A stretch of DNA of 64,000 nt from positions 558,001 through 622,000 of the forward strand of contig NZ_JAPEPX010000001.1 in assembly GCF_026339935.1 (NCBI RefSeq). The letters are read 5' to 3'. Made by a program: the position numbers and the translations under genes. Each line of letters opens with the position of its first letter. Within the stretch, counting starts at the first letter, position 1. The DNA is from Streptomyces sp. NBC_01551 (GTDB taxonomy: Bacteria; Actinomycetota; Actinomycetes; Streptomycetales; Streptomycetaceae). The notes beneath the pieces are model-generated. The model searched no databases. It saw only the letters and a list, made by a program, of their open reading frames with translations, and was not told the origin of the DNA. Shown here piece after piece: positions 1 to 64,000 of this stretch.

Positions 1-30
1 TGCCGGGCGGCGGCCCGGGCGGGCCGAAGG

Positions 31-1119
31 TCAGCCGAAGACCACACAGCTGGCGGCCGGCACGGCCACCGAGCCGGCCCGGCGCGGCAGACCGGTCAGC
101 GGGTCCACGTCGAACCAGGCGACGTCCCCGGAGTGCTCGTTGGCCGCGTACAGCCTGCGCCCCGAGGGGTCGGCGGCGAGGTCGCGCGGCCACCGGCCAC
201 CGCAGGAGACCGTGCCCGTGAGCTGTGGCTTCTCGGCCCCGTCGGCGAGCGAGAGCGTGACGATGACGTCGGCGCCGCGGACGGCGGCCCAGACGAAGCG
301 CCCGTCCGGCGAGGCGACGATGGCCGACGGGTAGGCCCGTGCGGCCCCCTGGGCGGCCGCTGAGGCGACCGGAACCTCCACGACCGGTTCCAGGTGTCCA
401 CGCCCCGGATTCCAGCGGCAGACGGTCACCTGCGGCTCCAGCTCGTGCAGTACGTAGACCACCTCGCCGCCGGGATGGAAGGCGAGGTGGCGGGGGCCGG
501 TCCCGGCGCGCAGGGCTGCCTCCGAGTGGACGCGCAGCGCGCCGGTGGCGGGGTCGGGCGCGCACACCCGCACCGAGTCGGTGCCGAGATCCACGCTGAG
601 CACCCAGCATCCCCCCGGGTCGGGCAGCACCTGGTGCGCGTGCGGGCCCGCCTGCCGGTCGGCGTCGAGGCCGGAACCCCGGTGGGTGAGGACGGAGGCG
701 GGACCGCCGATGGCGCCGTCGGCGGCGAGCGGGAGGCTGCTGACGCTGCCGGAGGTGTAGTTGGCGGTGAGCAGCCGGCGCCCGGCCACACTGAGGTGGG
801 TGGGGCCGGAGCCGCCGACGCGGACGGCGGGCCCGAGGGCGGTGAGGCCCTCGGGGGAGGTCCGGAAGGCGCTGACCGCGCCCTGGTCGGTCTCGCTGAC
901 CGCGTAGAGCACCCCGGCCCCCCGGTCGAGGGCGAGGTACGAGGGATCGGCGAGGGCCCGGTGCTCGGCGAGCGGGGTCAGCGCCCCGGTGGCCGGGTCC
1001 ACGGCCGCGGTGGTGATGCCGCGGCCGCCGCCCGAGGTGAACGAGCCGATGTAGGCCCGGCGTTCGCCGCCCTGCCCGGCGCTGTCCGCGCCGTTCGCGC
1101 CCCTGTCCGCGTCGCCCAC
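31..1119 (-). CDS. lactonase family beta-propeller protein (6-phosphogluconolactonase-like)
   Basis: 362 residues from a GTG start with a GAGAGGGG ribosome site just upstream. The whole protein reads as repeated propeller blades of the YkgB/Pgl lactonase family (opening RAYIGSFTSGGGRGI, then motifs such as GPHAHQVLPDPGG and GPRHLAFHPGG that recur in this family). Family members hydrolyse 6-phosphogluconolactone or act on other cyclic esters; the substrate here cannot be told from sequence. There is no signal peptide, so it should be cytoplasmic. It lies 55 bp downstream of the nitric oxide synthase gene on the same strand and could be cotranscribed with it. Family call is firm, substrate is not. 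Confidence 0.85.
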   Translation of the reverse strand: MGDADRGANGADSAGQGGERRAYIGSFTSGGGRGITTAAVDPATGALTPLAEHRALADPSYLALDRGAGVLYAVSETDQGAVSAFRTSPEGLTALGPAVRVGGSGPTHLSVAGRRLLTANYTSGSVSSLPLAADGAIGGPASVLTHRGSGLDADRQAGPHAHQVLPDPGGCWVLSVDLGTDSVRVCAPDPATGALRVHSEAALRAGTGPRHLAFHPGGEVVYVLHELEPQVTVCRWNPGRGHLEPVVEVPVASAAAQGAARAYPSAIVASPDGRFVWAAVRGADVIVTLSLADGAEKPQLTGTVSCGGRWPRDLAADPSGRRLYAANEHSGDVAWFDVDPLTGLPRRAGSVAVPAASCVVFG

Positions 1120-1174
1120 GGGAGCCCCTCTCAGTCACTGCCGGATCCGTTGGGAGCCGACGGTAACAGAAGGT

Positions 1175-2323
1175 CTAGACCAAATCCCGCCCCTGGGCCC
1201 GTTCTTGCGCGCCGGGGTGGTGCACGTACGCCGGAGAGACCTGCCTGTCCTCGAAGGTGCGGTGGAAGACCGGGGTGGCCGAGCCGGAGATCGGCGGCAC
1301 GATCCAGGACCAGTCGGCGCCCACGTCCCGCCCCTTGCGCTCCTCGCGCTCCAGGTGGGTCAGGAAGCGCCGGGACTCGCTGTGATGGTCGGCGATGGTG
1401 ACCTTGGCGCGGTCGAAGGAGTGCAGCACGGCCCGGTTGAGCTCGACGAGCGCCCGGTCCTTCCACAGCGAGCGGTCGCTGGAGGTGTCCAGGCCCAGGC
1501 GGCGGCCGACGGCCGGGAGCAGGTTGTACCGGTCGGCGTCGGCGAGGTTGCGGGCGCCGATCTCGGTGCCCATGTACCAGCCGTTGAACGGGGCGGCCGG
1601 GTAGTGGATGCCGCCGATCTCCAGGCACATGTTGGAGATGGCGGGCACGGCGTGCCAGCGCAGCCCCCAGTCCGTCCAGCCGTCGCCGCCGCCCTCCCCG
1701 TCGGGGTGCGCGATCGGGACTTCGAGGACCGCATCGGCGGGGGTGTCGAACCAGCGGGGCTTGTCGTCGACGCCCTGGACCACCAGCGGGAGGAGGTCGA
1801 AGGGGGTGCCCGCGCCACCGGACCAGCCGAGCTGGAGGAGGGCCTCCGTGAGGGGGGCGTTGCGGGCGTCGCCCACCGTTATGGAGTGGTGGTCGCCGTA
1901 GCCGGCGTAGCGGACCAGCTGCTCGCTCCAGATCAGCGGGCCGGGGCGGCCCGGGGCGTCCGGGGCGAAGACGGTGATCGTGGGGCGGACCCGGCCGCCG
2001 TTGGTCGCCTCGCGCAGGTGCTCGAAGCATTCGGCGGCGATGTCGTCCGAGTCGGTGAGCGCGCGCCGGTCGCGCACCCGCAGCGAATTCCAGTAGAGCC
2101 GGCCTATGCAGCGGTTGCTGTTGCGCCATGCCACGCGGGCCCCGTGGACCAGCTCCTGCGGGGTGTGCCGGTACGTTCCGGTCTCCGCGAGTTCGGCCCG
2201 TACGGCGGCGAGCCGGGCACGCGAATCACCGGCCTCCGGAATTTCCCGATGGAAGAGCCGGATGAACTCCTCGGCCGCTTCCCACACCTGAGCGGTGGTG
2301 GAACGCTGTTTCAGAATTTCCAT
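1175..2323 (-). CDS. nos: nitric oxide synthase oxygenase
   Basis: 382 residues, the normal length for a stand-alone bacterial NOS oxygenase domain without a fused reductase. The heme-thiolate cysteine lies in ARVAWRNSNRCIGRLYW near residue 75. The substrate-binding stretch GWYMGTEIGARN with its conserved Glu is near residue 250. The enzyme oxidises L-arginine to citrulline and NO using electrons from a partner reductase that is not encoded nearby. Start is ATG; the upstream ribosome site is weak. A 13-bp perfect palindrome lies 54 bp upstream of the start. No thaxtomin genes are near, so a role in physiology or stress tolerance is more likely than phytotoxin nitration (inference). Confidence 0.93.
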   Translation of the reverse strand: MEILKQRSTTAQVWEAAEEFIRLFHREIPEAGDSRARLAAVRAELAETGTYRHTPQELVHGARVAWRNSNRCIGRLYWNSLRVRDRRALTDSDDIAAECFEHLREATNGGRVRPTITVFAPDAPGRPGPLIWSEQLVRYAGYGDHHSITVGDARNAPLTEALLQLGWSGGAGTPFDLLPLVVQGVDDKPRWFDTPADAVLEVPIAHPDGEGGGDGWTDWGLRWHAVPAISNMCLEIGGIHYPAAPFNGWYMGTEIGARNLADADRYNLLPAVGRRLGLDTSSDRSLWKDRALVELNRAVLHSFDRAKVTIADHHSESRRFLTHLEREERKGRDVGADWSWIVPPISGSATPVFHRTFEDRQVSPAYVHHPGAQERAQGRDLV

Positions 2324-2376
2324 TCCGGGCCGTTACCCCCTGTCCTGCCAGATCCACCCTGTACGTGCCGGACGAA

Positions 2377-2389
2377 TGTTCAATGAACA
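2377..2389. promoter_or_regulatory. palindromic operator candidate upstream of nos
   Basis: TGTTCAATGAACA is a perfect inverted repeat around one central base, set in a locally AT-rich stretch 54 bp upstream of the NOS start. This size and position fit a repressor site over the nos promoter. The cognate regulator is unknown and not adjacent. Confidence 0.4.
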
Positions 2390-2588
2390 ATTACCCGTTG
2401 TACAGCTCGCAGGTCAGGGGTGTGAGCGGGGCAGGGCGGGAACTACACCTCCGGGTGATCTTCGCGGATCGGCCTGCGGAAGCGAGTCGACGCGGCGTAG
2501 CATCCGTCGCAGTTCTCGTACGCATATGCCCGTAGCCACTGTGCCCGTAGCCATATCCGTGGGATCGAGAACCCTGCGGATGGTCCGC

Positions 2589-4094
2589 TCAGGCGGCGGG
2601 GATCAGGGGAGCCCTCGGGTCGGTGCGCAGCGGGGCCGCGAGGGCCACCAAGGCGTGCTCCAGGCCGTGCAGGTGCGCGAGGGCCGACTCGGCGCCCGCC
2701 GCCGGGCGGGGCGCGGGCGGTGCGGTGAGTTCCGGGGCGCCGTGCGGGGCGGTGAGCGCCTCGACGGCGGCCTCCACGCGCCAGCAGGCGGCGGCGAGCC
2801 GGGCGTCGTGCGAGGCCTGCGGGTCGGCGGCGACGGCCACGAGACCGCGCACCTCCCGGGCGCAGTCGTCGAGCAGCCGGAGCACCTGGCGGGCCCGGGC
2901 CTTGCGGGCGCGCAGCGGGCTCAGCGGGTGGACGAGGGGCGCGAGGGCCATCCGTACCCGGCCCAGCAGCAGTTCGAGCTCGGCGGCGTGCGGGGCCGGA
3001 TCGGCGTCGGGGTCACCGGCGAGGCGGTCCAGGGCGGCGGCGGTGGAAGCCCGTACGCAGTGCAGCGCGCGCTGGATCCAGGCGTCGTTGGCGGCATGGG
3101 TGGTCACCGGGAGCACGATCACGACGGCGAGCGCGGCACCGAGCGCGCCGATCGCGGTCTCCTCGAAGCGCAGGAGCAGCAGGCCGGGGTGGAGGACGCC
3201 GAGGAGGCCGTAGAGCAGTCCGGCCATGACGGTGACGAAGAACATCATCCAGGAGTACGACGGCGCGGCGGTGTAGAAGATGCCGAAGACGCATACGGCG
3301 ACCAGCGCTGCGGTGGGCGCGGGGGCGCCGTGCAGGGGTACGGCGATCAGCAGGCCGGCGGCGATGCCGATGACGGTGCCGAGGACCCGGCGGAAGCCTC
3401 GTACCAGGGTCTCGCCCCGGGAGGTGGTGTTGACGAAGATCCACCAGGTGGTGCCGACCGCCCAGTACCAGCGGTCGTCGGAGAGCGCCTGGCCGATGCT
3501 CAGCGCGAAGGCACAGGCGGCGGTGGCCTGGAAGGCCTGCCGGGTGGTGGGCCGGGCCAGACCGGTGCCGGGGAGGCCGGGCGGAGCGGCGGGCGGCGGT
3601 GTACGGCGCTCGATGGGCCACAGGACGAACCGCGCGGCGCCGGCCGAGAGGAGGGCCAGGCCGACGGCGGCGTACAGCTCGGGCAGCTGGCCGGGCCGCG
3701 CGTGGAGGAACTGGGTGACGAAGAACATCATGAACGCGAAGATCCCGAGCGCGTGTCCGCGCGGGCCCCAGCGGCGGGCGTAGACCCCGGCGAAGACGAC
3801 GGCGAGGAACGCGACGTCCCGGGCGAGCGGGACGCCGTGCAGGGTCGTGGCCAGGGCGAGGACGGGGAACCCGGCGGCGGGCAGCAGGGCGGTCGTCAGG
3901 CGCTGGGCGCGCACGGTGGGGTCGAGCACGGTGAAGAGGGCGAGCAGGGCCGCCAGTCCCCCGGTGATGGAGGCGGTGAGGGAGAGCCCGCAGAGCTCGG
4001 CGACGGCGACGGCGAGCGCGACGCCGATCACCGCCCGGCTGGAATTCCTCAGTCGCATGAGCCCCGGATCCGGAGCCACGAACATTCTCTTCAC
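2589..4094 (-). CDS. FUSC family membrane protein (aromatic acid exporter-like)
   Basis: About 501 residues from a GTG start (VKRMFVAPDPG...) preceded by an AAGGGGGG stretch. The reading frame is open further upstream to 4259, but that extension is Arg/Pro-rich and looks non-coding. Two hydrophobic blocks, each of several membrane segments (about residues 15-155 and 220-370), flank soluble stretches. The second block contains FALSIGQALSDDRWYWAVGTTWWIF, typical of the fusaric acid resistance/YccS-type (FUSC) families. The soluble C-terminus is Ala-rich and helical. Probable efflux of aromatic acids or related organic anions; substrate unknown. It is convergent with nothing and may be monocistronic. 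Confidence 0.8.
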   Translation of the reverse strand: MKRMFVAPDPGLMRLRNSSRAVIGVALAVAVAELCGLSLTASITGGLAALLALFTVLDPTVRAQRLTTALLPAAGFPVLALATTLHGVPLARDVAFLAVVFAGVYARRWGPRGHALGIFAFMMFFVTQFLHARPGQLPELYAAVGLALLSAGAARFVLWPIERRTPPPAAPPGLPGTGLARPTTRQAFQATAACAFALSIGQALSDDRWYWAVGTTWWIFVNTTSRGETLVRGFRRVLGTVIGIAAGLLIAVPLHGAPAPTAALVAVCVFGIFYTAAPSYSWMMFFVTVMAGLLYGLLGVLHPGLLLLRFEETAIGALGAALAVVIVLPVTTHAANDAWIQRALHCVRASTAAALDRLAGDPDADPAPHAAELELLLGRVRMALAPLVHPLSPLRARKARARQVLRLLDDCAREVRGLVAVAADPQASHDARLAAACWRVEAAVEALTAPHGAPELTAPPAPRPAAGAESALAHLHGLEHALVALAAPLRTDPRAPLIPAA

Positions 4095-4454
4095 GGCGGT
4101 GTGCCGCCCCCCTTGCAGTGGCGCGCGCCGGCCCGGCGTCCGCCCGGGGGTGGTGGGCGGCGAAACGGGCACGGCGAAGGCGCCGCGCTCCGGTCCGGCC
4201 TCGTTGCCGCCCGGCGCTGCGCGGCGCCGTAAGTACTTGGATACGCCACAGATAAACATGTACGGCCCACTGGCTCAACTGTGCGGCGCCGCACTGTGCC
4301 ATTGGTACAGCGACAGCCGGTCGGTTTCGGCCGGTCGCGGCCAACGGACCAGGGCAGGGGACCTTGGTCCGGACAATGCGTGGATTGCGGCACATATGCG
4401 GGCAACCTAGACTGAAAATGATCAATAAAGATCAACCCCGAGCGGGTAACCCTC

Positions 4455-7115
4455 ATGGCCGAGCGCGTACGACAGTGCGACCCACGGACCGGTACCCACC
4501 GCGAGAGGCGGGCGCCGCGGGGACCGTCGAAGGCGCGGGCGGGGACGTGGGAGACCCCCGGGACCTCCGAGATCCCCCAGGGCCCGGGGGCCTCGCCCGG
4601 GCTGGCCCGGCTGATGGCGTCCGGCGCCGGGAACCGCGCGGTGGGCGCGTACCTGCGCGAGGAGGCGCGGAGCGCCGAGGGGCAGCCGCTCGACCCCTCC
4701 CTGCGTGCGCGCATGGAGTCGCATCTGGGCGCCGACCTGTCCGGGGTCCGGCTGCACACCTCCACCGCCGCCGGCCAGTCGGCGAACGCGCTGCGGGCCA
4801 GGGCCTTCACCGTCGGCCAGGACATCGTCTTCGCGGCCGGCGAGTACCGGCCCGCCGACGCGGCCGGCCGCGCACTGCTCGCCCACGAGCTGACGCACAC
4901 GGTCCAGCAAGCGCGCGGCGGGGCCGCGCCCGCCGGGTCGGACCGTACGGAGCGGGCGGCGGGCGCGAGCGCCTCCCGGCTGGCGCACGGCGCGGGCGGG
5001 GCGCGGGTCACGGAGGGGTCCGCGGTCGGGGTGGCGCGTGTACCGGCCGGGGAGCAGACCCAGGAGCAGGCCCCCGAGAAGCCGGACTCCCTCGGATTCT
5101 GGGGCGACCTGGTGGTCGACGAGCTCGCGGGTGTGGCGGTCGGGTCGGGCTTGCAGCAGCAGATGCTGAAGGCCGCCGTGACCGGCTTCTTCGCGGAGCT
5201 GGACCGCCAGATCCAGGACCCGAAGACCAGGTCCGACATCCACGCCGGCGCCATGGAACTGGCCAAGCGCGGCAACCAGGAGAAGATGATCGCGGCGTAC
5301 TACGCCGGCGCGGCCGCGGGCCTCGTGAGCCCGCTGACCGACCTCCTGGGCATCGGCGTGCTGCTCGAACAGCTACAGGCGTTCGGCGGGAAGCTCGCGA
5401 CCGGAGTCCTGAAGGGCGAGATCGACCTGATCGACGAGGTCACGGGCCTGGTCGGGGCGTACGAGAACTTCAAGCAGCACCTGATCGAGTCGCTGATCGA
5501 CACCATCAAGGAGCACCCGGAGGAGCTCTTCTTCTTCGGCAGCCTCCAGGCCGTGGCGGTACGCAAGGCAGGGGAGGCCGGCCGCACCGGAGCCCGGCGC
5601 GTCGTCGCGGCGATCTCCGAGAAGGACGAGGACAAGCCGGCCGCCGCGCCCGAGACGGCGCAGCAGATCCTGACGAACCACACCGAGGCCGAGAAGGCCG
5701 GTGCGGCCAGCGCCCTCACCTCCAAGGCGACCCGGGCGCGGCAGGCGATCTTCCACACGCACCCGGAGCGCATCGGCTACGACGTGGGAGAGGCCGTCGG
5801 CTCGGCCATCGGCAACCTGCTCATCGCGCTGTTCACGGAGGGCGTCGGCAACGCCGTCACCAAGATCGCGGGAGAGATCGGCCGTGTCTGCCCCGTGCTC
5901 GCCCGCGGGGCGGAGGCGCTCGCCGAGATCGGCAAGGCCATCACCGCCGTGGAGAACGCGATCGGCGCGCTGATCGAAGGGGCGCTCAACACGCTCAAGG
6001 GCCTGGGCAGGATCCTCGGGCCGTTCCGCGCGCTGATGACACGCCTGCGGGAGTTCCTGGGCAAGGTGCTCGGCCGGGTGACCCGGTTGGAGGCGGCGGC
6101 GGCGCTCCACGCGGGGGAGACGACGGCGCCGAAGCTCGCCCCGAAGCTGGCGCCCAAGCTCCCGGGTCCGGGCAGGGCGGGCAAGCCGGGCAGCCCGGGC
6201 AAGCCGCACGCGAAGCCGTCGGCGGCGCCGAAGCGCGGGCGCTCCACGCCGGGGGGCGCGGTCAACGACAACGACGTTCCGCTGCGCACGGGCGAGACCG
6301 TGAAGGAGCCCGCCCCCAAGGCCGCCACCGAGCCGGGCGGGCGGCCGGAAGCCCCCGAGCCGCACCCCCAGAGCGGGGTCCAGCCGGCGGCCCGGGCCAC
6401 CGAGGAGCAGGTCGAGGAACAAGCCGCACAGCAGGTCGAGCAGAAGATCGCGGTCAACGCGCCGCCTCCCGCGCACACCCCGACCACGGCCGCGAAGACC
6501 CCGCCGAAGAAGCCCCCCGCGCTCAAGGTGGTCCCCCCGCCGAAGGGCGCCACGGCGCCCGCGAAACCGCTGTCGCCGAAGGCTCCGCCGGGTACCAAGG
6601 GCGCCAAGGCACCCGGCGGGAAACAGGCCGCCGACACGGCGGAAAAGGCCGCGAGAAGGGCGGAGCGCAGAGCGAAGGAATTCAAGCTCGCCTCGGCCGA
6701 CGGGCGCCTCACCTTGCCTCTGACCAACGAAGAACGCTCCCTGATCATGGAGCACCTCGCCGAGCGCCAACCGCTCAACGACGCCATGAAGAAGAGGCTG
6801 CGCACGGACGCGGCCGCCGAATGGAAAAGGGCCACCGGTGGGACGGGACATCAGCCGGGTGAGAATTATCAGGTGCATCACATCGTCCCCCTGGAATTCG
6901 CGCACAGATTCCCGGGACGGTTCCCCAATGAGACGAGCAATCTGGTCCTGATGGACACCGTGGCCCACAACCGGTGGCACACCACGATCAACGCGCGCAG
7001 CCGCAAGTACGGTCTGACGCCCAAGGACCTCGCGAACCTCGAGCGCAGGACCGTGCCCTACAACAAGGGGTCGGTTTTCGTCATCCGGAACGGGAAGGTC
7101 GTTCCCGCCGAGTGA
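4455..7115 (+). CDS. DUF4157 (eCIS core) protein with C-terminal HNH-like nuclease motif
   Basis: 886 residues. Residues about 86-155 form a DUF4157 domain (starting MESHLGADLSGVRLHT and ending in HELTHTVQQ, a zincin-like HExxH-type motif with T at the fourth position). This domain marks cargo of extracellular contractile injection systems. A central region has amphipathic and hydrophobic helices (about 275-545). A Pro/Lys/Ala-rich linker (about 550-740) contains repeats such as APKLAPKLAPKL. The C-terminus (about 805-850) has VHHIVPLEF, then SNLVLMDTVAHNRWH, an HH-N-H pattern of HNH-type toxin nucleases. Inference: an injected antibacterial or anti-eukaryotic nuclease effector. No immunity gene, sheath, tube or baseplate genes are seen in the window. 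The promoter region (4405-4445) is unusually AT-rich for this genome. Confidence 0.8.
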   Translation: MAERVRQCDPRTGTHRERRAPRGPSKARAGTWETPGTSEIPQGPGASPGLARLMASGAGNRAVGAYLREEARSAEGQPLDPSLRARMESHLGADLSGVRLHTSTAAGQSANALRARAFTVGQDIVFAAGEYRPADAAGRALLAHELTHTVQQARGGAAPAGSDRTERAAGASASRLAHGAGGARVTEGSAVGVARVPAGEQTQEQAPEKPDSLGFWGDLVVDELAGVAVGSGLQQQMLKAAVTGFFAELDRQIQDPKTRSDIHAGAMELAKRGNQEKMIAAYYAGAAAGLVSPLTDLLGIGVLLEQLQAFGGKLATGVLKGEIDLIDEVTGLVGAYENFKQHLIESLIDTIKEHPEELFFFGSLQAVAVRKAGEAGRTGARRVVAAISEKDEDKPAAAPETAQQILTNHTEAEKAGAASALTSKATRARQAIFHTHPERIGYDVGEAVGSAIGNLLIALFTEGVGNAVTKIAGEIGRVCPVLARGAEALAEIGKAITAVENAIGALIEGALNTLKGLGRILGPFRALMTRLREFLGKVLGRVTRLEAAAALHAGETTAPKLAPKLAPKLPGPGRAGKPGSPGKPHAKPSAAPKRGRSTPGGAVNDNDVPLRTGETVKEPAPKAATEPGGRPEAPEPHPQSGVQPAARATEEQVEEQAAQQVEQKIAVNAPPPAHTPTTAAKTPPKKPPALKVVPPPKGATAPAKPLSPKAPPGTKGAKAPGGKQAADTAEKAARRAERRAKEFKLASADGRLTLPLTNEERSLIMEHLAERQPLNDAMKKRLRTDAAAEWKRATGGTGHQPGENYQVHHIVPLEFAHRFPGRFPNETSNLVLMDTVAHNRWHTTINARSRKYGLTPKDLANLERRTVPYNKGSVFVIRNGKVVPAE

Positions 7116-7127
7116 GGGTGCGCGCCC

Positions 7128-7646
7128 CTACGCGAGACCCGACGCCCGGAACACCGTGTGTGCCGTCTCCCGGTCGATCAGCCGGCACAGGCGCCGCAGC
7201 GGCACGAGGCCCTCGCGCATCGTGCCGCGCGCGAGGCTGGTGTGGATGTCCCGGTCCAGGACGTGCCACAACGGCGGGTTCGCGGCCAGGACGCGGGGGT
7301 CGACTTCGAGGCGGTTGCCGTCGATGTCCCGCAGCACGAGCCGCTGCGCGACCCCGTCGTGCCAGGCGACCGAGGCCAGCCGGTCCGTGTGGACGCGGCG
7401 GCGGTGGACCAGGCCCCGGGTGGTGAGCAGGCCCGGGACGGCGCGGACGCGGGTCGGCCACAGGACGAGGAACAGGGCGAGGCCGAGCGCGGTCCACACC
7501 ACGACGCGGCGCCAGTCGGCGGAGCCGGCCGCCGTGTCGACGGCCAGGAGCAGCGCCGGGAAGAGGGTGGCGAGGCCGGTCGCGGCGCGGGCGTCGCCCG
7601 CCCAGCCGCGGTCCTGCGCGGGCGCCGGTTCGGGTGCGGGGTTCAC
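7128..7646 (-). CDS. PH-like domain small membrane protein
   Basis: 172 residues from a GTG start whose bases overlap the stop of the upstream universal stress gene (GTGA, 4 bp), implying translational coupling. Residues about 12-55 hold two closely spaced hydrophobic segments (GLATLFPALLLAVDTAAG and VVVWTALGLALFLVLWPT). The rest is a soluble beta-rich part (GLVHRRRVHTDRLASVAWHDG, then LRDIDGNRLEVDP) that resembles bacterial PH-like domains of membrane proteins. The frame is open far upstream, but only this part is not shadowed by the universal stress gene. Function unknown; its pairing with a stress protein under a putative KdpE site suggests an osmotic-stress role. Confidence 0.7.
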   Translation of the reverse strand: MNPAPEPAPAQDRGWAGDARAATGLATLFPALLLAVDTAAGSADWRRVVVWTALGLALFLVLWPTRVRAVPGLLTTRGLVHRRRVHTDRLASVAWHDGVAQRLVLRDIDGNRLEVDPRVLAANPPLWHVLDRDIHTSLARGTMREGLVPLRRLCRLIDRETAHTVFRASGLA

Positions 7647-8158
7647 CGGGCCAGCTCCCGCGCGTCCAGCGGCATCCGCCACGCGTTGCGGCGGCGTACG
7701 GCGGCCAGGTCGGCCTGGAGCGGGCTGGGCGGCACCGCCAGGACGGGGCAGGGGGCGTGCGCGACGCAGTACCGGGCGACCGAGGGCGCCAGCGCGCGCA
7801 GCAGCGGCCCGCGTGAGCCGGTGCCGACGACGAGCAGGTCGCCCGGGTCGTGGACGGCGTCGACCAGCGCGGCGCCGGGCGTGCCGCGGGCGGTCAGCCC
7901 GGCCAGCGTGACCCCCGGCGGGCGCTCGCCGAAGGCGGTCCCCAGGATCTCCCGCAGCCGCTCGACCGCCACGGACCGGCAGCCGTCGAGGACGGACAGG
8001 CCGCAGGAGCCGCGGCCGCCGAGTCCTCCGCCGGGCGGTTGCCAGGCCAGCACCACCCACAGTTCCGCGTCCCGGGCGCGGGCCTCGGCGGCCGCCCGGT
8101 GCAGTGCCGCCAGGCTCCCGAGGGATCCGCCCGTCCCCACCACGACTCTCGCTCGCAC
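7643..8158 (-). CDS. universal stress protein family protein
   Basis: 171 residues. The start is the GTG giving VRARVVVGTGGSLGSLAALHRA, chosen because GGAGGGG lies at good spacing upstream and because the family fold begins at this beta strand; the open frame extends to 8266 without family similarity. The C-terminal nucleotide-binding loop DLLVVGTGSRGPLLRALAPSVARYCVAHAPCPVLAV matches the Usp pattern but lacks the final Gly of G-2x-G-9x-G-S/T, so ATP binding may be altered. It is the first gene of a two-gene operon with the PH-like membrane protein. Its promoter carries the minus-strand tandem 11-bp repeat. Confidence 0.85.
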   Translation of the reverse strand: MRARVVVGTGGSLGSLAALHRAAAEARARDAELWVVLAWQPPGGGLGGRGSCGLSVLDGCRSVAVERLREILGTAFGERPPGVTLAGLTARGTPGAALVDAVHDPGDLLVVGTGSRGPLLRALAPSVARYCVAHAPCPVLAVPPSPLQADLAAVRRRNAWRMPLDARELAR

Positions 8159-8231
8159 CGTCCCGACCCCTCCCCGCTCCGCGTTCGTACGACGCCTCCC
8201 ATGGAACGGCGGGAAGCGGCCCCGGGGCGGT

Positions 8232-8274
8232 TTCGCTGACGGTCTTCTGACGCCGCGTCCGCACATCCTGACGC
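8232..8274 (-). promoter_or_regulatory. tandem 11-bp direct repeat (putative KdpE box) upstream of the stress gene
   Basis: On the minus strand GCGTCAGAAGA (8253-8243) is followed directly by CCGTCAGCGAA (8242-8232). A further copy, GCGTCAGGATG, lies at 8274-8264. The 11-bp period is the one OmpR/PhoB-family regulators bind. The site is 74 bp upstream of the GTG start of the universal stress gene. Similar repeats occur at 8299-8352, 13132-13153 and 17477-17530. Confidence 0.5.
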
Positions 8275-8298
8275 GTCCCTGATCCGGCGGGGCGCGGG

Positions 8299-8352
8299 CC
8301 GTCAGCGACGTGTATGGACTCGGGCCTTCGCCGTCAAGGTGGCGTCAGGAGG
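8299..8352 (+). promoter_or_regulatory. tandem 11-bp direct repeat (putative KdpE box) upstream of the SAV_915-like gene
   Basis: On the plus strand CCGTCAAGGTG (8331-8341) is followed directly by GCGTCAGGAGG (8342-8352). An outlying half-site, CCGTCAGCGAC, starts 32 bp upstream at 8299. The kdp promoter shows the same arrangement, a tandem pair plus a third copy 32 bp away. It lies 87 bp before the ATG at 8439, divergent from the site serving the stress gene. Confidence 0.5.
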
Positions 8353-8438
8353 CGGCGCGCAGCGGCCGGGGTCGGGCATAGCTTCGGTGGCGCGCCTCAG
8401 GCGCCATCAGTCGATCGTGGTTCCTCAGGGAGGGCCCC

Positions 8439-8792
8439 ATGTGTCTGTTCCAGTACGCCGACGACCCCGAGCCCGAAGAACGGATCCCGGCCGGGCCGCT
8501 GTTCGTGCCCGTCCGGCCGGGGAGCGGAGGAGCGCCGGTGATCCGGCTGTTCCGTACTCCGCTGGGCATGCGTACGGCCGTCGGCTTCACCCGCGCGGAG
8601 CGGCTGGCCGCGACGCTCGGCGAGGGCCAGGCGTACATCCGGCTGGCGGAGTCCGCGCTGCGGGCGCTGTGCGAGCCGCTCGGCGCGGGGCTGGTCACCG
8701 TGGACCCGACGCTGTCGGCTCCCCCGGTGGCGGCCCCGGTCGCGCCGGCGCCGGACCGGCTCCCGGTCCCGCACGCCGGCCGGGCCGTCTGA
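8439..8792 (+). CDS. small SAV_915-like conserved protein
   Basis: 117 residues, opening MCLFQYADDPEPEERIPAGPLFVPV. ATG start behind a strong GGGAGGG site. A central conserved-looking stretch (VIRLFRTPLGMRTAVGFTRAERLAATLGEGQAYIRLAESALRALCEPLG) is followed by a Pro/Ala-rich tail. I associate this pattern with a small family found in streptomycetes (SAV_915), of unknown function; that link is from memory and unverified. No membrane segment or signal peptide. It ends 16 bp before the decarboxylase gene, so the two should form an operon, with a putative KdpE site upstream. Confidence 0.7.
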   Translation: MCLFQYADDPEPEERIPAGPLFVPVRPGSGGAPVIRLFRTPLGMRTAVGFTRAERLAATLGEGQAYIRLAESALRALCEPLGAGLVTVDPTLSAPPVAAPVAPAPDRLPVPHAGRAV

Positions 8793-8808
8793 GAGCGAGG
8801 GGATCGAA

Positions 8809-10143
8809 ATGACCATGACCACGCTGCCCGAGGTCACCGCGGGCGCGGACGAGCTGTCCATATGGCCGGCGTCCACCAGCCGCCTGCCGCACGGCGGCCT
8901 CGCCGTCGGCGGGGTGTCCCTCGCCGAGGTGGCCGACCGCTTCGACACCCCGGCGTACGTCCTGGACGAGGGCGAGGTACGGGCCCGCTGCCGGACGTAC
9001 CGGGACGCCTTCCCCGAGGCCGAAGTGATGTACGCCGCCAAGGCGTTCCTGTCCCGGGCGATGGTGCGCTGGGTCGACGAGGAGGGCCTCGGGCTGGACG
9101 TGTGCTCGGCGGGCGAGCTCGAACTCGCCGTCACCGCCGGGTTCCCGCCGGAGCGGATCGTCCTGCACGGCAACGCCAAGTCGCCGCGCGACATCGGGGC
9201 GGCGCTGCGGCTCGGCGTCGGCCGGATCGTGATCGACAGCGCGTCCGAGATCGCCCGGCTGGCGGCCGCCGTGGGGCCGGGCGGCCATCAGAAGGTGCTG
9301 GTCCGGGTGGTCCCCGGGATCTCGGCGGGCGGCCACGAGAAGATCCGGACCGGCACCGACGGCCAGAAGTTCGGGCTGTCGCTCACCGACGGCTCGGCGC
9401 AGCACGCCGTCGCCCGGGTCCTGGGCCAGCCGCAGCTCGAACTGGTCGGCCTGCACTGTCACATCGGCTCGCAGATCACCGAGGTCAAGCCGTACGTGGC
9501 CGCCCTGCGCCGGGTCGTGGGGCTGATGGCGCGGATCCGGGACGCCCACGGCCTGGTGCTGCCCGAGCTGGACATGGGAGGCGGGCACGGCGTCGCGTAC
9601 CGGCCCGGCGAGCCGGCGCTGGACCTCACGGCGCTGGCCCGCGGGCTGCGCGGCGAGCTCGCCTCGGCGTGTGCGGCGGCCGGGCTGGCGGTGCCCCGGC
9701 TGGCCGTCGAGCCGGGCCGGGCGGTCGTCGGGCCGGCGGGGGTTGCGCTGTACCGCGTCCTCTCGGTGAAGCACACCGGGGACCGGGTGTTCGTCGCCGT
9801 GGACGGCGGTATGAGCGACAACCCCCGGCCCGCCCTGTACGGGGTGCGGTACGCGCCCCGGCTGGTCGGCCGCCACTCCGGCGCGGAGCCCCGTACCGCC
9901 ACCGTGGTCGGGCGGCACTGCGAGGCGGGCGACGTCCTCGCCGCCGACGTGGAGCTTCCCGGCGACATCCGGCCCGGTGACCTGCTGGCCGTGCCCGTGG
10001 CGGGCGCGTACCACCTCTCCATGGCCTCCGGCTACAACATGATCGGCCGCCCGCCGGTCGTCGCGGTGGCCGACGGCGCCGCCCGCCTCCTGGTCCGGCG
10101 CGAGACGCTGGACGACTTCCGCGGCCGGGACGTCGGCGCGTAG
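8809..10143 (+). CDS. lysA: diaminopimelate decarboxylase-like PLP enzyme
   Basis: 444 residues, fold type III PLP enzyme. The PLP lysine is in EVMYAAKAFLSRAM near residue 83. Further family motifs are GLHCHIGSQI, LDMGGGHGV, AVEPGRAVVG, GGMSDNPRPALYG, CEAGD (catalytic Cys) and GAYHLSMASGYN. These are the substrate-contacting motifs of meso-diaminopimelate decarboxylase, which makes L-lysine. Streptomycetes usually keep their main lysA next to hom-thrC, so this copy, coupled to a SAV_915-like gene and not to lysine genes, may be a paralog with a stress role or a slightly different substrate (inference). GAGGGG ribosome site upstream. Confidence 0.88.
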   Translation: MTMTTLPEVTAGADELSIWPASTSRLPHGGLAVGGVSLAEVADRFDTPAYVLDEGEVRARCRTYRDAFPEAEVMYAAKAFLSRAMVRWVDEEGLGLDVCSAGELELAVTAGFPPERIVLHGNAKSPRDIGAALRLGVGRIVIDSASEIARLAAAVGPGGHQKVLVRVVPGISAGGHEKIRTGTDGQKFGLSLTDGSAQHAVARVLGQPQLELVGLHCHIGSQITEVKPYVAALRRVVGLMARIRDAHGLVLPELDMGGGHGVAYRPGEPALDLTALARGLRGELASACAAAGLAVPRLAVEPGRAVVGPAGVALYRVLSVKHTGDRVFVAVDGGMSDNPRPALYGVRYAPRLVGRHSGAEPRTATVVGRHCEAGDVLAADVELPGDIRPGDLLAVPVAGAYHLSMASGYNMIGRPPVVAVADGAARLLVRRETLDDFRGRDVGA

Positions 10144-10147
10144 GGGA

Positions 10148-11020
10148 TCAGCCGCACAGCCGGGCCACGCGTTCCAGTTCGTCGGCGAGGACGCCCGGGT
10201 CACGGGGGCCGATGTGGGGGGCCGCGAGGGAACGGACGCGGAACCGGTTGTGCGGCGTGACCTCGTCGGCCTCCTTGATCATGAGGTCCTGGAGTTCCGG
10301 CGGGATCGTGCGGTCCTCGGTGAGCCGCACGAAGGTGCGCGGGATCCGGCCCCACGTCTCGGGCAGGCCCCGGGAGTCGGCGGGCGAGATCGAGGCCGCC
10401 TCGTCGGGTTCGAGGATGTTGAGCAGGGCCCGGATCTCGTGCTCGGGGTAGTCGGCGGCGAGGGCCTCGCGCGCGGCGTCCAGCAGCGCCGGGTCGTTGG
10501 AGCGCCAGTTGATCCGGTTGACGCCCAGTTCCGGGGCGGTCTGGACGACGGGAAGCCGGAAGATCATGCTCGCGGCGGCCTCCGGCGCCGCCATCAGCTC
10601 CATGGCGGACTTCCGCCGGGCGGGGCAGAAGGCCGAGACGTAGACCAGGTGCGCGAGCAGCTCGGGCACCTGGTTGGCGACGGCGTTGAGGGTCACGCCG
10701 CCCATGCTCTGGCCGACGAGGACCACGGGGCCCAGCCGGTGGGCCCGGCGGACGACGGCGGTGACGTGCTCGGCGAAGTCGGCCAGCGTCACCTTGCCCA
10801 GCGGGGAGGGCTCCGTACGCAGCCGCTCCGGGTCCTGCGGTGTCTGGTAGGAGGCGGGGAGGTACGCGCCGGGGCCGTGGCCGGGCAGGTCGACCGCGAC
10901 GGCGCGCTGTCCGCGCAGGGCGAGTTCGGCGAGCAGGGGGGACCAGCCGTACGCGTTGCTGCCGGCTCCGTGGACGAGGACGAAGGTGGGGGCCCCGGCG
11001 GCCCCGGTGGTGTCGGTCAT
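10148..11020 (-). CDS. alpha/beta hydrolase
   Basis: 290 residues with the alpha/beta hydrolase landmarks: oxyanion segment FVLVHGAGSNAYGW near residue 15, nucleophile elbow VLVGQSMGGV near residue 105, and a C-terminal His in LAAPHIGPRD. The sequence resembles the esterase/hydroxynitrile lyase-like (MenH/SABP2-like) branch. No signal peptide; cytoplasmic esterase or similar. Convergent with the decarboxylase gene, only 4 bp apart. Substrate unknown. Confidence 0.85.
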   Translation of the reverse strand: MTDTTGAAGAPTFVLVHGAGSNAYGWSPLLAELALRGQRAVAVDLPGHGPGAYLPASYQTPQDPERLRTEPSPLGKVTLADFAEHVTAVVRRAHRLGPVVLVGQSMGGVTLNAVANQVPELLAHLVYVSAFCPARRKSAMELMAAPEAAASMIFRLPVVQTAPELGVNRINWRSNDPALLDAAREALAADYPEHEIRALLNILEPDEAASISPADSRGLPETWGRIPRTFVRLTEDRTIPPELQDLMIKEADEVTPHNRFRVRSLAAPHIGPRDPGVLADELERVARLCG

Positions 11021-11109
11021 GCGGTCAACCGTACGAGCCGATGATCATGTACACGGCGAGATCCGGCCATGTCCGGCCCCCGCCGCCCGCCGGGCGGTGC
11101 TCCCCCGCC

Positions 11110-13047
11110 TCAGCCCGCGTGGACGTGGGGGCGGCGGTTGCGGTCGGGTTCCGCCTCGCGGATGACCTCGCGGGTGACGGGGGCGACTTCGCCCTGTCCG
11201 AAGAGGAAGAAGCGGAGGAAGTTGGCCATCGGGTTGCCCTCGGTCCATTCGAAGTAGATGTGGGGGCGTTGCCCGGTCTCGTCCCGGACGTGGAGGAGGA
11301 GGGCGGCGAGCGCGTTGGGGATGCTGGAGCTCTCCAGGGTCAGGACGCGGTAGCGGTCGTGCAGGACCTCACCGCGCACCCGCATGCCGGATTCGAACTC
11401 CGACGCGTCCAGGACGGTGACCTCGACGAACATCACGTCGTCCTCGGCCGGAATGTCGTTGTCCGCGCGGATTTGCGCCTTCTTCTGCCTGTACTCGTCG
11501 AGGTCCCGGCTGTCGGGCTCGTTGGCGATGAGCCGGATGGTGCGGTTGGCGGTGTCACGGATGAACCGCTGCGCCATGTCGTCGAACTCCACGTGCGTGA
11601 CGCGCAGCTCGAAGACCCGGGCGAGCCGGGACAGGAGGGACAGCGCCATGATGCCGCCGATGAAGCAGGCGCCGATCTTCACGCCGTCCGGCCGCTCCAC
11701 GACGTTGACGGCGGTGGTGTAGATGAAGACGGCCGAGATGACGCCGAAGCCGATCGTCCAGCCGCGCTCGCCGGCCCGGCGGGCGGCGATGGTCACGGCG
11801 ACGGCCGCCGAGGTGATCAGGACGAGGACACCGGTGGCGTAGGCGCCGCCCTGGGCGTCGACGTCGGCGTTGAAGATCCAGGTCACCAGGAAGGCGATCA
11901 GCGTGAACACGATGACCATCGGGCGCAGGGCACGGGCCCACTGCGGGGCCATGCCGTAGCGGGGCAGGTAGCGCGGCATCAGGTTCAGCAGGCCCGCCAT
12001 CGCGGAGGCGCCGGCGAACCACAGGATCAGGATCGTCGAGATGTCGTAGACCGTGCCGAAGGCAGAGCCCAGGTACTCGTGTGCCAGGTAGGCGAGGGCG
12101 CGGCCGTTGGCCTCGCCGCCCGGCTCGAACTGGGCGGCCGGGATCAGCAGGGTGGTGATCAGGCTGGAGCAGATCAGGAAGACGCTCATGATCACTGCGG
12201 CCGTGGTCAGCAGCTTCTTCGCACCGCGGATCCGGCCGGCGGGCCTCTCCTCGGTGTCCGCGGGGTCGCCGTGGACGTGCGGCATGACCGCCACGCCGGT
12301 CTCGAAGCCGGAGAGGCCGAGCGCGAGCTTCGGGAACACGACGAGGGCGATGGCGATCATCATGAAGACGTTGCCGTGCTCGGCGGTCAGCGCGGTCGTC
12401 CAGTCGGTGATGACCTGCGGTTCGGCGAACACGTTCCACAGCCCCACCGCCACCACGACGACGTTCAGGCCGAGATAGGTGGCCACCAGGACCACCGCGA
12501 CGCCGATGGCCTCGCTGAACCCCTTGAGGAACACCGCGCCGAGCAGCGCGATCATGATCAGGGTGATCAGCACCTCGTGCCCGTGCAGGGTGGAGGTCAG
12601 GTGCGGGTTCTCCACCAGGTGGGCGGTCGCGTCCGCGGCCGACAGGGTGATGGTGATCAGGAAGTCGGTGGCCGCGAACCCGAGCAGGGTCAGGACGAAC
12701 AGCTTCCCCTTCCAGAAGGTCAGCAGCCGCTCCAGCATGGCGATGGAACCCTCGCCGTGCGGGCTCTCCTCGGCCACCCGCCGGTAGACGGGCAGCGCAC
12801 CGAACAGGGTCAGCAGCACGAGCACGATGGTCGCCAGCGGCGACAGCAGACCGGCCGCCAGGAAGGCGATGCCGGGCTGGTAGCCGAGGGTGGAGAAGTA
12901 GTCCAGACCGGTCAGGCACATGACGCGCCACCACGGCCTGCCGTGGGGCTGGGCCGCCGCCTCCTTGGCGGCGGGCGAACTCGTCTGGGCGGTCAAGCCT
13001 TCCAGCAGCCACGCCCGCAGGCGCGAGGTGCGGGCAGGGGTGGCCAT
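11110..13047 (-). CDS. APC superfamily permease with C-terminal cytoplasmic domain
   Basis: 645 residues. ATG start ([14 protein letters not shown]) with AGGAGC at 8 bp; the frame extends upstream to 13131 but overlaps the putative KdpE box there. About 12 membrane segments start with [21 protein letters not shown] cytoplasmic C-terminal part of about 170 residues follows (from [17 protein letters not shown] onward). N-terminal helix motifs and length fit the APC group that includes potassium importers of KUP/KimA type as well as amino acid transporters. Its place beside KdpB, KimA and Kdp genes favours ion uptake or osmoadaptation. Substrate not established. Confidence 0.82.
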
Positions 13048-13131
13048 CGTGGGGTGCTCCTGTCGTACGGCATGGTTTCGGCCATCGACGCGACGGCCGA
13101 GCCAGCGTACGAATTCTGATCGTCCGCGCAC

Positions 13132-13153
13132 GGATCTGAGCGAATCCTGACGT
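13132..13153 (-). promoter_or_regulatory. tandem 11-bp direct repeat (putative KdpE box) upstream of the APC permease
   Basis: On the minus strand ACGTCAGGATT (13153-13143) is followed directly by CGCTCAGATCC (13142-13132), a less perfect second half. It lies in the 157-bp gap between the orphan kdpB and the permease, about 85 bp upstream of the permease ATG. This suggests the permease has its own promoter. Confidence 0.42.
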
Positions 13154-13204
13154 GTCTTTAACGCGAACCGCTCCCCCGGCGTAGCGGGCGGCCGCCGCGG
13201 GGCA

Positions 13205-15355
13205 TCACCCCAGGCCGGGGATGGTGGAGACCACGAGGTCGATGACCTTGATGCCGACGAAGGGCAGGACGAGGCCGCCGAGGCCGTAGACGGCGAGGTT
13301 GCGGCGCAGCAGGTCGTGCGCGGAGGCCGGGGTGTAGCGGACCCCGCGCAGCGAGAGCGGGATCAGCGCCACGATGATCAGGGCGTTGAAGATGATCGCC
13401 GAGGCGATGGCCGAGGTGGGGCTGTGCAGTCCCATGACGTTGAGCGCGCCGAGCCCCGGAAAGGCCGACGCGAACATGGCCGGAATGATCGCGAAGTACT
13501 TCGCGACGTCATTGGTGATCGAGAAGGTGGTCAGGGCCCCCCGGGTGATGAGGAGTTGCTTGCCGATCTCGACGATGTCGAGGAGCTTGGCGGGATTGGA
13601 GTCCAGGTCCACCATGTTCCCGGCCTCCTTGGCGGCCGAGGTGCCCGTGTTCATCGCCACGCCCACGTCCGCCTGCGCGAGGGCCGGGGCGTCGTTCGTT
13701 CCGTCACCCGTCATCGCGACGAGCCTGCCGCCCGCCTGCTCCCGCTTGATCAGGGCGAGCTTGTCCTCCGGGGTGGCCTCGGCGAGGTACTCGTCGACAC
13801 CGGCCTCCCGCGCGATCGCGGCCGCGGTCAGCGGGTTGTCCCCGGTGACCATGACCGTACGGATGCCCATGCGGCGCAGTTCCGCGAACCGCTCGGCGAT
13901 CCCGTCCTTGACGACGTCCTTGAGGTGGATGATCCCGAGGACGCGCGGGCCCTCCCAGTCGTGGACGGCGACCAGCAGGGGCGTGCCGCCCGACCGCGAC
14001 ACCCGCGCGGCCCACTCGGCGGCCTCGGGCGGCACGCTGCCGCCGCGCATCGTCACCCAGTCGGTGATCTGGGGGACGGCGCCCTTGCGAATGGCGCAGC
14101 CGGTCCCGTTGTCCCAGCTCAGGTTGAGCCCGCTCATCCGGGTCCGGGCGCTGAACTCCACGAAGCGCGGATGGCTCAGCTCGTGCTCCGCCGGGGCCGT
14201 CAGTCCGTACCGCTCGGCGAGGGCGACGACGGAGCGGCCCTCGGGGGTGTCGTCGGCGAGCGAGGAGAGCTGCGCGGCGTCGGCCAGTGCGGCGTGCTCG
14301 ACGCCCGGGAGCGGGAAGAACCGCTCGGCTTCCCGGTTGCCGGTGGTGATGGTGCCGGTCTTGTCGAGGAGCAGGGTGTTCACGTCCCCGGCGGCCTCCA
14401 CGGCCCGGCCGCTCATCGCCAGGACGTTGCGCTGCACGAGGCGGTCCATGCCGGCGATGCCGATCGCGGAGAGCAGTGCGCCGATGGTGGTGGGGATGAG
14501 GGTGACGAGCAGCGCCACGAGCACGGCCGTGGACTGGGCGGCGCGGGCGTGGGCGGCCATCGGCTGGAGGGTGACCACGACGAGTACGAAGATCACCGTC
14601 ATGGCGGCCAGCAGGATGTTGAGGGCGATCTCGTTGGGGGTCTTCTGCCGGGCCGCCCCCTCGACCAGGGAGATCATGCGGTCCAGGAAGCCGTGGCCGG
14701 GGCGGGAGGTGACCCGGACGACGACCGAGTCGGACAGGACGGTCGTGCCGCCGGTGACACCACAGCGGTCGCCGCCCGACTCGCGCAGCACGGGCGCCGA
14801 TTCGCCCGTGACGGCGGATTCGTCGATCATGGCGGCGCCGTCCACGACGTCGCCGTCCGCCGGGATCATCCCGCCCGCCTCGACGAGGACGAAGTCGAAG
14901 GGCTGGAGTTCGGCCGCGGTGACGGTCTCCGTCTCGGCGCGGCGCAGGTCGGTCCCGTACGTCCAGTGCTTCAGCCGCAGCGCGACCGTGTCGGTACGGG
15001 CCTTGCGCAGCGACTCCGCCTGCGCGCGGCCGCGGCCCTCCGCGACCGCCTCGGCGAGGTTCGCGAAGAGCACGGTCAGCCACAGCCATCCGCTGATCAC
15101 CCAGGTGAACACCGACGGGTGCAGGAGCCCGGAGAGCGTGGTCCAGGCGGATCCGACGGCGACGACGAACAGCACCGGCTTGCGCACCAGTTCGCGCGGC
15201 CGGAGCTTGCGCACCGCCTCGCGGGCCGAGGCCGCCAGGCGTGCCGGCTCCAGCACGCTCGCCGGTCCGGGGCGCTTGCGGGACGGCCGGTTCACGGGGG
15301 CCGGCGACGGGGTCCCGAGACCCGGCGGGGTGTGCTGGGCGGCAGCGGAGGGCAT
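13205..15355 (-). CDS. kdpB: stand-alone KdpB-type P-type ATPase subunit
   Basis: 716 residues from ATG ([14 protein letters not shown]) with AGAAGG at 8 bp; the longer open frame upstream only shadows the KimA-like gene. All KdpB catalytic parts are intact: [12 protein letters not shown], phosphorylation site [13 protein letters not shown] near residue 330, [10 protein letters not shown], and [34 protein letters not shown]. No KdpA, KdpC or KdpF lies beside it; it sits 50 bp downstream of the KimA-like gene and upstream of the APC permease. The locus 2 kb away encodes a second, complete KdpFABC. It may serve as an alternative pump subunit for that complex or act with the neighbouring permeases (inference). 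Confidence 0.9.
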
Positions 15356-15405
15356 CGAGTGGCCTTCTGGGAGAGGGGGTCCGGTCGGGGTGGTGGGTCG
15401 TGCCG

Positions 15406-17274
15406 TCAGCGCGCGTCGTCGGTGATGCGGAACCGCAGTCGGCAGATCACCGCGTCGGTGTCGCGGCGTACGGCGTGGGCGACGACGGATCCGCGCTGGT
15501 TCTGCAGGAGGCGCTGCCACAGGTGCGCGGGCTCGGTCTCCGGGATCAGGACGGTGACCTGGGAGTCCGGGTGGGTGGCGGTGAGTTCGCGGACGTAGCC
15601 GGAGACCGGGCGGCCCAGGGCGCGGGTCGGTGAGGTGAGCTCGACGAGTGCGACGCCGGGGTTCCAGAGCTCCCAGTCGCGGCGCAGTGCTTCGGCGTTC
15701 TTGCGGTCCTCGGTCGCGGGGTGGGTGACGGTGACGGCGAGGACCTCGTCGCCCAGCGAGCGGGCGGCGGTCAAGGCCTGGCAGGTCAGCCTCGACAGTC
15801 CGGAGACGGGGACGACGACCAGCGAGCGGGCCCGGGTCGGGGGCTGCGGGATCCGGCCGAGTTCCAGGCGCTCGCCGATGCGTGCGTAGGTGCGCTGGAT
15901 CTTCTCGAAGCCGAGGACCAGCAGCGGCAGGGCCAGCACGATCAGCCAGGCGCCCTCGGTGAACTTGGTGGCGGTGACGACGACGGCCGCCACCCCGGTC
16001 AGGAGCGCGCCGAACCCGTTGAGGGCGGCGTTGGCCTGCCAGCGCGCGGGGCGCTCCCCGTACCAGTGCCGGACCATCCCGACCTGGCAGACGGTGAAGC
16101 CGACGAACACGCCGATCGCGAAGAGCGGGACGAGGGTGTTGGTGTCGCCGCCGGAGAAGACCAGCAGGAGCGCGGAGACGGCGGCGAGCGCGAGGACGCC
16201 GTGCCGGTGCACCTGGCGGTCGGCCTTGAGGGCGAACAGGTGCGGCAGGTGGTTGTCGCGGGCCAGCAGGCTCATCAGGACCGGCAGGCCCCCGAAGGAG
16301 GTGTTGGCGGCGAGGGCGAGGAGAACCATGGTGGCGAACTGGACGACGTAGAAGGCCGCGTTGTGCCCGAAGGAGGCGTCGGCGAGCTGGGCGAGGACGG
16401 TGACGCCCTCGACCGGCTGGAGGTGGAAGCGGCCGATCAGGACGGAAAGGCCGATCAGCATCACGCCCAGCAGGGCGCCGAGCGCGACCTCGGTGCGTTG
16501 GGCGCGGCGGGCGGCCGGGGCACGGAAGGACGGCACGGCGTTGGCGACGGCCTCGACGCCGGTCAGCGCCGAGCAGCCGGCCGCGAAGGCCTTCAGGAGC
16601 AGCAGCGCGCCGACGGTGGTGGCGCCCTCGCCGAGTGCGGAGGCGTGCCCCGCGGCGGAGGTGGTGCTGACCGGGCCGTCCCGGAACAGGCCGACGGTGA
16701 TCATGGCGAGGATCGAGCCGACGAACAGGGCCGTCGGCAGCAGGAACAGCCTCGCCGAGTCGACGACGCCGCGCAGGTTGACGGCGGTGACCAGGAGGAG
16801 GACGCCGAGGCAGATCCACACCCGCTCCCCGTACAGCTGCGGGAAGGCGGAGGTCAGGGCGGCCACGCCGGCCGTGACCGACACGGCGACGTTCAGCACG
16901 TAGTCGAGGATCAGCGAGGCCGCGGCGACCAGGCCGGTCCGCCGCCCCAGGTGCCGCTTGGCCACGGCGTACGAGCCGCCGCCGTCCGGGAACGCGGCGA
17001 TGACCTGCCGGTACGAGGCCACCAGCACGGCCAGGAGCGCGGCGATCGCGAGCGTGACGGGCAGCGTGAACCCCAGCCCGTACGCCCCGGCGGCCGCGAG
17101 CACCAGCACGATCGACTCGGGCCCGTACGCGACGGAGGCCATCGCGTCGAGGGAGAGCGCGCAGAGCCCCTGGAGGGCGGTCAGCCTGTGACGGGCGTCG
17201 GCCCCGATATCAGGGGGTTCCTCCGTGCCCGCCGCCTTGAGCGCCGTGTCCGGTGTGCCTGCGTGTATGGCCAT
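15406..17274 (-). CDS. kimA: KimA-like high-affinity potassium importer
   Basis: 622 residues, close to the 607 of Bacillus subtilis KimA. ATG start ([12 protein letters not shown]) behind GGAGGA. The N-terminus [25 protein letters not shown], the segment [15 protein letters not shown] and [17 protein letters not shown] follow KimA closely. About 12 membrane helices precede a cytoplasmic C-terminal domain of about 150 residues ([19 protein letters not shown]...) like that of KimA. KimA is a K+/H+ symporter of the APC superfamily, controlled by c-di-AMP in Bacillus. Other APC permeases are the alternative, but similarity to KimA is strong by eye. Divergent from the kdp operon, sharing a 340-bp regulatory region. 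Confidence 0.82.
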
Positions 17275-17385
17275 GACGTGGTTCCTCCGATTGGGCAAAG
17301 TCGAGGAACAGCGTCGAGGCCGGAAGGCGCCCTGCCCAGCACTCTTGGCGGCATCCATACGCCCGCTGCCGCACTCTTCACGCCC

Positions 17386-17460
17386 TCCATACGGGGGGAT
17401 CGGCGGTCCATACGGGGGGATCGGCGGCGCCTCACGCGCTCCGCACGGGGGGCGCGGCGG
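17386..17460 (+). repeat. tandem 21-bp repeats upstream of kdp
   Basis: Two perfect 21-bp copies, each beginning TCCATACGGGGGG and ending CGGCGG, lie head to tail at 17386-17406 and 17407-17427. A third copy at 17440-17460 matches 17 of 21 positions. The core recalls a protein-binding iteron. They precede the putative KdpE boxes by about 20 bp. Confidence 0.75.
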
Positions 17461-17476
17461 CGCCGCGGCGGGGTCC

Positions 17477-17530
17477 GCGTCAGGGGAGCGTCAAGAGTTC
17501 CGGCGCCCCCGTATGGAGCCCGTCAAGGAG
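17477..17530 (+). promoter_or_regulatory. tandem 11-bp direct repeat (putative KdpE box) upstream of kdpFABC
   Basis: GCGTCAGGGGA (17477-17487) is followed directly by GCGTCAAGAGT (17488-17498), and CCGTCAAGGAG lies at 17520-17530, 32 bp after the second copy. This is the best match to the shared motif and stands in front of the operon that encodes KdpE. The kdp operon is the classical KdpE target, which supports the assignment. Confidence 0.58.
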
Positions 17531-17614
17531 TCTTAACGCACCGCTGAGCTCGCGGTTTGCTCGTACTCGGCCACTCCGGCCGATTCCATTCACCACTTCA
17601 TCCAGGAGCTCACG

Positions 17615-17698
17615 ATGGCCGATCTGGCCTTCGTCGTCACCACGGTCGCGGTCTTCGCGCTGGTGGCTCTCATCGCCAAGGGGGTGACCAAGCTGTGA
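17615..17698 (+). CDS. 27-residue single-pass membrane peptide upstream of kdpF
   Basis: Small ORF starting [14 protein letters not shown] and ending in a basic tail AKGVTKL. One hydrophobic helix spans almost its full length. It has its own AGGAG site 6 bp before the ATG. Its stop overlaps the GTG start of kdpF (GTGA), so the two are translationally coupled. It looks like a second KdpF-like lipid-stabiliser or a regulatory membrane peptide of the Kdp pump. It is below the size cut-off of most gene callers; function is inferred from position only. Confidence 0.7.
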
Positions 17699-17784
17699 CC
17701 GCCGAGAACATCGTCGGCCTGCTCGTGGCCGTCTCCCTGCTGGGTTACCTCATCCTCGCCCTTGTGTACCCGGAGAGGTTCTGA
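17695..17784 (+). CDS. kdpF: potassium-transporting ATPase subunit KdpF
   Basis: 29 residues, [19 protein letters not shown]..., ending YPERF. One transmembrane helix plus the short acidic/basic ends typical of KdpF, which stabilises the KdpABC complex in the membrane. GTG start overlapping the previous small ORF; ends 8 bp before kdpA. Length is standard for KdpF. Confidence 0.9.
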
Positions 17785-17792
17785 GCACTGAC

Positions 17793-19457
17793 ATGAGCCC
17801 CGCAACCGCTGGTGTGCTCCAGCTGCTCGCGCTGATCGGCGCGCTCGCACTGGCATACCGTCCGCTCGGCGACCACATGGCCCGGGTCTACTCCTCCGAG
17901 AAGCACTACACGCCGGAGAAGTGGATATACAAGGCCATCGGCGCCAACCCGTCGGCCGAGATGCGCTGGCCCGCGTACCTGCGCGGCGTCCTGGCGTTTT
18001 CCGCCGTGAGTGTCCTCTTCCTCTACGTCCTGCAGCGCCTGCAGGGCGTCCTGCCCGGCTCGCTCGGCTTCGTGTCGATCGACCCGGACCAGGCGTTCAA
18101 CACCGCCGCGTCGTTCGTGGCGAACACCAACTGGCAGTCGTACTACGGCGAGCAGGCCATGGGCCACGTCGTGCAGACCGGCGGCCTCGCGGTCCAGAAC
18201 TTCGTCTCGGCGGCGGTCGGCATGGCCGTGGCCGTGGCGCTCGTACGCGGCTTCGCCCGCTCCCGTACCGGTGAGCTCGGCAACTTCTGGGCGGACCTGG
18301 TGCGCGGCACCGTCCGCATCCTGCTGCCCCTCTCGGTGATCGGCGCGCTGATCCTCGTCGCGTGCGGCGTGATCCAGAACTTCGCCGGGATCCACGAGGT
18401 CGGCCAGTTCATGGGCGGCACGCAGCAGTGGAACGGCGGCGCGGTGGCCTCGCAGGAGGTCATCAAGGAGCTGGGCACCAACGGCGGCGGTTACTTCAAC
18501 GCCAACTCGGCCCACCCGTTCGAGAATCCGACCCCGTTCTCCAACCTGTTCGAGGTCTTCCTGATCCTGGTCATCCCGTTCGCCCTGACGCGGACCTTCG
18601 GCCGGATGGTCGGCAACCTGCGCCAGGGTTACGCGATCCTCGCCACCATGGGCGTCATCTGGGTCGGTTTCACGGCGCTGATGATGTGGACCGAGTTCGC
18701 CCACCACGGCCCGGCGCTCCAGGCGGCGGGCGGGGCGATGGAGGGCAAGGAGACCCGCTTCGGCATCGGCGCCTCGTCGATCTTCGCCGTGGCCACCACC
18801 CTGACCTCGACGGGCGCGGTCAACTCCTTCCACTCCTCCTACACCGGCTTCGGCGGCGGCATCACCATGCTGGGCATGCAGCTCGGCGAGATCGCGCCCG
18901 GCGGTGTCGGTTCCGGCCTCTACGGCATGCTGATCATGGCGATCATCGCGGTGTTCATCGCCGGCCTGATGGTCGGCCGCACGCCCGAGTACCTGGGCAA
19001 GAAGATCGGCACCCGCCAGATCAAGCTGGCCGCCTGCTACATCCTCATCACCCCGGCGCTGGTGCTCTGCTTCACCGCCGCCGCGATGGCGCTGCCCACC
19101 CCGGGCAACTCGATGGCCAACCCCGGCGCGCACGGATTCTCCGAGATCCTCTACGCCTACACCTCGGGCGCCAACAACAACGGCTCCGCGTTCGCGGGCC
19201 TGAACGCCGACACGCAGTGGTTCAACTCGACCATCGGCATCGCGATGCTGCTGGGCCGCTTCCTGCCGATCGTGTTCGTCCTGGCCTTGGCCGGCTCGCT
19301 CGCCGAGCAGCAGCCCGTACCGGCCACGGCGGGCACGCTTCGCACCGACAAGCCGCTCTACGCGGGCCTGCTCGTCGGCACGATCGTCATCATCACCGGT
19401 CTGACCTACTTCCCCGCCCTCGCGCTGGGCCCGCTTGCCGAAGGGCTCGCCTCATGA
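17793..19457 (+). CDS. kdpA: potassium-transporting ATPase subunit KdpA
   Basis: 554 residues, standard KdpA length. It is the K+-selective channel-like subunit with about ten membrane helices. Selectivity-loop motifs are visible: [19 protein letters not shown] near residues 228-246, [10 protein letters not shown] near 340 and [13 protein letters not shown] near 455. It takes K+ from outside and passes it to KdpB. Its stop overlaps the kdpB start (ATGA), as expected for a tightly coupled complex. Confidence 0.97.
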
Positions 19458-21559
19458 GCACCATCACCCCCACCCGTGCTCCGCACGAAGACCTTCCCAC
19501 CGGACACAAACCCCCGGCGGGGCGCGTCGGCGGCGGCCTGTTCGACCCCAAGGCCCTGATCAAGTCCTTCCCCGACGCGGTGAGGAAGCTCGACCCGCGC
19601 GTCATGGTCAAGTCGCCGGTCATGTTCGTGGTCCTCGTCGGCTCGGTGGTCACCACCGCCTTGGCGATCAAGGACCCGACGGACTGGTTCGGCTGGGCGA
19701 TCACCGCCTGGCTGTGGCTGACCACGATCTTCGCCAACCTCGCGGAGGCCGTGGCGGAAGGCCGCGGCAAGGCGCAGGCTGACACGCTGCGCAAGGCCAA
19801 GACCGACACGGTCGCCCGCCGGCTGTCCGAGGACGGCCGGACCGAGGAGCGGGTCCCGGGCACGGACCTGCGGATCGGCGACCTGGTCGTCTGTGAGGCC
19901 GGGGACGTCATCCCCGGTGACGGTGACGTCGTCGAAGGTGTCGCCTCCGTGGACGAGTCCGCCATCACCGGCGAGTCCGCGCCCGTCATCCGGGAGTCCG
20001 GTGGCGACCGCAGCGCCGTCACCGGCGGTACGAAGGTCCTCTCCGACCGCGTCGTCATCAAGATCACGACGAAGCCCGGCGAGACCTTCATCGACCGCAT
20101 GATCAACCTGGTCGAGGGCGCGGCCCGGCAGAAGACGCCCAACGAGATCGCGCTGAACATCCTGCTCGCGTCCCTCACGATCGTCTTCCTGCTGGCCGTC
20201 GTCACGCTCCAGCCGTTCGCGATCTACGCGGACGCCCAGCAGTCGATGATCGTGCTCACCGCGCTCCTGGTCTGCCTGATCCCGACCACCATCGGCGCAC
20301 TGCTCTCCGCGATCGGCATCGCCGGCATGGACCGCCTGGTCCAGCGCAACGTCCTGGCCATGTCGGGGCGCGCGGTGGAGGCCGCGGGCGACGTGTCGAC
20401 GCTCCTGCTGGACAAGACCGGCACCATCACCCTGGGCAACCGGCAGGCGGCCGAGTTCGTGCCGGTCAAGGGCACCACGGAGGCCGAACTGGCCGACGCC
20501 GCGCAGCTGTCGTCGCTGGCGGACGAGACCCCCGAGGGCCGTTCGATCGTCGTCCTGGCGAAGGAGAAGTACGGGCTGCGCGAACGCCACCAGGGCGAAC
20601 TGACGCAGGCCACCTGGGTCGCGTTCACCGCCCAGACGCGGATGTCGGGCGTGGACGTGGACGGGAAGAAGACCCGCAAGGGCGCGGCCGGTTCGGTCAT
20701 CACCTGGGTCAAGGAACAGGGCGGCCGCGTCGGCGAGGACGCCGACCTCCTCGCCAACCGGATCTCCGAGGCCGGCGGCACCCCGCTCCTGGTGGCGGTC
20801 CAGGACGAGAAGGGCGCCCGGATCCTGGGCGTCATCCACCTCAAGGACGTCGTCAAGGACGGCATGCGCGAGCGGTTCGACGAACTGCGCCGCATGGGCA
20901 TCAAGACGATCATGATCACGGGTGACAACCCGCTCACCGCGAAGGCCATCGCGCGGGAAGCCGGTGTCGACGACTTCCTGGCCGAGGCCACTCCCGAGGA
21001 CAAGATGGCCCTCATCAAGCGGGAGCAGGCGGGCGGCAAGCTCGTCGCGATGACGGGTGACGGCACCAACGACGCCCCGGCCCTCGCGCAGGCGGACGTG
21101 GGCGTGGCGATGAACACGGGCACCTCGGCCGCCAAGGAGGCCGGGAACATGGTGGACCTGGACTCCAACCCCACCAAGCTCATCGAGATCGTCGAGATCG
21201 GCAAGCAACTCCTCATCACCCGGGGGGCCCTGACCACCTTCTCGATCGCCAACGACGTCGCGAAGTACTTCGCGATCATCCCGGCCATGTTCGCCGTGGT
21301 CTACCCGGGCCTCGACAAGCTCAACATCATGGGCCTGCACTCGCCGAACTCCGCGATCCTCTCCGCGGTCGTCTTCAACGCGCTGATCATCATCGCGCTC
21401 GTGCCGCTCGCCCTGAAGGGCGTCCAGTACAAGCCGACCAGCGCCGACAAGATGCTCCGCCGCAACCTGGGCATCTACGGACTCGGCGGCCTCATCGCCC
21501 CGTTCATCGGCATCAAGCTCATCGACATGCTCATCACCCTCATTCCCGGAATCGGCTGA
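19454..21559 (+). CDS. kdpB: potassium-transporting ATPase subunit KdpB
   Basis: 701 residues, P-type ATPase subunit of KdpFABC. Motifs: [20 protein letters not shown] (actuator TGES), phosphorylated Asp in [13 protein letters not shown] near residue 319, [18 protein letters not shown] and [19 protein letters not shown]. It couples ATP hydrolysis to K+ uptake. The start is the ATG overlapping the kdpA stop; the long frame upstream is a shadow of kdpA. Very similar to the stand-alone KdpB at 13205-15355, but with a different N-terminus and a shorter nucleotide-binding part. Confidence 0.97.
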
Positions 21560-21565
21560 CCTGCC

Positions 21566-22243
21566 ATGAACACTTCTGTCGGCAACACCGCCCGCCTCCT
21601 CGGCGCCGGCCTGCGTGCCCTCCTCGTCCTGACGGTCGTCTGCGGCGTCCTCTACCCGCTGGCCGTGACCGGCATCGCCCAGGCCCTGTTCAACGACAAC
21701 GCCAACGGCTCCGAGATCAAGGACAAGAGCGGCCAGGTCATCGGCTCGTCCCTGATCGGGCAGACCTACAACCTGCCCAAGGCCAACCCGGACGACCCGG
21801 AGGAAGCCGCCAAGCCGGACCCGAAGTGGTTCCAGCCGCGCCCCTCCAACGGCCTCGGATCCAACAGCGTCAACACCCGGTACTCCCTGATCCTCTCCGG
21901 CGCCACCAACAAGGCCGCCGACAACCCGGACCTGGTCAAGCTGGTCGAGGACGCCAAGGCAGCCGTGATCGCGGACAACACCACGAAGTCCTACACGGTC
22001 AAGCCCCAGGACGTGCCGGCCGACGCCGTCACCTCCTCCGGCTCCGGCCTCGACCCCAACATCTCCCCGGCCTACGCCGACCTCCAGGTGCACCGCGTGG
22101 CCGAACAGAACGACCTCGACGTCAAGCGGGTCGAGAAGCTCGTCAAGGACAACACCACGGGCCGCACCCTCGGGTTCATGGGCGAGCCCCGCGTCAACGT
22201 CCTGGAGCTCAACTCCGCCCTCAGGGAACTGACCAAGAGCTGA
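21566..22243 (+). CDS. kdpC: potassium-transporting ATPase subunit KdpC
   Basis: 225 residues, one N-terminal membrane helix (ALLVLTVVCGVLYPLAVTGIA) then a periplasm-facing domain with the KdpC marks SSLIGQTYNLP, WFQPRPS, SGSGLDPNISPAYADLQ and LNVLELN-type ending (RVNVLELNSALREL). It supports the ATPase subunit in the KdpFABC complex. Follows kdpB by 6 bp. Confidence 0.96.
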   Translation: MNTSVGNTARLLGAGLRALLVLTVVCGVLYPLAVTGIAQALFNDNANGSEIKDKSGQVIGSSLIGQTYNLPKANPDDPEEAAKPDPKWFQPRPSNGLGSNSVNTRYSLILSGATNKAADNPDLVKLVEDAKAAVIADNTTKSYTVKPQDVPADAVTSSGSGLDPNISPAYADLQVHRVAEQNDLDVKRVEKLVKDNTTGRTLGFMGEPRVNVLELNSALRELTKS

Positions 22244-22268
22244 TGGTCCGCTTCCCACGGACGAGCAG

Positions 22269-22301
22269 CCGGTGGGGCGCGGGCCCTGCGCGCCCCACCG
22301 G
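22269..22301 (+). terminator. hairpin between kdpC and kdpE
   Basis: A perfect 13-bp stem (left arm CCGGTGGGGCGCG) with a 7-base loop, followed by TTCCTT. It lacks a full U-tract but could stop or attenuate transcription after kdpC, lowering expression of the two regulators relative to the pump. Confidence 0.6.
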
Positions 22302-22341
22302 TTCCTTATCCGCCCGCAACGAAGGAAAGGCTGCACACCCC

Positions 22342-23025
22342 ATGACCCGGGTGCTCGTGGTGGAGGACGACCCCCAGCTCGTACGCGCGCTGAAGATCAA
22401 CCTCCAGGCGCGGAAGTTCGAAGTGGAAGAGGCCACCGACGGCACCGCCGCGCTCCGGCTCGCGGCCGCCCGCAAGCCGGACGTCATCCTGCTGGACCTC
22501 GGACTGCCGGACATGGACGGCGTGGAGGTGATCAGGGGGGTCCGCGGCTGGAGCCGGGTGCCCATCCTGGTGGTCTCCGCCCGCCACACGTCCGAGGAGA
22601 AGATCCGGGCCCTGGACGCCGGCGCCGACGACTACGTGACGAAACCGTTCAGCATGGACGAGCTGCTGGCCCGGCTGCGGGCGGCCACCCGCCGGCAGGA
22701 GGATCCCGCCGGGTCCGCCGGGCCGGCCCTGGTCACGACGGACGACTTCACCGTGGACCTGGCGGCGAAGAAGGTGGTGCGCGCCGACCGCACCGTGCGC
22801 CTGACCCCGACCGAGTGGCACCTGCTGGAACTGCTGATCGCCCATCCCGGGCACCTCGTCTCCCAGCGCAAGCTGCTGCTGGAGGTCTGGGGGCCGACGT
22901 ACGCGGAGCACACCAACTACCTCCGGGTCTACATGGCCCAGCTGCGGCGCAAGCTGGAGGCGGATCCCTCCCATCCCCGGTACCTGATCACCGAGCCGGG
23001 CATGGGCTACCGCTTCGAACCCTGA
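22342..23025 (+). CDS. kdpE: response regulator KdpE
   Basis: 227 residues, OmpR/PhoB family. Receiver domain with acidic pocket VVEDD and phospho-acceptor Asp52 in ILLDLGLPDMDG, Lys in DYVTKPFSMDEL, then a winged-helix DNA-binding domain (LTPTEWHLLELLIAHPGHLVSQ...TNYLRVYMAQLRRKLE). It should activate kdpFABC when phosphorylated by KdpD. Gene order here is kdpE before kdpD, the reverse of Escherichia coli. Candidate binder of the 11-bp tandem repeats in this window. Confidence 0.96.
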   Translation: MTRVLVVEDDPQLVRALKINLQARKFEVEEATDGTAALRLAAARKPDVILLDLGLPDMDGVEVIRGVRGWSRVPILVVSARHTSEEKIRALDAGADDYVTKPFSMDELLARLRAATRRQEDPAGSAGPALVTTDDFTVDLAAKKVVRADRTVRLTPTEWHLLELLIAHPGHLVSQRKLLLEVWGPTYAEHTNYLRVYMAQLRRKLEADPSHPRYLITEPGMGYRFEP

Positions 23026-23065
23026 CGGACACTGGAAATCGAGTAGAACGAGAACCCGGCATCAC

Positions 23066-25612
23066 ATGAGACGCGGAAAGCTCCGGATCTACCTCGGCTC
23101 GGCCCCGGGCGTCGGCAAGACGTACGCGATGCTCTCCGAGGCCCACCGCAGGATCGAGCGAGGCACCGACTGCGTCGTCGGCTTCGTCGAACACCACCAC
23201 CGGCCGCGCACCGAGGTCATGCTGCACGGCCTGGAAGTGACCCCGCGAAGGGAAATCCCGTACCGGGACAGCACCTTCACGGAGATGGACGTGGACGCCC
23301 TGCTGGCGCGCCGGCCCGCGGTCGCCCTCGTGGACGAGCTCGCGCACACGAACATCCCGGGCGCGCGCAACGCCAAGCGCTGGCAGGACGTGGAGGAGCT
23401 CCTCCAGGCCGGGATCGACGTCGTCACCACCGTCAACATCCAGCACCTGGAGTCCCTCGGCGACGTCGTGGAGACCATCACCGGGGTGCGCCAGCGCGAG
23501 ACGGTGCCGGACGAGGTGGTGCGGCGCGCGGACCAGATCGAGCTCGTCGACATGTCGCCGCAGGCCCTGCGCCGCCGGATGGCGCACGGCAACATCTACA
23601 AGCCCGACAAGGTCGACGCCGCGCTCTCCAACTACTTCCGCCCCGGCAACCTGACGGCGCTGCGCGAACTCGCGCTGCTGTGGGTCGCCGACCGGGTGGA
23701 CGAGTACCTCCAGGAGTACCGCGGCGAGCACGACATCCGCTCCACCTGGCAGGCCCGCGAGCGGATCGTCGTCGGCCTCACCGGCGGCCCCGAGGGCCGT
23801 ACCCTGATCCGCCGCGCCGCCCGGCTCGCCGAGAAGGGCGCGGGCGGCGAGGTGCTGGCCGTGTACATCGCGGCCAGCGACGGCCTCTCCTCCGCGTCCC
23901 CCAAGGAACTCGGCGTCCAGCGCACCCTGGTCGAGGACCTCGGCGGCACCTTCCACCACGTCATAGGCGATGACGTGGCGTACTCCCTGCTGGAGTTCGC
24001 CCGGGGGGTGAACGCGACCCAGATCGTCCTCGGCGTCAGCCGCCGACGGCCCTGGCAGTACGTGTTCGGCCCGGGGGTGAGCGCCACGGTGGCCGTCGAG
24101 TCCGGGCCCGACCTCGACGTCCACATGGTCACCCACGACGCCGCCGCCCGGGGCCGCGGCCGTCTGCCGGTGGCCCGCGGCGCCCGGCTGGGCCGCTCGC
24201 GCCTCGCCTGGGGGTGGCTGACCGGTGTCGTCGGCCCCGCCCTGCTCACCCTGCTGCTCCACCAGGTCGTCCCCGGGCTCGGACTCGCGAACGACATGCT
24301 GCTGTTCCTCACCTTCACGGTCGCGGCAGCGCTGCTCGGCGGGCTGCTGCCGGCCCTCGCGTCGGCCGCGTTCGGCTCCCTGCTGCTGAACTACTTCTTC
24401 ACACCGCCGCTCTACCGGCTCACGGTCTCCGACCCGCGCAACATCGTCGCCATCTCGATCTTCGTCGGGGTTGCCGTGTCGGTGGCCTCCGTGGTGGACC
24501 TGGCCGCCCGCCGCACCCACCAGGCCGCCCGGCTGCGGGCCGAGTCCGAGATCCTCTCCTTCCTCGCGGGCAGCATCCTGCGCGGCGAGGATTCCCTGGA
24601 CGCCCTGCTGGAGCGGCTGCGCGAGACGTTCTCGATGCAGTCCGTGGCCCTGCTGGAGCGGGCCGGCGAGGTGGAGCCGTGGACCACGGCCGGCGCCGTC
24701 GGCGCGCGTCCGGTCGCCCGCCCCGAGGACGCCGATGTGGACATGCCGATAGGGGACAACATGGCCCTCGCCCTGTCGGGGCGGGTGCTGCCCGCCGAGG
24801 ACCGGCGGGTGCTGGGCGCCTTCGCCGCGCAGGCGGCCGTCGTCCTCGACCGTCAGCGCCTGGTCGACGAGGCGGGCAGGGCCCGGGAACTCGCGGAGGG
24901 CAACAAGATCCGTACCGCCCTGCTGGCGGCCGTCAGCCACGACCTGCGCACCCCGCTCGCGGGCATCAAGGCGTCGGTCACCTCGCTGCGTTCCGACGAC
25001 GTCGAATGGTCCGAGGCCGACCGGGCCGAGCTGCTGGAGGGCATCGAGGAAGGCGCCGACCGGCTCGCCGCGCTGATCGGGAACCTCCTGGACATGTCCC
25101 GCCTGAACACCGGGGCCGTCGTCCCGCTGATCCGCGAGACCGACCTGGACGAGGTCGTCCCGATGGCCCTGGGCGGCGTACCCGACGGCAGCGTCGAGCT
25201 GGACATCCCCGAAACCCTGCCGATGGTCGCCGTCGACCGGGGGCTGCTGGAGCGGGTCGTGGCGAACGTCGTGGAGAACGCCGTCAAGTACAGCCCGGAC
25301 GGGCAGCCCGTCCTCGTCTCCGCCAGTTGTCTGCCGGGCCGGGTGGAGCTGCGGGTCGTCGACCGCGGGCCCGGCGTCCCAGACGAGGCGAAGGACCGGA
25401 TCTTCGCGCCGTTCCAGCGGTACGGGGACGCCCCGCGGGGTGCCGGCGTCGGCCTCGGGCTCGCGGTGGCCCGCGGCTTCACGGAGGCCGTCGGCGGCAC
25501 CCTGACCGCCGAGGACACCCCCGGCGGCGGGCTCACCATGGTGCTCACCCTGCCCACGGCCGCCGACGCCCCGCCGGTCGCCCCGGAGCTGCCGGCCTCG
25601 GCGGTCACCTGA
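23066..25612 (+). CDS. kdpD: osmosensitive K+ channel histidine kinase KdpD
   Basis: 848 residues with full KdpD layout. N-terminal KdpD domain has Walker A (GSAPGVGKTYAML) and Walker B-like VALVDELAHTN. A universal-stress domain follows (about 230-360), then four membrane helices (about 385-480), a GAF-like region and the kinase core. The phospho-acceptor His is in AAVSHDLRTPLAGIKAS near residue 627; N and G boxes are NVVENAVKYSPDG and GVGLGLAVARGF. It senses low K+/turgor and phosphorylates KdpE. Its last 8 bases overlap the convergent TetR gene. Confidence 0.96.
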   Translation: MRRGKLRIYLGSAPGVGKTYAMLSEAHRRIERGTDCVVGFVEHHHRPRTEVMLHGLEVTPRREIPYRDSTFTEMDVDALLARRPAVALVDELAHTNIPGARNAKRWQDVEELLQAGIDVVTTVNIQHLESLGDVVETITGVRQRETVPDEVVRRADQIELVDMSPQALRRRMAHGNIYKPDKVDAALSNYFRPGNLTALRELALLWVADRVDEYLQEYRGEHDIRSTWQARERIVVGLTGGPEGRTLIRRAARLAEKGAGGEVLAVYIAASDGLSSASPKELGVQRTLVEDLGGTFHHVIGDDVAYSLLEFARGVNATQIVLGVSRRRPWQYVFGPGVSATVAVESGPDLDVHMVTHDAAARGRGRLPVARGARLGRSRLAWGWLTGVVGPALLTLLLHQVVPGLGLANDMLLFLTFTVAAALLGGLLPALASAAFGSLLLNYFFTPPLYRLTVSDPRNIVAISIFVGVAVSVASVVDLAARRTHQAARLRAESEILSFLAGSILRGEDSLDALLERLRETFSMQSVALLERAGEVEPWTTAGAVGARPVARPEDADVDMPIGDNMALALSGRVLPAEDRRVLGAFAAQAAVVLDRQRLVDEAGRARELAEGNKIRTALLAAVSHDLRTPLAGIKASVTSLRSDDVEWSEADRAELLEGIEEGADRLAALIGNLLDMSRLNTGAVVPLIRETDLDEVVPMALGGVPDGSVELDIPETLPMVAVDRGLLERVVANVVENAVKYSPDGQPVLVSASCLPGRVELRVVDRGPGVPDEAKDRIFAPFQRYGDAPRGAGVGLGLAVARGFTEAVGGTLTAEDTPGGGLTMVLTLPTAADAPPVAPELPASAVT

Positions 25613-26273
25613 GGTAGCGCGCCAGGAAGAGGTCCACGCCGGAGGTGACGACCCGGGAGAGCTCCGCCTCGTCGATCTCCGCGTCCGTCGAGAAGGTGTG
25701 CACCAGCTGGAGTACGCCGAGGGTCGCCGCGACGAGCTGCTGCACGGCCAGCGCGGGATCGGGGACGTCCAGCGTCCCGCGCTCGTCGAGCTCGGTGAAT
25801 GCCTCGGTCAGCGGGCCGTTGTTCATGTCGTACGTGACCCGGTACCAGAGCTGGCCGAGCTGCGGGAAGCGGTCGATCTCGCCGATGACCAGGCGGCGCA
25901 GCGACATGATGTCGGGGCGCAGCACCAGCCGGGTCCAGTCGGTGGTGAAGTTGATCAGCGCCGTCCGCAGGTCCGGGGCCTGGGCGATGGTGGAGCTGCA
26001 GCACTGGAGGCCGGCGTACGTCTGGGGCAGGACGCCGCCGACGACGGCGAGGAACAGCCGCTCCTTGTTGCCGAAGTGCTTGTAGATCGTCGCCTTCGAG
26101 ACCCCGGAGCGGTGGGTGATGGCGTCCATCGAGGCCGCCGAGTAGCCCTCGGAGAGGAATTCCGCGAGGGCCGCGTCGATGATCGCCTGCCGCTTGCGCT
26201 GGGCCGAGTCGGAGGGTCCCGGGATGATCGGGATGCCGTACTCGTCCGTGGCGTTCATCGTCTCGGCGTCCAT
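25605..26273 (-). CDS. TetR family regulator (pirin-linked)
   Basis: 222 residues. N-terminal helix-turn-helix: RQAIIDAALAEFLSEGYSAASMDAITHRSGVSKATIYKHFGNKERLF, a textbook TetR domain. The C-terminal ligand domain resembles the AcrR-like C group. GAAGGA lies 9 bp before the ATG. A near-palindrome at 26337-26351 sits in its own promoter and a better copy is in the pirin promoter, so it probably represses both genes. The effector is unknown. Converges on kdpD with 8 bp overlap. Confidence 0.92.
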   Translation of the reverse strand: MDAETMNATDEYGIPIIPGPSDSAQRKRQAIIDAALAEFLSEGYSAASMDAITHRSGVSKATIYKHFGNKERLFLAVVGGVLPQTYAGLQCCSSTIAQAPDLRTALINFTTDWTRLVLRPDIMSLRRLVIGEIDRFPQLGQLWYRVTYDMNNGPLTEAFTELDERGTLDVPDPALAVQQLVAATLGVLQLVHTFSTDAEIDEAELSRVVTSGVDLFLARYLR

Positions 26274-26336
26274 GCGGGGATGTCCTTCGGATCTGCTGCG
26301 CTGATGGGGGTCTCGCAGGGGTCTCTCAGTATATGA

Positions 26337-26351
26337 ACTGAACCGTTCGGT
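26337..26351. promoter_or_regulatory. TetR operator copy, own promoter
   Basis: ACTGAACCGTTCGGT, an imperfect palindrome about 65 bp upstream of the TetR start. It matches the perfect site at 27300-27314 except at the central position and one arm base. Confidence 0.55.
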
Positions 26352-26371
26352 ACGTCACGGGCCGCCCGGGG

Positions 26372-27262
26372 TCACAGCAGGATGCGCCCCATCAGGCCCT
26401 GCTGGTAGTCGAGCTGCGCCTGGTGCAGCTCGGCGGTGGTGTTCATGACGAACGGGCCGCTGCGGGCGACGGGCTCGCCGATCGGCTCGCCGGCCAGCAC
26501 CAGGACCTCGGCCGCCTCGTCCGGGGCGGACACGACGAACCGGTCGCCGTCCTGCCCGAGGACCGCGAGGTGGCCGTTGGCCAGCGCGGCGTCGGGGGTG
26601 GCGGCGGTGCCGGACAGCACGTACAGCATGGCGTTGTGCCCGGCCGGGACGGTGAACTCGGCGCGGCCGCCGACCGCCAGGCGGGCGTGCACCACGAGCA
26701 CGGGGGTGTGGGTGTCGAAGGGGCCCGTCACCCCGTGGGTGGAGCCGGTGATCACGGTGAGCTCAGCGCCCTCGCCGGTGTCGACCGCGGGGATGTCGGC
26801 GGGCGAGCCGTACTGGACCCGCGGCGGGGTGGCCTTGAGGCGGGCCGGCAGGTTCACCCAGATCTGGAGCAGGTGCTGGGGGCCGCCGTCCGCGAGCAGC
26901 CCGGGGGTGGGACGGGCGAGGTGGACGAGGCCCGAGCCCGCGGTGAGCCACTGGACCTCGCCGGGGTTCATGACCCGCTTGTGGCCCTCGGAGTCGATGT
27001 CCTCCATCGCGCCCTCGATGACGTACTGGATCGTCTCGAACCCGCGGTGGGGGTGCGGCGGCGCGCCCTTGGCCTCGCCGGGGCCGAGTACGTGCGGGCC
27101 GACCTGGTCGACCATCAGGAAGGGATCCACGAAGGGGAGTCCGGCCTGAGGGAAGGGGCGGCGGACCGGGAAGCCCTCGCCTTCGAGGGTGTGGAAGGGG
27201 CTGACGACGCGGGCGGTGGAGCGCGTGGTGGCGGCCGGGGCGGCGGCTGTGGAGATGTCCAT
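26372..27262 (-). CDS. pirin family protein
   Basis: 296 residues of bicupin pirin type. Metal-binding His residues lie in PPHPHRGFETIQYVIEG (near residue 65), with the following QWLTAGSGLVH segment also conserved. Bacterial pirins include quercetin 2,3-dioxygenase activities and redox or metabolic modulators. The specific role here is open. Cytoplasmic. Same direction as the downstream TetR gene, 98 bp apart, and apparently under the same repressor. Confidence 0.9.
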   Translation of the reverse strand: MDISTAAAPAATTRSTARVVSPFHTLEGEGFPVRRPFPQAGLPFVDPFLMVDQVGPHVLGPGEAKGAPPHPHRGFETIQYVIEGAMEDIDSEGHKRVMNPGEVQWLTAGSGLVHLARPTPGLLADGGPQHLLQIWVNLPARLKATPPRVQYGSPADIPAVDTGEGAELTVITGSTHGVTGPFDTHTPVLVVHARLAVGGRAEFTVPAGHNAMLYVLSGTAATPDAALANGHLAVLGQDGDRFVVSAPDEAAEVLVLAGEPIGEPVARSGPFVMNTTAELHQAQLDYQQGLMGRILL

Positions 27263-27299
27263 GCCCCGAATGAACTACACCCATCGGTTCACTGTCAAT

Positions 27300-27314
27300 A
27301 CTGAACGGTTCAGT
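27300..27314. promoter_or_regulatory. TetR operator in the pirin promoter
   Basis: ACTGAACGGTTCAGT is a perfect palindrome around one central base, 38 bp upstream of the pirin start. Flanking GGTTCAC elements at about 27286 and 27334 look like extra half-sites. The same motif occurs in the TetR gene's own promoter. Confidence 0.62.
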
Positions 27315-27489
27315 TGGCTGAATGGACCACTTGGTTCACCAGTCAACACCGTCGGCATGTCGGCCAGTTGTCTGGATTCAAGGTCATACGCGGGGAGGAG
27401 CGAGGTCAGATCTCCGGGATGATTCGCCCGGGCGGCGCGTGCAACAGGGTGGGCTGCGACCATCCCTCCGCCGAAAGGACCCGGTCTTC

Positions 27490-29049
27490 GTGCGCATGAA
27501 GCGATTCGCACCGTTGCTCGCCGCCGCCGGACTCGTCGCCACCACCGTCCCCCTGCTGTCCGCCACCCAGGCCGCCGCCGCCCCGGCGCCCGACTACGGC
27601 TCGAACAAGCCGGCTTGGCACCGTTGCGGCCCCGACACTCCGGCCTCGTACGAGTGCGCGACCATCAAGGTCCCGCTCGACTACAGCCGTCCGCAGGGGC
27701 GCAAGCTCGACCTCGCGATATCCCGGATCAAGAGCGAGAACCCGGCCAAGCGGCACGGCGTCATGCTCATGAACCCCGGCGGCCCCGGCGGGAGCGGGCT
27801 CGACCTGCCGCTGATGGCGGCCGAGGCGATGCCCAAGGAGGTACGGGACCAGTTCGACCTCATCGGCTTCGACCCGCGCGGCGTCGGGCAGAGCAGCCCC
27901 ATCAGCTGCGGGCTGACGGACGCCGAGCAGAACATCGACCGGCCGTACCACAAGGCCACGTTCGGGGCCGACGTGGCGTGGGCGCGGACCGTCGCCGACA
28001 AGTGCCGCGAGAAGGCCGGCGCGGTGCTCCCGTACATCACCACCCGCAACACCGCGCGCGACATGGACGCGATCCGCGCCGCGCTGGGCGAGCGGAAGGT
28101 CTCGTACCTGGGCTACTCGTACGGGACGTACCTCGGGGCGGTGTACACGCAGATGTTCCCGAACAGGACGGACCGCTTCGTCCTCGACAGCGGGGTCGAC
28201 CCGCAGCGGATCTGGCGCGGAATGATCCAGGTGTGGGCGACCGAGGCCGAGCCGGCGTTCAAGCGGTTCACCGAGTGGACCGCCGAGCGGTCGGGCGAGT
28301 TCCAGCTCGGCGACAGCCCGAAGGCGGTGTCGGACACGTTCTGGGCGCTGGTGGCCCGGGCCGACAAGGACCCGATCGTCCTCGACGACATGAAGATCAC
28401 GGGTGACGACATCCGGGCCGCACGCGGGGTGTTCTTCTACCCGGCGCAGGCCGCCCCCCTCGTCAAGTCGCTGAAGGACGCGGCCGACGGCAAGACCCCG
28501 GCCACCGCCACCTCCGAGGTCAAGCGCGCCTTCCAGGCGCCCGAGCCCGCCACGGACAACGGCACCGCCGTCTTCTGGAGCGTGGTGTGCGGGGACACCG
28601 GCGCCTGGCCGCGCGATCCGGAGCAGTACCGGCGCGACGCGATCAGGGACAAGGCCAAGTACCCGCTGTACGGGGACTTCGCCTCGAACATCAAGCCGTG
28701 CGCGTTCTGGCAGCGGCCGGTCGAGGCGGCCACGCCCATGAAGACCCGGGCCAACGTGCTGACGGTGCAGAACGAGTGGGACTCGCAGACCCCGCTGGCC
28801 AGCGGCCAGGGCCTGCACCGCTCGCTCAAGGGCTCGCGGATGGTGCTGGCGATGGGCGGCGAGGGCCACGGCGTGTACCTCGCGGACCCCAACTCCTGCG
28901 CGAACGCGACGGTCAGCGCGTACCTGGCGACGGGCAAGCTGCCGGCCAAGGACGTGACGTGCCGGACGCAGCCGGCTCCCGCCGAGCGGCGTGAGTCGTC
29001 GGCTTCGCCGAAGCCGCTCCCGCTCCCGACCGTTCCCGGGCGGTTCTGA
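27490..29049 (+). CDS. secreted tripeptidyl aminopeptidase-like alpha/beta hydrolase
   Basis: About 519 residues. The GTG at 27490 is 10 bp after AAAGGA; an ATG at 27496 is the alternative. A signal peptide (MKRFAPLLAAAGLVATTVPLLSA, then AAA) precedes the mature enzyme. Hydrolase motifs: oxyanion segment MNPGGPGGSG, DLIGFDPRGVGQSS, nucleophile elbow YLGYSYGTYLG, and a C-terminal TAP-like domain with QNEWDSQTPLASGQGLH and GEGHGVY. This matches the Streptomyces SlpD/Tap family (peptidase S33), exported enzymes that remove short peptides from protein N-termini. A Pro-rich tail ends it. Confidence 0.9.
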   Translation: MRMKRFAPLLAAAGLVATTVPLLSATQAAAAPAPDYGSNKPAWHRCGPDTPASYECATIKVPLDYSRPQGRKLDLAISRIKSENPAKRHGVMLMNPGGPGGSGLDLPLMAAEAMPKEVRDQFDLIGFDPRGVGQSSPISCGLTDAEQNIDRPYHKATFGADVAWARTVADKCREKAGAVLPYITTRNTARDMDAIRAALGERKVSYLGYSYGTYLGAVYTQMFPNRTDRFVLDSGVDPQRIWRGMIQVWATEAEPAFKRFTEWTAERSGEFQLGDSPKAVSDTFWALVARADKDPIVLDDMKITGDDIRAARGVFFYPAQAAPLVKSLKDAADGKTPATATSEVKRAFQAPEPATDNGTAVFWSVVCGDTGAWPRDPEQYRRDAIRDKAKYPLYGDFASNIKPCAFWQRPVEAATPMKTRANVLTVQNEWDSQTPLASGQGLHRSLKGSRMVLAMGGEGHGVYLADPNSCANATVSAYLATGKLPAKDVTCRTQPAPAERRESSASPKPLPLPTVPGRF

Positions 29050-29065
29050 GCAGGTACGGACGGAA

Positions 29066-29105
29066 GGAAGGGCACCGCTCACCTCGTGGTGAGCGGTGCC
29101 CTTCC
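29066..29105. terminator. strong bidirectional terminator hairpin
   Basis: A perfect 18-bp stem (left arm begins GGAAGGGCACCGC) with loop TCGT lies 16 bp after the peptidase stop and before the stop of the convergent SRPBCC gene. This can end transcription from both sides. Confidence 0.9.
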
Positions 29106-29126
29106 GCCGTTTCGGGCCGCCGCGCC

Positions 29127-29579
29127 TCAGGCCGGCACGGAGGCCTCCACCGCCGCCTTGATGCGGCGGCCGAAGTCGGGGGCGTCCCTGCGGGCCGCCG
29201 ACAGCGCCAGCCCGACCAGGAGCTTGCCGAAGCCGTGCCCTTCGAGGGTGTTGAAGATGCGCACGCGGGTCCGGCCGCCCGGCAGGGCTTCGAGGTCGTA
29301 GCCGCCCTCCGCCGTCACCATGTTCTTGCTCTGCTCGGTCCAGCGGACCAGGCGGGGCGGGTCGAATCCGGTGATGCGGAACTCCCGGGCGGTCTTCATC
29401 CCCGCGTCCTTGACGGTGCTGCGAAAGATCGTGCCGACCGCCGTGGGGCCGTCCGGTGTCTTGGCGATCTCCTGGACGCGCGGGCTGAATTCGGGATCGT
29501 TGCGGCCGTCGGCGAGGTAGGCGAAAACCTGCTCGACGGGACGGTCGATCTCCACGATCGACTCGAACTCTCCGGACAT
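29127..29579 (-). CDS. SRPBCC family protein
   Basis: 150 residues. START/polyketide cyclase-like helix-grip fold: opening FESIVEIDRPVEQVFAYLADGRNDPEFSP and a long C-terminal helix. Such proteins bind hydrophobic ligands. Its ATG overlaps the stop of the upstream TetR gene (ATGA), so it is translated together with the regulator. Possibly binds or buffers the ligand of that regulator (inference). Confidence 0.88.
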   Translation of the reverse strand: MSGEFESIVEIDRPVEQVFAYLADGRNDPEFSPRVQEIAKTPDGPTAVGTIFRSTVKDAGMKTAREFRITGFDPPRLVRWTEQSKNMVTAEGGYDLEALPGGRTRVRIFNTLEGHGFGKLLVGLALSAARRDAPDFGRRIKAAVEASVPA

Positions 29580-30307
29580 CACGACTCCTCGCTCCGCTTC
29601 TCCACGACCAACGATCGCAGACCCGTGCGCTCCGCGCGCGCCAGCAGCCCCGACAGAAGCACCTCCAGCGTCTCGCGGAGCGTCTCCTCGAAATCGAGGC
29701 GGAGCACGGCCAGCGAGGGGTCCTCCTCGTAGGCGGCGAGCATGGCGGCCGAGGGCTGCGCGTGCGCCCATACGGAGCCGGTCACCATGACCGTCCCGGC
29801 GACGAAGCGGAAGGCGTCCCGCTCCCCCAGCTCCGGCAGGTTCGCGGCGATCAGGCCGGCGAGGGCGGTCGCGTTGGCGATGGCCTCCCGCTTGAACTGG
29901 CCGGCGACCTGCGGGGAGATGTTCCGCTCCAGCACGGCGGCCTGGGCGCTGACCAGGTCGCAGAGCACGGGGCGGTCCGCGAGCGCCCGCGCGACGCAGC
30001 CGGCCAGCCGGTCGGCGCGCTCGCCCGGCGGGGCGGGGTCGACGGCCTCGGCCAGCGCGACCTCCAGATGGGCGACGAGTTCGCGGGTGGCGGAGCCGAG
30101 GAGCTCCAGCAGGACGTCCTCGCGGGACTCGAAGTACCGCAGCACGTTCGACTTGGCCAGGCACACGCGGCGGCTGAGCTCGTTGAGGCTGACCTGCGCC
30201 ACGGGCATCTCCGCGAGCATGTCGGCCGCGGTGTCGAGGATCGCCTGGCGGCGGGCGGCGCGCTGCTCCTCGCTGCGGGCGCGCTGGAACTTCTTGGGCA
30301 CGGTCAC
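29579..30307 (-). CDS. TetR family regulator
   Basis: 242 residues. The HTH segment reads [48 protein letters not shown]. The C-terminal domain is TetR-like. Divergent from the SDR gene, with three copies of a CAGACC-N3-GGTCTG palindrome in the shared promoter region, so it likely represses both the SDR and its own operon. Confidence 0.92.
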
Positions 30308-30319
30308 CGCGCCAGTTTA

Positions 30320-30392
30320 CAGACCTGCGGTCTGTTGTTATCAGACCGGCGGTCTGCTAACTTCGGGGAAGAGGCAACAGACCGCCGGTCTA
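30320..30392. promoter_or_regulatory. triple operator between TetR and SDR genes
   Basis: Three 15-bp palindromes: CAGACCTGCGGTCTG (30320-30334), CAGACCGGCGGTCTG (30342-30356) and CAGACCGCCGGTCTA (30378-30392). The first two are 22 bp apart, start to start, and the third 36 bp further. The arrangement fits cooperative binding of TetR dimers over divergent promoters. Confidence 0.8.
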
Positions 30393-30482
30393 TTAACCGG
30401 TTCGCCAGTCCCGGCCCCCTCGATCCCGACTGCCTCGGTCCCGACCGCCTCGGCCCCGAACCCCATCCCGGAGGAACACGCC

Positions 30483-31412
30483 ATGTACGCCGTCCCCGAC
30501 CAGTCCGGAAAGTTCGCCGTCGTCACCGGCTCCAACAGCGGCACCGGCAAGGAAGCCGCCCGCCGGCTCGCCGAGGCGGGTGCCCGGGTCGTACTGGCCG
30601 TCCGTACGCCCGCCAAGGGCGAGCAGGCCCGCGCCGAGATCCTGGCCCGCCACCCGCACGCGCAGTTGGAGGTACGCCGGATCGACCTGGCCGACCTCGC
30701 CTCCGTGGCCGCGTTCGCCGACGGGATCCTCGCCGACGGCACCCCGCTCGACCTGCTCGTCAACAACGCCGGTGTGATGGCCCCGCCGACCCGGATGACC
30801 ACCTCCGACGGCTTCGAGCTCCAGTTCGGCAGCAATTTCCTCGGCCCGCTGGCCCTGACCGTACGGCTGCTCCCGGCGCTGCTGGCCGCGCCCGCGCCGC
30901 GCGTCGCGACCATGAGCAGCGGTACCGCCAACTTCGGCCGGGTCGACTTCGGCGACCTCCAGTGGCAGCGGCGGCGCTACAGCCCGATGCTGTCGTACGC
31001 GCAGTCGAAGCTGGCCGACCTGATGATGGCCCTGCACCTGGCCGAGCTCGCCGAAGAGCGGGGCTGGCCGCTGCGCAGCACGGCCGCGCACCCCGGGTAC
31101 ACGAAGACCAACCTCCAGACGGCCGGCGCCAGCCTCGGCCGCGACAAGCCCGCCCGGATGGGCGGGGTGCTGAGCTCGCTGGACTTCCTCCCGAAGCAGG
31201 AGGTGGGCCCGGGCACCGAACCGCTGCTGTACGCGGCGACCAGCCCGGAGGCGGTGGCGGGCGGGTACTACGGCCCGAGCGGCCGCTTCGGCCTGGTCGG
31301 CCCGACGGCGCCGGCCCGCGTCACCCGCCGCGCCCTGGACCGCGCGGCCAACGCCCGCCTGTGGTCCGAGGCGGAACGCCTCACGGACGTCAGCGTCGCG
31401 GCGACCCTGTGA
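30483..31412 (+). CDS. short-chain dehydrogenase/reductase
   Basis: 309 residues. Rossmann motif [29 protein letters not shown], catalytic Ser in TMSSGTAN, and YAQSK (YxxxK). Most like the WW-domain oxidoreductase/retinol dehydrogenase branch of SDRs, with a longer C-terminus ending in a [17 protein letters not shown] motif. NAD(P)-dependent; substrate unknown. GGAGGA ribosome site. Controlled by the divergent TetR (inference from operators). Confidence 0.9.
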
Positions 31413-31434
31413 CCGGGTGGCCGCCGGAGCGGGG

Positions 31435-31848
31435 TCAGCCCAGCAGGGCGTAGACCGTGGCGGCCTTGGCGGCCGGTTCCCCGGCGCCCTCGGGGGTCAT
31501 GGTGACGTCGGCGAAGGCCATCCGCTTGCCGAGCTTGGTGATGCGGACGTCGATCAGGACGTCCGCGCCGGTCACCGGGCGCTGGAAGCTGGTCGACTGC
31601 TGGACGGTGGTCATCGGGCCGTACGCGCCGCGCGCGGCGGAGATCGCGATGACCGTGGCGGTGTCGGCGGCGGCCATCAGGGCCTGGCCCGACAGGCCGC
31701 CGCCGTCCCGGGCCAGCGCGTCGGACCAGGGCAGCCGCAGGACGGCGTGCCGCTCGCCCGTCTCCTGGACGGTGAGGCCGAGGGCCAGGACCCAGGGAGC
31801 GAAGTTGTCGGCGAGGATCTCGTCCGCGTCTGCCGGTGTCAGCGTCAC
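31435..31848 (-). CDS. PaaI-like hotdog thioesterase
   Basis: 137 residues from a GTG start (VTLTPADADEILADNF). No ribosome site is seen, and a hairpin ends 9 bp upstream, so the message may be leaderless; a TTG at 31884 would add 12 residues. Hotdog fold signature: DGGGLSGQALMAAADTATVIAI followed by TTVQQSTSFQRPV and AFADVTMTPEG. Hydrolyses acyl-CoA thioesters, substrate unknown. Lies downstream of the dienoyl-CoA reductase on the same strand, which fits fatty-acid or aromatic acyl-CoA metabolism. Confidence 0.82.
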   Translation of the reverse strand: MTLTPADADEILADNFAPWVLALGLTVQETGERHAVLRLPWSDALARDGGGLSGQALMAAADTATVIAISAARGAYGPMTTVQQSTSFQRPVTGADVLIDVRITKLGKRMAFADVTMTPEGAGEPAAKAATVYALLG

Positions 31849-31857
31849 CGGACGATT

Positions 31858-31882
31858 GTGGCGGCCCGGAGCGGGCCGCCAC
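31858..31882 (-). terminator. hairpin after the dienoyl-CoA reductase gene
   Basis: Perfect 11-bp GC-rich stem (arm GTGGCGGCCCG) with a 3-base loop starting 15 bp past the reductase stop. No U-tract. It separates the reductase from the thioesterase gene. Confidence 0.6.
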
Positions 31883-31897
31883 AACTCCCCGTACGGG

Positions 31898-34329
<2,432 letters not shown>

Positions 34330-37300
34330 TCACGCTCGGCGCAGGCGGATCGTGACGATCTGGAACGGCCTCAGGGTGAGGGGGAGCGTCCCGTCCGCGG
34401 AGCGGGAACCCAGCGCCGAGCCCTCCAGCGGGCGTTCCAGCAGGTCGCTCTCGACCGCCTCCGTGAACGCGAAGCCCGCCGCCAGCGTGGCCTTCGCCCG
34501 CCCGCCGCGCGATTCGTAGAGGCGGACGACCACGTCGCCGCCCCGGTCCTCGGCCAGCTTGACCGCCTCGACCACCACCGCCTCGTTGTCCACCGCCACC
34601 AGCGGCGCGACCGGGCCCGCACCCGTCAGCACCCGCTCGGGCAGGTTGAGCCCGTGCCCCTCCCGCACCGCGTCGCCGATCGTCGCGCCCGGCGCCAGCG
34701 AGAAGCGCAGGGTGTGCTCGCCCTGGTCGGTCTCCGGGTCCGGGTAGCGCGGGGCCCGCAGCAGCGAGAGCCGCACCGTGGTGGTCTGGCCGCCGTCGGG
34801 CCGCACGTCCCGCGTCACATCGTGCCCGTACGTGGAGTCGTTGAGCACCGCGACCCCCCAGCCCGGTTCCTCCGCGTGGATCCACCGGTGGGCGCAGATC
34901 TCGAACTTGGCCGCCTCCCACGAGGTGTTGGTGTGGGTCGCCCGGTACACGTGTCCGAACTGCGTCTCGGAGGCGGTCCGTTCGGCCTTCACGTCCAGCG
35001 GGAACGCCGCCTTGAGGAACTTCTCCGTCTCGTGCCAGTCCACCTCCGTGACGATGTCCACCGTCTTCGCCCCGGCCCTCAGGGTGATCGACTGGACCAC
35101 CCGGGAGGCCCCGAAGGAGCGGCTCACCCGTACCGTCGCCGCCTCCGGGCCGAGTTCCGCGACCTCCAGCGCGTCCAGCCCGACCAGGTCGGTGACCTTG
35201 TTGCGGTAGAACGCGTCGATGTCCCACGCGTCCCACATGTTCGGGAAGTCGGGGTGGACCTGGAGCAGGTTCGCAGCCCCTCCCGGGGCCACGGCCTCAC
35301 GGCCCGCCTCCAGGTCGTACGCCGAGACGATCAGCCCCCGGCCGTCGATCTCCACCAGCAGCCGCCCGTTGGCGAGGATCTGCCCGCCGCCGTGCCGCTC
35401 CTCCAGGGTGACCGGCTGTCCGGCGGCCGACGCCCGGCCCGCGCCGCCGGCCGGGACGCCGCGCCGAGCGTGCGGGGCGCAGTTGAAGACGAGTTCCTCC
35501 AGCCCCTCCCCCGCAAGGGCGAGCTGCGCGGCGAGGGTGATCGCGTTCAGCTCCTCCCGTACCCGCGCGTACGTCTCGCGGGCCTCGCGGTGCACCCAGG
35601 CGATGGAGGACCCCGGCAGGATGTCGTGGAACTGGTGCAGCAGCACCGTCTTCCAGATCCGCTCCAGCTCCTCGTACGGATACCCGTACCCCGGGACCCG
35701 CAGCGCGGCCGTGGCCGCCCACAGCTCGGCCTCGCGCAACAGCGATTCGCTGCGCCGGTTGCCCTGCTTGGTCTTGGCCTGGGAGGTGTACGTACCGCGG
35801 TGCAGCTCCAGGTAGAGCTCGCCGGCCCACACGGGCGCGTCGGGGTATTCGGCGTGGGCCTTCTCGAAGAACGTGTCGGGGCGCTCGATCTCGACGCGCG
35901 GGGAGCCTTCGAGGTTCCGCTGACGCCGGGCGCGGGCGAGCTGCTCGCGGGTCGGGCCGCCACCGCCGTCGCCCCAGCCGAAGGGGGCCAGCGAGCGCGA
36001 ACCCCGCCCCTTCTCCCGGTAGTTGCGGGCTGCGTGCGCCAACTGGGCCCCGCCGAGGTCGGAGTTGTAGGTGTCCACCGGCGGGAAGTGGGTGAAGACG
36101 CGGGTGCCGTCGATGCCCTCCCACCAGAACGTGTGGTGCGGGAACTTGTTGACCTGGGACCAGGAGATCTTCTGCGTCAGGAACCACCGGGCGCCGGCGA
36201 GCTTCACGATCTGCGGCATCGCGGCCGTGTACCCGAAGGAGTCGGGCAGCCAGACGTTTCGCGGCTCGACGCCGAACTCGTCCATCAGGAACTTCTTGCC
36301 GTACAGGAACTGGCGGGCCATGGCCTCGCCGCCGACCATGTTGGTGTCGGACTCCACCCACATCCCGCCGACCGGCACGAACTGCCCGTCCGCGACCTTC
36401 TTCTTGACGCGCTCGAAGAGCTCGGGCCGGTACGTCTTGATCCAGTCGAGCTGCTGCGCCTGCGACATGGCGAAGACGAACTCGGGGTGCTCGTCCATCA
36501 GGGCGACCATGTTGGACGCCGTACGGGAGACCTTGCGGACGGTCTCGCGCAGCGGCCACAGCCACGCGGAGTCGATGTGCGCGTGGCCGACCGCGCTGAT
36601 CCGGTGCGCGGAGGCGTTGGCGGGGGCGGCTAGCACCCCGGCGAGCCGCTCGCGGGCGGCGGCCGCCGTGCCGGGGACGTCGTCCAGGTCGACCGCGTCG
36701 AGCGCGGCGTCGACGGCGCGCAGGATCTCGTGGCGCCGGGCGTCGTCCCCCGCGAGCTCGGTCATCAGGTCGTGGAGGACTTCGAGGTCCTGTACGAGTT
36801 CCCAGACCTCGGTCTCGAACACGGCGAGGTCCATCCGGGCGAGCCGGTAGAGGGGCTGGTCGCCGCTGGTCTGGCGGTCGCCCTCGTACGTGACCGAGTG
36901 GTCGACCAGGACCGGGTTGGAGGCGGCCTCGACGTACCACTCGACGCGCTCGCCGCCCGCGGCGCTGTCGGCGACCCGCACCCAGTCGTTGTACGGGTTC
37001 AGGGCCTTGATCTCGCCGCCGTCGGCGCGGTGGACCAGGCCCTCGCACTGGAAGCCGGGCATCATCCGGTCGAACCCGAGGTCGAGGACGGCCTCGACGG
37101 TGCGGCCGGCCCATTCGGCCGGGACGGTGCCGGTGACCTTGAACCAGGTGGTGCCCCAGGCCGGGCCCCACGGGTCGCCGATCGCGCAGGGCTCGTACTT
37201 CGCGGCCAGGCCCTCCGCGACCGGGACGGGCTCGCCGGGCGCCTCCCAGCGCGCGAGGGTCAGCGGGACCGGGCGGGAGTGGACGGCGGGCTTGATCCGC

Positions 37301-37353
37301 TGCGCGAGGACGCGGCGGAGGCGGTGTTCGGTGATGCTGCGGTCGTCATGCAT
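34330..37353 (-). CDS. alpha-mannosidase, glycoside hydrolase family 38
   Basis: 1007 residues, normal for bacterial GH38. An N-terminal region of about 245 residues is followed by the catalytic barrel (HAHIDSAWLWPLRETVRK, then WLPDSFGYTAAMPQI with the nucleophile Asp near residue 371, and WVESDTNMVGGEA). Middle helical and C-terminal beta-sandwich domains follow. No signal peptide, so it works inside the cell on imported mannosides. It is the last gene of an operon with a sugar ABC importer, 62 bp after the second permease. Substrate is probably alpha-mannosyl oligosaccharides. Confidence 0.94.
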   Translation of the reverse strand: MHDDRSITEHRLRRVLAQRIKPAVHSRPVPLTLARWEAPGEPVPVAEGLAAKYEPCAIGDPWGPAWGTTWFKVTGTVPAEWAGRTVEAVLDLGFDRMMPGFQCEGLVHRADGGEIKALNPYNDWVRVADSAAGGERVEWYVEAASNPVLVDHSVTYEGDRQTSGDQPLYRLARMDLAVFETEVWELVQDLEVLHDLMTELAGDDARRHEILRAVDAALDAVDLDDVPGTAAAARERLAGVLAAPANASAHRISAVGHAHIDSAWLWPLRETVRKVSRTASNMVALMDEHPEFVFAMSQAQQLDWIKTYRPELFERVKKKVADGQFVPVGGMWVESDTNMVGGEAMARQFLYGKKFLMDEFGVEPRNVWLPDSFGYTAAMPQIVKLAGARWFLTQKISWSQVNKFPHHTFWWEGIDGTRVFTHFPPVDTYNSDLGGAQLAHAARNYREKGRGSRSLAPFGWGDGGGGPTREQLARARRQRNLEGSPRVEIERPDTFFEKAHAEYPDAPVWAGELYLELHRGTYTSQAKTKQGNRRSESLLREAELWAATAALRVPGYGYPYEELERIWKTVLLHQFHDILPGSSIAWVHREARETYARVREELNAITLAAQLALAGEGLEELVFNCAPHARRGVPAGGAGRASAAGQPVTLEERHGGGQILANGRLLVEIDGRGLIVSAYDLEAGREAVAPGGAANLLQVHPDFPNMWDAWDIDAFYRNKVTDLVGLDALEVAELGPEAATVRVSRSFGASRVVQSITLRAGAKTVDIVTEVDWHETEKFLKAAFPLDVKAERTASETQFGHVYRATHTNTSWEAAKFEICAHRWIHAEEPGWGVAVLNDSTYGHDVTRDVRPDGGQTTTVRLSLLRAPRYPDPETDQGEHTLRFSLAPGATIGDAVREGHGLNLPERVLTGAGPVAPLVAVDNEAVVVEAVKLAEDRGGDVVVRLYESRGGRAKATLAAGFAFTEAVESDLLERPLEGSALGSRSADGTLPLTLRPFQIVTIRLRRA

Positions 37354-37415
37354 GACGGCTGCTCCAGGGGTGGTCGTATGACGTACGGAGCGGTGCGGGC
37401 GGCGCGGGGGGCGGC

Positions 37416-38294
37416 TCAGGTCTTGACCGCTCCCTCGCCGACGCCCTTGAAGAAGTAACGCTGGAGGGCGAAGAAGAGGAGCATCATCGGGAGGAGCGCG
37501 GCCATCGCCCCGGCGGCGATCAGCCGTTGGTCGTTGACGGTGGTGGCGCCGGCCAGGGTCTTCAGCCCGAGCTGGAGCGTGTAGTGGTCGCTGTTGGTCA
37601 GGACCAGCAGGGGCCACAGGAAGTCGTCCCAGGCACCCATGAAACTGGTGATGCAGACGACGGCGAGGGCGCCCTTGGCGGCGGGGAGGAAGACCCGGAC
37701 GAAGCGGGTCCATTCGTTGGCCCCGTCCAGCACGGCGGCCTCCTCGACCTCTCTGGGCACGGCGAGGAAGGCCGCCCGCATGACCATGATGTTGAGGACG
37801 GAGACGGCGCCGGGCAGCCAGACGCCGATGAGGGTGTCGACCAGGCCCATCCCGCGGACGGTCAGGAACATCGAGATCATCACGGACTCGAAGGGGAACA
37901 TCAGGGTCGCCACCAGCACCGTGAAGACGCTCTTGCGGCCCTTCCAGCCGGCCCGCGAGAGGGCGTACCCGCCCATGGCCGCGAAGAGCAGGTTCGAGGT
38001 GACGGCAAGGACCGCCACGATCAGGGTGTTGCCGACGTACTGGAGCAGCGGGAACGATTCGGCGACCCGGACGTAGTTGTCGAGGGTGGGCTGCGAGGGC
38101 AGCACCCCGTCGTACACGTTCTCGGTGCGGCCGCGCAGCGACGTCAGGAACTGCCAGACGATCGGCCCGAGCATGACCACGAGCATCAGGGTGAGCGTGG
38201 CGTACCGGGCGGCGAGGCCGAGCCGTCGGCGGGGCGGGGTGCGCTGCGGGGTGCGGGGCGGGAGGCGGGGCGGGGTGCGGGGCACGGTGCTCAA
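37416..38294 (-). CDS. sugar ABC transporter permease (second, MalG-like)
   Basis: 292 residues. TTG start chosen because it overlaps the stop of the upstream permease (TTGA); a GTG at 38285 is the alternative. Six membrane segments and the inner-membrane EAA loop (EVEEAAVLDGANEWTRFVRVFLPAAKGALAVV). Works with the other permease and the binding protein; the ATPase is not in this operon and is probably a shared MsiK-type subunit encoded elsewhere. Confidence 0.93.
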   Translation of the reverse strand: MSTVPRTPPRLPPRTPQRTPPRRRLGLAARYATLTLMLVVMLGPIVWQFLTSLRGRTENVYDGVLPSQPTLDNYVRVAESFPLLQYVGNTLIVAVLAVTSNLLFAAMGGYALSRAGWKGRKSVFTVLVATLMFPFESVMISMFLTVRGMGLVDTLIGVWLPGAVSVLNIMVMRAAFLAVPREVEEAAVLDGANEWTRFVRVFLPAAKGALAVVCITSFMGAWDDFLWPLLVLTNSDHYTLQLGLKTLAGATTVNDQRLIAAGAMAALLPMMLLFFALQRYFFKGVGEGAVKT

Positions 38295-39310
38295 CTCTCG
38301 TCCCCCTTCGACAGGCGGCGGCCCAACAGGCTGAAGACCAGGGTCAGCAGGAACAGCAGGATCGAGATGGCGGAGGCGTAGCCCGTCTCGCCGGAGAAGC
38401 CGAGGCCGACCTGCCGGATCAGGAACGGCAGGGTGCGGGCGCCGCCGCCGGGGCCGCCGCTCTCGCCGCCGAGGATGTAGATCTCGGTGAAGACGCGCAG
38501 CGCGGAGATCGCGGAGAGCGTGCCGACCAGCAGCATCATCGGCTTCACCTGCGGGATCGTGATGCTGAAGAACCGGCGGACGGGGCCGGCCCCGTCGATG
38601 GCGGCCGCCTCGTGGAGGGAGACGGAGACGTTCCCGAGGGCGGCCAGGTAGAAGACCATGTAGTAGCCGAGGCCCTTCCACACGGTCACGATCATCGCGG
38701 ACACCAGCAGCATGGTGCTGTCGGTCAGGAACGGGACGGGCTCGGAGACGATCCGCAGCTTCTGGAAGACGGTGTTGACGAGCCCGTCGCTGCGCAGAAC
38801 CCACTGCCAGATCAGGCCGACGACGACGGCCGAGGCGATCACCGGGGTGTAGAAGGCGGAACGGAAGAATCCGATGCCGGGGATCTTGGCCTGGACGAGG
38901 ACGGCGAGGGCCAGTGGCAGCAGGACCAGGCAGGGCACGACGACCACCAGGTAGAGCACGCTGTTGCCCGTGGCGACCCAGAAGTCGGGGTCGTCGAAGG
39001 CGCGGGTGTAGTTGTCGAGGCCGACGAAGCCGCCGCCGCGCAGGATCTGGGCGTCCGTGAGGGAGAGGACGACGGTGTTGACGAACGGCCAGATACTGAA
39101 CAGCGCCACCATGACCAGGCCGGGGGCGAGGAAGAGGTAGGGGGTCCACCACGTGCGGTGGACCAGCCCCGTCTCGGCCTCCATGGCCCGCCGGGCATTC
39201 CTCGCCCGGCGGGCCTCGCTCGCGCGCTTCACCCGCTTCAGCCGCTTGAGCTGCTTCGGCCGCTTCACCCGCCTCGCGCCTCCGTCCGGCCGCGCCTGGG
39301 TGACCGTCAC
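38291..39310 (-). CDS. sugar ABC transporter permease (first, MalF-like)
   Basis: 339 residues. GTG start overlapping the stop of the binding-protein gene (GTGA). An unusually basic N-terminus (RRVKRPKQLKRLKRVKRASEARRARNARR) precedes the first membrane helix; six helices follow with the EAA loop SLHEAAAIDGAGPVRRFFSITIPQVKPMM. Forms the channel with the second permease. Confidence 0.93.
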   Translation of the reverse strand: MTVTQARPDGGARRVKRPKQLKRLKRVKRASEARRARNARRAMEAETGLVHRTWWTPYLFLAPGLVMVALFSIWPFVNTVVLSLTDAQILRGGGFVGLDNYTRAFDDPDFWVATGNSVLYLVVVVPCLVLLPLALAVLVQAKIPGIGFFRSAFYTPVIASAVVVGLIWQWVLRSDGLVNTVFQKLRIVSEPVPFLTDSTMLLVSAMIVTVWKGLGYYMVFYLAALGNVSVSLHEAAAIDGAGPVRRFFSITIPQVKPMMLLVGTLSAISALRVFTEIYILGGESGGPGGGARTLPFLIRQVGLGFSGETGYASAISILLFLLTLVFSLLGRRLSKGDES

Positions 39311-40641
39311 TTCCGCGCCGTCTTGGCGAGCAGCTTGTTGGCCTCCTCCTGCGCCTTCTTCACGGCCGTCCTCGGGTCCTGCTCCCCCTTGATGGCCTTC
39401 TGCATCTCCCGTACGACCGCGTCGCCGACCTGGTTCGTCCACTGGACGGGCGTGTTGGCGTCGAGCGCGGCGGTCTTCAGCTGCCCGGCGCCGATCGCGC
39501 GCGCCACGGTCTCGGCGTCCGTGCCGTCGCCCCGGTCCGAGAAGTACGGGTCGGCCAGGCCGTTGGCGTTGGAGGGGTAGATGGTGGCCTTCTTGGAGAA
39601 CTCCACCTGGTTCGGGCCGTTGGTCACCCACTTGGCGAACTCGGTCGCCGCGTCGAGGTGTTTGGTGTCCTTCTTGATGCCGAGCGACTGGGCGTAGATG
39701 CCGATGTGGCCGAGCTTCCCGGTGACGGCGCCCGCGACCTGGGTGGTGGCGTAGACCTCGGGAGCGTTCTGCTTGATGTCCTTGACGAACCCCGGGGAGC
39801 CGGGGCCGAAGACGAGCTTGCCGCCGCCGTAGAGCTGGTTGATGTCGTCGGCCTTGAGCAGGGACTCCTTGGGCATGGCGCCCTTGGCGTACAGGTCCTT
39901 CATCCGCTCGACCCACTCCACCGCCTTGTCGGTGTCGAAGGTGAACGCGTCGCGCTGTTCGCTCAGGATCGGGATGCCCATCTTCTGCCAGTCCCCGGGC
40001 AGCCGGCCCTTGGGGTCGGCCATGAACGCGGCGTACCGGCCTTCGGACTTGGCGGCTATCCGCTCGGCGTAGTCGAAGAACTCCTCGACGCTGGTGGGCG
40101 GTTTGGCCGGGTCGAGCCCGGCCTTCTCGAAGAGCACCTTGTTGTACGTGAGGATCTCGGGCGTCACGTACCAGGGGTAGGCGTACACGCCGTCGCCCTT
40201 GCCGGGCAGCTTGAACTGCTCCCAGGCGCCCGGCACGTAGTCCTTGGCGACCTGCCCGTCGAGCTTGGCCACGTCGGCGAGCATGCCGCGGTCGCCGAGG
40301 AGCTGGAAGGAGTCGGTGGAGAGGTTGACGACGTCGGGGAGGGCGCCGGCCTGGGCGTCGGCGACGAGCTTCTCGTTGTAGCCGTCGCCCGGCACGTCCT
40401 CCCATCTGACCTTGACGTCCGGGTACTTCTGCTCGAACGCGTCGATGACGCCCTGGACGTACAAGGTGAAGACGGGCTTGAGCTGGAGGGTGCGGAACGT
40501 GATCTCGCCGGACACCTTGCCGGTCTTCCCGGCCTCCTTCACCTCCCCGCCCCCACCGCTGATGCCGCAGGCGGAGGCCGAGAGGAGGGCGCCGGCCGCG
40601 AGCGCGGAGAGGGCCATACGGATCACGTACGAACGGGTCAT
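39307..40641 (-). CDS. sugar ABC transporter substrate-binding lipoprotein
   Basis: 444 residues. Lipoprotein signal MTRSYVIRMALSALAAGALL with the lipobox cysteine in SASACG, so it is anchored outside the membrane. The mature protein is a family 1 solute-binding protein (ITFRTLQLKPVFTLYVQGVIDAFEQKYPDVKV and a typical TNGPNQVEFSKKATIYPS segment). First gene of a four-gene operon ending in the GH38 mannosidase, pointing to import of mannose-containing oligosaccharides. Confidence 0.93.
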   Translation of the reverse strand: MTRSYVIRMALSALAAGALLSASACGISGGGGEVKEAGKTGKVSGEITFRTLQLKPVFTLYVQGVIDAFEQKYPDVKVRWEDVPGDGYNEKLVADAQAGALPDVVNLSTDSFQLLGDRGMLADVAKLDGQVAKDYVPGAWEQFKLPGKGDGVYAYPWYVTPEILTYNKVLFEKAGLDPAKPPTSVEEFFDYAERIAAKSEGRYAAFMADPKGRLPGDWQKMGIPILSEQRDAFTFDTDKAVEWVERMKDLYAKGAMPKESLLKADDINQLYGGGKLVFGPGSPGFVKDIKQNAPEVYATTQVAGAVTGKLGHIGIYAQSLGIKKDTKHLDAATEFAKWVTNGPNQVEFSKKATIYPSNANGLADPYFSDRGDGTDAETVARAIGAGQLKTAALDANTPVQWTNQVGDAVVREMQKAIKGEQDPRTAVKKAQEEANKLLAKTARK

Positions 40642-40952
40642 CGTCGCCGCCTTCAGGGGGAGTTCCGGCCTCGCTGCCGGAGCGCGGAGCCCACGCTGGC
40701 CCGAAAGGGACGGTCCGTCAATGTGGCCAAAGTCCCGGTGGCCGGGTACCCGTACGTCCCGAATCCCGGCAGGGGGGTGGCACGCAGACGGAAGGCTTTC
40801 CGTCAACACGGCACTGAACTGGCCTAATGCGCTTTAGTTCTTAACCCTGGAACGGTGATATCGATTCGATAACGACCCGGTTTTCCGTTCAGGATTTGAC
40901 TTCTTATGGGCCGTTCCCCCGAGCCGTTCCCGCAAGTCCGCACTAATGCGCT
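40642..40952. other. 311-bp region between the ABC operon and the small membrane protein gene
   Basis: Contains the promoter of the ABC operon and one LacI-type operator copy (40824-40837); the second copy overlaps the stop of the next gene. It includes an AT-richer stretch 40835-40915. No gene seen. Confidence 0.6.
40824..40837. promoter_or_regulatory. LacI-type operator, copy 1
   Basis: CTAATGCGCTTTAG, palindromic at 12 of 14 positions with central GCGC, as in LacI/GalR sites. It is 183 bp upstream of the binding-protein start. Confidence 0.55.
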
Positions 40953-40956
40953 TTAC
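40943..40956. promoter_or_regulatory. LacI-type operator, copy 2
   Basis: CTAATGCGCTTTAC differs from copy 1 only at the last base and lies 119 bp away, overlapping the TAA stop of the neighbouring gene. Two near-identical sites suggest DNA looping or two overlapping promoters. The repressor gene is not in the window. Confidence 0.5.
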
Positions 40957-41315
40957 TTCATCAGGTAGTCGACCTTCTCCGCGAGCTTGCCGTCCTTGAA
41001 GCAGAAGCGGTACACCGTGGTCCCCTCGCCGCGGCCGTCGCTGGAGACGTACCAGGAGCAGGTGCTGCCGGCGGGTTCGGCCGGGCCGCCGTCCTTGAGG
41101 ACGTCCTTGACGAAGCTCTCCCCCGAGGGGAGCTTCGCGCGGACCGCGTCCTCGGGGTCGCCCGTCTTGACCGAGGAGTACACGCCCGGCTCGACGAGGG
41201 TCATTTCCGCGACGTCGGCTATCTTCCCGATCCCGAAGAGGAGCAGCACGACGGCCCCGATCCCCAGGACCAGCGCCACGCCGCAGCCGATCAGACAACC
41301 CTTGCGCTGTGCCAC
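40953..41315 (-). CDS. small membrane-anchored protein, SmpA/BLIP-like fold candidate
   Basis: 120 residues. N-terminal helix (GCLIGCGVALVLGIGAVVLLLFGIG) anchors an external domain with a GDPEDAVRAKLPSGE helix start and CSWYVSSDGRGEGTTVYRFCF strands holding a Cys pair. The pattern of helix followed by strands resembles the SmpA/OmlA or BLIP fold, as in many small actinobacterial envelope proteins. Function unknown; not convincingly part of the sugar operon. Confidence 0.65.
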   Translation of the reverse strand: MAQRKGCLIGCGVALVLGIGAVVLLLFGIGKIADVAEMTLVEPGVYSSVKTGDPEDAVRAKLPSGESFVKDVLKDGGPAEPAGSTCSWYVSSDGRGEGTTVYRFCFKDGKLAEKVDYLMK

Positions 41316-41505
41316 GCCCGTTCCTCCATGCGATCACCGTGTCCGGCGCCGTTCGCCGTGACTCCTCAGACCTTGGCAGGAGGCGGGGGCTCCGCACTGT
41401 CCTCCAAAGTCTTCGGTGATCACAACGATCGTCGTTCGAGGTCAGGCGCCCTTCCCGGGGTATACAGGGGGGACGACCATCCGGACGAAACAGGAGGAAA
41501 TCACC

Positions 41506-41961
41506 ATGAGTGAACCCATCGAGCCGCTGATCGTCGTCGGCGTGGACGGTTCGAACCATTCGAAGGAAGCCCTGCGCTGGGCCGTTGCCCAGGCCAAGGC
41601 GATCGGGGGGCGGGTGCACGCCGTCATGAGCTGGGACTGGAACACCAACCCGTTCGCCGTGGGCACGGCGGCGCCGCAGGAACTCGTCAACGCCGAGGCG
41701 GCGGCCCGTCAGAAACTGGCGGACACCGTCGCCACGGCGGTCGGCACCTCGCCCGGCGTGCCGGTGTTCCGGCGGGTGGAACAGGGCTCGGCCGCGCAGG
41801 TACTGGTGGACGCGTCCAAGGAGGCGGACCTGACGGTCATCGGCACCCGCGGCTACGGGGGCTTCAAGGGGGCCCTGCTGGGTTCGGTGAGCCAGCAGGT
41901 GGTGCAGTACGCGACGAGCACGGTCGTCGTGGTCCGCGAGGGCGCGGACGAGGACGACTGA
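41506..41961 (+). CDS. universal stress protein
   Basis: 151 residues, single Usp domain. Strand VVGVDGSNHSKEALRWA at the start and the full ATP-binding motif GTRGYGGFKGALLGSVS (G-2x-G-9x-G-S) near residues 118-134. AGGAGG ribosome site. Unlike the Usp at 7643-8158, the nucleotide motif is intact. Likely dormancy or stress role. A TATAC element at 41461 may be part of its promoter. Confidence 0.95.
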   Translation: MSEPIEPLIVVGVDGSNHSKEALRWAVAQAKAIGGRVHAVMSWDWNTNPFAVGTAAPQELVNAEAAARQKLADTVATAVGTSPGVPVFRRVEQGSAAQVLVDASKEADLTVIGTRGYGGFKGALLGSVSQQVVQYATSTVVVVREGADEDD

Positions 41962-42147
41962 CGCCGTACCGGTACCCCTGGACCCTGGGCACCCTACCGG
42001 CGCCCCCGGACGGGACATCGCGCCGCGAGCCCCCGCCGGCCGGGCCCTCGGCAGCCGGGCTTCCAGGCCCGGGGCAACTCTGCGCGGGGGCGACCAGCTT
42101 CCGGGGGACAGTCAGGCTGCAGGCGCCGCCAGGCCATCAGGCCCGGA

Positions 42148-42225
42148 GGGCGGCGGGGCCGACAGGCCCAGGAGCGGTCAGGCGAGCGCCCTGCGGCCCG
42201 GGGCGGCGGGGCCGACGGGCCCGGG
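42148..42225. repeat. pair of 25-bp GC-rich direct repeats
   Basis: Copies at 42148-42172 and 42201-42225, both starting GGGCGGCGGGGCCGAC, match at 23 of 25 positions. They lie in the 277-bp gap downstream of the dehydratase gene; no gene is seen in that gap. Confidence 0.6.
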
Positions 42226-42238
42226 GGCCGGCAGGGCG

Positions 42239-43174
42239 TCAGGGCGTGGGAGGCGTCAGGTCTGTGGGGTCGGTGTTGGCGCCGCAGAGGACTACCGCGA
42301 CGCGGTCGCCCAGGGGTTCCGGGGCGGTGTGGAGGGCCGCCAGGGCGGTGGCCGCGCCCGCTTCGACGACGATGCGGTGCTCCTCCCACAGGGTCCGGCG
42401 GGCCGCGGTGATCGCCTGGTCCGGGACCAGCACCGAGCGGACTCCCTCGTGCCGCGCGGCGGCCAGCGCGTCGGCCGATACCCGGGTGGCGCCCAGCGAG
42501 TCGCCGGCCACCGAGTCCACGGGCACGTCCACGACCCGGCCCGCCTCCAGCGCGGCGTTCAGGGCCCGGCTGTTCTCCGGCTCGGCCGCGACCACCCGTA
42601 CGCCGTGCTCGCGCGCGGCCGCGGCGATCCCGGCGAACAGCCCGCCACCGCCCACCGCGACGACCACCGTGTCCAGGCCGGGCAGCCCGGCCCGGATCTC
42701 GTCCAGCAGGGTCCCGGCCCCGGCGGCGATCAGCGGGTGGTCGTAGGCGTGGCTGCCGAGCGCCCCGCTCTCGGCGGCGAACTCCTCGCACGCGGCCAGC
42801 GCCTCGGCGTACCGGTCGCCGACGAGCCGTACGTCGGCCCCGTAGCCCCGCAGCCGCTCCACCTTCACGCGCGGGGCGTTGACCGGCAGGAACACCGTCG
42901 CCGGAACCGCCTGCGCCCGCGCCGCCCACGCGCAGGCGAGGCCCGCGTTGCCGCCGGAGGCGATGGTGACGCCCGCGTCCGGGAGGGTGCCGGCACGGTG
43001 GTGGGCGGCGAGGAAGTTGCGGGCGCCGCGGGCCTTGAAGGAGCCGGTGTGCTGGAGGTACTCCAGCGCGTACCAGACCCCTTCGGCGGCGGGCACCACG
43101 GCGGCCGGGCGTATCGCCCCCGCGATCCGGTCGGCGGCGGCGCGTACGGCGGCGTAGTCGAGCTGTTCTTCCAT
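42239..43174 (-). CDS. threonine/serine dehydratase-like PLP enzyme
   Basis: 311 residues, fold type II PLP enzyme. The PLP lysine is in TGSFKARGARN near residue 47, the phosphate-binding Gly loop is VVVAVGGGGLFAGI, and ASGGNAGLACA is the substrate loop. Close to catabolic threonine dehydratase and serine racemase. No ACT domain, so not the feedback-regulated biosynthetic type. Upstream lies a TetR gene on the same strand, separated by 10-bp tandem repeats. Confidence 0.88.
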   Translation of the reverse strand: MEEQLDYAAVRAAADRIAGAIRPAAVVPAAEGVWYALEYLQHTGSFKARGARNFLAAHHRAGTLPDAGVTIASGGNAGLACAWAARAQAVPATVFLPVNAPRVKVERLRGYGADVRLVGDRYAEALAACEEFAAESGALGSHAYDHPLIAAGAGTLLDEIRAGLPGLDTVVVAVGGGGLFAGIAAAAREHGVRVVAAEPENSRALNAALEAGRVVDVPVDSVAGDSLGATRVSADALAAARHEGVRSVLVPDQAITAARRTLWEEHRIVVEAGAATALAALHTAPEPLGDRVAVVLCGANTDPTDLTPPTP

Positions 43175-43190
43175 GACGGGGTCCCTTCAG

Positions 43191-43240
43191 ACGGCTTCAG
43201 ACGGCTTCACGCGGCTTCACGCGGCTTCATGCGGCTTCAG
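43191..43240. repeat. 10-bp tandem repeat between TetR and dehydratase genes
   Basis: Five contiguous decamers of the form RCGGCTTCAN (ACGGCTTCAG, ACGGCTTCAC, GCGGCTTCAC, GCGGCTTCAT, GCGGCTTCAG). The last overlaps the TGA stop of the TetR gene. The 10-bp step equals about one helical turn. Confidence 0.8.
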
Positions 43241-43878
43241 ACACCGGGCCGGTTGGCCTCGATGAGCTGGCGCAGGGCGCCGTAGTACACCTCGTGGTCG
43301 GTCAGCGGCGGCAGTACGTCGGCCAGCCCGCCCGAGAGCACCGGGAACCGCTCCGGGTCCAGCGCGGCGAGCGCCGCCCGCGAGGCGGCGGTCGCCCCGG
43401 CCGGGTCTCGGTGGTCGACGAAGGCCGCGCTGCCCAGGGTGAGCAGGTACATCCGTCGGTACGCGGTCATCGCCTCGGCCGGGGTCATCCCGGCGGCCAC
43501 GCTGTCGGCGAGCGCGGGCTCGACGAGCCGGGCCAGCAGCTGCCGCCCGAGCCAGGGCCGGCCGCCGCGCAGCACCAGCAGCCCGGGGTGGGCGGTGAGC
43601 AGCCGGTACAGCGCGCTGAACCGGAGCTCGGTGGCCTCGGCCCAGCCGGTTCCGGCGGGGATGTCGGGCAGCTGCGCGGCGAGGTGCTCGGTGCACAGGT
43701 CCAGCAGTCCGGCCAGATCGGCGCAGCGGCGCTGGACGGTGGCGTGGGAGACGTCGAGCCGTTCGGCTAGTGCGCGGAAGCTCAGCGCGTTCGGGCCCTG
43801 CTCGTCGAGGATCCGCAGGGCGGCGACGGCGATCGCCTCGGGCGTCGCGCGGTCCAGGGCGGCTGATCTTCTCGGCAT
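43237..43878 (-). CDS. TetR family regulator
   Basis: 213 residues from ATG (MPRRSAALDRATPEAIAVAAL); the open frame upstream is not TetR-like. HTH segment ALSFRALAERLDVSHATVQRRCADLAGLLDL. It is less canonical than the other TetR members here, with RRCADLA in place of the usual YRHF after the recognition helix. Its stop lies inside a 10-bp tandem repeat. Probably regulates the adjacent dehydratase or itself through the palindrome at 43881-43893. Confidence 0.82.
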   Translation of the reverse strand: MPRRSAALDRATPEAIAVAALRILDEQGPNALSFRALAERLDVSHATVQRRCADLAGLLDLCTEHLAAQLPDIPAGTGWAEATELRFSALYRLLTAHPGLLVLRGGRPWLGRQLLARLVEPALADSVAAGMTPAEAMTAYRRMYLLTLGSAAFVDHRDPAGATAASRAALAALDPERFPVLSGGLADVLPPLTDHEVYYGALRQLIEANRPGV

Positions 43879-43880
43879 GA

Positions 43881-43893
43881 GATACACCGTATC
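43881..43893. promoter_or_regulatory. operator candidate at the TetR start
   Basis: GATACACCGTATC has 5-bp inverted arms (GATAC and GTATC) immediately before the start codon, with another CCGTATCG at 43910. Fits autoregulation. Confidence 0.45.
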
Positions 43894-44105
43894 AGACGAC
43901 GTAACAGCCACCGTATCGACCGCGTTAGCACACGCCCGGCCGTCACGGGACTCCCCGATCGTGTGACTCCGACTACGGCCATATTGCTGGTCATTGGCCG
44001 ATATGCATCGACCTTCGTTGACAGAGGGTAACCACAGCGCTGCACTGGGCGACACGGCCACCGTCCCCGGAACCGCCCGTCCCACCCCCACGTCAAGGAG
44101 ACTCC

Positions 44106-45797
44106 GTGCCGCCTCGCCTGCGTGCGTCGCTCCCCTGCCTGACCGCGGTCACCCTGTTCGCCCTCGCGCTCTCCCCCCTCACCGCCCCCACGACGGCGAA
44201 CGCCGAGCCCAACGCCACCTCGGACACCCCGCTCGCGCTCACCCCGCCCATGGGCTGGAACAACTGGGCGCACTACATGTGCGACATCGACGAGGCCAAG
44301 GTCGTCGCGAACGCGGACGCGCTCGTCCGCACGGGACTCGCCGCCAAGGGCTACGACACGGTGACCGTGGACGACTGCTGGATGCGGACGACCCGTGACG
44401 CGCGGGGCGACCTCGTCACCGACACCGCAAAGTTCCCGCACGGCATGGCCTGGCTCGGCGAGTACCTGCACGCCAAGGGCCTGAAGTTCGGCATCTACCA
44501 GGACGCCGGCTCCCTCACCTGCGAGAAGTACCCCGGCAGCGGGGCCCCGGCCGGCGGCGGCGCGGACCACTACGACCAGGACGCCCGACTGTTCGCCTCC
44601 TGGAAGGTGGACTACGTCAAGATGGACGGCTGCAACCTCTGGGTGCCGCCGGGCAAGACGAAGGAGCAGGCCTACCGCGACGCGTACGGTGCCGTGGCCC
44701 GGGCCCTGCGCGACTCCGGACGGGACATGGTGCTGTCCGCGTCCGCGCCCGCCTACTTCCAGCAGGGCGAGTGGGGCGGCTCCGACTGGCACAAGGTGCT
44801 CGGCTGGGTCGGCGAGAGCGGCCAGCTGTGGCGTGAGGGCAAGGACATCAAGGTCTACCAGCCGGCCGCGCCCGCGACCTCCCGCTGGAGCTCGGTGATG
44901 GGCAACTACGGCTACAACCGCTGGCTCGGCCGGTACGCGGGCCCCGGCAACTGGAACGACCCCGACTTCCTGATCGCGGGCGCCCCCGGGCTCACCGAGG
45001 CGGAGAGCCGCAGCCAGGTCGGCCTGTGGGCGATGATGGCCGCCCCCTTCATCTTGTCCTCCGATGTCTCCCAGCTCACCCCGGCCGGGCTCAAGGCGCT
45101 CGGCAACGCCGATCTGATCGAGCTCGACCAGGACCCGATGGGCCGTCAGGGCGCGGTGGTCTCCTCCAACGCCACCTTCGAGGTACTGGCCCGGCCGCTG
45201 GCGAACGGGGACCGCGCCGTCGCCGTCCTCAACCGCTCCGGCAACACCCGGGACATCTCCGTACCGCTGGCTGACATCGGGCTGGACTCCTGCACCGTGG
45301 ACGCCAAGGACCTGTGGAGCGGAGCGCGCACCGAGGTCTCCGACTCCCTGACCGGGAAGCTGGCCGGGCACGACACGGCCGTCTGGCGGCTCAGCCCGCG
45401 CGGCTGCGCCGATGCCGTCCCGACCGGGCAGATCAACGGCGACGGCGCCAAGTGCGCCGACGGGGCCAACACCACCGGGGTCGGCGCGGTCGTGATGGCG
45501 TCCTGCACGGCGGGCGCCGACCAGCGCTGGACCCTGGGGCCCGACGCGAGCCTGCGGCTGGCCGGCAAGTGCCTGTCGGCGGGCGAGAACGGCTCGGTGG
45601 AGCTCGCGAAGTGCGCGGCCGGCGAGCCGGGGCAGAGCTGGACGCACCGCCGGGACGGGGCTCTGGTCGAGGCCGTGAGCGAGCTGTGCCTGACGGCCCC
45701 GGCGGCGGCCGCGACCCCGGACGCCCCGGCCGAGCGGCTGCGGCTGGCCGAGTGCGGCGACCACCGGGTCGACCAGGCCTGGTCCCTGCCGGTCTGA
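44106..45797 (+). CDS. secreted alpha-galactosidase (GH27) with CBM13
   Basis: 563 residues from GTG, AAGGAG just upstream. Signal peptide (LTAVTLFALALSPLTAPTTANA). The GH27 barrel begins LTPPMGWNNWAHY. It contains TVDDCW, the nucleophile Asp in YVKMDGCN near residue 173 and the acid/base Asp in NWNDPDFLI near 283. A linker and ricin-type beta-trefoil CBM13 follow (about 440-563, with QRW/QSW/QAW repeats). It releases terminal alpha-galactose (alpha-N-acetylgalactosamine or beta-L-arabinopyranose activity also occurs in GH27). First gene of an operon with GH89, 11 bp apart. Confidence 0.94.
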   Translation: MPPRLRASLPCLTAVTLFALALSPLTAPTTANAEPNATSDTPLALTPPMGWNNWAHYMCDIDEAKVVANADALVRTGLAAKGYDTVTVDDCWMRTTRDARGDLVTDTAKFPHGMAWLGEYLHAKGLKFGIYQDAGSLTCEKYPGSGAPAGGGADHYDQDARLFASWKVDYVKMDGCNLWVPPGKTKEQAYRDAYGAVARALRDSGRDMVLSASAPAYFQQGEWGGSDWHKVLGWVGESGQLWREGKDIKVYQPAAPATSRWSSVMGNYGYNRWLGRYAGPGNWNDPDFLIAGAPGLTEAESRSQVGLWAMMAAPFILSSDVSQLTPAGLKALGNADLIELDQDPMGRQGAVVSSNATFEVLARPLANGDRAVAVLNRSGNTRDISVPLADIGLDSCTVDAKDLWSGARTEVSDSLTGKLAGHDTAVWRLSPRGCADAVPTGQINGDGAKCADGANTTGVGAVVMASCTAGADQRWTLGPDASLRLAGKCLSAGENGSVELAKCAAGEPGQSWTHRRDGALVEAVSELCLTAPAAAATPDAPAERLRLAECGDHRVDQAWSLPV

Positions 45798-45808
45798 AGG
45801 GGCGCCCG

Positions 45809-48205
45809 ATGACCCACTCGAAGCCGAACCCGACGTACCCGACGACCCCGACGACCCCGACCAGCCCGACCAGCTCGGCGACCCCGTCAACTCCGACGCC
45901 CCCGCCGCGCCGCCGGCGGGCCGCGCTCGCGGTGCTGCCCGCCGCGCTGCTGACCCTGCTCTGCTCGGGGGCAGCGCCCGGAGCCACCGCTCCGGGTGCG
46001 CGCCCGCCCGCGCGGGCCGACGTACAGGAGAGGGCCCTGCCGGGGGTACGGGAGGACGCGCGGCCGGCGGCAGCGCCGCGGCGGGCCTTCGACGTGGCCC
46101 CGGCGCGGGCCGCGCTGGAGCGGCTGCTGCCCCGGCACGCCGACCAGTTCACGCTGGTCGCGGACGAGGCCGCCGGGGCCGACACCTTCACCGTGTCCGG
46201 TACGCCGGGCGCCCTCACCGTGCGCGGCTCGACCGGGGCCACCCTGCTCACCGGCGTCGGCTGGTACCTCCAGCACGTCGCGGGCGCCGACATCGGCTGG
46301 CCCGGCGACAGCCTCGGGATGCTGCCGGCGAGGCTGCCGGGAGTACCGGCGCCGGTCACCCGCAGCGCGCTGGTCCCGCACCGGTACGCGCTCAACGACA
46401 CGGACGACGGCTACTCGGGCCCGTACCGCTCCTTCGAGGAGCACCAGCGGCAGATCGACCTGCTCGCCCTGCACGGCATCAACGAGGTGTTCGTGCAGGT
46501 CGGCGCCGAGTACCCGTACTACCGGGCGCTCCAGGGCTTCGGCTACTCCGCCGAGGAGCTGCGGGAGTGGATCCCCGGCCCCGCTCATCAGAGCTGGTGG
46601 CTGCTGCAGAACCTGAGCGGGTTCGGCGGCCCGGTCACCGAGCGGCTGATGAGAGAACGCGCCGAGCTCGGCGGGCGGATCGCCGAGCAGCTGCGCGGGC
46701 TCGGCATGACCCCGGTGCTGCCGGGTTACTTCGGTACCGTGCCGCCGGAGTTCGCCGCCCGCAACCCGGGCGCCGCCACCGTGGCGCAGGGTGACTGGGC
46801 GGGCTTCGACCGCCCCGACTGGATGGACCCGTCCTCGCAGGTGTTCCAGCGGCTCGCGGCCTCCTACTACGCCGAGCAGCGGGCGGTGTTCGGGGACAGC
46901 GCCATGTACCGGATGAGCCCGCTGCACGAGGGCGGCCAGACCGGCTCGGTGGACGTGAAAACCGCCGCCGGGGCGATCCAGCGGGCCCTGCACGCGGCGC
47001 ACCCCGGCGCGCTGTGGGCGGTGCTGGGCTGGCAGGACGATCCGACGGCGGAGCTGCTGGCCGGGGTGGACACCTCGAAGCTGCTGATCCTGGACGGGCT
47101 GTCCGACCGGTACAACCGCCTGGACCGCGAAGCCCGTTGGGGTGGCGCCCCGTACGCGATCGGCACGATCTACAACTTCGGCGGGCACACCACGGTCGGC
47201 GCCAACACCTCGGTGTGGATCGACCGGTTCGGCGCCTGGCGGGCGAAGCCCAACAGCGCGCTGAAGGGGATCGCGTACCTGCCGGAGGCCACCGGGACCA
47301 ACCCGGCCGCCTTCGACCTGTACACGGACCTGGCCTGGGAGCCGGGGCCGATCGACCAGAAGCGGTGGTTCGCCGATTTCGCGGCGCGCCGGTACGGGAG
47401 GCCCGACGCGGAGGCCGCGGCGGCCTGGGAGGAGCTGCGCAAGGGCCCGTACAGCACCTCCTCCGGCCTGTGGTCGGAGTCCCAGGACAGCCTGTTCACG
47501 GCCCGGCCGAGCCTGACGGCGGCGGGGGCGGCGTACTGGAGTCCCAAGTCCATGCGGTACACGGCGGATTCGGTACGCAAGGCCCTGGACCACCTGCTCA
47601 AGGTGAAGCCGGAGCTGCGCGGCTCCAGCGCGTACCGCTTCGACCTCGTGGACACGGCCCGGCAGGCGCTCGCGAACCAGTCGCGGGTGCTGCTCCCGAA
47701 GATCAAGACGGCGTACGAGGCCAAGGACCTTGCCGGCTTCCGGAACCTGACGGCCCAATGGCGCGACGGCGAGCGGGACTTGGATGCCCTGGTCGGATCC
47801 GACCCGAACTTCCTGCTGGGCGGCTGGCTGGGCGCGGCCCGCTCCTGGGGCGCGGACGAGGCCGAGCGGGACCGTTACGAGTACGACGCGCGCTCCCTGC
47901 TGAGCGTGTGGGGCCGGCGCAGCACCAGCGAGGGCGGCTTCCTGCACGACTACGCGAACCGCGAATGGAGCGGCCTGATCAGCGAGTTGTACGCGCGGCG
48001 GTGGGAGGTCTACTTCACCTCGCTGGAGGACGCCCTGGTCAAGGGGGCCGCGCCGGTGGCGATCGACTGGCACGACTTCGAGGAGGACTGGGCGCGCCGT
48101 ACCACCAGGCATCCGAGCGGGCCGAGCGGCGACCCGTACGCCCTGGCGGCCGGGGTCGCGCGCGGCCTCGCCGCCACCACCGCGACGGCTAAGGACGTCA
48201 ACTGA
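45809..48205 (+). CDS. secreted alpha-N-acetylglucosaminidase (GH89)
   Basis: 798 residues. A Thr/Pro-rich start (MTHSKPNPTYPTTPTTPT) precedes RRRR and a hydrophobic signal core, giving an unusually long n-region of about 40 residues. The enzyme resembles human NAGLU: LALHGINEVFVQVGAE, then SWWLLQNLSGFGGP. Catalytic Glu candidates are YRMSPLHEGG near residue 374 and AYLPEATGTNP near 492, plus TIYNFGGHTT. Removes terminal alpha-linked GlcNAc from glycans such as mucins or heparan-type chains. Follows GH27 with its own AAGGGG site. Confidence 0.93.
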   Translation: MTHSKPNPTYPTTPTTPTSPTSSATPSTPTPPPRRRRAALAVLPAALLTLLCSGAAPGATAPGARPPARADVQERALPGVREDARPAAAPRRAFDVAPARAALERLLPRHADQFTLVADEAAGADTFTVSGTPGALTVRGSTGATLLTGVGWYLQHVAGADIGWPGDSLGMLPARLPGVPAPVTRSALVPHRYALNDTDDGYSGPYRSFEEHQRQIDLLALHGINEVFVQVGAEYPYYRALQGFGYSAEELREWIPGPAHQSWWLLQNLSGFGGPVTERLMRERAELGGRIAEQLRGLGMTPVLPGYFGTVPPEFAARNPGAATVAQGDWAGFDRPDWMDPSSQVFQRLAASYYAEQRAVFGDSAMYRMSPLHEGGQTGSVDVKTAAGAIQRALHAAHPGALWAVLGWQDDPTAELLAGVDTSKLLILDGLSDRYNRLDREARWGGAPYAIGTIYNFGGHTTVGANTSVWIDRFGAWRAKPNSALKGIAYLPEATGTNPAAFDLYTDLAWEPGPIDQKRWFADFAARRYGRPDAEAAAAWEELRKGPYSTSSGLWSESQDSLFTARPSLTAAGAAYWSPKSMRYTADSVRKALDHLLKVKPELRGSSAYRFDLVDTARQALANQSRVLLPKIKTAYEAKDLAGFRNLTAQWRDGERDLDALVGSDPNFLLGGWLGAARSWGADEAERDRYEYDARSLLSVWGRRSTSEGGFLHDYANREWSGLISELYARRWEVYFTSLEDALVKGAAPVAIDWHDFEEDWARRTTRHPSGPSGDPYALAAGVARGLAATTATAKDVN

Positions 48206-48438
48206 GCTACACCACCGGGGACGGTGGCGATCAGGTCCCCGGGTGATCTCACCCTCCCGTGGGAATCTCGCGACCCGTCCGGGGGAGAAGGATGCGGCCC
48301 GCTCGCCGCGCGGGCCGGGCACTCGGTTCACTGGCACGGAAACGATCAGGGGCGGTCGTCGGGGCTGTCTCAGCCGTCCGGCGGCCGCTCCTTCCAACGC
48401 GCTGCCACCGGCGCGAGGCCGTCAGGAGTGCACCGGGC

Positions 48439-48726
48439 ATGTCCGACACCGAGCCGGAGCGGCCCTCCGCGACGCTGGAGCTGCTGACGCTCCTCGCCGC
48501 CGGGGCCGCCGATCTGGCCCTGGACCAGTTACGCCAGTCCGCGGACCGGGCGCAGGAGGCACTGCGCCGGTCCGACCTGCGGGAGCTGCTCACGGACGGG
48601 GTGGTGGAACTGCGCAAGCGCGGCGAACTCGCCACCCGCCGGGCGGGAGCGGCGGCGGAGAACGAGAACTACCTGGAGACCATGGCCCGCCGCGCCGCCG
48701 AGCGGGCCGGCCACCCGCGTGCATGA
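48439..48726 (+). CDS. small helical protein upstream of polyprenyl synthase
   Basis: 95 residues from ATG (MSDTEPERPSATLELLTLL). Almost entirely helical and charged after a short Ala/Leu-rich segment (residues about 12-25), with heptad-like stretches (QLRQSADRAQEALRRSDLRELL). No known domain recognised. It overlaps the start of the polyprenyl synthase by 8 bp, so the two are coupled. It could be a membrane-docking or stabilising partner of the synthase (inference). The open frame extends upstream to 48259 but with poor ribosome sites. Confidence 0.65.
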   Translation: MSDTEPERPSATLELLTLLAAGAADLALDQLRQSADRAQEALRRSDLRELLTDGVVELRKRGELATRRAGAAAENENYLETMARRAAERAGHPRA

Positions 48727-49753
48727 CCACACCGGCTTCAAGGAGCGCGTCGACGAGGTGCTGGTCCGGCTTGCCGACGAGGAGGAAGAGGCCCTCCTCG
48801 GGCTGCACGCCGAACTCTCGCCGCTGACCGAGCAGTTGCGCCGTTCCCTGGCGCGCGGGAAGCGGATCCGCGCGGCGTTCCTGTACTGGGGGTGGCGGGC
48901 CGCGGGCCAGCCCGACTGCGAGTCCGTGATCCGGGCCGCGGCCGCCATGGAACTCGTCCACGCGGCGGCCTGCACCCACGACGACATCATCGACGGCAGC
49001 CGGATGCGGCACGGCCAGCTCACCGCGCACGCCGCCTTCGACGCCGCCGGACAGCGCTCCACGGCCCTCGCGATCATCCTCGGCGACCTGCTGATGGGGT
49101 ACGCGGGCCACCTGTTCACCTCCTGCGGGCTGCCCGGGGCCTACCTCGCGCGGACCGTCCCGCTGTGGACCACCCTGTTGCGCGAGACGATGGCCGGCGA
49201 GTTCCTGGAGGTGCTGCGCACCGCCGCCGGACCGGCCCGGGAACCGCGGGTGGCGGAGTCCCTGGAGGTGGCGCGCTACAAGACCGCCAAGTACACGGTG
49301 GAACGGCCGCTCCAGCTGGGCGCCACCCTCGGCGGCGGCCCGCGCGACCTGTCCGACGCGTTCTCGGCGTACGGACTGCCCCTCGGCGAGGCCTTCCAGC
49401 TGCGCGACGACCTGCTCGGCACCTTCGGCGACCCGGCCAGGACCGGCAAGTCGAACCTGGACGACCTGCGGGGCGGGAAACCCACCGCGCTGCTCGCCCT
49501 GACCCTGGAGGCGGCCGGGGAGGACGACCGCCGACTCCTCGGCAAGCTGGTCGGCAACCCGGATCTGGGCCCGGAAGAGGCCTCCTCCGTACGGGAGTTG
49601 ATGGAGCACCTCGGGGCCCGCGAACGGGTCGAGGCCATGATCCGGGAGCGGATCGACCGGGCGGCGGCCGCGCTGGACACCGTGGCGATGCCGGCGCAGG
49701 CGCGGTCCGCGCTGCGCGAGCTGGCCGGTACGGCCGCCGACCGCTCCCTGTAG
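48719..49753 (+). CDS. polyprenyl diphosphate synthase
   Basis: 344 residues, GTG start. First Asp-rich motif THDDIIDG near residue 88, second RDDLLGTFGDP near 225, and KSNLDDLRGGKPT, as in streptomycete GGPP/FPP synthases. It condenses isopentenyl diphosphate with an allylic starter; product length cannot be read with certainty (the small residues before the first Asp motif suggest C20 or longer). Overlaps the small gene upstream and is followed 46 bp later by an MpaB-type oxygenase. No encapsulin shell gene is nearby. Confidence 0.92.
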   Translation: MHDHTGFKERVDEVLVRLADEEEEALLGLHAELSPLTEQLRRSLARGKRIRAAFLYWGWRAAGQPDCESVIRAAAAMELVHAAACTHDDIIDGSRMRHGQLTAHAAFDAAGQRSTALAIILGDLLMGYAGHLFTSCGLPGAYLARTVPLWTTLLRETMAGEFLEVLRTAAGPAREPRVAESLEVARYKTAKYTVERPLQLGATLGGGPRDLSDAFSAYGLPLGEAFQLRDDLLGTFGDPARTGKSNLDDLRGGKPTALLALTLEAAGEDDRRLLGKLVGNPDLGPEEASSVRELMEHLGARERVEAMIRERIDRAAAALDTVAMPAQARSALRELAGTAADRSL

Positions 49754-49799
49754 TCACAGAAGCCAGTCATCACGAGCCATGACCAGAGGGACGACCGTA

Positions 49800-51017
49800 G
49801 TGAACGCCACCCACACCACCCCGTCGGCCGACCCGCAGGCCGATCCCCCGGCCGCCCCGCGCGGGGTCCGCTACGACGACGCCGCGCTCGACGTCCTGAG
49901 CGGCCAGGGGGACCCGCTCGCCGACGCGGCCGTGGCCACGATGATCCGCCGCGGCGAGGTGGGCGACCTCAACACCCTGATGCGGTTCTTCACCACCGCC
50001 GGGGACAAGCTCCCCGAGCGGCTCCCGGCGGCCGCGGCCGAGTACTTCGAGGCGACGGCGATGCCCCCGGCCTGGGTGGACTGGGACGTCATGGAGCGGG
50101 CCCGGCTGTTCTTCATCGACAACGCGGCCCACATCAACACCGGCCTGTCCTTCTCGGCGATGCCCGTGAGCTACGCCCTCCCCCGGCTCGCCCGGCTGCT
50201 CTCCTCGACGCACTCGCTCGCGTACCCGTCGCGGCGGATGGCCAACACGGGGCAGTTCGTCACGTACCTGATGCGGACCGACGCGTTCGCGGAGGGCAGC
50301 AAGTTCATCCCGGCCGCCCAGAAGGTTCGCCTTCTGCACGCCGCGGTCCGCCACCACCTGCGCGAGGGCGGCCACTGGGACGTGGCGCGGGACGGGCTGC
50401 CGATCTGCCAGGAGGACATGATCGGCGGGTTCGGCCTGTTCTCGCTGCTGGTCCTGGACGCCATGCACCGGCTCGGCGTACACATGACCGAGGAGGGCGC
50501 GGAGGCGTACTTCTACGCCTGGCGGGTCGTGGCCGCGATGCTGGGCTGCGACATGTCGGCGGCGCCCGAGACCCTCACCGAGTGCCGCGCATACCTCGAC
50601 CTCTACCTGCGGCGCGGTCTCGGCCCCTCCTCCGAGGGCGTCACGCTGAACGCCCAGCTGATGCGGCTGTACGAGGACGTGGTGCCCGGCACCCTCTTCG
50701 ACCCGATGGTCCCGGCGACCATCCGCTACCTCGTCGGCGACACCATCTCCGGCTGGCTGGAGGTCCCGCGCAGTCCCTGGGACGCGGCGGCCCGGGCCGT
50801 TCCCGTCTTCCTCGGACTGCTGGAGACCATCGAGGACAGCAGCCCGTTCGGGGAATGGGCGCTCGACAAGGCGGGCTCGGTCCTGTCGGGCCTCGAGCTG
50901 TCCGCCCTGACCCGGGGCAGGGTGATGCACCACGCGATCCCGGCGGAGCTGAAGCCCGAGTACGGCCTGAAGCCGCCGCGGACCGGCCGCTGGGTACCGC
51001 CGGCGCCGGTGCACTGA
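49800..51017 (+). CDS. MpaB / rubber oxygenase-type (DUF2236) protein
   Basis: 405 residues from GTG, 8 bp after AGGGA; ATG at 49779 is the alternative. The core PPAWVDWDVMERARLFFIDN and RRMANTGQFVTYLM...KVRLLHAAVRHHLR resembles the DUF2236 heme oxygenases that include latex-clearing protein and fungal MpaB. The His in HAAVR is the expected heme ligand. No signal peptide, unlike secreted rubber oxygenases. MpaB cleaves a prenyl side chain, so with the adjacent prenyl synthase this may oxidise an isoprenoid made by the operon (inference). Confidence 0.8.
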   Translation: MNATHTTPSADPQADPPAAPRGVRYDDAALDVLSGQGDPLADAAVATMIRRGEVGDLNTLMRFFTTAGDKLPERLPAAAAEYFEATAMPPAWVDWDVMERARLFFIDNAAHINTGLSFSAMPVSYALPRLARLLSSTHSLAYPSRRMANTGQFVTYLMRTDAFAEGSKFIPAAQKVRLLHAAVRHHLREGGHWDVARDGLPICQEDMIGGFGLFSLLVLDAMHRLGVHMTEEGAEAYFYAWRVVAAMLGCDMSAAPETLTECRAYLDLYLRRGLGPSSEGVTLNAQLMRLYEDVVPGTLFDPMVPATIRYLVGDTISGWLEVPRSPWDAAARAVPVFLGLLETIEDSSPFGEWALDKAGSVLSGLELSALTRGRVMHHAIPAELKPEYGLKPPRTGRWVPPAPVH

Positions 51018-51032
51018 GCGGGGCCCGCACAG

Positions 51033-51054
51033 TTCTTGACCTCTGAGTCAAGAA
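51033..51054. promoter_or_regulatory. operator and promoter of TetR gene
   Basis: Perfect inverted repeat with 8-bp arms TTCTTGAC and GTCAAGAA, 6-base spacer. The left arm supplies a TTGACC -35 (51036-51041), followed after 18 bp by TAGCGT as -10. The operator overlaps the -35, so bound repressor would block its own promoter. Confidence 0.65.
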
Positions 51055-51072
51055 TCGGATAGCGTACCGATC

Positions 51073-51651
51073 ATGGGAAGGCCGAAGCAGTTCGATCCGG
51101 ACGCCGCCGTCGAGCAGGCCATGCAGGTGTTCTGGCGCAAGGGGTACGCCGCCAGCACCCCGCAGGACCTGGTCGACGCGCTCGGCATCGGCAAGGGCAG
51201 CCTCTACAACGCCTTCGGCAGCAAGCACGCCCTGTTCGAGCTGGCGCTCCGGCGCTATCGCGACAGCCAGGCCCTCGCCCTGGTGGAGCTGCTCGAAGAG
51301 CCCGGCCCGGTCAAGGCCCGGCTGCGCAGGACGCTGGAGCTGCTCGCCGAGATGGACCTGGCCGACCCGGACCGTCGCGGCTGCCTGGCCGTGAACACCG
51401 CGGCCGAGCTCGCCGGAACCGACGAGGTGGCGACCGGGCTCGTACGGCGCATGTTCGATCGCACCGAGGGCGCCTTCCGCGCCCTGATCGAGGAGGGCCA
51501 GCGGTCCGGGGAGATCGCGCCCGGGCGCGACCCGGCCGCCCTGGGCAGCATGCTGCTGAACACGGTGGTGGGGCTGCGGCTCATGGCGCGCGTCGCCGAA
51601 GGGTCCGGCCGGCTCACCCGGGTGATCGACGCGACCGTCGACTCCCTCTGA
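51073..51651 (+). CDS. TetR family regulator
   Basis: 192 residues. HTH: MQVFWRKGYAASTPQDLVDALGIGKGSLYNAFGSKHALFE. The NAFGSK motif and C-terminal domain (RRGCLAVNTAAEL) are typical of the TetR group near SDR or oxidoreductase genes. Followed by an SDR on the same strand; the intergenic region contains a pentamer repeat and an imperfect palindrome. Confidence 0.92.
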   Translation: MGRPKQFDPDAAVEQAMQVFWRKGYAASTPQDLVDALGIGKGSLYNAFGSKHALFELALRRYRDSQALALVELLEEPGPVKARLRRTLELLAEMDLADPDRRGCLAVNTAAELAGTDEVATGLVRRMFDRTEGAFRALIEEGQRSGEIAPGRDPAALGSMLLNTVVGLRLMARVAEGSGRLTRVIDATVDSL

Positions 51652-51668
51652 CCTGAACGGCCCCCTCC

Positions 51669-51703
51669 GACCCGACCCGACCCGACCCGACCCGACCTGA
51701 CCT
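51669..51703 (+). repeat. pentanucleotide tandem repeat
   Basis: Five GACCC units followed by two GACCT units in the TetR-SDR gap. Likely slippage-prone; no coding effect. Confidence 0.85.
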
Positions 51704-51805
51704 GAACCACGGAAACCCATCCCATGGGCTCCCGCCACCCACATTTTGTACTCACAGTTCAAAAATCGTTGGCGGCGCCTCGCCGTCCAGAGAATCCGGA
51801 GTGTC

Positions 51806-52588
51806 GTGAACCTCAACCTGACCGCCAAGACTGCCGTCGTCACCGGCGCGAGCCGCGGCATCGGCCTCGCCACCGTCCGGACCCTGATCGCCGAAGGCGT
51901 CCGCGTCGTGGGCGCCGCCCGCACCCTCACCCCCGAACTGAAGGAGACCGGCGCGCACGCGGTGCCGGCCGACCTGAGCACCGCCGAGGGCGTCACCACC
52001 CTCATCGACGGCGCCCTCGCCGAGCTCGGCGGCATCGATCTCCTGGTCAACAACGTCGGAGGCGGGGACGACGTCCGGCCCGTCGGCTTCCTCGACACCG
52101 ACGACTCCCAGTGGACCCGGACCTTCGACATCAACCTGCTCAGCGCCGTCCGCACGACCCGGGCCGCCCTGCCCAGCCTGATCGAACGCCGCGGCGCGAT
52201 CGTCAACGTCTCCTCCGTCAACTCCCGGCTCCCTTCCGCCGGCCCGGTGGCCTACAGCGCCGCCAAGGCGGCCCTGGCGGCGCTCGGCAAGTCCCTGGCC
52301 GAGGAGTTCGGCCCCCGGGGCGTGCGCGTCAACACCGTCTCCCCCGGAGTGGTCCGCACCTCCCTCTGGGAGGACCCCGACGGCTACGGCGGCAAGGTGG
52401 CGGCCGCGGCCGGTGTCGAGCACGCCGCCTTCCTCCGGCAGATCCCGCAGGCCTTCGGCATCACCACCGGGCGCGTCACGGAACCGGGGGAGGTCGCCGC
52501 CCTGATCGCCTTCCTCCTCTCCGACGTCGCCGGCAACATCACCGGCGCCGACCACGTCATCGACGGCGGCACGGTCAAGACACTCTGA
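51806..52588 (+). CDS. short-chain dehydrogenase/reductase
   Basis: 260 residues from GTG (VNLNLTAKTAVVTGASRGIGLA). NAD(P) motif TGASRGIG, NNVGG, catalytic Ser in NVSSVNSRL, and YSAAK; ends in a GADHVIDGGTVKTL FabG-like tail. Probably a 3-oxoacyl-ACP reductase-like oxidoreductase. An imperfect palindrome with arms TTTTGTAC and GTTCAAAA at 51743-51763 may be the operator of the upstream TetR. Confidence 0.9.
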   Translation: MNLNLTAKTAVVTGASRGIGLATVRTLIAEGVRVVGAARTLTPELKETGAHAVPADLSTAEGVTTLIDGALAELGGIDLLVNNVGGGDDVRPVGFLDTDDSQWTRTFDINLLSAVRTTRAALPSLIERRGAIVNVSSVNSRLPSAGPVAYSAAKAALAALGKSLAEEFGPRGVRVNTVSPGVVRTSLWEDPDGYGGKVAAAAGVEHAAFLRQIPQAFGITTGRVTEPGEVAALIAFLLSDVAGNITGADHVIDGGTVKTL

Positions 52589-52662
52589 TCCGGGAAGCGC
52601 GCCGAGACGCTGCCGCGCGGATACCGAGGGGGATAATTCGTACCGTCCCCGGCGGATGGTGA

Positions 52663-54297
52663 GTGCGTATGGTCCCCGAGAAAGCAGAGCCGAGGCAGTC
52701 GCGTCGGCGTGTGCTCGGCGCCGTCAGCGGGGTGGTCGCCGCGTGTGCCGGGCTGGCGGTGGCGGAGCTGGCGGCCGTCGTCGTGCGGCCCGAGGCCGCG
52801 CCGCTCACGGCTGTCGGCGGGGCGGTGGTCGACCGTACGCCGGCCGCCCTCAAGGAGTGGGCGATCCGCCAGTTCGGGACCGCCGACAAGCTGGTGCTGA
52901 CCCTCGGCATCGTCGCCGTCCTCGCCGTGGTGGCCGCACTGGCCGGGCTGATCGCCGTACGGCACCTGCCCGCCGGGATCGCCCTCGCCGGGTCCTTCGG
53001 GCTGATCGGGGCGGCGGCCGCGCTCAGTCGCCCCGAGGCCTCGTGGAACGACGCGCTGCCCTCGCTGGTCGGCGCTCTGGCCTCGGCCGGGGTGCTGTAC
53101 CTGCTGGTCACGGCGGTGAACCGGCCCCGGCTGGCGGGCGCGCCGCCCGGCGGGACCTGGGCGATGGACCGGCGCGGCTTCGGGCGGATGGTGCTCGCGG
53201 TGCTCGCGGTCTCGGCGGGCGCCGGATACGCCGGGCGGCGCCTGGGCGCCTACGGCTCGGCGGGGGCCACCACCTCGCGGGCCGACCTCGTCCTGCCCCG
53301 GCCGGCCGTGCCGGCGCCGCCCGTACCGGCGGGGGCGGAGCTGCGGGTGCCCGGGATCTCGCCGTTCGTCACCCCGAACCGGGACTTCTACCGGGTGGAC
53401 ACCGCCCTGGTCGTCCCGCGCGTGGACGCGGACGGCTGGCGGCTGACCCTCCACGGCGAGGGCGTCACCCGCCCCCTCACCCTCGACCTGCGGGAGCTCC
53501 TCGCCCGCCCGCTCGTCGAGCACGACATCACCTTGACCTGCGTGTCCAACGAGGTCGGCGGCCCGTACGCGGGCAACGCCCGCTGGCTCGGGGTCCGCCT
53601 CGCCGACCTGCTCCGCGAGGCGGGCGTCCGGCCGCCGTCACAGGGTGGCCCGGCCGACCAGCTGGTGGCGCGCTCGGTGGACGGCATGACCCTCGGCACA
53701 CCCGTCGAGACGGTCATGGACGGCCGGGAGGCGCTGCTGGCCGTCGGGATGAACGGCGAGCCGCTGCCCTTCGCCCACGGCTTCCCCGTACGGATGGTCG
53801 TACCGGGCCTGTACGGGTACGTCTCCGCCTGCAAGTGGCTGACCGAGCTGCGGCTGACCACCTTCGCGGCGTACGACGCGTACTGGGTCCGGCGTTCCTG
53901 GGCGGCGCGGGGGCCGGTCAAGACCCAGTCGCGGATCGACACCCCGCGCCCGTTGGCCGAACCGACCGAGGGCCGGGTCGCGGTGGCCGGGGTGGCATGG
54001 GCGCAGCACCGGGGCATCGCCGGGGTGGAGGTTCGGGTGGACGGCGGGCCGTGGCAGGAGGCCCGGCTGGCGGCCGCCGACGGGGTCGACACCTGGCGCC
54101 AGTGGGTGTGGCAGTGGGCGGCCACCCCGGGTACGCACACCCTGGAGGTCCGCGCCACGGACGGCGCCGGCGCCGTCCAGACGGGCGAGCGCGCCGGGAC
54201 CGTCCCGGACGGGGCGACGGGCTGGCACTCCGTGGTGGTGCGGGTCCGCGCCCACACCGGGCTCACGGGCGCGGCGCGAGGATCAGGTCGGTCTTGA
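52663..54297 (+). CDS. membrane-anchored sulfite-oxidase-like molybdopterin protein
   Basis: 544 residues. N-terminal region has about five membrane helices (to about residue 195). The extracytoplasmic oxidoreductase domain follows (about 225-430), with the Mo-coordinating Cys in LTCVSNEVGGPYAGNARWLGV and PVRMVVPGLYGYVSACKW. A dimerisation-like C-terminal domain (about 440-525) ends it. Substrate unknown; acts at the outer face. GTG start, ATG at 52669 possible. The 3' end overlaps the convergent gene by 35 bp. Confidence 0.92.
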   Translation: MRMVPEKAEPRQSRRRVLGAVSGVVAACAGLAVAELAAVVVRPEAAPLTAVGGAVVDRTPAALKEWAIRQFGTADKLVLTLGIVAVLAVVAALAGLIAVRHLPAGIALAGSFGLIGAAAALSRPEASWNDALPSLVGALASAGVLYLLVTAVNRPRLAGAPPGGTWAMDRRGFGRMVLAVLAVSAGAGYAGRRLGAYGSAGATTSRADLVLPRPAVPAPPVPAGAELRVPGISPFVTPNRDFYRVDTALVVPRVDADGWRLTLHGEGVTRPLTLDLRELLARPLVEHDITLTCVSNEVGGPYAGNARWLGVRLADLLREAGVRPPSQGGPADQLVARSVDGMTLGTPVETVMDGREALLAVGMNGEPLPFAHGFPVRMVVPGLYGYVSACKWLTELRLTTFAAYDAYWVRRSWAARGPVKTQSRIDTPRPLAEPTEGRVAVAGVAWAQHRGIAGVEVRVDGGPWQEARLAAADGVDTWRQWVWQWAATPGTHTLEVRATDGAGAVQTGERAGTVPDGATGWHSVVVRVRAHTGLTGAARGSGRS

Positions 54298-55156
54298 AGG
54301 CCTCCCGCTCCAGCAGCCAGCCCTCCGGGCGGAGCTTGCCGATCAGGTCGCAGCGGAGGTCCACGGCCTCGCGCAAGGTGGCCGCCTTCGCGGTGATCTC
54401 GGCGAACCAGGTCGGCTCGCCGGCCTCCGTGTACAGCGGGGTCACCTGCATCTCCAGCGGGCGGCCGAGCAGCCGACCGGAGTAGTTGGTCTGCCGAAGG
54501 GGCCCGTACACGAGGGAGTTGGCGGTCACGGACTCGGCCCAGCCGGCCGGTTTCGGCGGCCATTTGCGGAGCTTGCCGGGCATCCGGTCGCGGGCGAGGG
54601 CGCGGGAGGCGTCGGGGCCGGGCAGCTCCCCGGGGGCGAGGTGCGGGGCGGGTTCGCGCTTCTTGTTGCAGAAGTCGAGGGTGGCCCGGGCGTACCCCAG
54701 GTTGACCTGCGGCACGTAATTGGTGTCGCTCGCGTCGAAGTTGACCGCCCGGGCGATGTCGAGCGCGCGCCGTACGGCCTCCGGGTCGGCGCCGTCGCCC
54801 TCGATGGCGAAGCGGGTCTTGTAGGTCAGGCGGACGTGGTTCTCGTCGCCGTCGCGGCGCATCCGGATGATCCAGCGCTGGGCGGCGAGGCTCAGCCGGT
54901 CGTCGTCCACGTACTGGGCGCACTCGAAGCCGACGGCCCCTGCGAGACGCAGGACGGCGGCTGGCTCCGCCAGGGGTACGCCGTCCGCGTCCAGCACCTT
55001 CGCGGGATCCAGTAACAGCTTGACCTGGTAGGTGGGTTCGGCGCAGACCGCGCGCCGCGAGGGGACGGTGACGGCGGCCGCGGCGGAGCCCACCGCGGTG
55101 ACCCGCAGGCCGCGAAAGCGGTGACCGGGGGCACTCTCGGCGAATCCGTTGATCAC
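54263..55156 (-). CDS. CYTH-like protein, probably secreted
   Basis: About 297 residues from the GTG at 55156 (VINGFAESAPGHRF...); open frame continues to 55255 and the start is uncertain. A short hydrophobic stretch (VTAVGSAAAAVTV) may be a signal or anchor. The core YQVKLLLDPAKVLD, then RLTYKTRFAI, YVPQVNLGYARATLDFCNK and GWLLEREAFKTDLIL follows a streptomycete protein family with CYTH-like triphosphate-tunnel features. Enzyme activity is unproven. Confidence 0.65.
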   Translation of the reverse strand: MINGFAESAPGHRFRGLRVTAVGSAAAAVTVPSRRAVCAEPTYQVKLLLDPAKVLDADGVPLAEPAAVLRLAGAVGFECAQYVDDDRLSLAAQRWIIRMRRDGDENHVRLTYKTRFAIEGDGADPEAVRRALDIARAVNFDASDTNYVPQVNLGYARATLDFCNKKREPAPHLAPGELPGPDASRALARDRMPGKLRKWPPKPAGWAESVTANSLVYGPLRQTNYSGRLLGRPLEMQVTPLYTEAGEPTWFAEITAKAATLREAVDLRCDLIGKLRPEGWLLEREAFKTDLILAPRP

Positions 55157-55336
55157 AGCACATACAACGCCATCGGGGCGCGGGAGGTACGCCCGGACGG
55201 CCCATGTCGGCAAGTCGTTCGAAGGCCACCTCATACCGTCCGACACGGCGCGCACCGGCCCTTCCGGGAGCGCCTGCGGGAGCGGGGCTCCCCGTACATT
55301 GGCAGCACGACCCAGGACACGTCAGGAGCCCGGACC

Positions 55337-56437
55337 GTGGAGCTGACCAGTACGTCGTTCCTCGTCACGCTCATCGTCGTCACCGCCCTCGCGATGCTCG
55401 CCCTGCTGCTGCTGTGGAACCGGATCCCGGGACCCGGGTGGGTGCGCTGGCCGGCGCGGGTGCTGATGATCGCGCTGTGCCAGCTCACCGCCATCTGTGC
55501 CGTCGCCACCTCGATCAACGGCAGCTACGGCTTGTACGCCTCCTGGGACGACCTGCTGGACACCGACACCGGGCGGAACGCCTCGGTGACCGGTCCGCCG
55601 CTGGGGCGGGCCCGGTTCACGCAGGGCGGCGACGGCACCCAGAGCACCTACTTCCGCGGCTCCCACTCGAAGCTCGCCGGGCAGGTGATCGTCTGGACTC
55701 CCCCGGAGTACGAGGCCCCGGGAGCGGAGAAGACCCGGTTCCCGGTGCTGATGCTGCTGCACGGGTACCCGGGCTCGCCCCGGACCTGGATCGACCTGGG
55801 CAACATGCCGGGGTCCCTGGAGCAGCTGGTGCGCACGGGCGGTGCCCACCCGTTCATCGTGGTGATCCCGGAGCTCTATCCCGGCGGGAAGAACACCGAC
55901 TGCGCGAACGTCGGGCGGCACCGGGTGGCCGACTGGCTCGGCCAGGACGTGCCGGACCTGGTCGCCCGGAACTTCCGTACCCTGCGCCGGCCAGAGGGCT
56001 GGGGGCTGCTGGGCGTGTCCACCGGGGGGTTCTGCGCGGCCGAGCTGCCGCTCCGGTTCCCGAAGGTGTTCCGCGCGGGCGCGGCCCTGGACCCCGACCC
56101 GCTGGCCGGGGACCCGGCGGTGCTGTCCGACCCGGCGGTGCGGGAGCGCAACAGCCCGCTGTGGCTGCTGACGCACACGAAGAACGCCGACACCGGCCTG
56201 TTCCTGGCCACCTCCGCGCAGGACAAGGACAGCCCGCCGGCCCAGCTGGCCGTGTTCGCCAAGGCCGCCGAGGGTACCGGCGTGCGCGTCAGGACCCTCG
56301 TCCGGCCCCAGGGCGGCCACAACTTCCAGACCTGGAGCGGGATGTACCCGGAGGCGCTGGGCTGGCTGAGTACGGAGCTCCCCCCGCCGGGCTCCGGCCG
56401 CCCGGGCGGTCCGGCCGACGCGGTGGACCGGGAGTGA
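55337..56437 (+). CDS. membrane-anchored esterase (antigen 85/esterase D-like)
   Basis: 366 residues from GTG with AGGAG upstream. Two N-terminal membrane helices then an alpha/beta hydrolase: MLLHGYPGSPRTW, nucleophile elbow LLGVSTGGFCA, and C-terminal PQGGHNFQTW for the His. Family of putative esterases related to mycolyltransferase-fold proteins. Exposed outside the membrane; substrate unknown. Confidence 0.87.
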   Translation: MELTSTSFLVTLIVVTALAMLALLLLWNRIPGPGWVRWPARVLMIALCQLTAICAVATSINGSYGLYASWDDLLDTDTGRNASVTGPPLGRARFTQGGDGTQSTYFRGSHSKLAGQVIVWTPPEYEAPGAEKTRFPVLMLLHGYPGSPRTWIDLGNMPGSLEQLVRTGGAHPFIVVIPELYPGGKNTDCANVGRHRVADWLGQDVPDLVARNFRTLRRPEGWGLLGVSTGGFCAAELPLRFPKVFRAGAALDPDPLAGDPAVLSDPAVRERNSPLWLLTHTKNADTGLFLATSAQDKDSPPAQLAVFAKAAEGTGVRVRTLVRPQGGHNFQTWSGMYPEALGWLSTELPPPGSGRPGGPADAVDRE

Positions 56438-56455
56438 GCGGCCGTCCGTGGCGGG

Positions 56456-57721
56456 TCAGTTCCGGTCCAGGCGTACCGGAAGGGCCTGGACGCTGTTGCC
56501 GATGAAGCTGCGCTGGTGCGGGAGTTCGGGCTCGGGGACGGCGAGGTCGAGGTCGGGGAAGCGGGTGAACAGCCGCTCCAGGGCGATGGTGGCCTCCAGC
56601 CGGGCGAGCGGGGCCCCGACGCAGTAGTGCGCGCCGTGGCCGAAGGAGAGGTTGCGGGCGGCGGTGGGGCGGGTGAGGTCGAAGCGGTCGGCGTCGGGGC
56701 CGTGGAAGGCCGCGTCCCTGCCGGCGGCGGTGTACCCGGCGAGGACCGGGGTGCCCTGCCGGATCACGGTCCCGCCGACGGCCAGGTCGCGGGTGGGGTA
56801 GCGGAACGGGAACCAGCTGACGGGGCCGTCGAAGCGCAGGGTCTCGTCGACCACGTCCGACCAGCTGGCCTTGCCCTCCCGGACGAGCGCCAGCTGGTCG
56901 CGGTGGGTGCAGAGCGCGCGGACGGCGTTGCTGATGAGGTTGAGGGTGGTTTCGTGGCCCGCGACGAGCATCAGACGCATGGTGCCGATGAGTTCGGCCT
57001 CGGTGAGGCGGTCGCCGTCGCCCTCGCGGGCGGCGATCAGGGCGCTGGTGAGGTCATCGCCGGGGCTTTCGCGGCGGGCGGCCGCGATGGTGCCCATCAG
57101 CTCGACGAGTTCCCGTACGGCGGCCATCGCCTCGGCGGGGGTGGTGTCGGTGGCGATGATCACGGTGTTGGACAGGTGGTGCAGCCGGTCCCGGTGCTCC
57201 GGGTCGACCCCGAGGAGCTCGCAGATCACGCTCATCGGGAGCGGGAGGGCGAAGTGCGTGCGCAGGTCGGCGACCCCGTCGGGGGCTTGCGCCGCGGCCC
57301 GGGCCAGGCCGTCCAGCAGCCCGGCGGTCAGCTCCTCGACGCGCGGGCGCAGCCGCTCCACCTGGCGGACGGTGAAGGCGTTGCCGACGAGCGAGCGCAG
57401 CCGGCGGTGATCGGCGTCATCGGCGGTGTGCATGCCCTGGGCGTTGGCGAACACCCGCAGCGGCCAGTCGGGGGCGATGGTGCCGTCGTGCAGGGCCGGG
57501 AAGTGCCGGGCGTCCTTGGCCACGTCGGGGTGGCCGAGGAACTCCCTCAGCGCGTCGTGTCCGAGCACGACCGCACCGGGCACACCGCCGGGGAGCACGA
57601 CCTCGGCCACGGCGCCCCGGGCGCGCAGCCGGGCGTTCAGCGCGTGCGGGCAGCCGCCCGCGGGGTCGATGACGTGTGCGGGGGCGGAGGTATCGGCGTT
57701 GGCGTGGGCATCGGCGTTCAA
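56456..57721 (-). CDS. cytochrome P450
   Basis: 421 residues from a TTG start chosen because AGGAGA lies 7 bp upstream; an ATG at 57763 would add 14 residues. Standard P450 marks: I-helix AGHETT, ExxR in VVDETLRFDGPVSWFPFR, heme loop LSFGHGAHYCVGAPLARLE. Probable soluble class I monooxygenase using ferredoxin from elsewhere. No biosynthetic cluster is obvious around it. Confidence 0.94.
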   Translation of the reverse strand: MNADAHANADTSAPAHVIDPAGGCPHALNARLRARGAVAEVVLPGGVPGAVVLGHDALREFLGHPDVAKDARHFPALHDGTIAPDWPLRVFANAQGMHTADDADHRRLRSLVGNAFTVRQVERLRPRVEELTAGLLDGLARAAAQAPDGVADLRTHFALPLPMSVICELLGVDPEHRDRLHHLSNTVIIATDTTPAEAMAAVRELVELMGTIAAARRESPGDDLTSALIAAREGDGDRLTEAELIGTMRLMLVAGHETTLNLISNAVRALCTHRDQLALVREGKASWSDVVDETLRFDGPVSWFPFRYPTRDLAVGGTVIRQGTPVLAGYTAAGRDAAFHGPDADRFDLTRPTAARNLSFGHGAHYCVGAPLARLEATIALERLFTRFPDLDLAVPEPELPHQRSFIGNSVQALPVRLDRN

Positions 57722-57807
57722 GCCAGGTCTCCTGACCGGGTGCGGACGAAATTCGGTCAACATTGCGGCCTGGACACCGAGTTGTACAAGCGATTACCCG
57801 CCGCGTC

Positions 57808-59070
57808 TCAGAACCAGCCGACGGCGAGGGGGAAGGCGGCGCTGACGGTGCTCCCGGTGGTGTCGGTGGCGGTGGCGACGATCTGGACGGTGCCGGTGGC
57901 CCAGGGTTTGCCGGTGATGCGGCCGGTGGCCGCGTCGACGGTCATGTTCCAGGGGAGGCCGGTGGCGGCGTAGCGGAGGGCGGGTTTGCCTCCGGTTGCG
58001 GTGAGCTGGATGGTGCAGGACTGGTTGAACTTGCAGGTCTGCGGGCCGGGGTTGGCGAGCTTCAGGTCACCGGGCGTCGGGGTCGGGGTGGGCGTGGGTG
58101 TGGGTGTGGGGGTCGGGGTGGGTGTCGGGGTGGGTGTGGGCGTCGGCGTCGTCCCGCAGCCCGGGGTGGCTTCCGGCGGCAGCGGGACGCGCCAGATCTG
58201 GGTGTCGTTCTCCGATCCGACGAGCAGGCTCGCGCAGTCGTAGTACGTCACCGTCTCGCCCTGGGACTGCGCCGGCAGGGCTACGTCCGCCAGCTTGGTG
58301 CCCGCCGCGTCGTACACGGAGGCGGTGTTCGCGCCCAGCGGGCCGCCGCTGCGCAGGGCGTAGGAGGCGCCCGACGGCGAGAACGCCCCGTCGGTGGCGA
58401 AGACCGGGCCCGGCCGCACGGCGGTGAGGGTGTTGACCTGCCCCGTCACCGGGGGCAGCGGGGCCTTGTAGAGCTGCCCGGCGGCGCCGATCAGCTTGCT
58501 GGCGACGTAGAGCTGCCCGGTGACGGGGTCGGCGAGCAGGGACTCGGCGTCGTGCCTGCCGTCCGCGTAGGAGAAGCGGTACGTCACGGGCGTCACCGTC
58601 GCGTTGGCCAGCTGGTCGGGCTCGGTGAAGGAGTGGACGGTGATCTCGGCGCGGCCGCTGAAGTTGTCCCCGATGTCGCCCACCAGGATCGCCGGGCGGC
58701 CGGACGCGTCCTTGCCGATCGCGAGCCCCTCCCAGTCGGTGTTGCCGACACCGGAGACGGTGTAGGTGGCGGCGAGCCGGCCGCTCGCCCCGTTGCAGTC
58801 GATGGCGAAGACCTGGTTGGTGTTCCCGCTGTCGTTGACGGCGTAGAAGACACCGGGGTGTGTGCGGCTCATGGCGAGGCCGCTGAGCTCGGCGAGGCCG
58901 CCGGGCAGCGTGCACTTCTTCTCCGGGGCCAGGGCGGTGGCCGCCGCCGGGACCGCGCCCGGACCGGCGGACGCGCTCGCGTCGGCCATCCAGACGGTGG
59001 CCGACAGGGCGGTGGCGAGGGCCGCGGTCGCCAGGGCGGCGGCTCTCGGGGGTGTGAGGAGTCGTGACAT
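57808..59070 (-). CDS. secreted beta-propeller-like protein with Thr-Pro linker
   Basis: About 420 residues, signal peptide MSRLLTPPRAAALATAALA...; in-frame ATGs at 59079 and 59091 are alternatives. Mature part (about 50-300) with GLAMSRTHPGVFYAVNDSG and GDIGDNFSGR looks like a propeller of the extracellular type. A run of Thr-Pro repeats (about 310-335) then a C-terminal putative Ig-like domain (KLANPGPQTCKFNQSC...) ends it. Function unknown. Confidence 0.78.
   Translation of the reverse strand: MSRLLTPPRAAALATAALATALSATVWMADASASAGPGAVPAAATALAPEKKCTLPGGLAELSGLAMSRTHPGVFYAVNDSGNTNQVFAIDCNGASGRLAATYTVSGVGNTDWEGLAIGKDASGRPAILVGDIGDNFSGRAEITVHSFTEPDQLANATVTPVTYRFSYADGRHDAESLLADPVTGQLYVASKLIGAAGQLYKAPLPPVTGQVNTLTAVRPGPVFATDGAFSPSGASYALRSGGPLGANTASVYDAAGTKLADVALPAQSQGETVTYYDCASLLVGSENDTQIWRVPLPPEATPGCGTTPTPTPTPTPTPTPTPTPTPTPTPTPGDLKLANPGPQTCKFNQSCTIQLTATGGKPALRYAATGLPWNMTVDAATGRITGKPWATGTVQIVATATDTTGSTVSAAFPLAVGWF
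58078..58155. repeat. degenerate short repeat encoding Thr-Pro linker
   Basis: A GGTGTG/GGGGTC-type run that encodes the Thr-Pro linker on the minus strand. Such tracts expand and contract by slippage, so linker length may vary between strains. Confidence 0.75.
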
Positions 59071-59168
59071 GACCACCATGTGACAGGCCATCAGTTGTCG
59101 GCGCCAGGCCCAACCACCGCCCCTTTGAGCATCGTTCAATGCCGGGCGGGCATGTCTGGAACGCCCCG

Positions 59169-60062
59169 TCACCGGGCCGGCTCCCGCACCGGCGCCTTGT
59201 GCCGGGCGCTGGCGATGAACGCCCGCGCGGCGCGGCTCAGCGGCCGCCGGGCGTGCGCGATCCCCACCGGGCGCAGCAGGGGCGGGTCGAAGGAGCGGAC
59301 CTCCGCCCGGTGCCCGAAGGCCCGCAGCGCCACGTCCCGGTACCAGATGAGCGAGCCGCGCCCGTCGGTCACCCCCGTCACCCAGGCGAGCCGTTCGTCG
59401 ACCTCCAGGGAGGGTACGGGCCGGACGCCGAGGCAGCTGAACATGGCCTCCATCTCGGTGCGGCGCCCGGCGCCCGGGGTCGGGAGCACCATGGGGAGCC
59501 CGTCGAGCAGCCGGAACGGCACCGGGTCGGGCAGCCGGGAGCCGATGGGCGAGATCAGGACGACCTCGCGCTCCTGGATGTGGTGCGTGGAGAGCTCCTT
59601 GTCGACGGGCAGGTCGACCAGGGCCAGCTCTACGCGTCCGTCGAGGAGTTCCTGCACCAGGTCCTCCCTGCTGTCGCGCTGCTGGAGCCGGACGTCCACC
59701 CCGGGGTGCCGGTCGGTGAAGCCGGGGATCAGGTCGGCGGCCAGATCGAGGGCCAGCGTCGGCGTGGTGACGAGCGTGAGCGGGACCCGGGCGCCCTTGC
59801 CGTGCGCCGTCCCGATGTCGTCGATCGCCTCCACCGCGTCGAGCACGGTCCGGGCCAGGCGCACCACCCGGGCCCCTTCGGGGGTCAGGTCGACTCCCCT
59901 GCCCCGGCGGGCCAGGAGCTCGACTCCGAGGTCCCGCTCCATGGCCTGGACGGCCCGGGACAGGGCGGACTGGGCCACGAAGACCGAGGCGGCCGCTCCG
60001 GTGATGGAACGGCAGTCCGCGACGGCGACGAGATAACGAAGCTGCGCGAGTGTGGGGGTCAT
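59169..60062 (-). CDS. LysR family transcriptional regulator
   Basis: 297 residues. N-terminal winged HTH (LRYLVAVADCRSITGAAASVFVAQSALSRAVQAMERDLG) and a LysR substrate domain (about 90-295). Closest by eye to CynR/HcaR-like regulators. Divergent from the large PKS gene, so it is the natural candidate activator for it. Confidence 0.92.
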   Translation of the reverse strand: MTPTLAQLRYLVAVADCRSITGAAASVFVAQSALSRAVQAMERDLGVELLARRGRGVDLTPEGARVVRLARTVLDAVEAIDDIGTAHGKGARVPLTLVTTPTLALDLAADLIPGFTDRHPGVDVRLQQRDSREDLVQELLDGRVELALVDLPVDKELSTHHIQEREVVLISPIGSRLPDPVPFRLLDGLPMVLPTPGAGRRTEMEAMFSCLGVRPVPSLEVDERLAWVTGVTDGRGSLIWYRDVALRAFGHRAEVRSFDPPLLRPVGIAHARRPLSRAARAFIASARHKAPVREPAR

Positions 60063-60535
60063 GACCGGACGGTAACCGCGCCATGCTGTACCTGTAAGGG
60101 CCGTACGGTGAACAAATGTCCGACCCCCGGCCGCCGTTCATGCCGGGTCGGCCCCAAGGCATACCGGTGCGGCATGAGCCCGCGCCCGTGCGGTACGCCG
60201 GTCCGCGCTCCGGGGCCGGTCCGCCCGGGCGGTGTCGCCGCAGGCCAACCGGCCCGGCGGGGGTGCGCGCCGGATTGGCGAGGACGCACCCTACGCGAAA
60301 TACCGTACTCCGCATGCCCGTTGACAGTGCAAGAAGGTCACCGCACGATGCATCCCGGCGCCAGGGAAGTTGACCACCGTTCAAGCCCGCCCTGCCGACG
60401 GCGGGTCGCCCGGCCGAACGCCGCATCGCCCGAGCCCCGCGCACCCCACGCAGTCCCTCGCACGGCCCCCGGTGGTCCGGGGGTGTGTCATCCCGCACTG
60501 CGACATGTCACACAGCACCGGAAAGAGGAGCGCCC
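60063..60535. other. 473-bp LysR / PKS intergenic region
   Basis: No supported gene; a plus-strand ORF at 60116-60373 lacks a ribosome site. A candidate promoter TTGACA (60321-60326), 17 bp, CACGAT (60344-60349) points toward the PKS gene. Repeated GCATACCGG-like elements near 60160 may be LysR contacts. An AGAGGAG site precedes the PKS start. Confidence 0.5.
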
Positions 60536-63500
60536 GTGACCCCCCACCCCCCGCGATCCGCCCCCACCCGCGACCTGGTCGTCGCGGTCAGCCCGTTCGA
60601 GGAGCCGCATCCCCGGATCGTGACCGCCGCCGAGCGGGCGGGCGCCCTCGGGCTGCTCGACCTCGGCAGGGACCCCGCCGCCGCCCGGGCCGCCTTCGCG
60701 GAGCTCGCCCGGCGGCTCGGCGGCGGCCACCGCTACGGGGTGCGGATCCCGGCGGGCTGCCCGATCGGGCCGGCCGGGCTGCCGGCCGAGGTGGACACGG
60801 TGCTGCTGGCCGACCCCGGGGAGCACACCCCGCAGCGGGTCGCCGCCTGGGCGGCCGCCGCCGGACGACCCCGGGTCTGGGCCGAGGCCACCGGCCGGGA
60901 GCAGGCCCTGGCAGCGGTGGCGGCCGGGGCCGGGGCGGTCGTCGCCAAGGGCCACGAGGCCGGGGGCCGGGTGGGCGAGGCCACCACCTTCGTCCTCCTC
61001 CAGCAGCTCCTGGCCGGCCCCGGCGTCGGGGTGCCCGTGCTCGCCTGCGGCGGGATCGGGCTCCATACGGCGGCGGCGGCCGTCGCCGGCGGAGCCGCCG
61101 GGGTGCTGGTCGACGTACAACTGGCCCTGACCGCGGAGGGGGAGGCCGGCCTGCCGGCCGAAGTCGCGGCGGCGCTGCGGGCGATGGACGGCTCCGAGAC
61201 CCGGCTGACCGACGGGCACCGGGTGTTCGCCCGACCCGACCTGACCCCGCCGGACGGCCCGGTCGCGGCCCTCCTCGGAGCCCGGGACCTGCGCGCCCAG
61301 CTGCTGCCCGTGGGGCAGGACGGGGCCTCGGCGGCCCGGCTCGCCGCGCGCCACCGCACCACGGGCGGGGTGCTCCAGGCCGTCCGGGCCGCCATCACCG
61401 GGCACCTGGAGGCGGCGGTCGCCGCCCGCCCCCTCACCCGGCCGCGCCCCGTGGCCCAGGGGCCGATGACCCGGGTGAGCGACCAGGCGGCCTTCGCCGA
61501 GGCCGTCGCCGCCGCGGGCGGGGTCCCGTACCTGGCCCTCGCGGTGATGGAGGGCCCGGACGTCCGAGCGCTGCTGGCCGAAACCGCCGAGCGGCTCGGG
61601 GACCGCCCCTGGGGCGTGGGCCTGCTCGGCTTCGCCCCGCCGGAACTGCGCCGGGAGCAGCTGGCGGCCGTGGCCGAGGTGCGTCCGCCGTACGCGATCA
61701 TCGCGGGCGGCACCCCGGCGCAGGCGGCGCCGCTGGAGGCCGCCGGAACCCTGACCCACCTGCACGTGCCCTCGCCGGGGCTGCTGGAGCGCTACCTCGC
61801 CGAGGGGGCGCGGCGGTTCGTGTTCGAGGGGCTGGAGTGCGGGGGCCACGTCGGGCCGCGCGCCTCGTTCCCGCTGTGGGAGGAGCAGATCGAGCGGCTG
61901 CTGGCCTGTCCCGATCCGGGCGCGCTGGACGTGCTGTTCGCCGGCGGCATCCACGACGAGCGCTCGGCGGCGATGGCGGTCGCGGCGGCGGGCCCGCTGG
62001 CCGAGCGGGGCGCGCGGATCGGCGTACTGATGGGCACGGCCTACCTGTTCACCCAGGAGGCGGTGGCGGCCGGAGCGGTGCTGCCCGGGTTCCAGCGGGC
62101 GGCGGTGGACTGCGCGGACACCGTCCTGCTGCAGACCGCGCCGGGGCATGCCACCCGGTGCGCGGACACCCCGTACGCCAAGACCTTCGAGGCCACGAGG
62201 CGGCGGCTCGCGGAGAGCGGGACCGAGCCGCGCCAGATGTGGGAGGAGCTGGAGCGGCTCAACCTGGGGCGGCTGCGGATCGCCAGCAAGGGCCTGCGGC
62301 GCGGCCCTTCGGGATCGCTGGACGCCGTGGACGGCCAACAGCAATACGACGACGGCCTGTTCATGCTCGGGCAGGCCGCCACCCTGCGGACGCGGACCAC
62401 GACGATCACCGCCCTGCACGCCCAGGTCACCGAGGGCGCCACGGAGCTGCTGGACCGGCGCGCCGCGGAACTCGCGAGCCCGGACGTCGCCGAGGACGGC
62501 GGCGACGCGGCGGCCGACCCGTTGGACATCGCCATCGTCGGCATGGCCTGCGCCTACCCGGGCGCCCCCGACCTCGCCGCGTACTGGGCCCGGATCCTGT
62601 CCGGGGCGGACGCCGTGACCGAGGTCCCGGCCGAGCGGTGGGACCCGGCGCTCTACTACGACGCCGACCCGGCCAGGGCCGGCGAGCGCACGCCGTCGCG
62701 CTGGGGCGGGTTCCTCGACCCGATGCCCTTCGACGCGCTCGCGCACGGCATCCCGCCCGCTTCCCTGGCCGGCATCGAGCCGGTACAGCTGCTGGCGCTG
62801 GAGACCTCGGCGCGGGCCCTGGCGGACGCGGGCTACGGCAAGGACCGGGAGTTCGACCGCTCCCGCACCTCCGTGGTCTTCGGCGCGGAGGCCGGCACCG
62901 AGCTGGCGGGCGCGTACGGGCTGCGCGCCCTGCACCCGGCCTATCTGGGCGAACTGCCCAAGGACCTGGACGAGCAGCTGCCCCGGCTCACGGAGGACTC
63001 CTTCCCCGGCGTCCTCGCCAACGTGATCGCGGGCCGGGTCGCGAACCGGCTGGACCTCGGGGGCGCGAACTGCACGGTCGACGCGGCCTGCGCCTCCTCG
63101 CTCGCGGCGCTGGACCTGGCCTGCCGCCAACTGCGCGACGGGGACAGCGACATGGTGCTGTGCGGGGGCGCAGACGTACACAACGGGATCAACGACTACC
63201 TGCTGTTCGCCTCGGTGCGCGCCCTGTCCCCCACCGGGCGCTGCCGGCCCTTCGACGCCGCCGCCGACGGGATCGCGCTCGGCGAGGGCGTGGGCGTGCT
63301 GGCCCTGAAGCGGCTGGCGGACGCGGAGCGGGACGGCGACCGGGTGTACGCCCTGATCAAGGCGGTCGGCGCGGCGAGCGACGGCCGGTCCCTCGGACTG
63401 ACGGCGCCCCGGCCGGAGGGGCAGCGGCGGGCGCTGGAGCGGGCCTACGCGCGGGCGGGCGTCTCCCCCGGCGAGGTCGGCCTGGTCGAGGCGCACGGCA

Positions 63501-64000
63501 CGGGCACGGTCGTCGGCGACAGCACCGAACTGGCCGTGCTGAGCGAGCTGTTCACCGCCTCCGGCGCGGCCGTCGGCTCCTGCGCGCTGGGCTCGGTGAA
63601 ATCCCAGCTCGGGCACACCAAGTGCGCGGCCGGGCTGGCCGGCCTGATCAAGGCGGCCCGGGCGGTGCACGCGGGGGTGCGGCCGCCGACCCTGCACATC
63701 GACACCCCGAACCCGGCCTGGCGGGCGGACACCAGCCCCTTCGTCTTCGACGCCGTGGCCCGGCCGTGGGCGGTACCGGTCGAGCGCCGGTTCGCGGGCG
63801 TGAGCGCCTTCGGGTTCGGTGGCACCAACTACCACGCGGTGCTGGCCGGTTACGCGGGCGCGGCCGAGCCCGGACACGGGTGGGAGGAGTGGCCGGCCGA
63901 GCTGTTCTGCTTCCGGGGCGAGGACCGGCGGGCGGCTGGCCGGGCGATGGCGCGGCTGGCGGCGCGGCTGGAGCAGAACGACACGGCCGGGCGGCCGTGG
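60536..64000 (+). CDS. PKS/PUFA synthase-like protein: flavin oxidoreductase modules plus ketosynthase (partial, runs off window)
   Basis: Open from GTG 60536 to the window end (1155 codons, no stop). Residues about 1-260 and about 290-560 look like two nitronate monooxygenase/PfaD-like TIM barrels: the second has AQGPMTRVSDQAAFAEAVAAAGG and RRFVFEGLECGGHVGPR, the first a weaker, possibly degenerate copy. A ketosynthase follows (about 660-1110): DIAIVGMACAYPGA, active Cys in DAACASSLAALD, His in EAHGTGT, and GHTKCAAG. The KS is of the iterative PUFA/secondary-lipid type. Product unknown; acyltransferase, KR and ACP domains would lie beyond the window. Confidence 0.88.
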   Translation, partial: MTPHPPRSAPTRDLVVAVSPFEEPHPRIVTAAERAGALGLLDLGRDPAAARAAFAELARRLGGGHRYGVRIPAGCPIGPAGLPAEVDTVLLADPGEHTPQRVAAWAAAAGRPRVWAEATGREQALAAVAAGAGAVVAKGHEAGGRVGEATTFVLLQQLLAGPGVGVPVLACGGIGLHTAAAAVAGGAAGVLVDVQLALTAEGEAGLPAEVAAALRAMDGSETRLTDGHRVFARPDLTPPDGPVAALLGARDLRAQLLPVGQDGASAARLAARHRTTGGVLQAVRAAITGHLEAAVAARPLTRPRPVAQGPMTRVSDQAAFAEAVAAAGGVPYLALAVMEGPDVRALLAETAERLGDRPWGVGLLGFAPPELRREQLAAVAEVRPPYAIIAGGTPAQAAPLEAAGTLTHLHVPSPGLLERYLAEGARRFVFEGLECGGHVGPRASFPLWEEQIERLLACPDPGALDVLFAGGIHDERSAAMAVAAAGPLAERGARIGVLMGTAYLFTQEAVAAGAVLPGFQRAAVDCADTVLLQTAPGHATRCADTPYAKTFEATRRRLAESGTEPRQMWEELERLNLGRLRIASKGLRRGPSGSLDAVDGQQQYDDGLFMLGQAATLRTRTTTITALHAQVTEGATELLDRRAAELASPDVAEDGGDAAADPLDIAIVGMACAYPGAPDLAAYWARILSGADAVTEVPAERWDPALYYDADPARAGERTPSRWGGFLDPMPFDALAHGIPPASLAGIEPVQLLALETSARALADAGYGKDREFDRSRTSVVFGAEAGTELAGAYGLRALHPAYLGELPKDLDEQLPRLTEDSFPGVLANVIAGRVANRLDLGGANCTVDAACASSLAALDLACRQLRDGDSDMVLCGGADVHNGINDYLLFASVRALSPTGRCRPFDAAADGIALGEGVGVLALKRLADAERDGDRVYALIKAVGAASDGRSLGLTAPRPEGQRRALERAYARAGVSPGEVGLVEAHGTGTVVGDSTELAVLSELFTASGAAVGSCALGSVKSQLGHTKCAAGLAGLIKAARAVHAGVRPPTLHIDTPNPAWRADTSPFVFDAVARPWAVPVERRFAGVSAFGFGGTNYHAVLAGYAGAAEPGHGWEEWPAELFCFRGEDRRAAGRAMARLAARLEQNDTAGRPW

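What the first reader, a model, noticed from the sequence alone, without database searches (positions are those of the whole stretch)
8232..17530. Shared 11-bp tandem repeats mark a candidate KdpE regulon
Four separate promoter regions carry two head-to-tail 11-mers of the form SCGTCARGRNN: 8243-8253 with 8232-8242 (minus strand, Usp/PH operon), 8331-8341 with 8342-8352 (SAV_915/decarboxylase operon), 13143-13153 with 13132-13142 (minus strand, APC permease) and 17477-17487 with 17488-17498 (kdp, and possibly kimA). The 8299 and 17520 half-sites both sit 32 bp from their pairs. OmpR/PhoB regulators bind direct repeats with this period and KdpE is encoded within the island.
Basis: partly seen in the sequence, partly recalled or inferred. 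Interest (0 to 1): 0.75.

Follow-up and report, generated by a model that had tools for sequence, protein, structure and literature searches.

The report
KdpE control sites in potassium island
Several neighbouring promoters in this Streptomyces genome carry the same paired 11-base repeats that a potassium-starvation switch protein binds in a related bacterium, so transporters, a stress protein and a spare lysine-making enzyme are probably switched on together when potassium runs low.

Summary
Eighty related kdp loci show that the full element is four half-sites: two head-to-tail 11-bp dimers, 32 bp apart, each a CGTAWGG/CGTCAGG unit followed by a CGTCAA-type unit. The SAV_915 and APC-permease sites are weak alone but kept in relatives. 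The 22-bp KdpE site of Mycobacterium smegmatis fits the same dimer model. In 150 Streptomyces genomes the kdp-trained model also finds arrays before kdpDE, PH–APC permease, kimA and Usp. KdpE binding is untested here, and the genome holds two KdpE proteins that could share the sites. The 11-bp period is already known for KdpE. What appears new is the double-dimer array, widespread in Streptomyces and present in some other actinobacteria, and a regulon that includes kimA and a second diaminopimelate decarboxylase.

The parts
17477..17530 (+). KdpE-box array of kdpFABC-kdpE-kdpD: half-sites 17477-17487, 17488-17498, 17509-17519, 17520-17530 (two 11-bp dimers, 32 bp apart)
   Evidence: 57.8 bits with a 53-bp model trained on other genomes only, null maximum 6.0; same layout in 79 of 80 related loci
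17556..17561 (+). -10-like TTTGCT of kdp, 35 bp from the core start of the last half-site
   Evidence: T at +35 in 78 of 78 and at +36 in 75 of 78 relatives (L025 and L085 left out)
17341..17394 (-).
   Evidence: 34.0 bits, null maximum 6.0; four-unit score at p<0.01 in 15 of 19 kimA promoters of relatives
17310..17315 (-). -10-like GACGCT of kimA at the same +35 offset
8299..8352 (+). KdpE-box array of SAV_915-lysA2: 8299-8309, 8310-8320 (GTGTATGGACT), 8331-8341, 8342-8352
   Evidence: four-unit score 37.3, p=0.006; tandem units in 9 of 9 relatives by eye; not found by the strict 53-bp model
8378..8383 (+). -10-like ATAGCT of SAV_915 at the same +35 offset
8232..8285 (-). KdpE-box array of Usp-PH: 8285-8275 (degenerate), 8274-8264, 8253-8243, 8242-8232
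   Evidence: 14.4 bits; four-unit score at p<0.01 in 4 of 7 Usp promoters of relatives
13132..13164 (-). Candidate KdpE dimer of the APC permease: GCGTTAAAGAC 13164-13154, ACGTCAGGATT 13153-13143; weaker third unit 13142-13132
   Evidence: 12.6 bits, not significant alone; tandem score at p<0.01 in 7 of 15 relatives
7131..7643 (-).
   Evidence: arrays lie before PH-APC operons in other genomes
7646..8161 (-). Usp, universal stress protein
   Evidence: Pfam PF00582
8439..8792 (+). SAV_915 family protein
   Evidence: NCBIfam NF042914
8809..10143 (+). LysA2, second diaminopimelate decarboxylase
   Evidence: TIGR01048 427 bits, cut-off 297.9; another lysA lies beside a homoserine dehydrogenase gene elsewhere
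11110..13047 (-). APC family permease (APC1)
   Evidence: names of homologues; weak similarity to KimA
15406..17274 (-). KimA, K+ transporter
   Evidence: 6s3k KimA E=3.2e-126
17793..19457 (+). kdpA (kdpB and kdpC follow)
22342..23025 (+). kdpE response regulator
   Evidence: 4kny KdpE E=2.9e-67; DNA-contact residues kept
23066..25612 (+). kdpD sensor kinase
   Evidence: best NCBIfam match is KdpD, below its curated cut-off

Best explanation
These are KdpE binding arrays of a local potassium-starvation regulon. KdpD, sensing low K+, phosphorylates KdpE (inferred from known KdpDE systems). KdpE then binds each pair of 11-bp repeats as a head-to-tail dimer, and two dimers sit 32 bp, about three helical turns, apart on the same face of the DNA (spacing shown, binding inferred). 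In kdp, kimA and SAV_915 the core of the last half-site starts 35 bp before a -10-like hexamer (shown), so KdpE would end just upstream of the -35 position and probably activates by touching RNA polymerase there (inferred; no start site is mapped). Targets in the window are kdpFABC-kdpED, kimA, SAV_915-lysA2, Usp-PH and, less certainly, the APC permease. The second KdpE of the genome, 76% identical with the same contact residues, probably shares the sites.
For: Array in 79 of 80 related kdp promoters, and over 20 bits in 13 of 13 further same-genus and 8 of 16 other-genus kdpA loci fetched. Fits the footprinted M. smegmatis KdpE site. A kdp-trained model finds arrays before kdpDE, PH-APC, kimA and Usp in other genomes. 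KdpE (E<=1e-50) is in 146 of 150 genus genomes. E. coli KdpE also binds direct repeats with 11-bp period, and its contact residues R193, R200 and T215 are kept in both KdpE copies. Conserved in promoters of kimA, Usp, SAV_915 and APC orthologues.
Against: No binding or expression data. In the whole own genome the strict model reaches E<0.01 only at kdp; kimA is at E=1.0, and Usp, SAV_915 and APC1 are not among its 33 hits at E<=10. As single dimers, Usp (13.1), SAV_915 (12.9) and APC1 (12.6) score below two matches inside the window's kdpB genes (13.8), with 1.43 expected per 64 kb at 12 or more. Usp lacks the array in 3 of 7, APC1 the dimer in 8 of 15 relatives. KdpE loss could not be separated from kdp loss. 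PhoP-type relatives also use 11-bp direct repeats, so the period alone does not name KdpE. In M. tuberculosis no such site and no KdpE binding were found, according to PMC5401905 (passage).
Confidence: 0.82

Rival explanations
1. The sites belong mainly to the second KdpE (76% identical, encoded with its own KdpD at G000:C1:5161911), and the window's KdpE is a specialised or redundant copy.
For: The 73-77% type is the common KdpE in the genomes searched. A tandem site lies 61 bp before that kdpD. Many kdp promoters without kdpDE nearby keep the array.
Against: The recognition helix and the wing are identical in the alignment of the two copies, so exclusive use is unlikely.
Confidence: 0.3
2. 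Another OmpR/PhoB-type regulator, such as PhoP or MtrA, binds the repeats.
For: That family uses direct repeats of the same period (PMC4832192, start of abstract). The own genome has 13 further KdpE-like hits at 37-46% identity.
Against: Sequence match to the M. smegmatis KdpE site; arrays sit before kdp, kdpDE and kimA in the genus.
Confidence: 0.08
3. CGTCAA units are simply -35 elements (TTGACG read backwards).
For: CGTCAA is the reverse complement of TTGACG.
Against: Wrong strand for the genes, 35 bp to the -10-like hexamer, many units are CGTAWGG or CGTCAGG, and the 11/32 spacing is fixed.
Confidence: 0.03
4. KdpE controls only kdp and kimA; the SAV_915, Usp and APC repeats are remnants or chance.
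For: Weak single-dimer scores and no hit genome-wide at E<=10.
Against: Kept in part of the orthologues, and Usp and PH-APC promoters were found in other genomes by the kdp-trained model.
Confidence: 0.18

Closest known systems
KdpE binding site of Mycobacterium smegmatis kdpFABC (PMC5401905)
   Same: The 22-bp minimal site divides into two 11-bp units, CCGTAAAGAAA and CCATCAAGGCC, and scores 23.4 bits in the Streptomyces dimer model.
   Different: The passages seen report one 22-bp site, at kdp; the words tandem, dimer and half-site do not occur in the main text. Here there are two dimers 32 bp apart and several operons.
E. coli KdpE site (PMC3264566)
   Same: Two direct repeats, 6 bp plus 5 bp between, so an 11-bp period; the same contact residues in KdpE.
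   Different: AT-rich TTTATA/TTTACA half-sites in a single two-half-site element (passages).
OmpR/PhoB-family direct-repeat boxes (for example PhoP)
   Same: Head-to-tail 11-bp architecture (M. tuberculosis PhoP: 7-bp motif plus 4-bp spacer, start of abstract).
   Different: Half-site sequence differs (PHO box GTTCACC is recalled and comes from no call).

Membership tests
KdpE binding site | Direct repeats with 11-bp period | tested here: met
   86 CGTCAR pairs at spacing 11 in 80 loci, at most 2 for each of six control hexamers
KdpE binding site | Upstream of kdpFABC and conserved | tested here: met
   79 of 80 loci
KdpE binding site | Similar to a footprinted KdpE site of an actinobacterium | tested here: met
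   23.4 bits, 0 of 20,000 scrambles as high; site from PMC5401905 passages
KdpE binding site | Cognate KdpE encoded, DNA-contact residues kept | tested here: met
   (residue numbers transferred by hand along the alignment)
KdpE binding site | Array lost where KdpE is lost | tested here: inconclusive
   4 of 4 KdpE-less genomes lack the array, but they also lack kdpA
KdpE binding site | Bound by KdpE and induced by low K+ | not testable with these tools
   needs gel shift, footprint and transcript data
c-di-AMP (ydaO) riboswitch control of kimA or kdp | ydaO structure in the leader | tested here: not met
   No Rfam match in the window at gathering threshold
PHO box (PhoP) | GTTCACC-type half-sites (recalled) | not tested
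   No PhoP model was run; the consensus is CGTAWGG and CGTCAAG
-35 promoter element | 16-19 bp from a -10 in the coding direction | tested here: not met
   Opposite strand and 35 bp to the -10-like hexamer

The most novel reading that the evidence does not exclude
KdpE directs a counter-cation switch. Under K+ starvation it induces pumps (KdpFABC, KimA) and also a second diaminopimelate decarboxylase (LysA2), so that the cell makes lysine, a positively charged amino acid, as a partial substitute for potassium, with the APC permease and the SAV_915 and Usp/PH proteins as helpers.
Probability: 0.15. Interest if true: 0.8.

Novelty: new variant of a known kind. Interest (0 to 1): 0.57.

Why it matters
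[quoted passage not shown] it adds unpublished data that KdpDE is not needed for development or growth with 0.5 M NaCl or KCl). A precise double-dimer KdpE box with fixed spacing makes the regulon directly testable, lets the mycobacterial 22-bp site be read as two 11-bp units, and puts kimA, whose product c-di-AMP inactivates in Bacillus subtilis (same passages), under KdpE here. The link to a spare lysA suggests a testable idea on how bacteria live with too little potassium.

Tried and rejected
A KdpE-dependence test on kimA failed. Of 18 genomes without a kdpA hit (two of them known only by elimination), 16 have a KimA hit, but only of 39-42% identity, that is, paralogues; 0 of the 17 loci carry a four-unit array and 3 have a weak dimer. 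Two of the four KdpE-less genomes have no KimA hit at all. The strict 53-bp model in the own genome finds only kdp below E=0.01; its weaker hits (from E=0.05, one inside the window at 61057-61083) were not followed. Pattern CGTMWGN5CGTYAA has 2 matches outside the window that were not followed. Of the 4 own-genome CGTCAR tandems outside the window, one precedes kdpD2; two (L005, L006) overlap likely coding frames and one (L007) does not, and none of these three was followed. APC1 and PH have no Pfam match even at E=10. The exact reader consensus SCGTCARGRNN was rejected as too narrow. In one search the null windows come from loci that contain real arrays, so those p-values are conservative. 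The 150-genome sample overlaps the training genomes (contig lengths equal those of L017, L034 and L045), so kdp hits in it are partly by construction; the non-kdp arrays were not in the training set. A PhoP model was not run.
Full report
OBSERVATION. Four of eight fit SCGTCARGRNN exactly. CGTCARN5CGTCAR occurs three times in the window, each time between genes, and seven times in the 7.05-Mb genome; three or more in 64 kb has a Poisson probability of 4e-5 if the seven were spread evenly. In 80 loci fetched by KdpA (the best 80 of 588, 78 of them labelled Streptomyces; 1.64 Mb), same-strand CGTCAR pairs pile up at spacings 11 (86), 32 (69) and 43 (39). Six control hexamers have at most 2 pairs at 11; where they are frequent, their counts mostly follow multiples of three, as coding sequence does.

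FULL ELEMENT. Reading the kdp promoters side by side (whose print was cut in the middle) shows four half-sites: CGTAWGG or CGTCAGG, then CGTCAA or CGTTAA 11 bp on, and such a pair again 32 bp further. A fixed-spacing model settles on 79 of 80 promoters, 75 of them 295-320 bp before kdpA. L085, the one miss, has the element with 31 bp by eye. L025, placed at -408, seems to have three dimers in a row, 32 bp apart (by eye).

SCAN OF THE WINDOW. The training set contains no window sequence. The model gives kdp 57.8 bits, a minus-strand array at 17341-17393 in front of kimA 34.0, and the Usp promoter 14.4. The best of 30 simulated 64-kb sequences reached 6.0. As single dimers, Usp, SAV_915 and APC score 13.1, 12.9 and 12.6, where 1.43 are expected per 64 kb at 12 or more; two matches inside the window's kdpB genes score 13.8. 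So SAV_915 and APC are not significant from this scan alone.

CONSERVATION OF THE OTHER PROMOTERS. With a type-free half-site model and 20,000 random 300-bp windows as null, the four-unit score is at p<0.01 in 15 of 19 kimA (19 of 29 loci with a hit passed the identity and start filters), 4 of 7 Usp and 5 of 9 SAV_915 promoters of relatives. The two-unit score is at p<0.01 in 7 of 15 APC promoters, 3 of 19 kimA, 2 of 7 Usp and 1 of 9 SAV_915. In the window itself the values are SAV_915 p=0.006, Usp 0.008, kimA 0.008 (four units) and APC 0.006 (two units). Internal controls gave 0 of 9 (lysA2), 0 of 17 (kdpB2), 0 of 78 (kdpC), 0 of 41 (kdpE), 0 of 38 (kdpD) and 0 of 80 (kdpB) for four units; PH gave 3 of 9. 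By eye all nine SAV_915 promoters have tandem units; some have 31 rather than 32 bp between dimers, which the fixed model misses.

GENUS-WIDE SEARCH. A sequence-only model (R1, 75 kdp arrays) was run on 150 genus genomes: 127 have a hit at E<=0.01. KdpA is in 128 and KdpE, at E<=1e-50, in 146. From those tables, with the unlisted negatives found by elimination: 122 have both array and kdpA, 6 kdpA only, 5 array only, 17 neither. All four KdpE-less genomes are in the last class, so this cannot separate KdpE from kdp. The sample overlaps the training genomes, so kdp hits are partly by construction; the other hits are not. I fetched 24 regions at listed hits that did not lie at a full-length kdpA, or lay at a second array beside one (the list was truncated). 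The arrays precede kdpDE (L145, L146, L147, L158), PH-APC permease (L150, L151, L152, L155, L161, L163) or PH with the end of the APC gene on the other side (L154), kimA (L159), Usp (L160), decayed kdp operons (L143, L144, L149, and L148 judged by eye from a short peptide), an unidentified gene beside a kdpA (L165) and a ubiE-type methyltransferase (L153, L164). Four are unexplained (L156, L157, L162, L166). Thus a model that has seen only kdp promoters returns several genes of the window's island; SAV_915 was not among them.

RANGE. Of the kdpA loci of 93 class genomes with kdpA, the best 30 were fetched. One is the window itself; 13 of 13 others in the genus score 39.9 or more (six of these genomes are also in the 150); of 16 outside the genus 8 exceed 20 bits and three have nothing above 2.

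WHY KdpE. In M. smegmatis KdpE protects this kind of site, and the minimal bound DNA is a 22-mer (PMC5401905, abstract and passages). The 22-mer divides into CCGTAAAGAAA and CCATCAAGGCC. The 18-bp footprint, which lacks the first five bases, did not bind. The 22-mer scores 23.4 bits in the Streptomyces model against a best of 15.9 in 20,000 scrambles. The same paper finds no similar sequence in M. tuberculosis. E. coli KdpE uses two 6-bp repeats 5 bp apart, and R193, R200 and T215 matter for DNA binding (PMC3264566, abstract and passages). Along the alignment these residues are kept in the window's KdpE and in the second KdpE at G000:C1:5161911. The latter's kdpD has a tandem site 61 bp upstream, though not a full array. 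In 50 of 50 genomes checked, of the 80, the best KdpE match is 73% or more identical (in one, G020, over residues 38-226 only), also where kdpDE is not beside kdp.

HOW IT MAY WORK. The core of the last half-site starts 35 bp before TTTGCT (kdp), GACGCT (kimA) and ATAGCT (SAV_915). In relatives' kdp promoters T is at +35 in 78 of 78 and at +36 in 75 of 78. If these are -10 elements, KdpE would sit up to the -35 region, as expected of an activator touching polymerase. The APC promoter does not share this offset, and Usp shows no clear -10. No Rfam family, so no known riboswitch, was found in the window.

REGULON CONTENT. KimA matches the solved KimA. LysA2 passes the diaminopimelate decarboxylase cut-off, while another lysA lies beside a homoserine dehydrogenase gene elsewhere. 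In B. subtilis positively charged amino acids partly replace potassium (PMC5573677, abstract), hence the novel case, which is otherwise untested. An SAV_915-type promoter pattern (up to one mismatch) occurs in 15 of 150 genomes: 9 before SAV_915-lysA2, 1 beside Usp only, 2 before a ubiE-type methyltransferase, 3 elsewhere. That makes four genomes with the methyltransferase link. The window's own promoter differs from the pattern and is not among the 15.

AGAINST. Genome-wide in the own genome only kdp is significant. The KdpE-loss test was uninformative. Nothing here is an experiment.

IN PRINT. The listings (complete) and (20 of 36 and 15 of 42 papers) show no study of a Streptomyces KdpE site or regulon. 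[quoted passage not shown] The library holds open-licence papers only.

CHANGES ON CHECKING. Confidence was lowered from 0.83 to 0.82 and that of the narrow-regulon rival raised from 0.17 to 0.18, because the kdpB matches and the overlap with training genomes are now told.

Noticed in passing
window 13205-15355 (-): A second KdpB (978 bits, TIGR01497) directly downstream of kimA, with no kdpA or kdpC reading the same way beside it; kept next to kimA in several relatives.
   Followed up: no
window 17615-17698 (+): A 27-aa hydrophobic peptide reading frame just before, and overlapping, a KdpF-like frame at 17695-17784 (read by eye).
   Followed up: no
L153, L164, L221, L222: KdpE-type arrays before a ubiE-type methyltransferase (Pfam PF01209) in four genomes, found by two different searches.
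   Followed up: partly
L143, L144, L148, L149: Apparently decayed kdp operons that keep the promoter array after losing most or all of kdpA and kdpB (L148 by eye). L143 has a second array at 3822-3874 (-) that is unexplained.
   Followed up: partly
L025, about 410-325 bp before kdpA: Three dimers in a row, each 32 bp from the next.
   Followed up: no
window 4455-7115 (+): Protein with an eCIS core domain beside the island.
   Followed up: no
window 1175-2323 (-): Nitric oxide synthase oxygenase domain protein.
   Followed up: no
L169-L185: KimA paralogues (39-42%), several within about 10 kb of a KdpE gene, without a four-unit array in front.
   Followed up: partly
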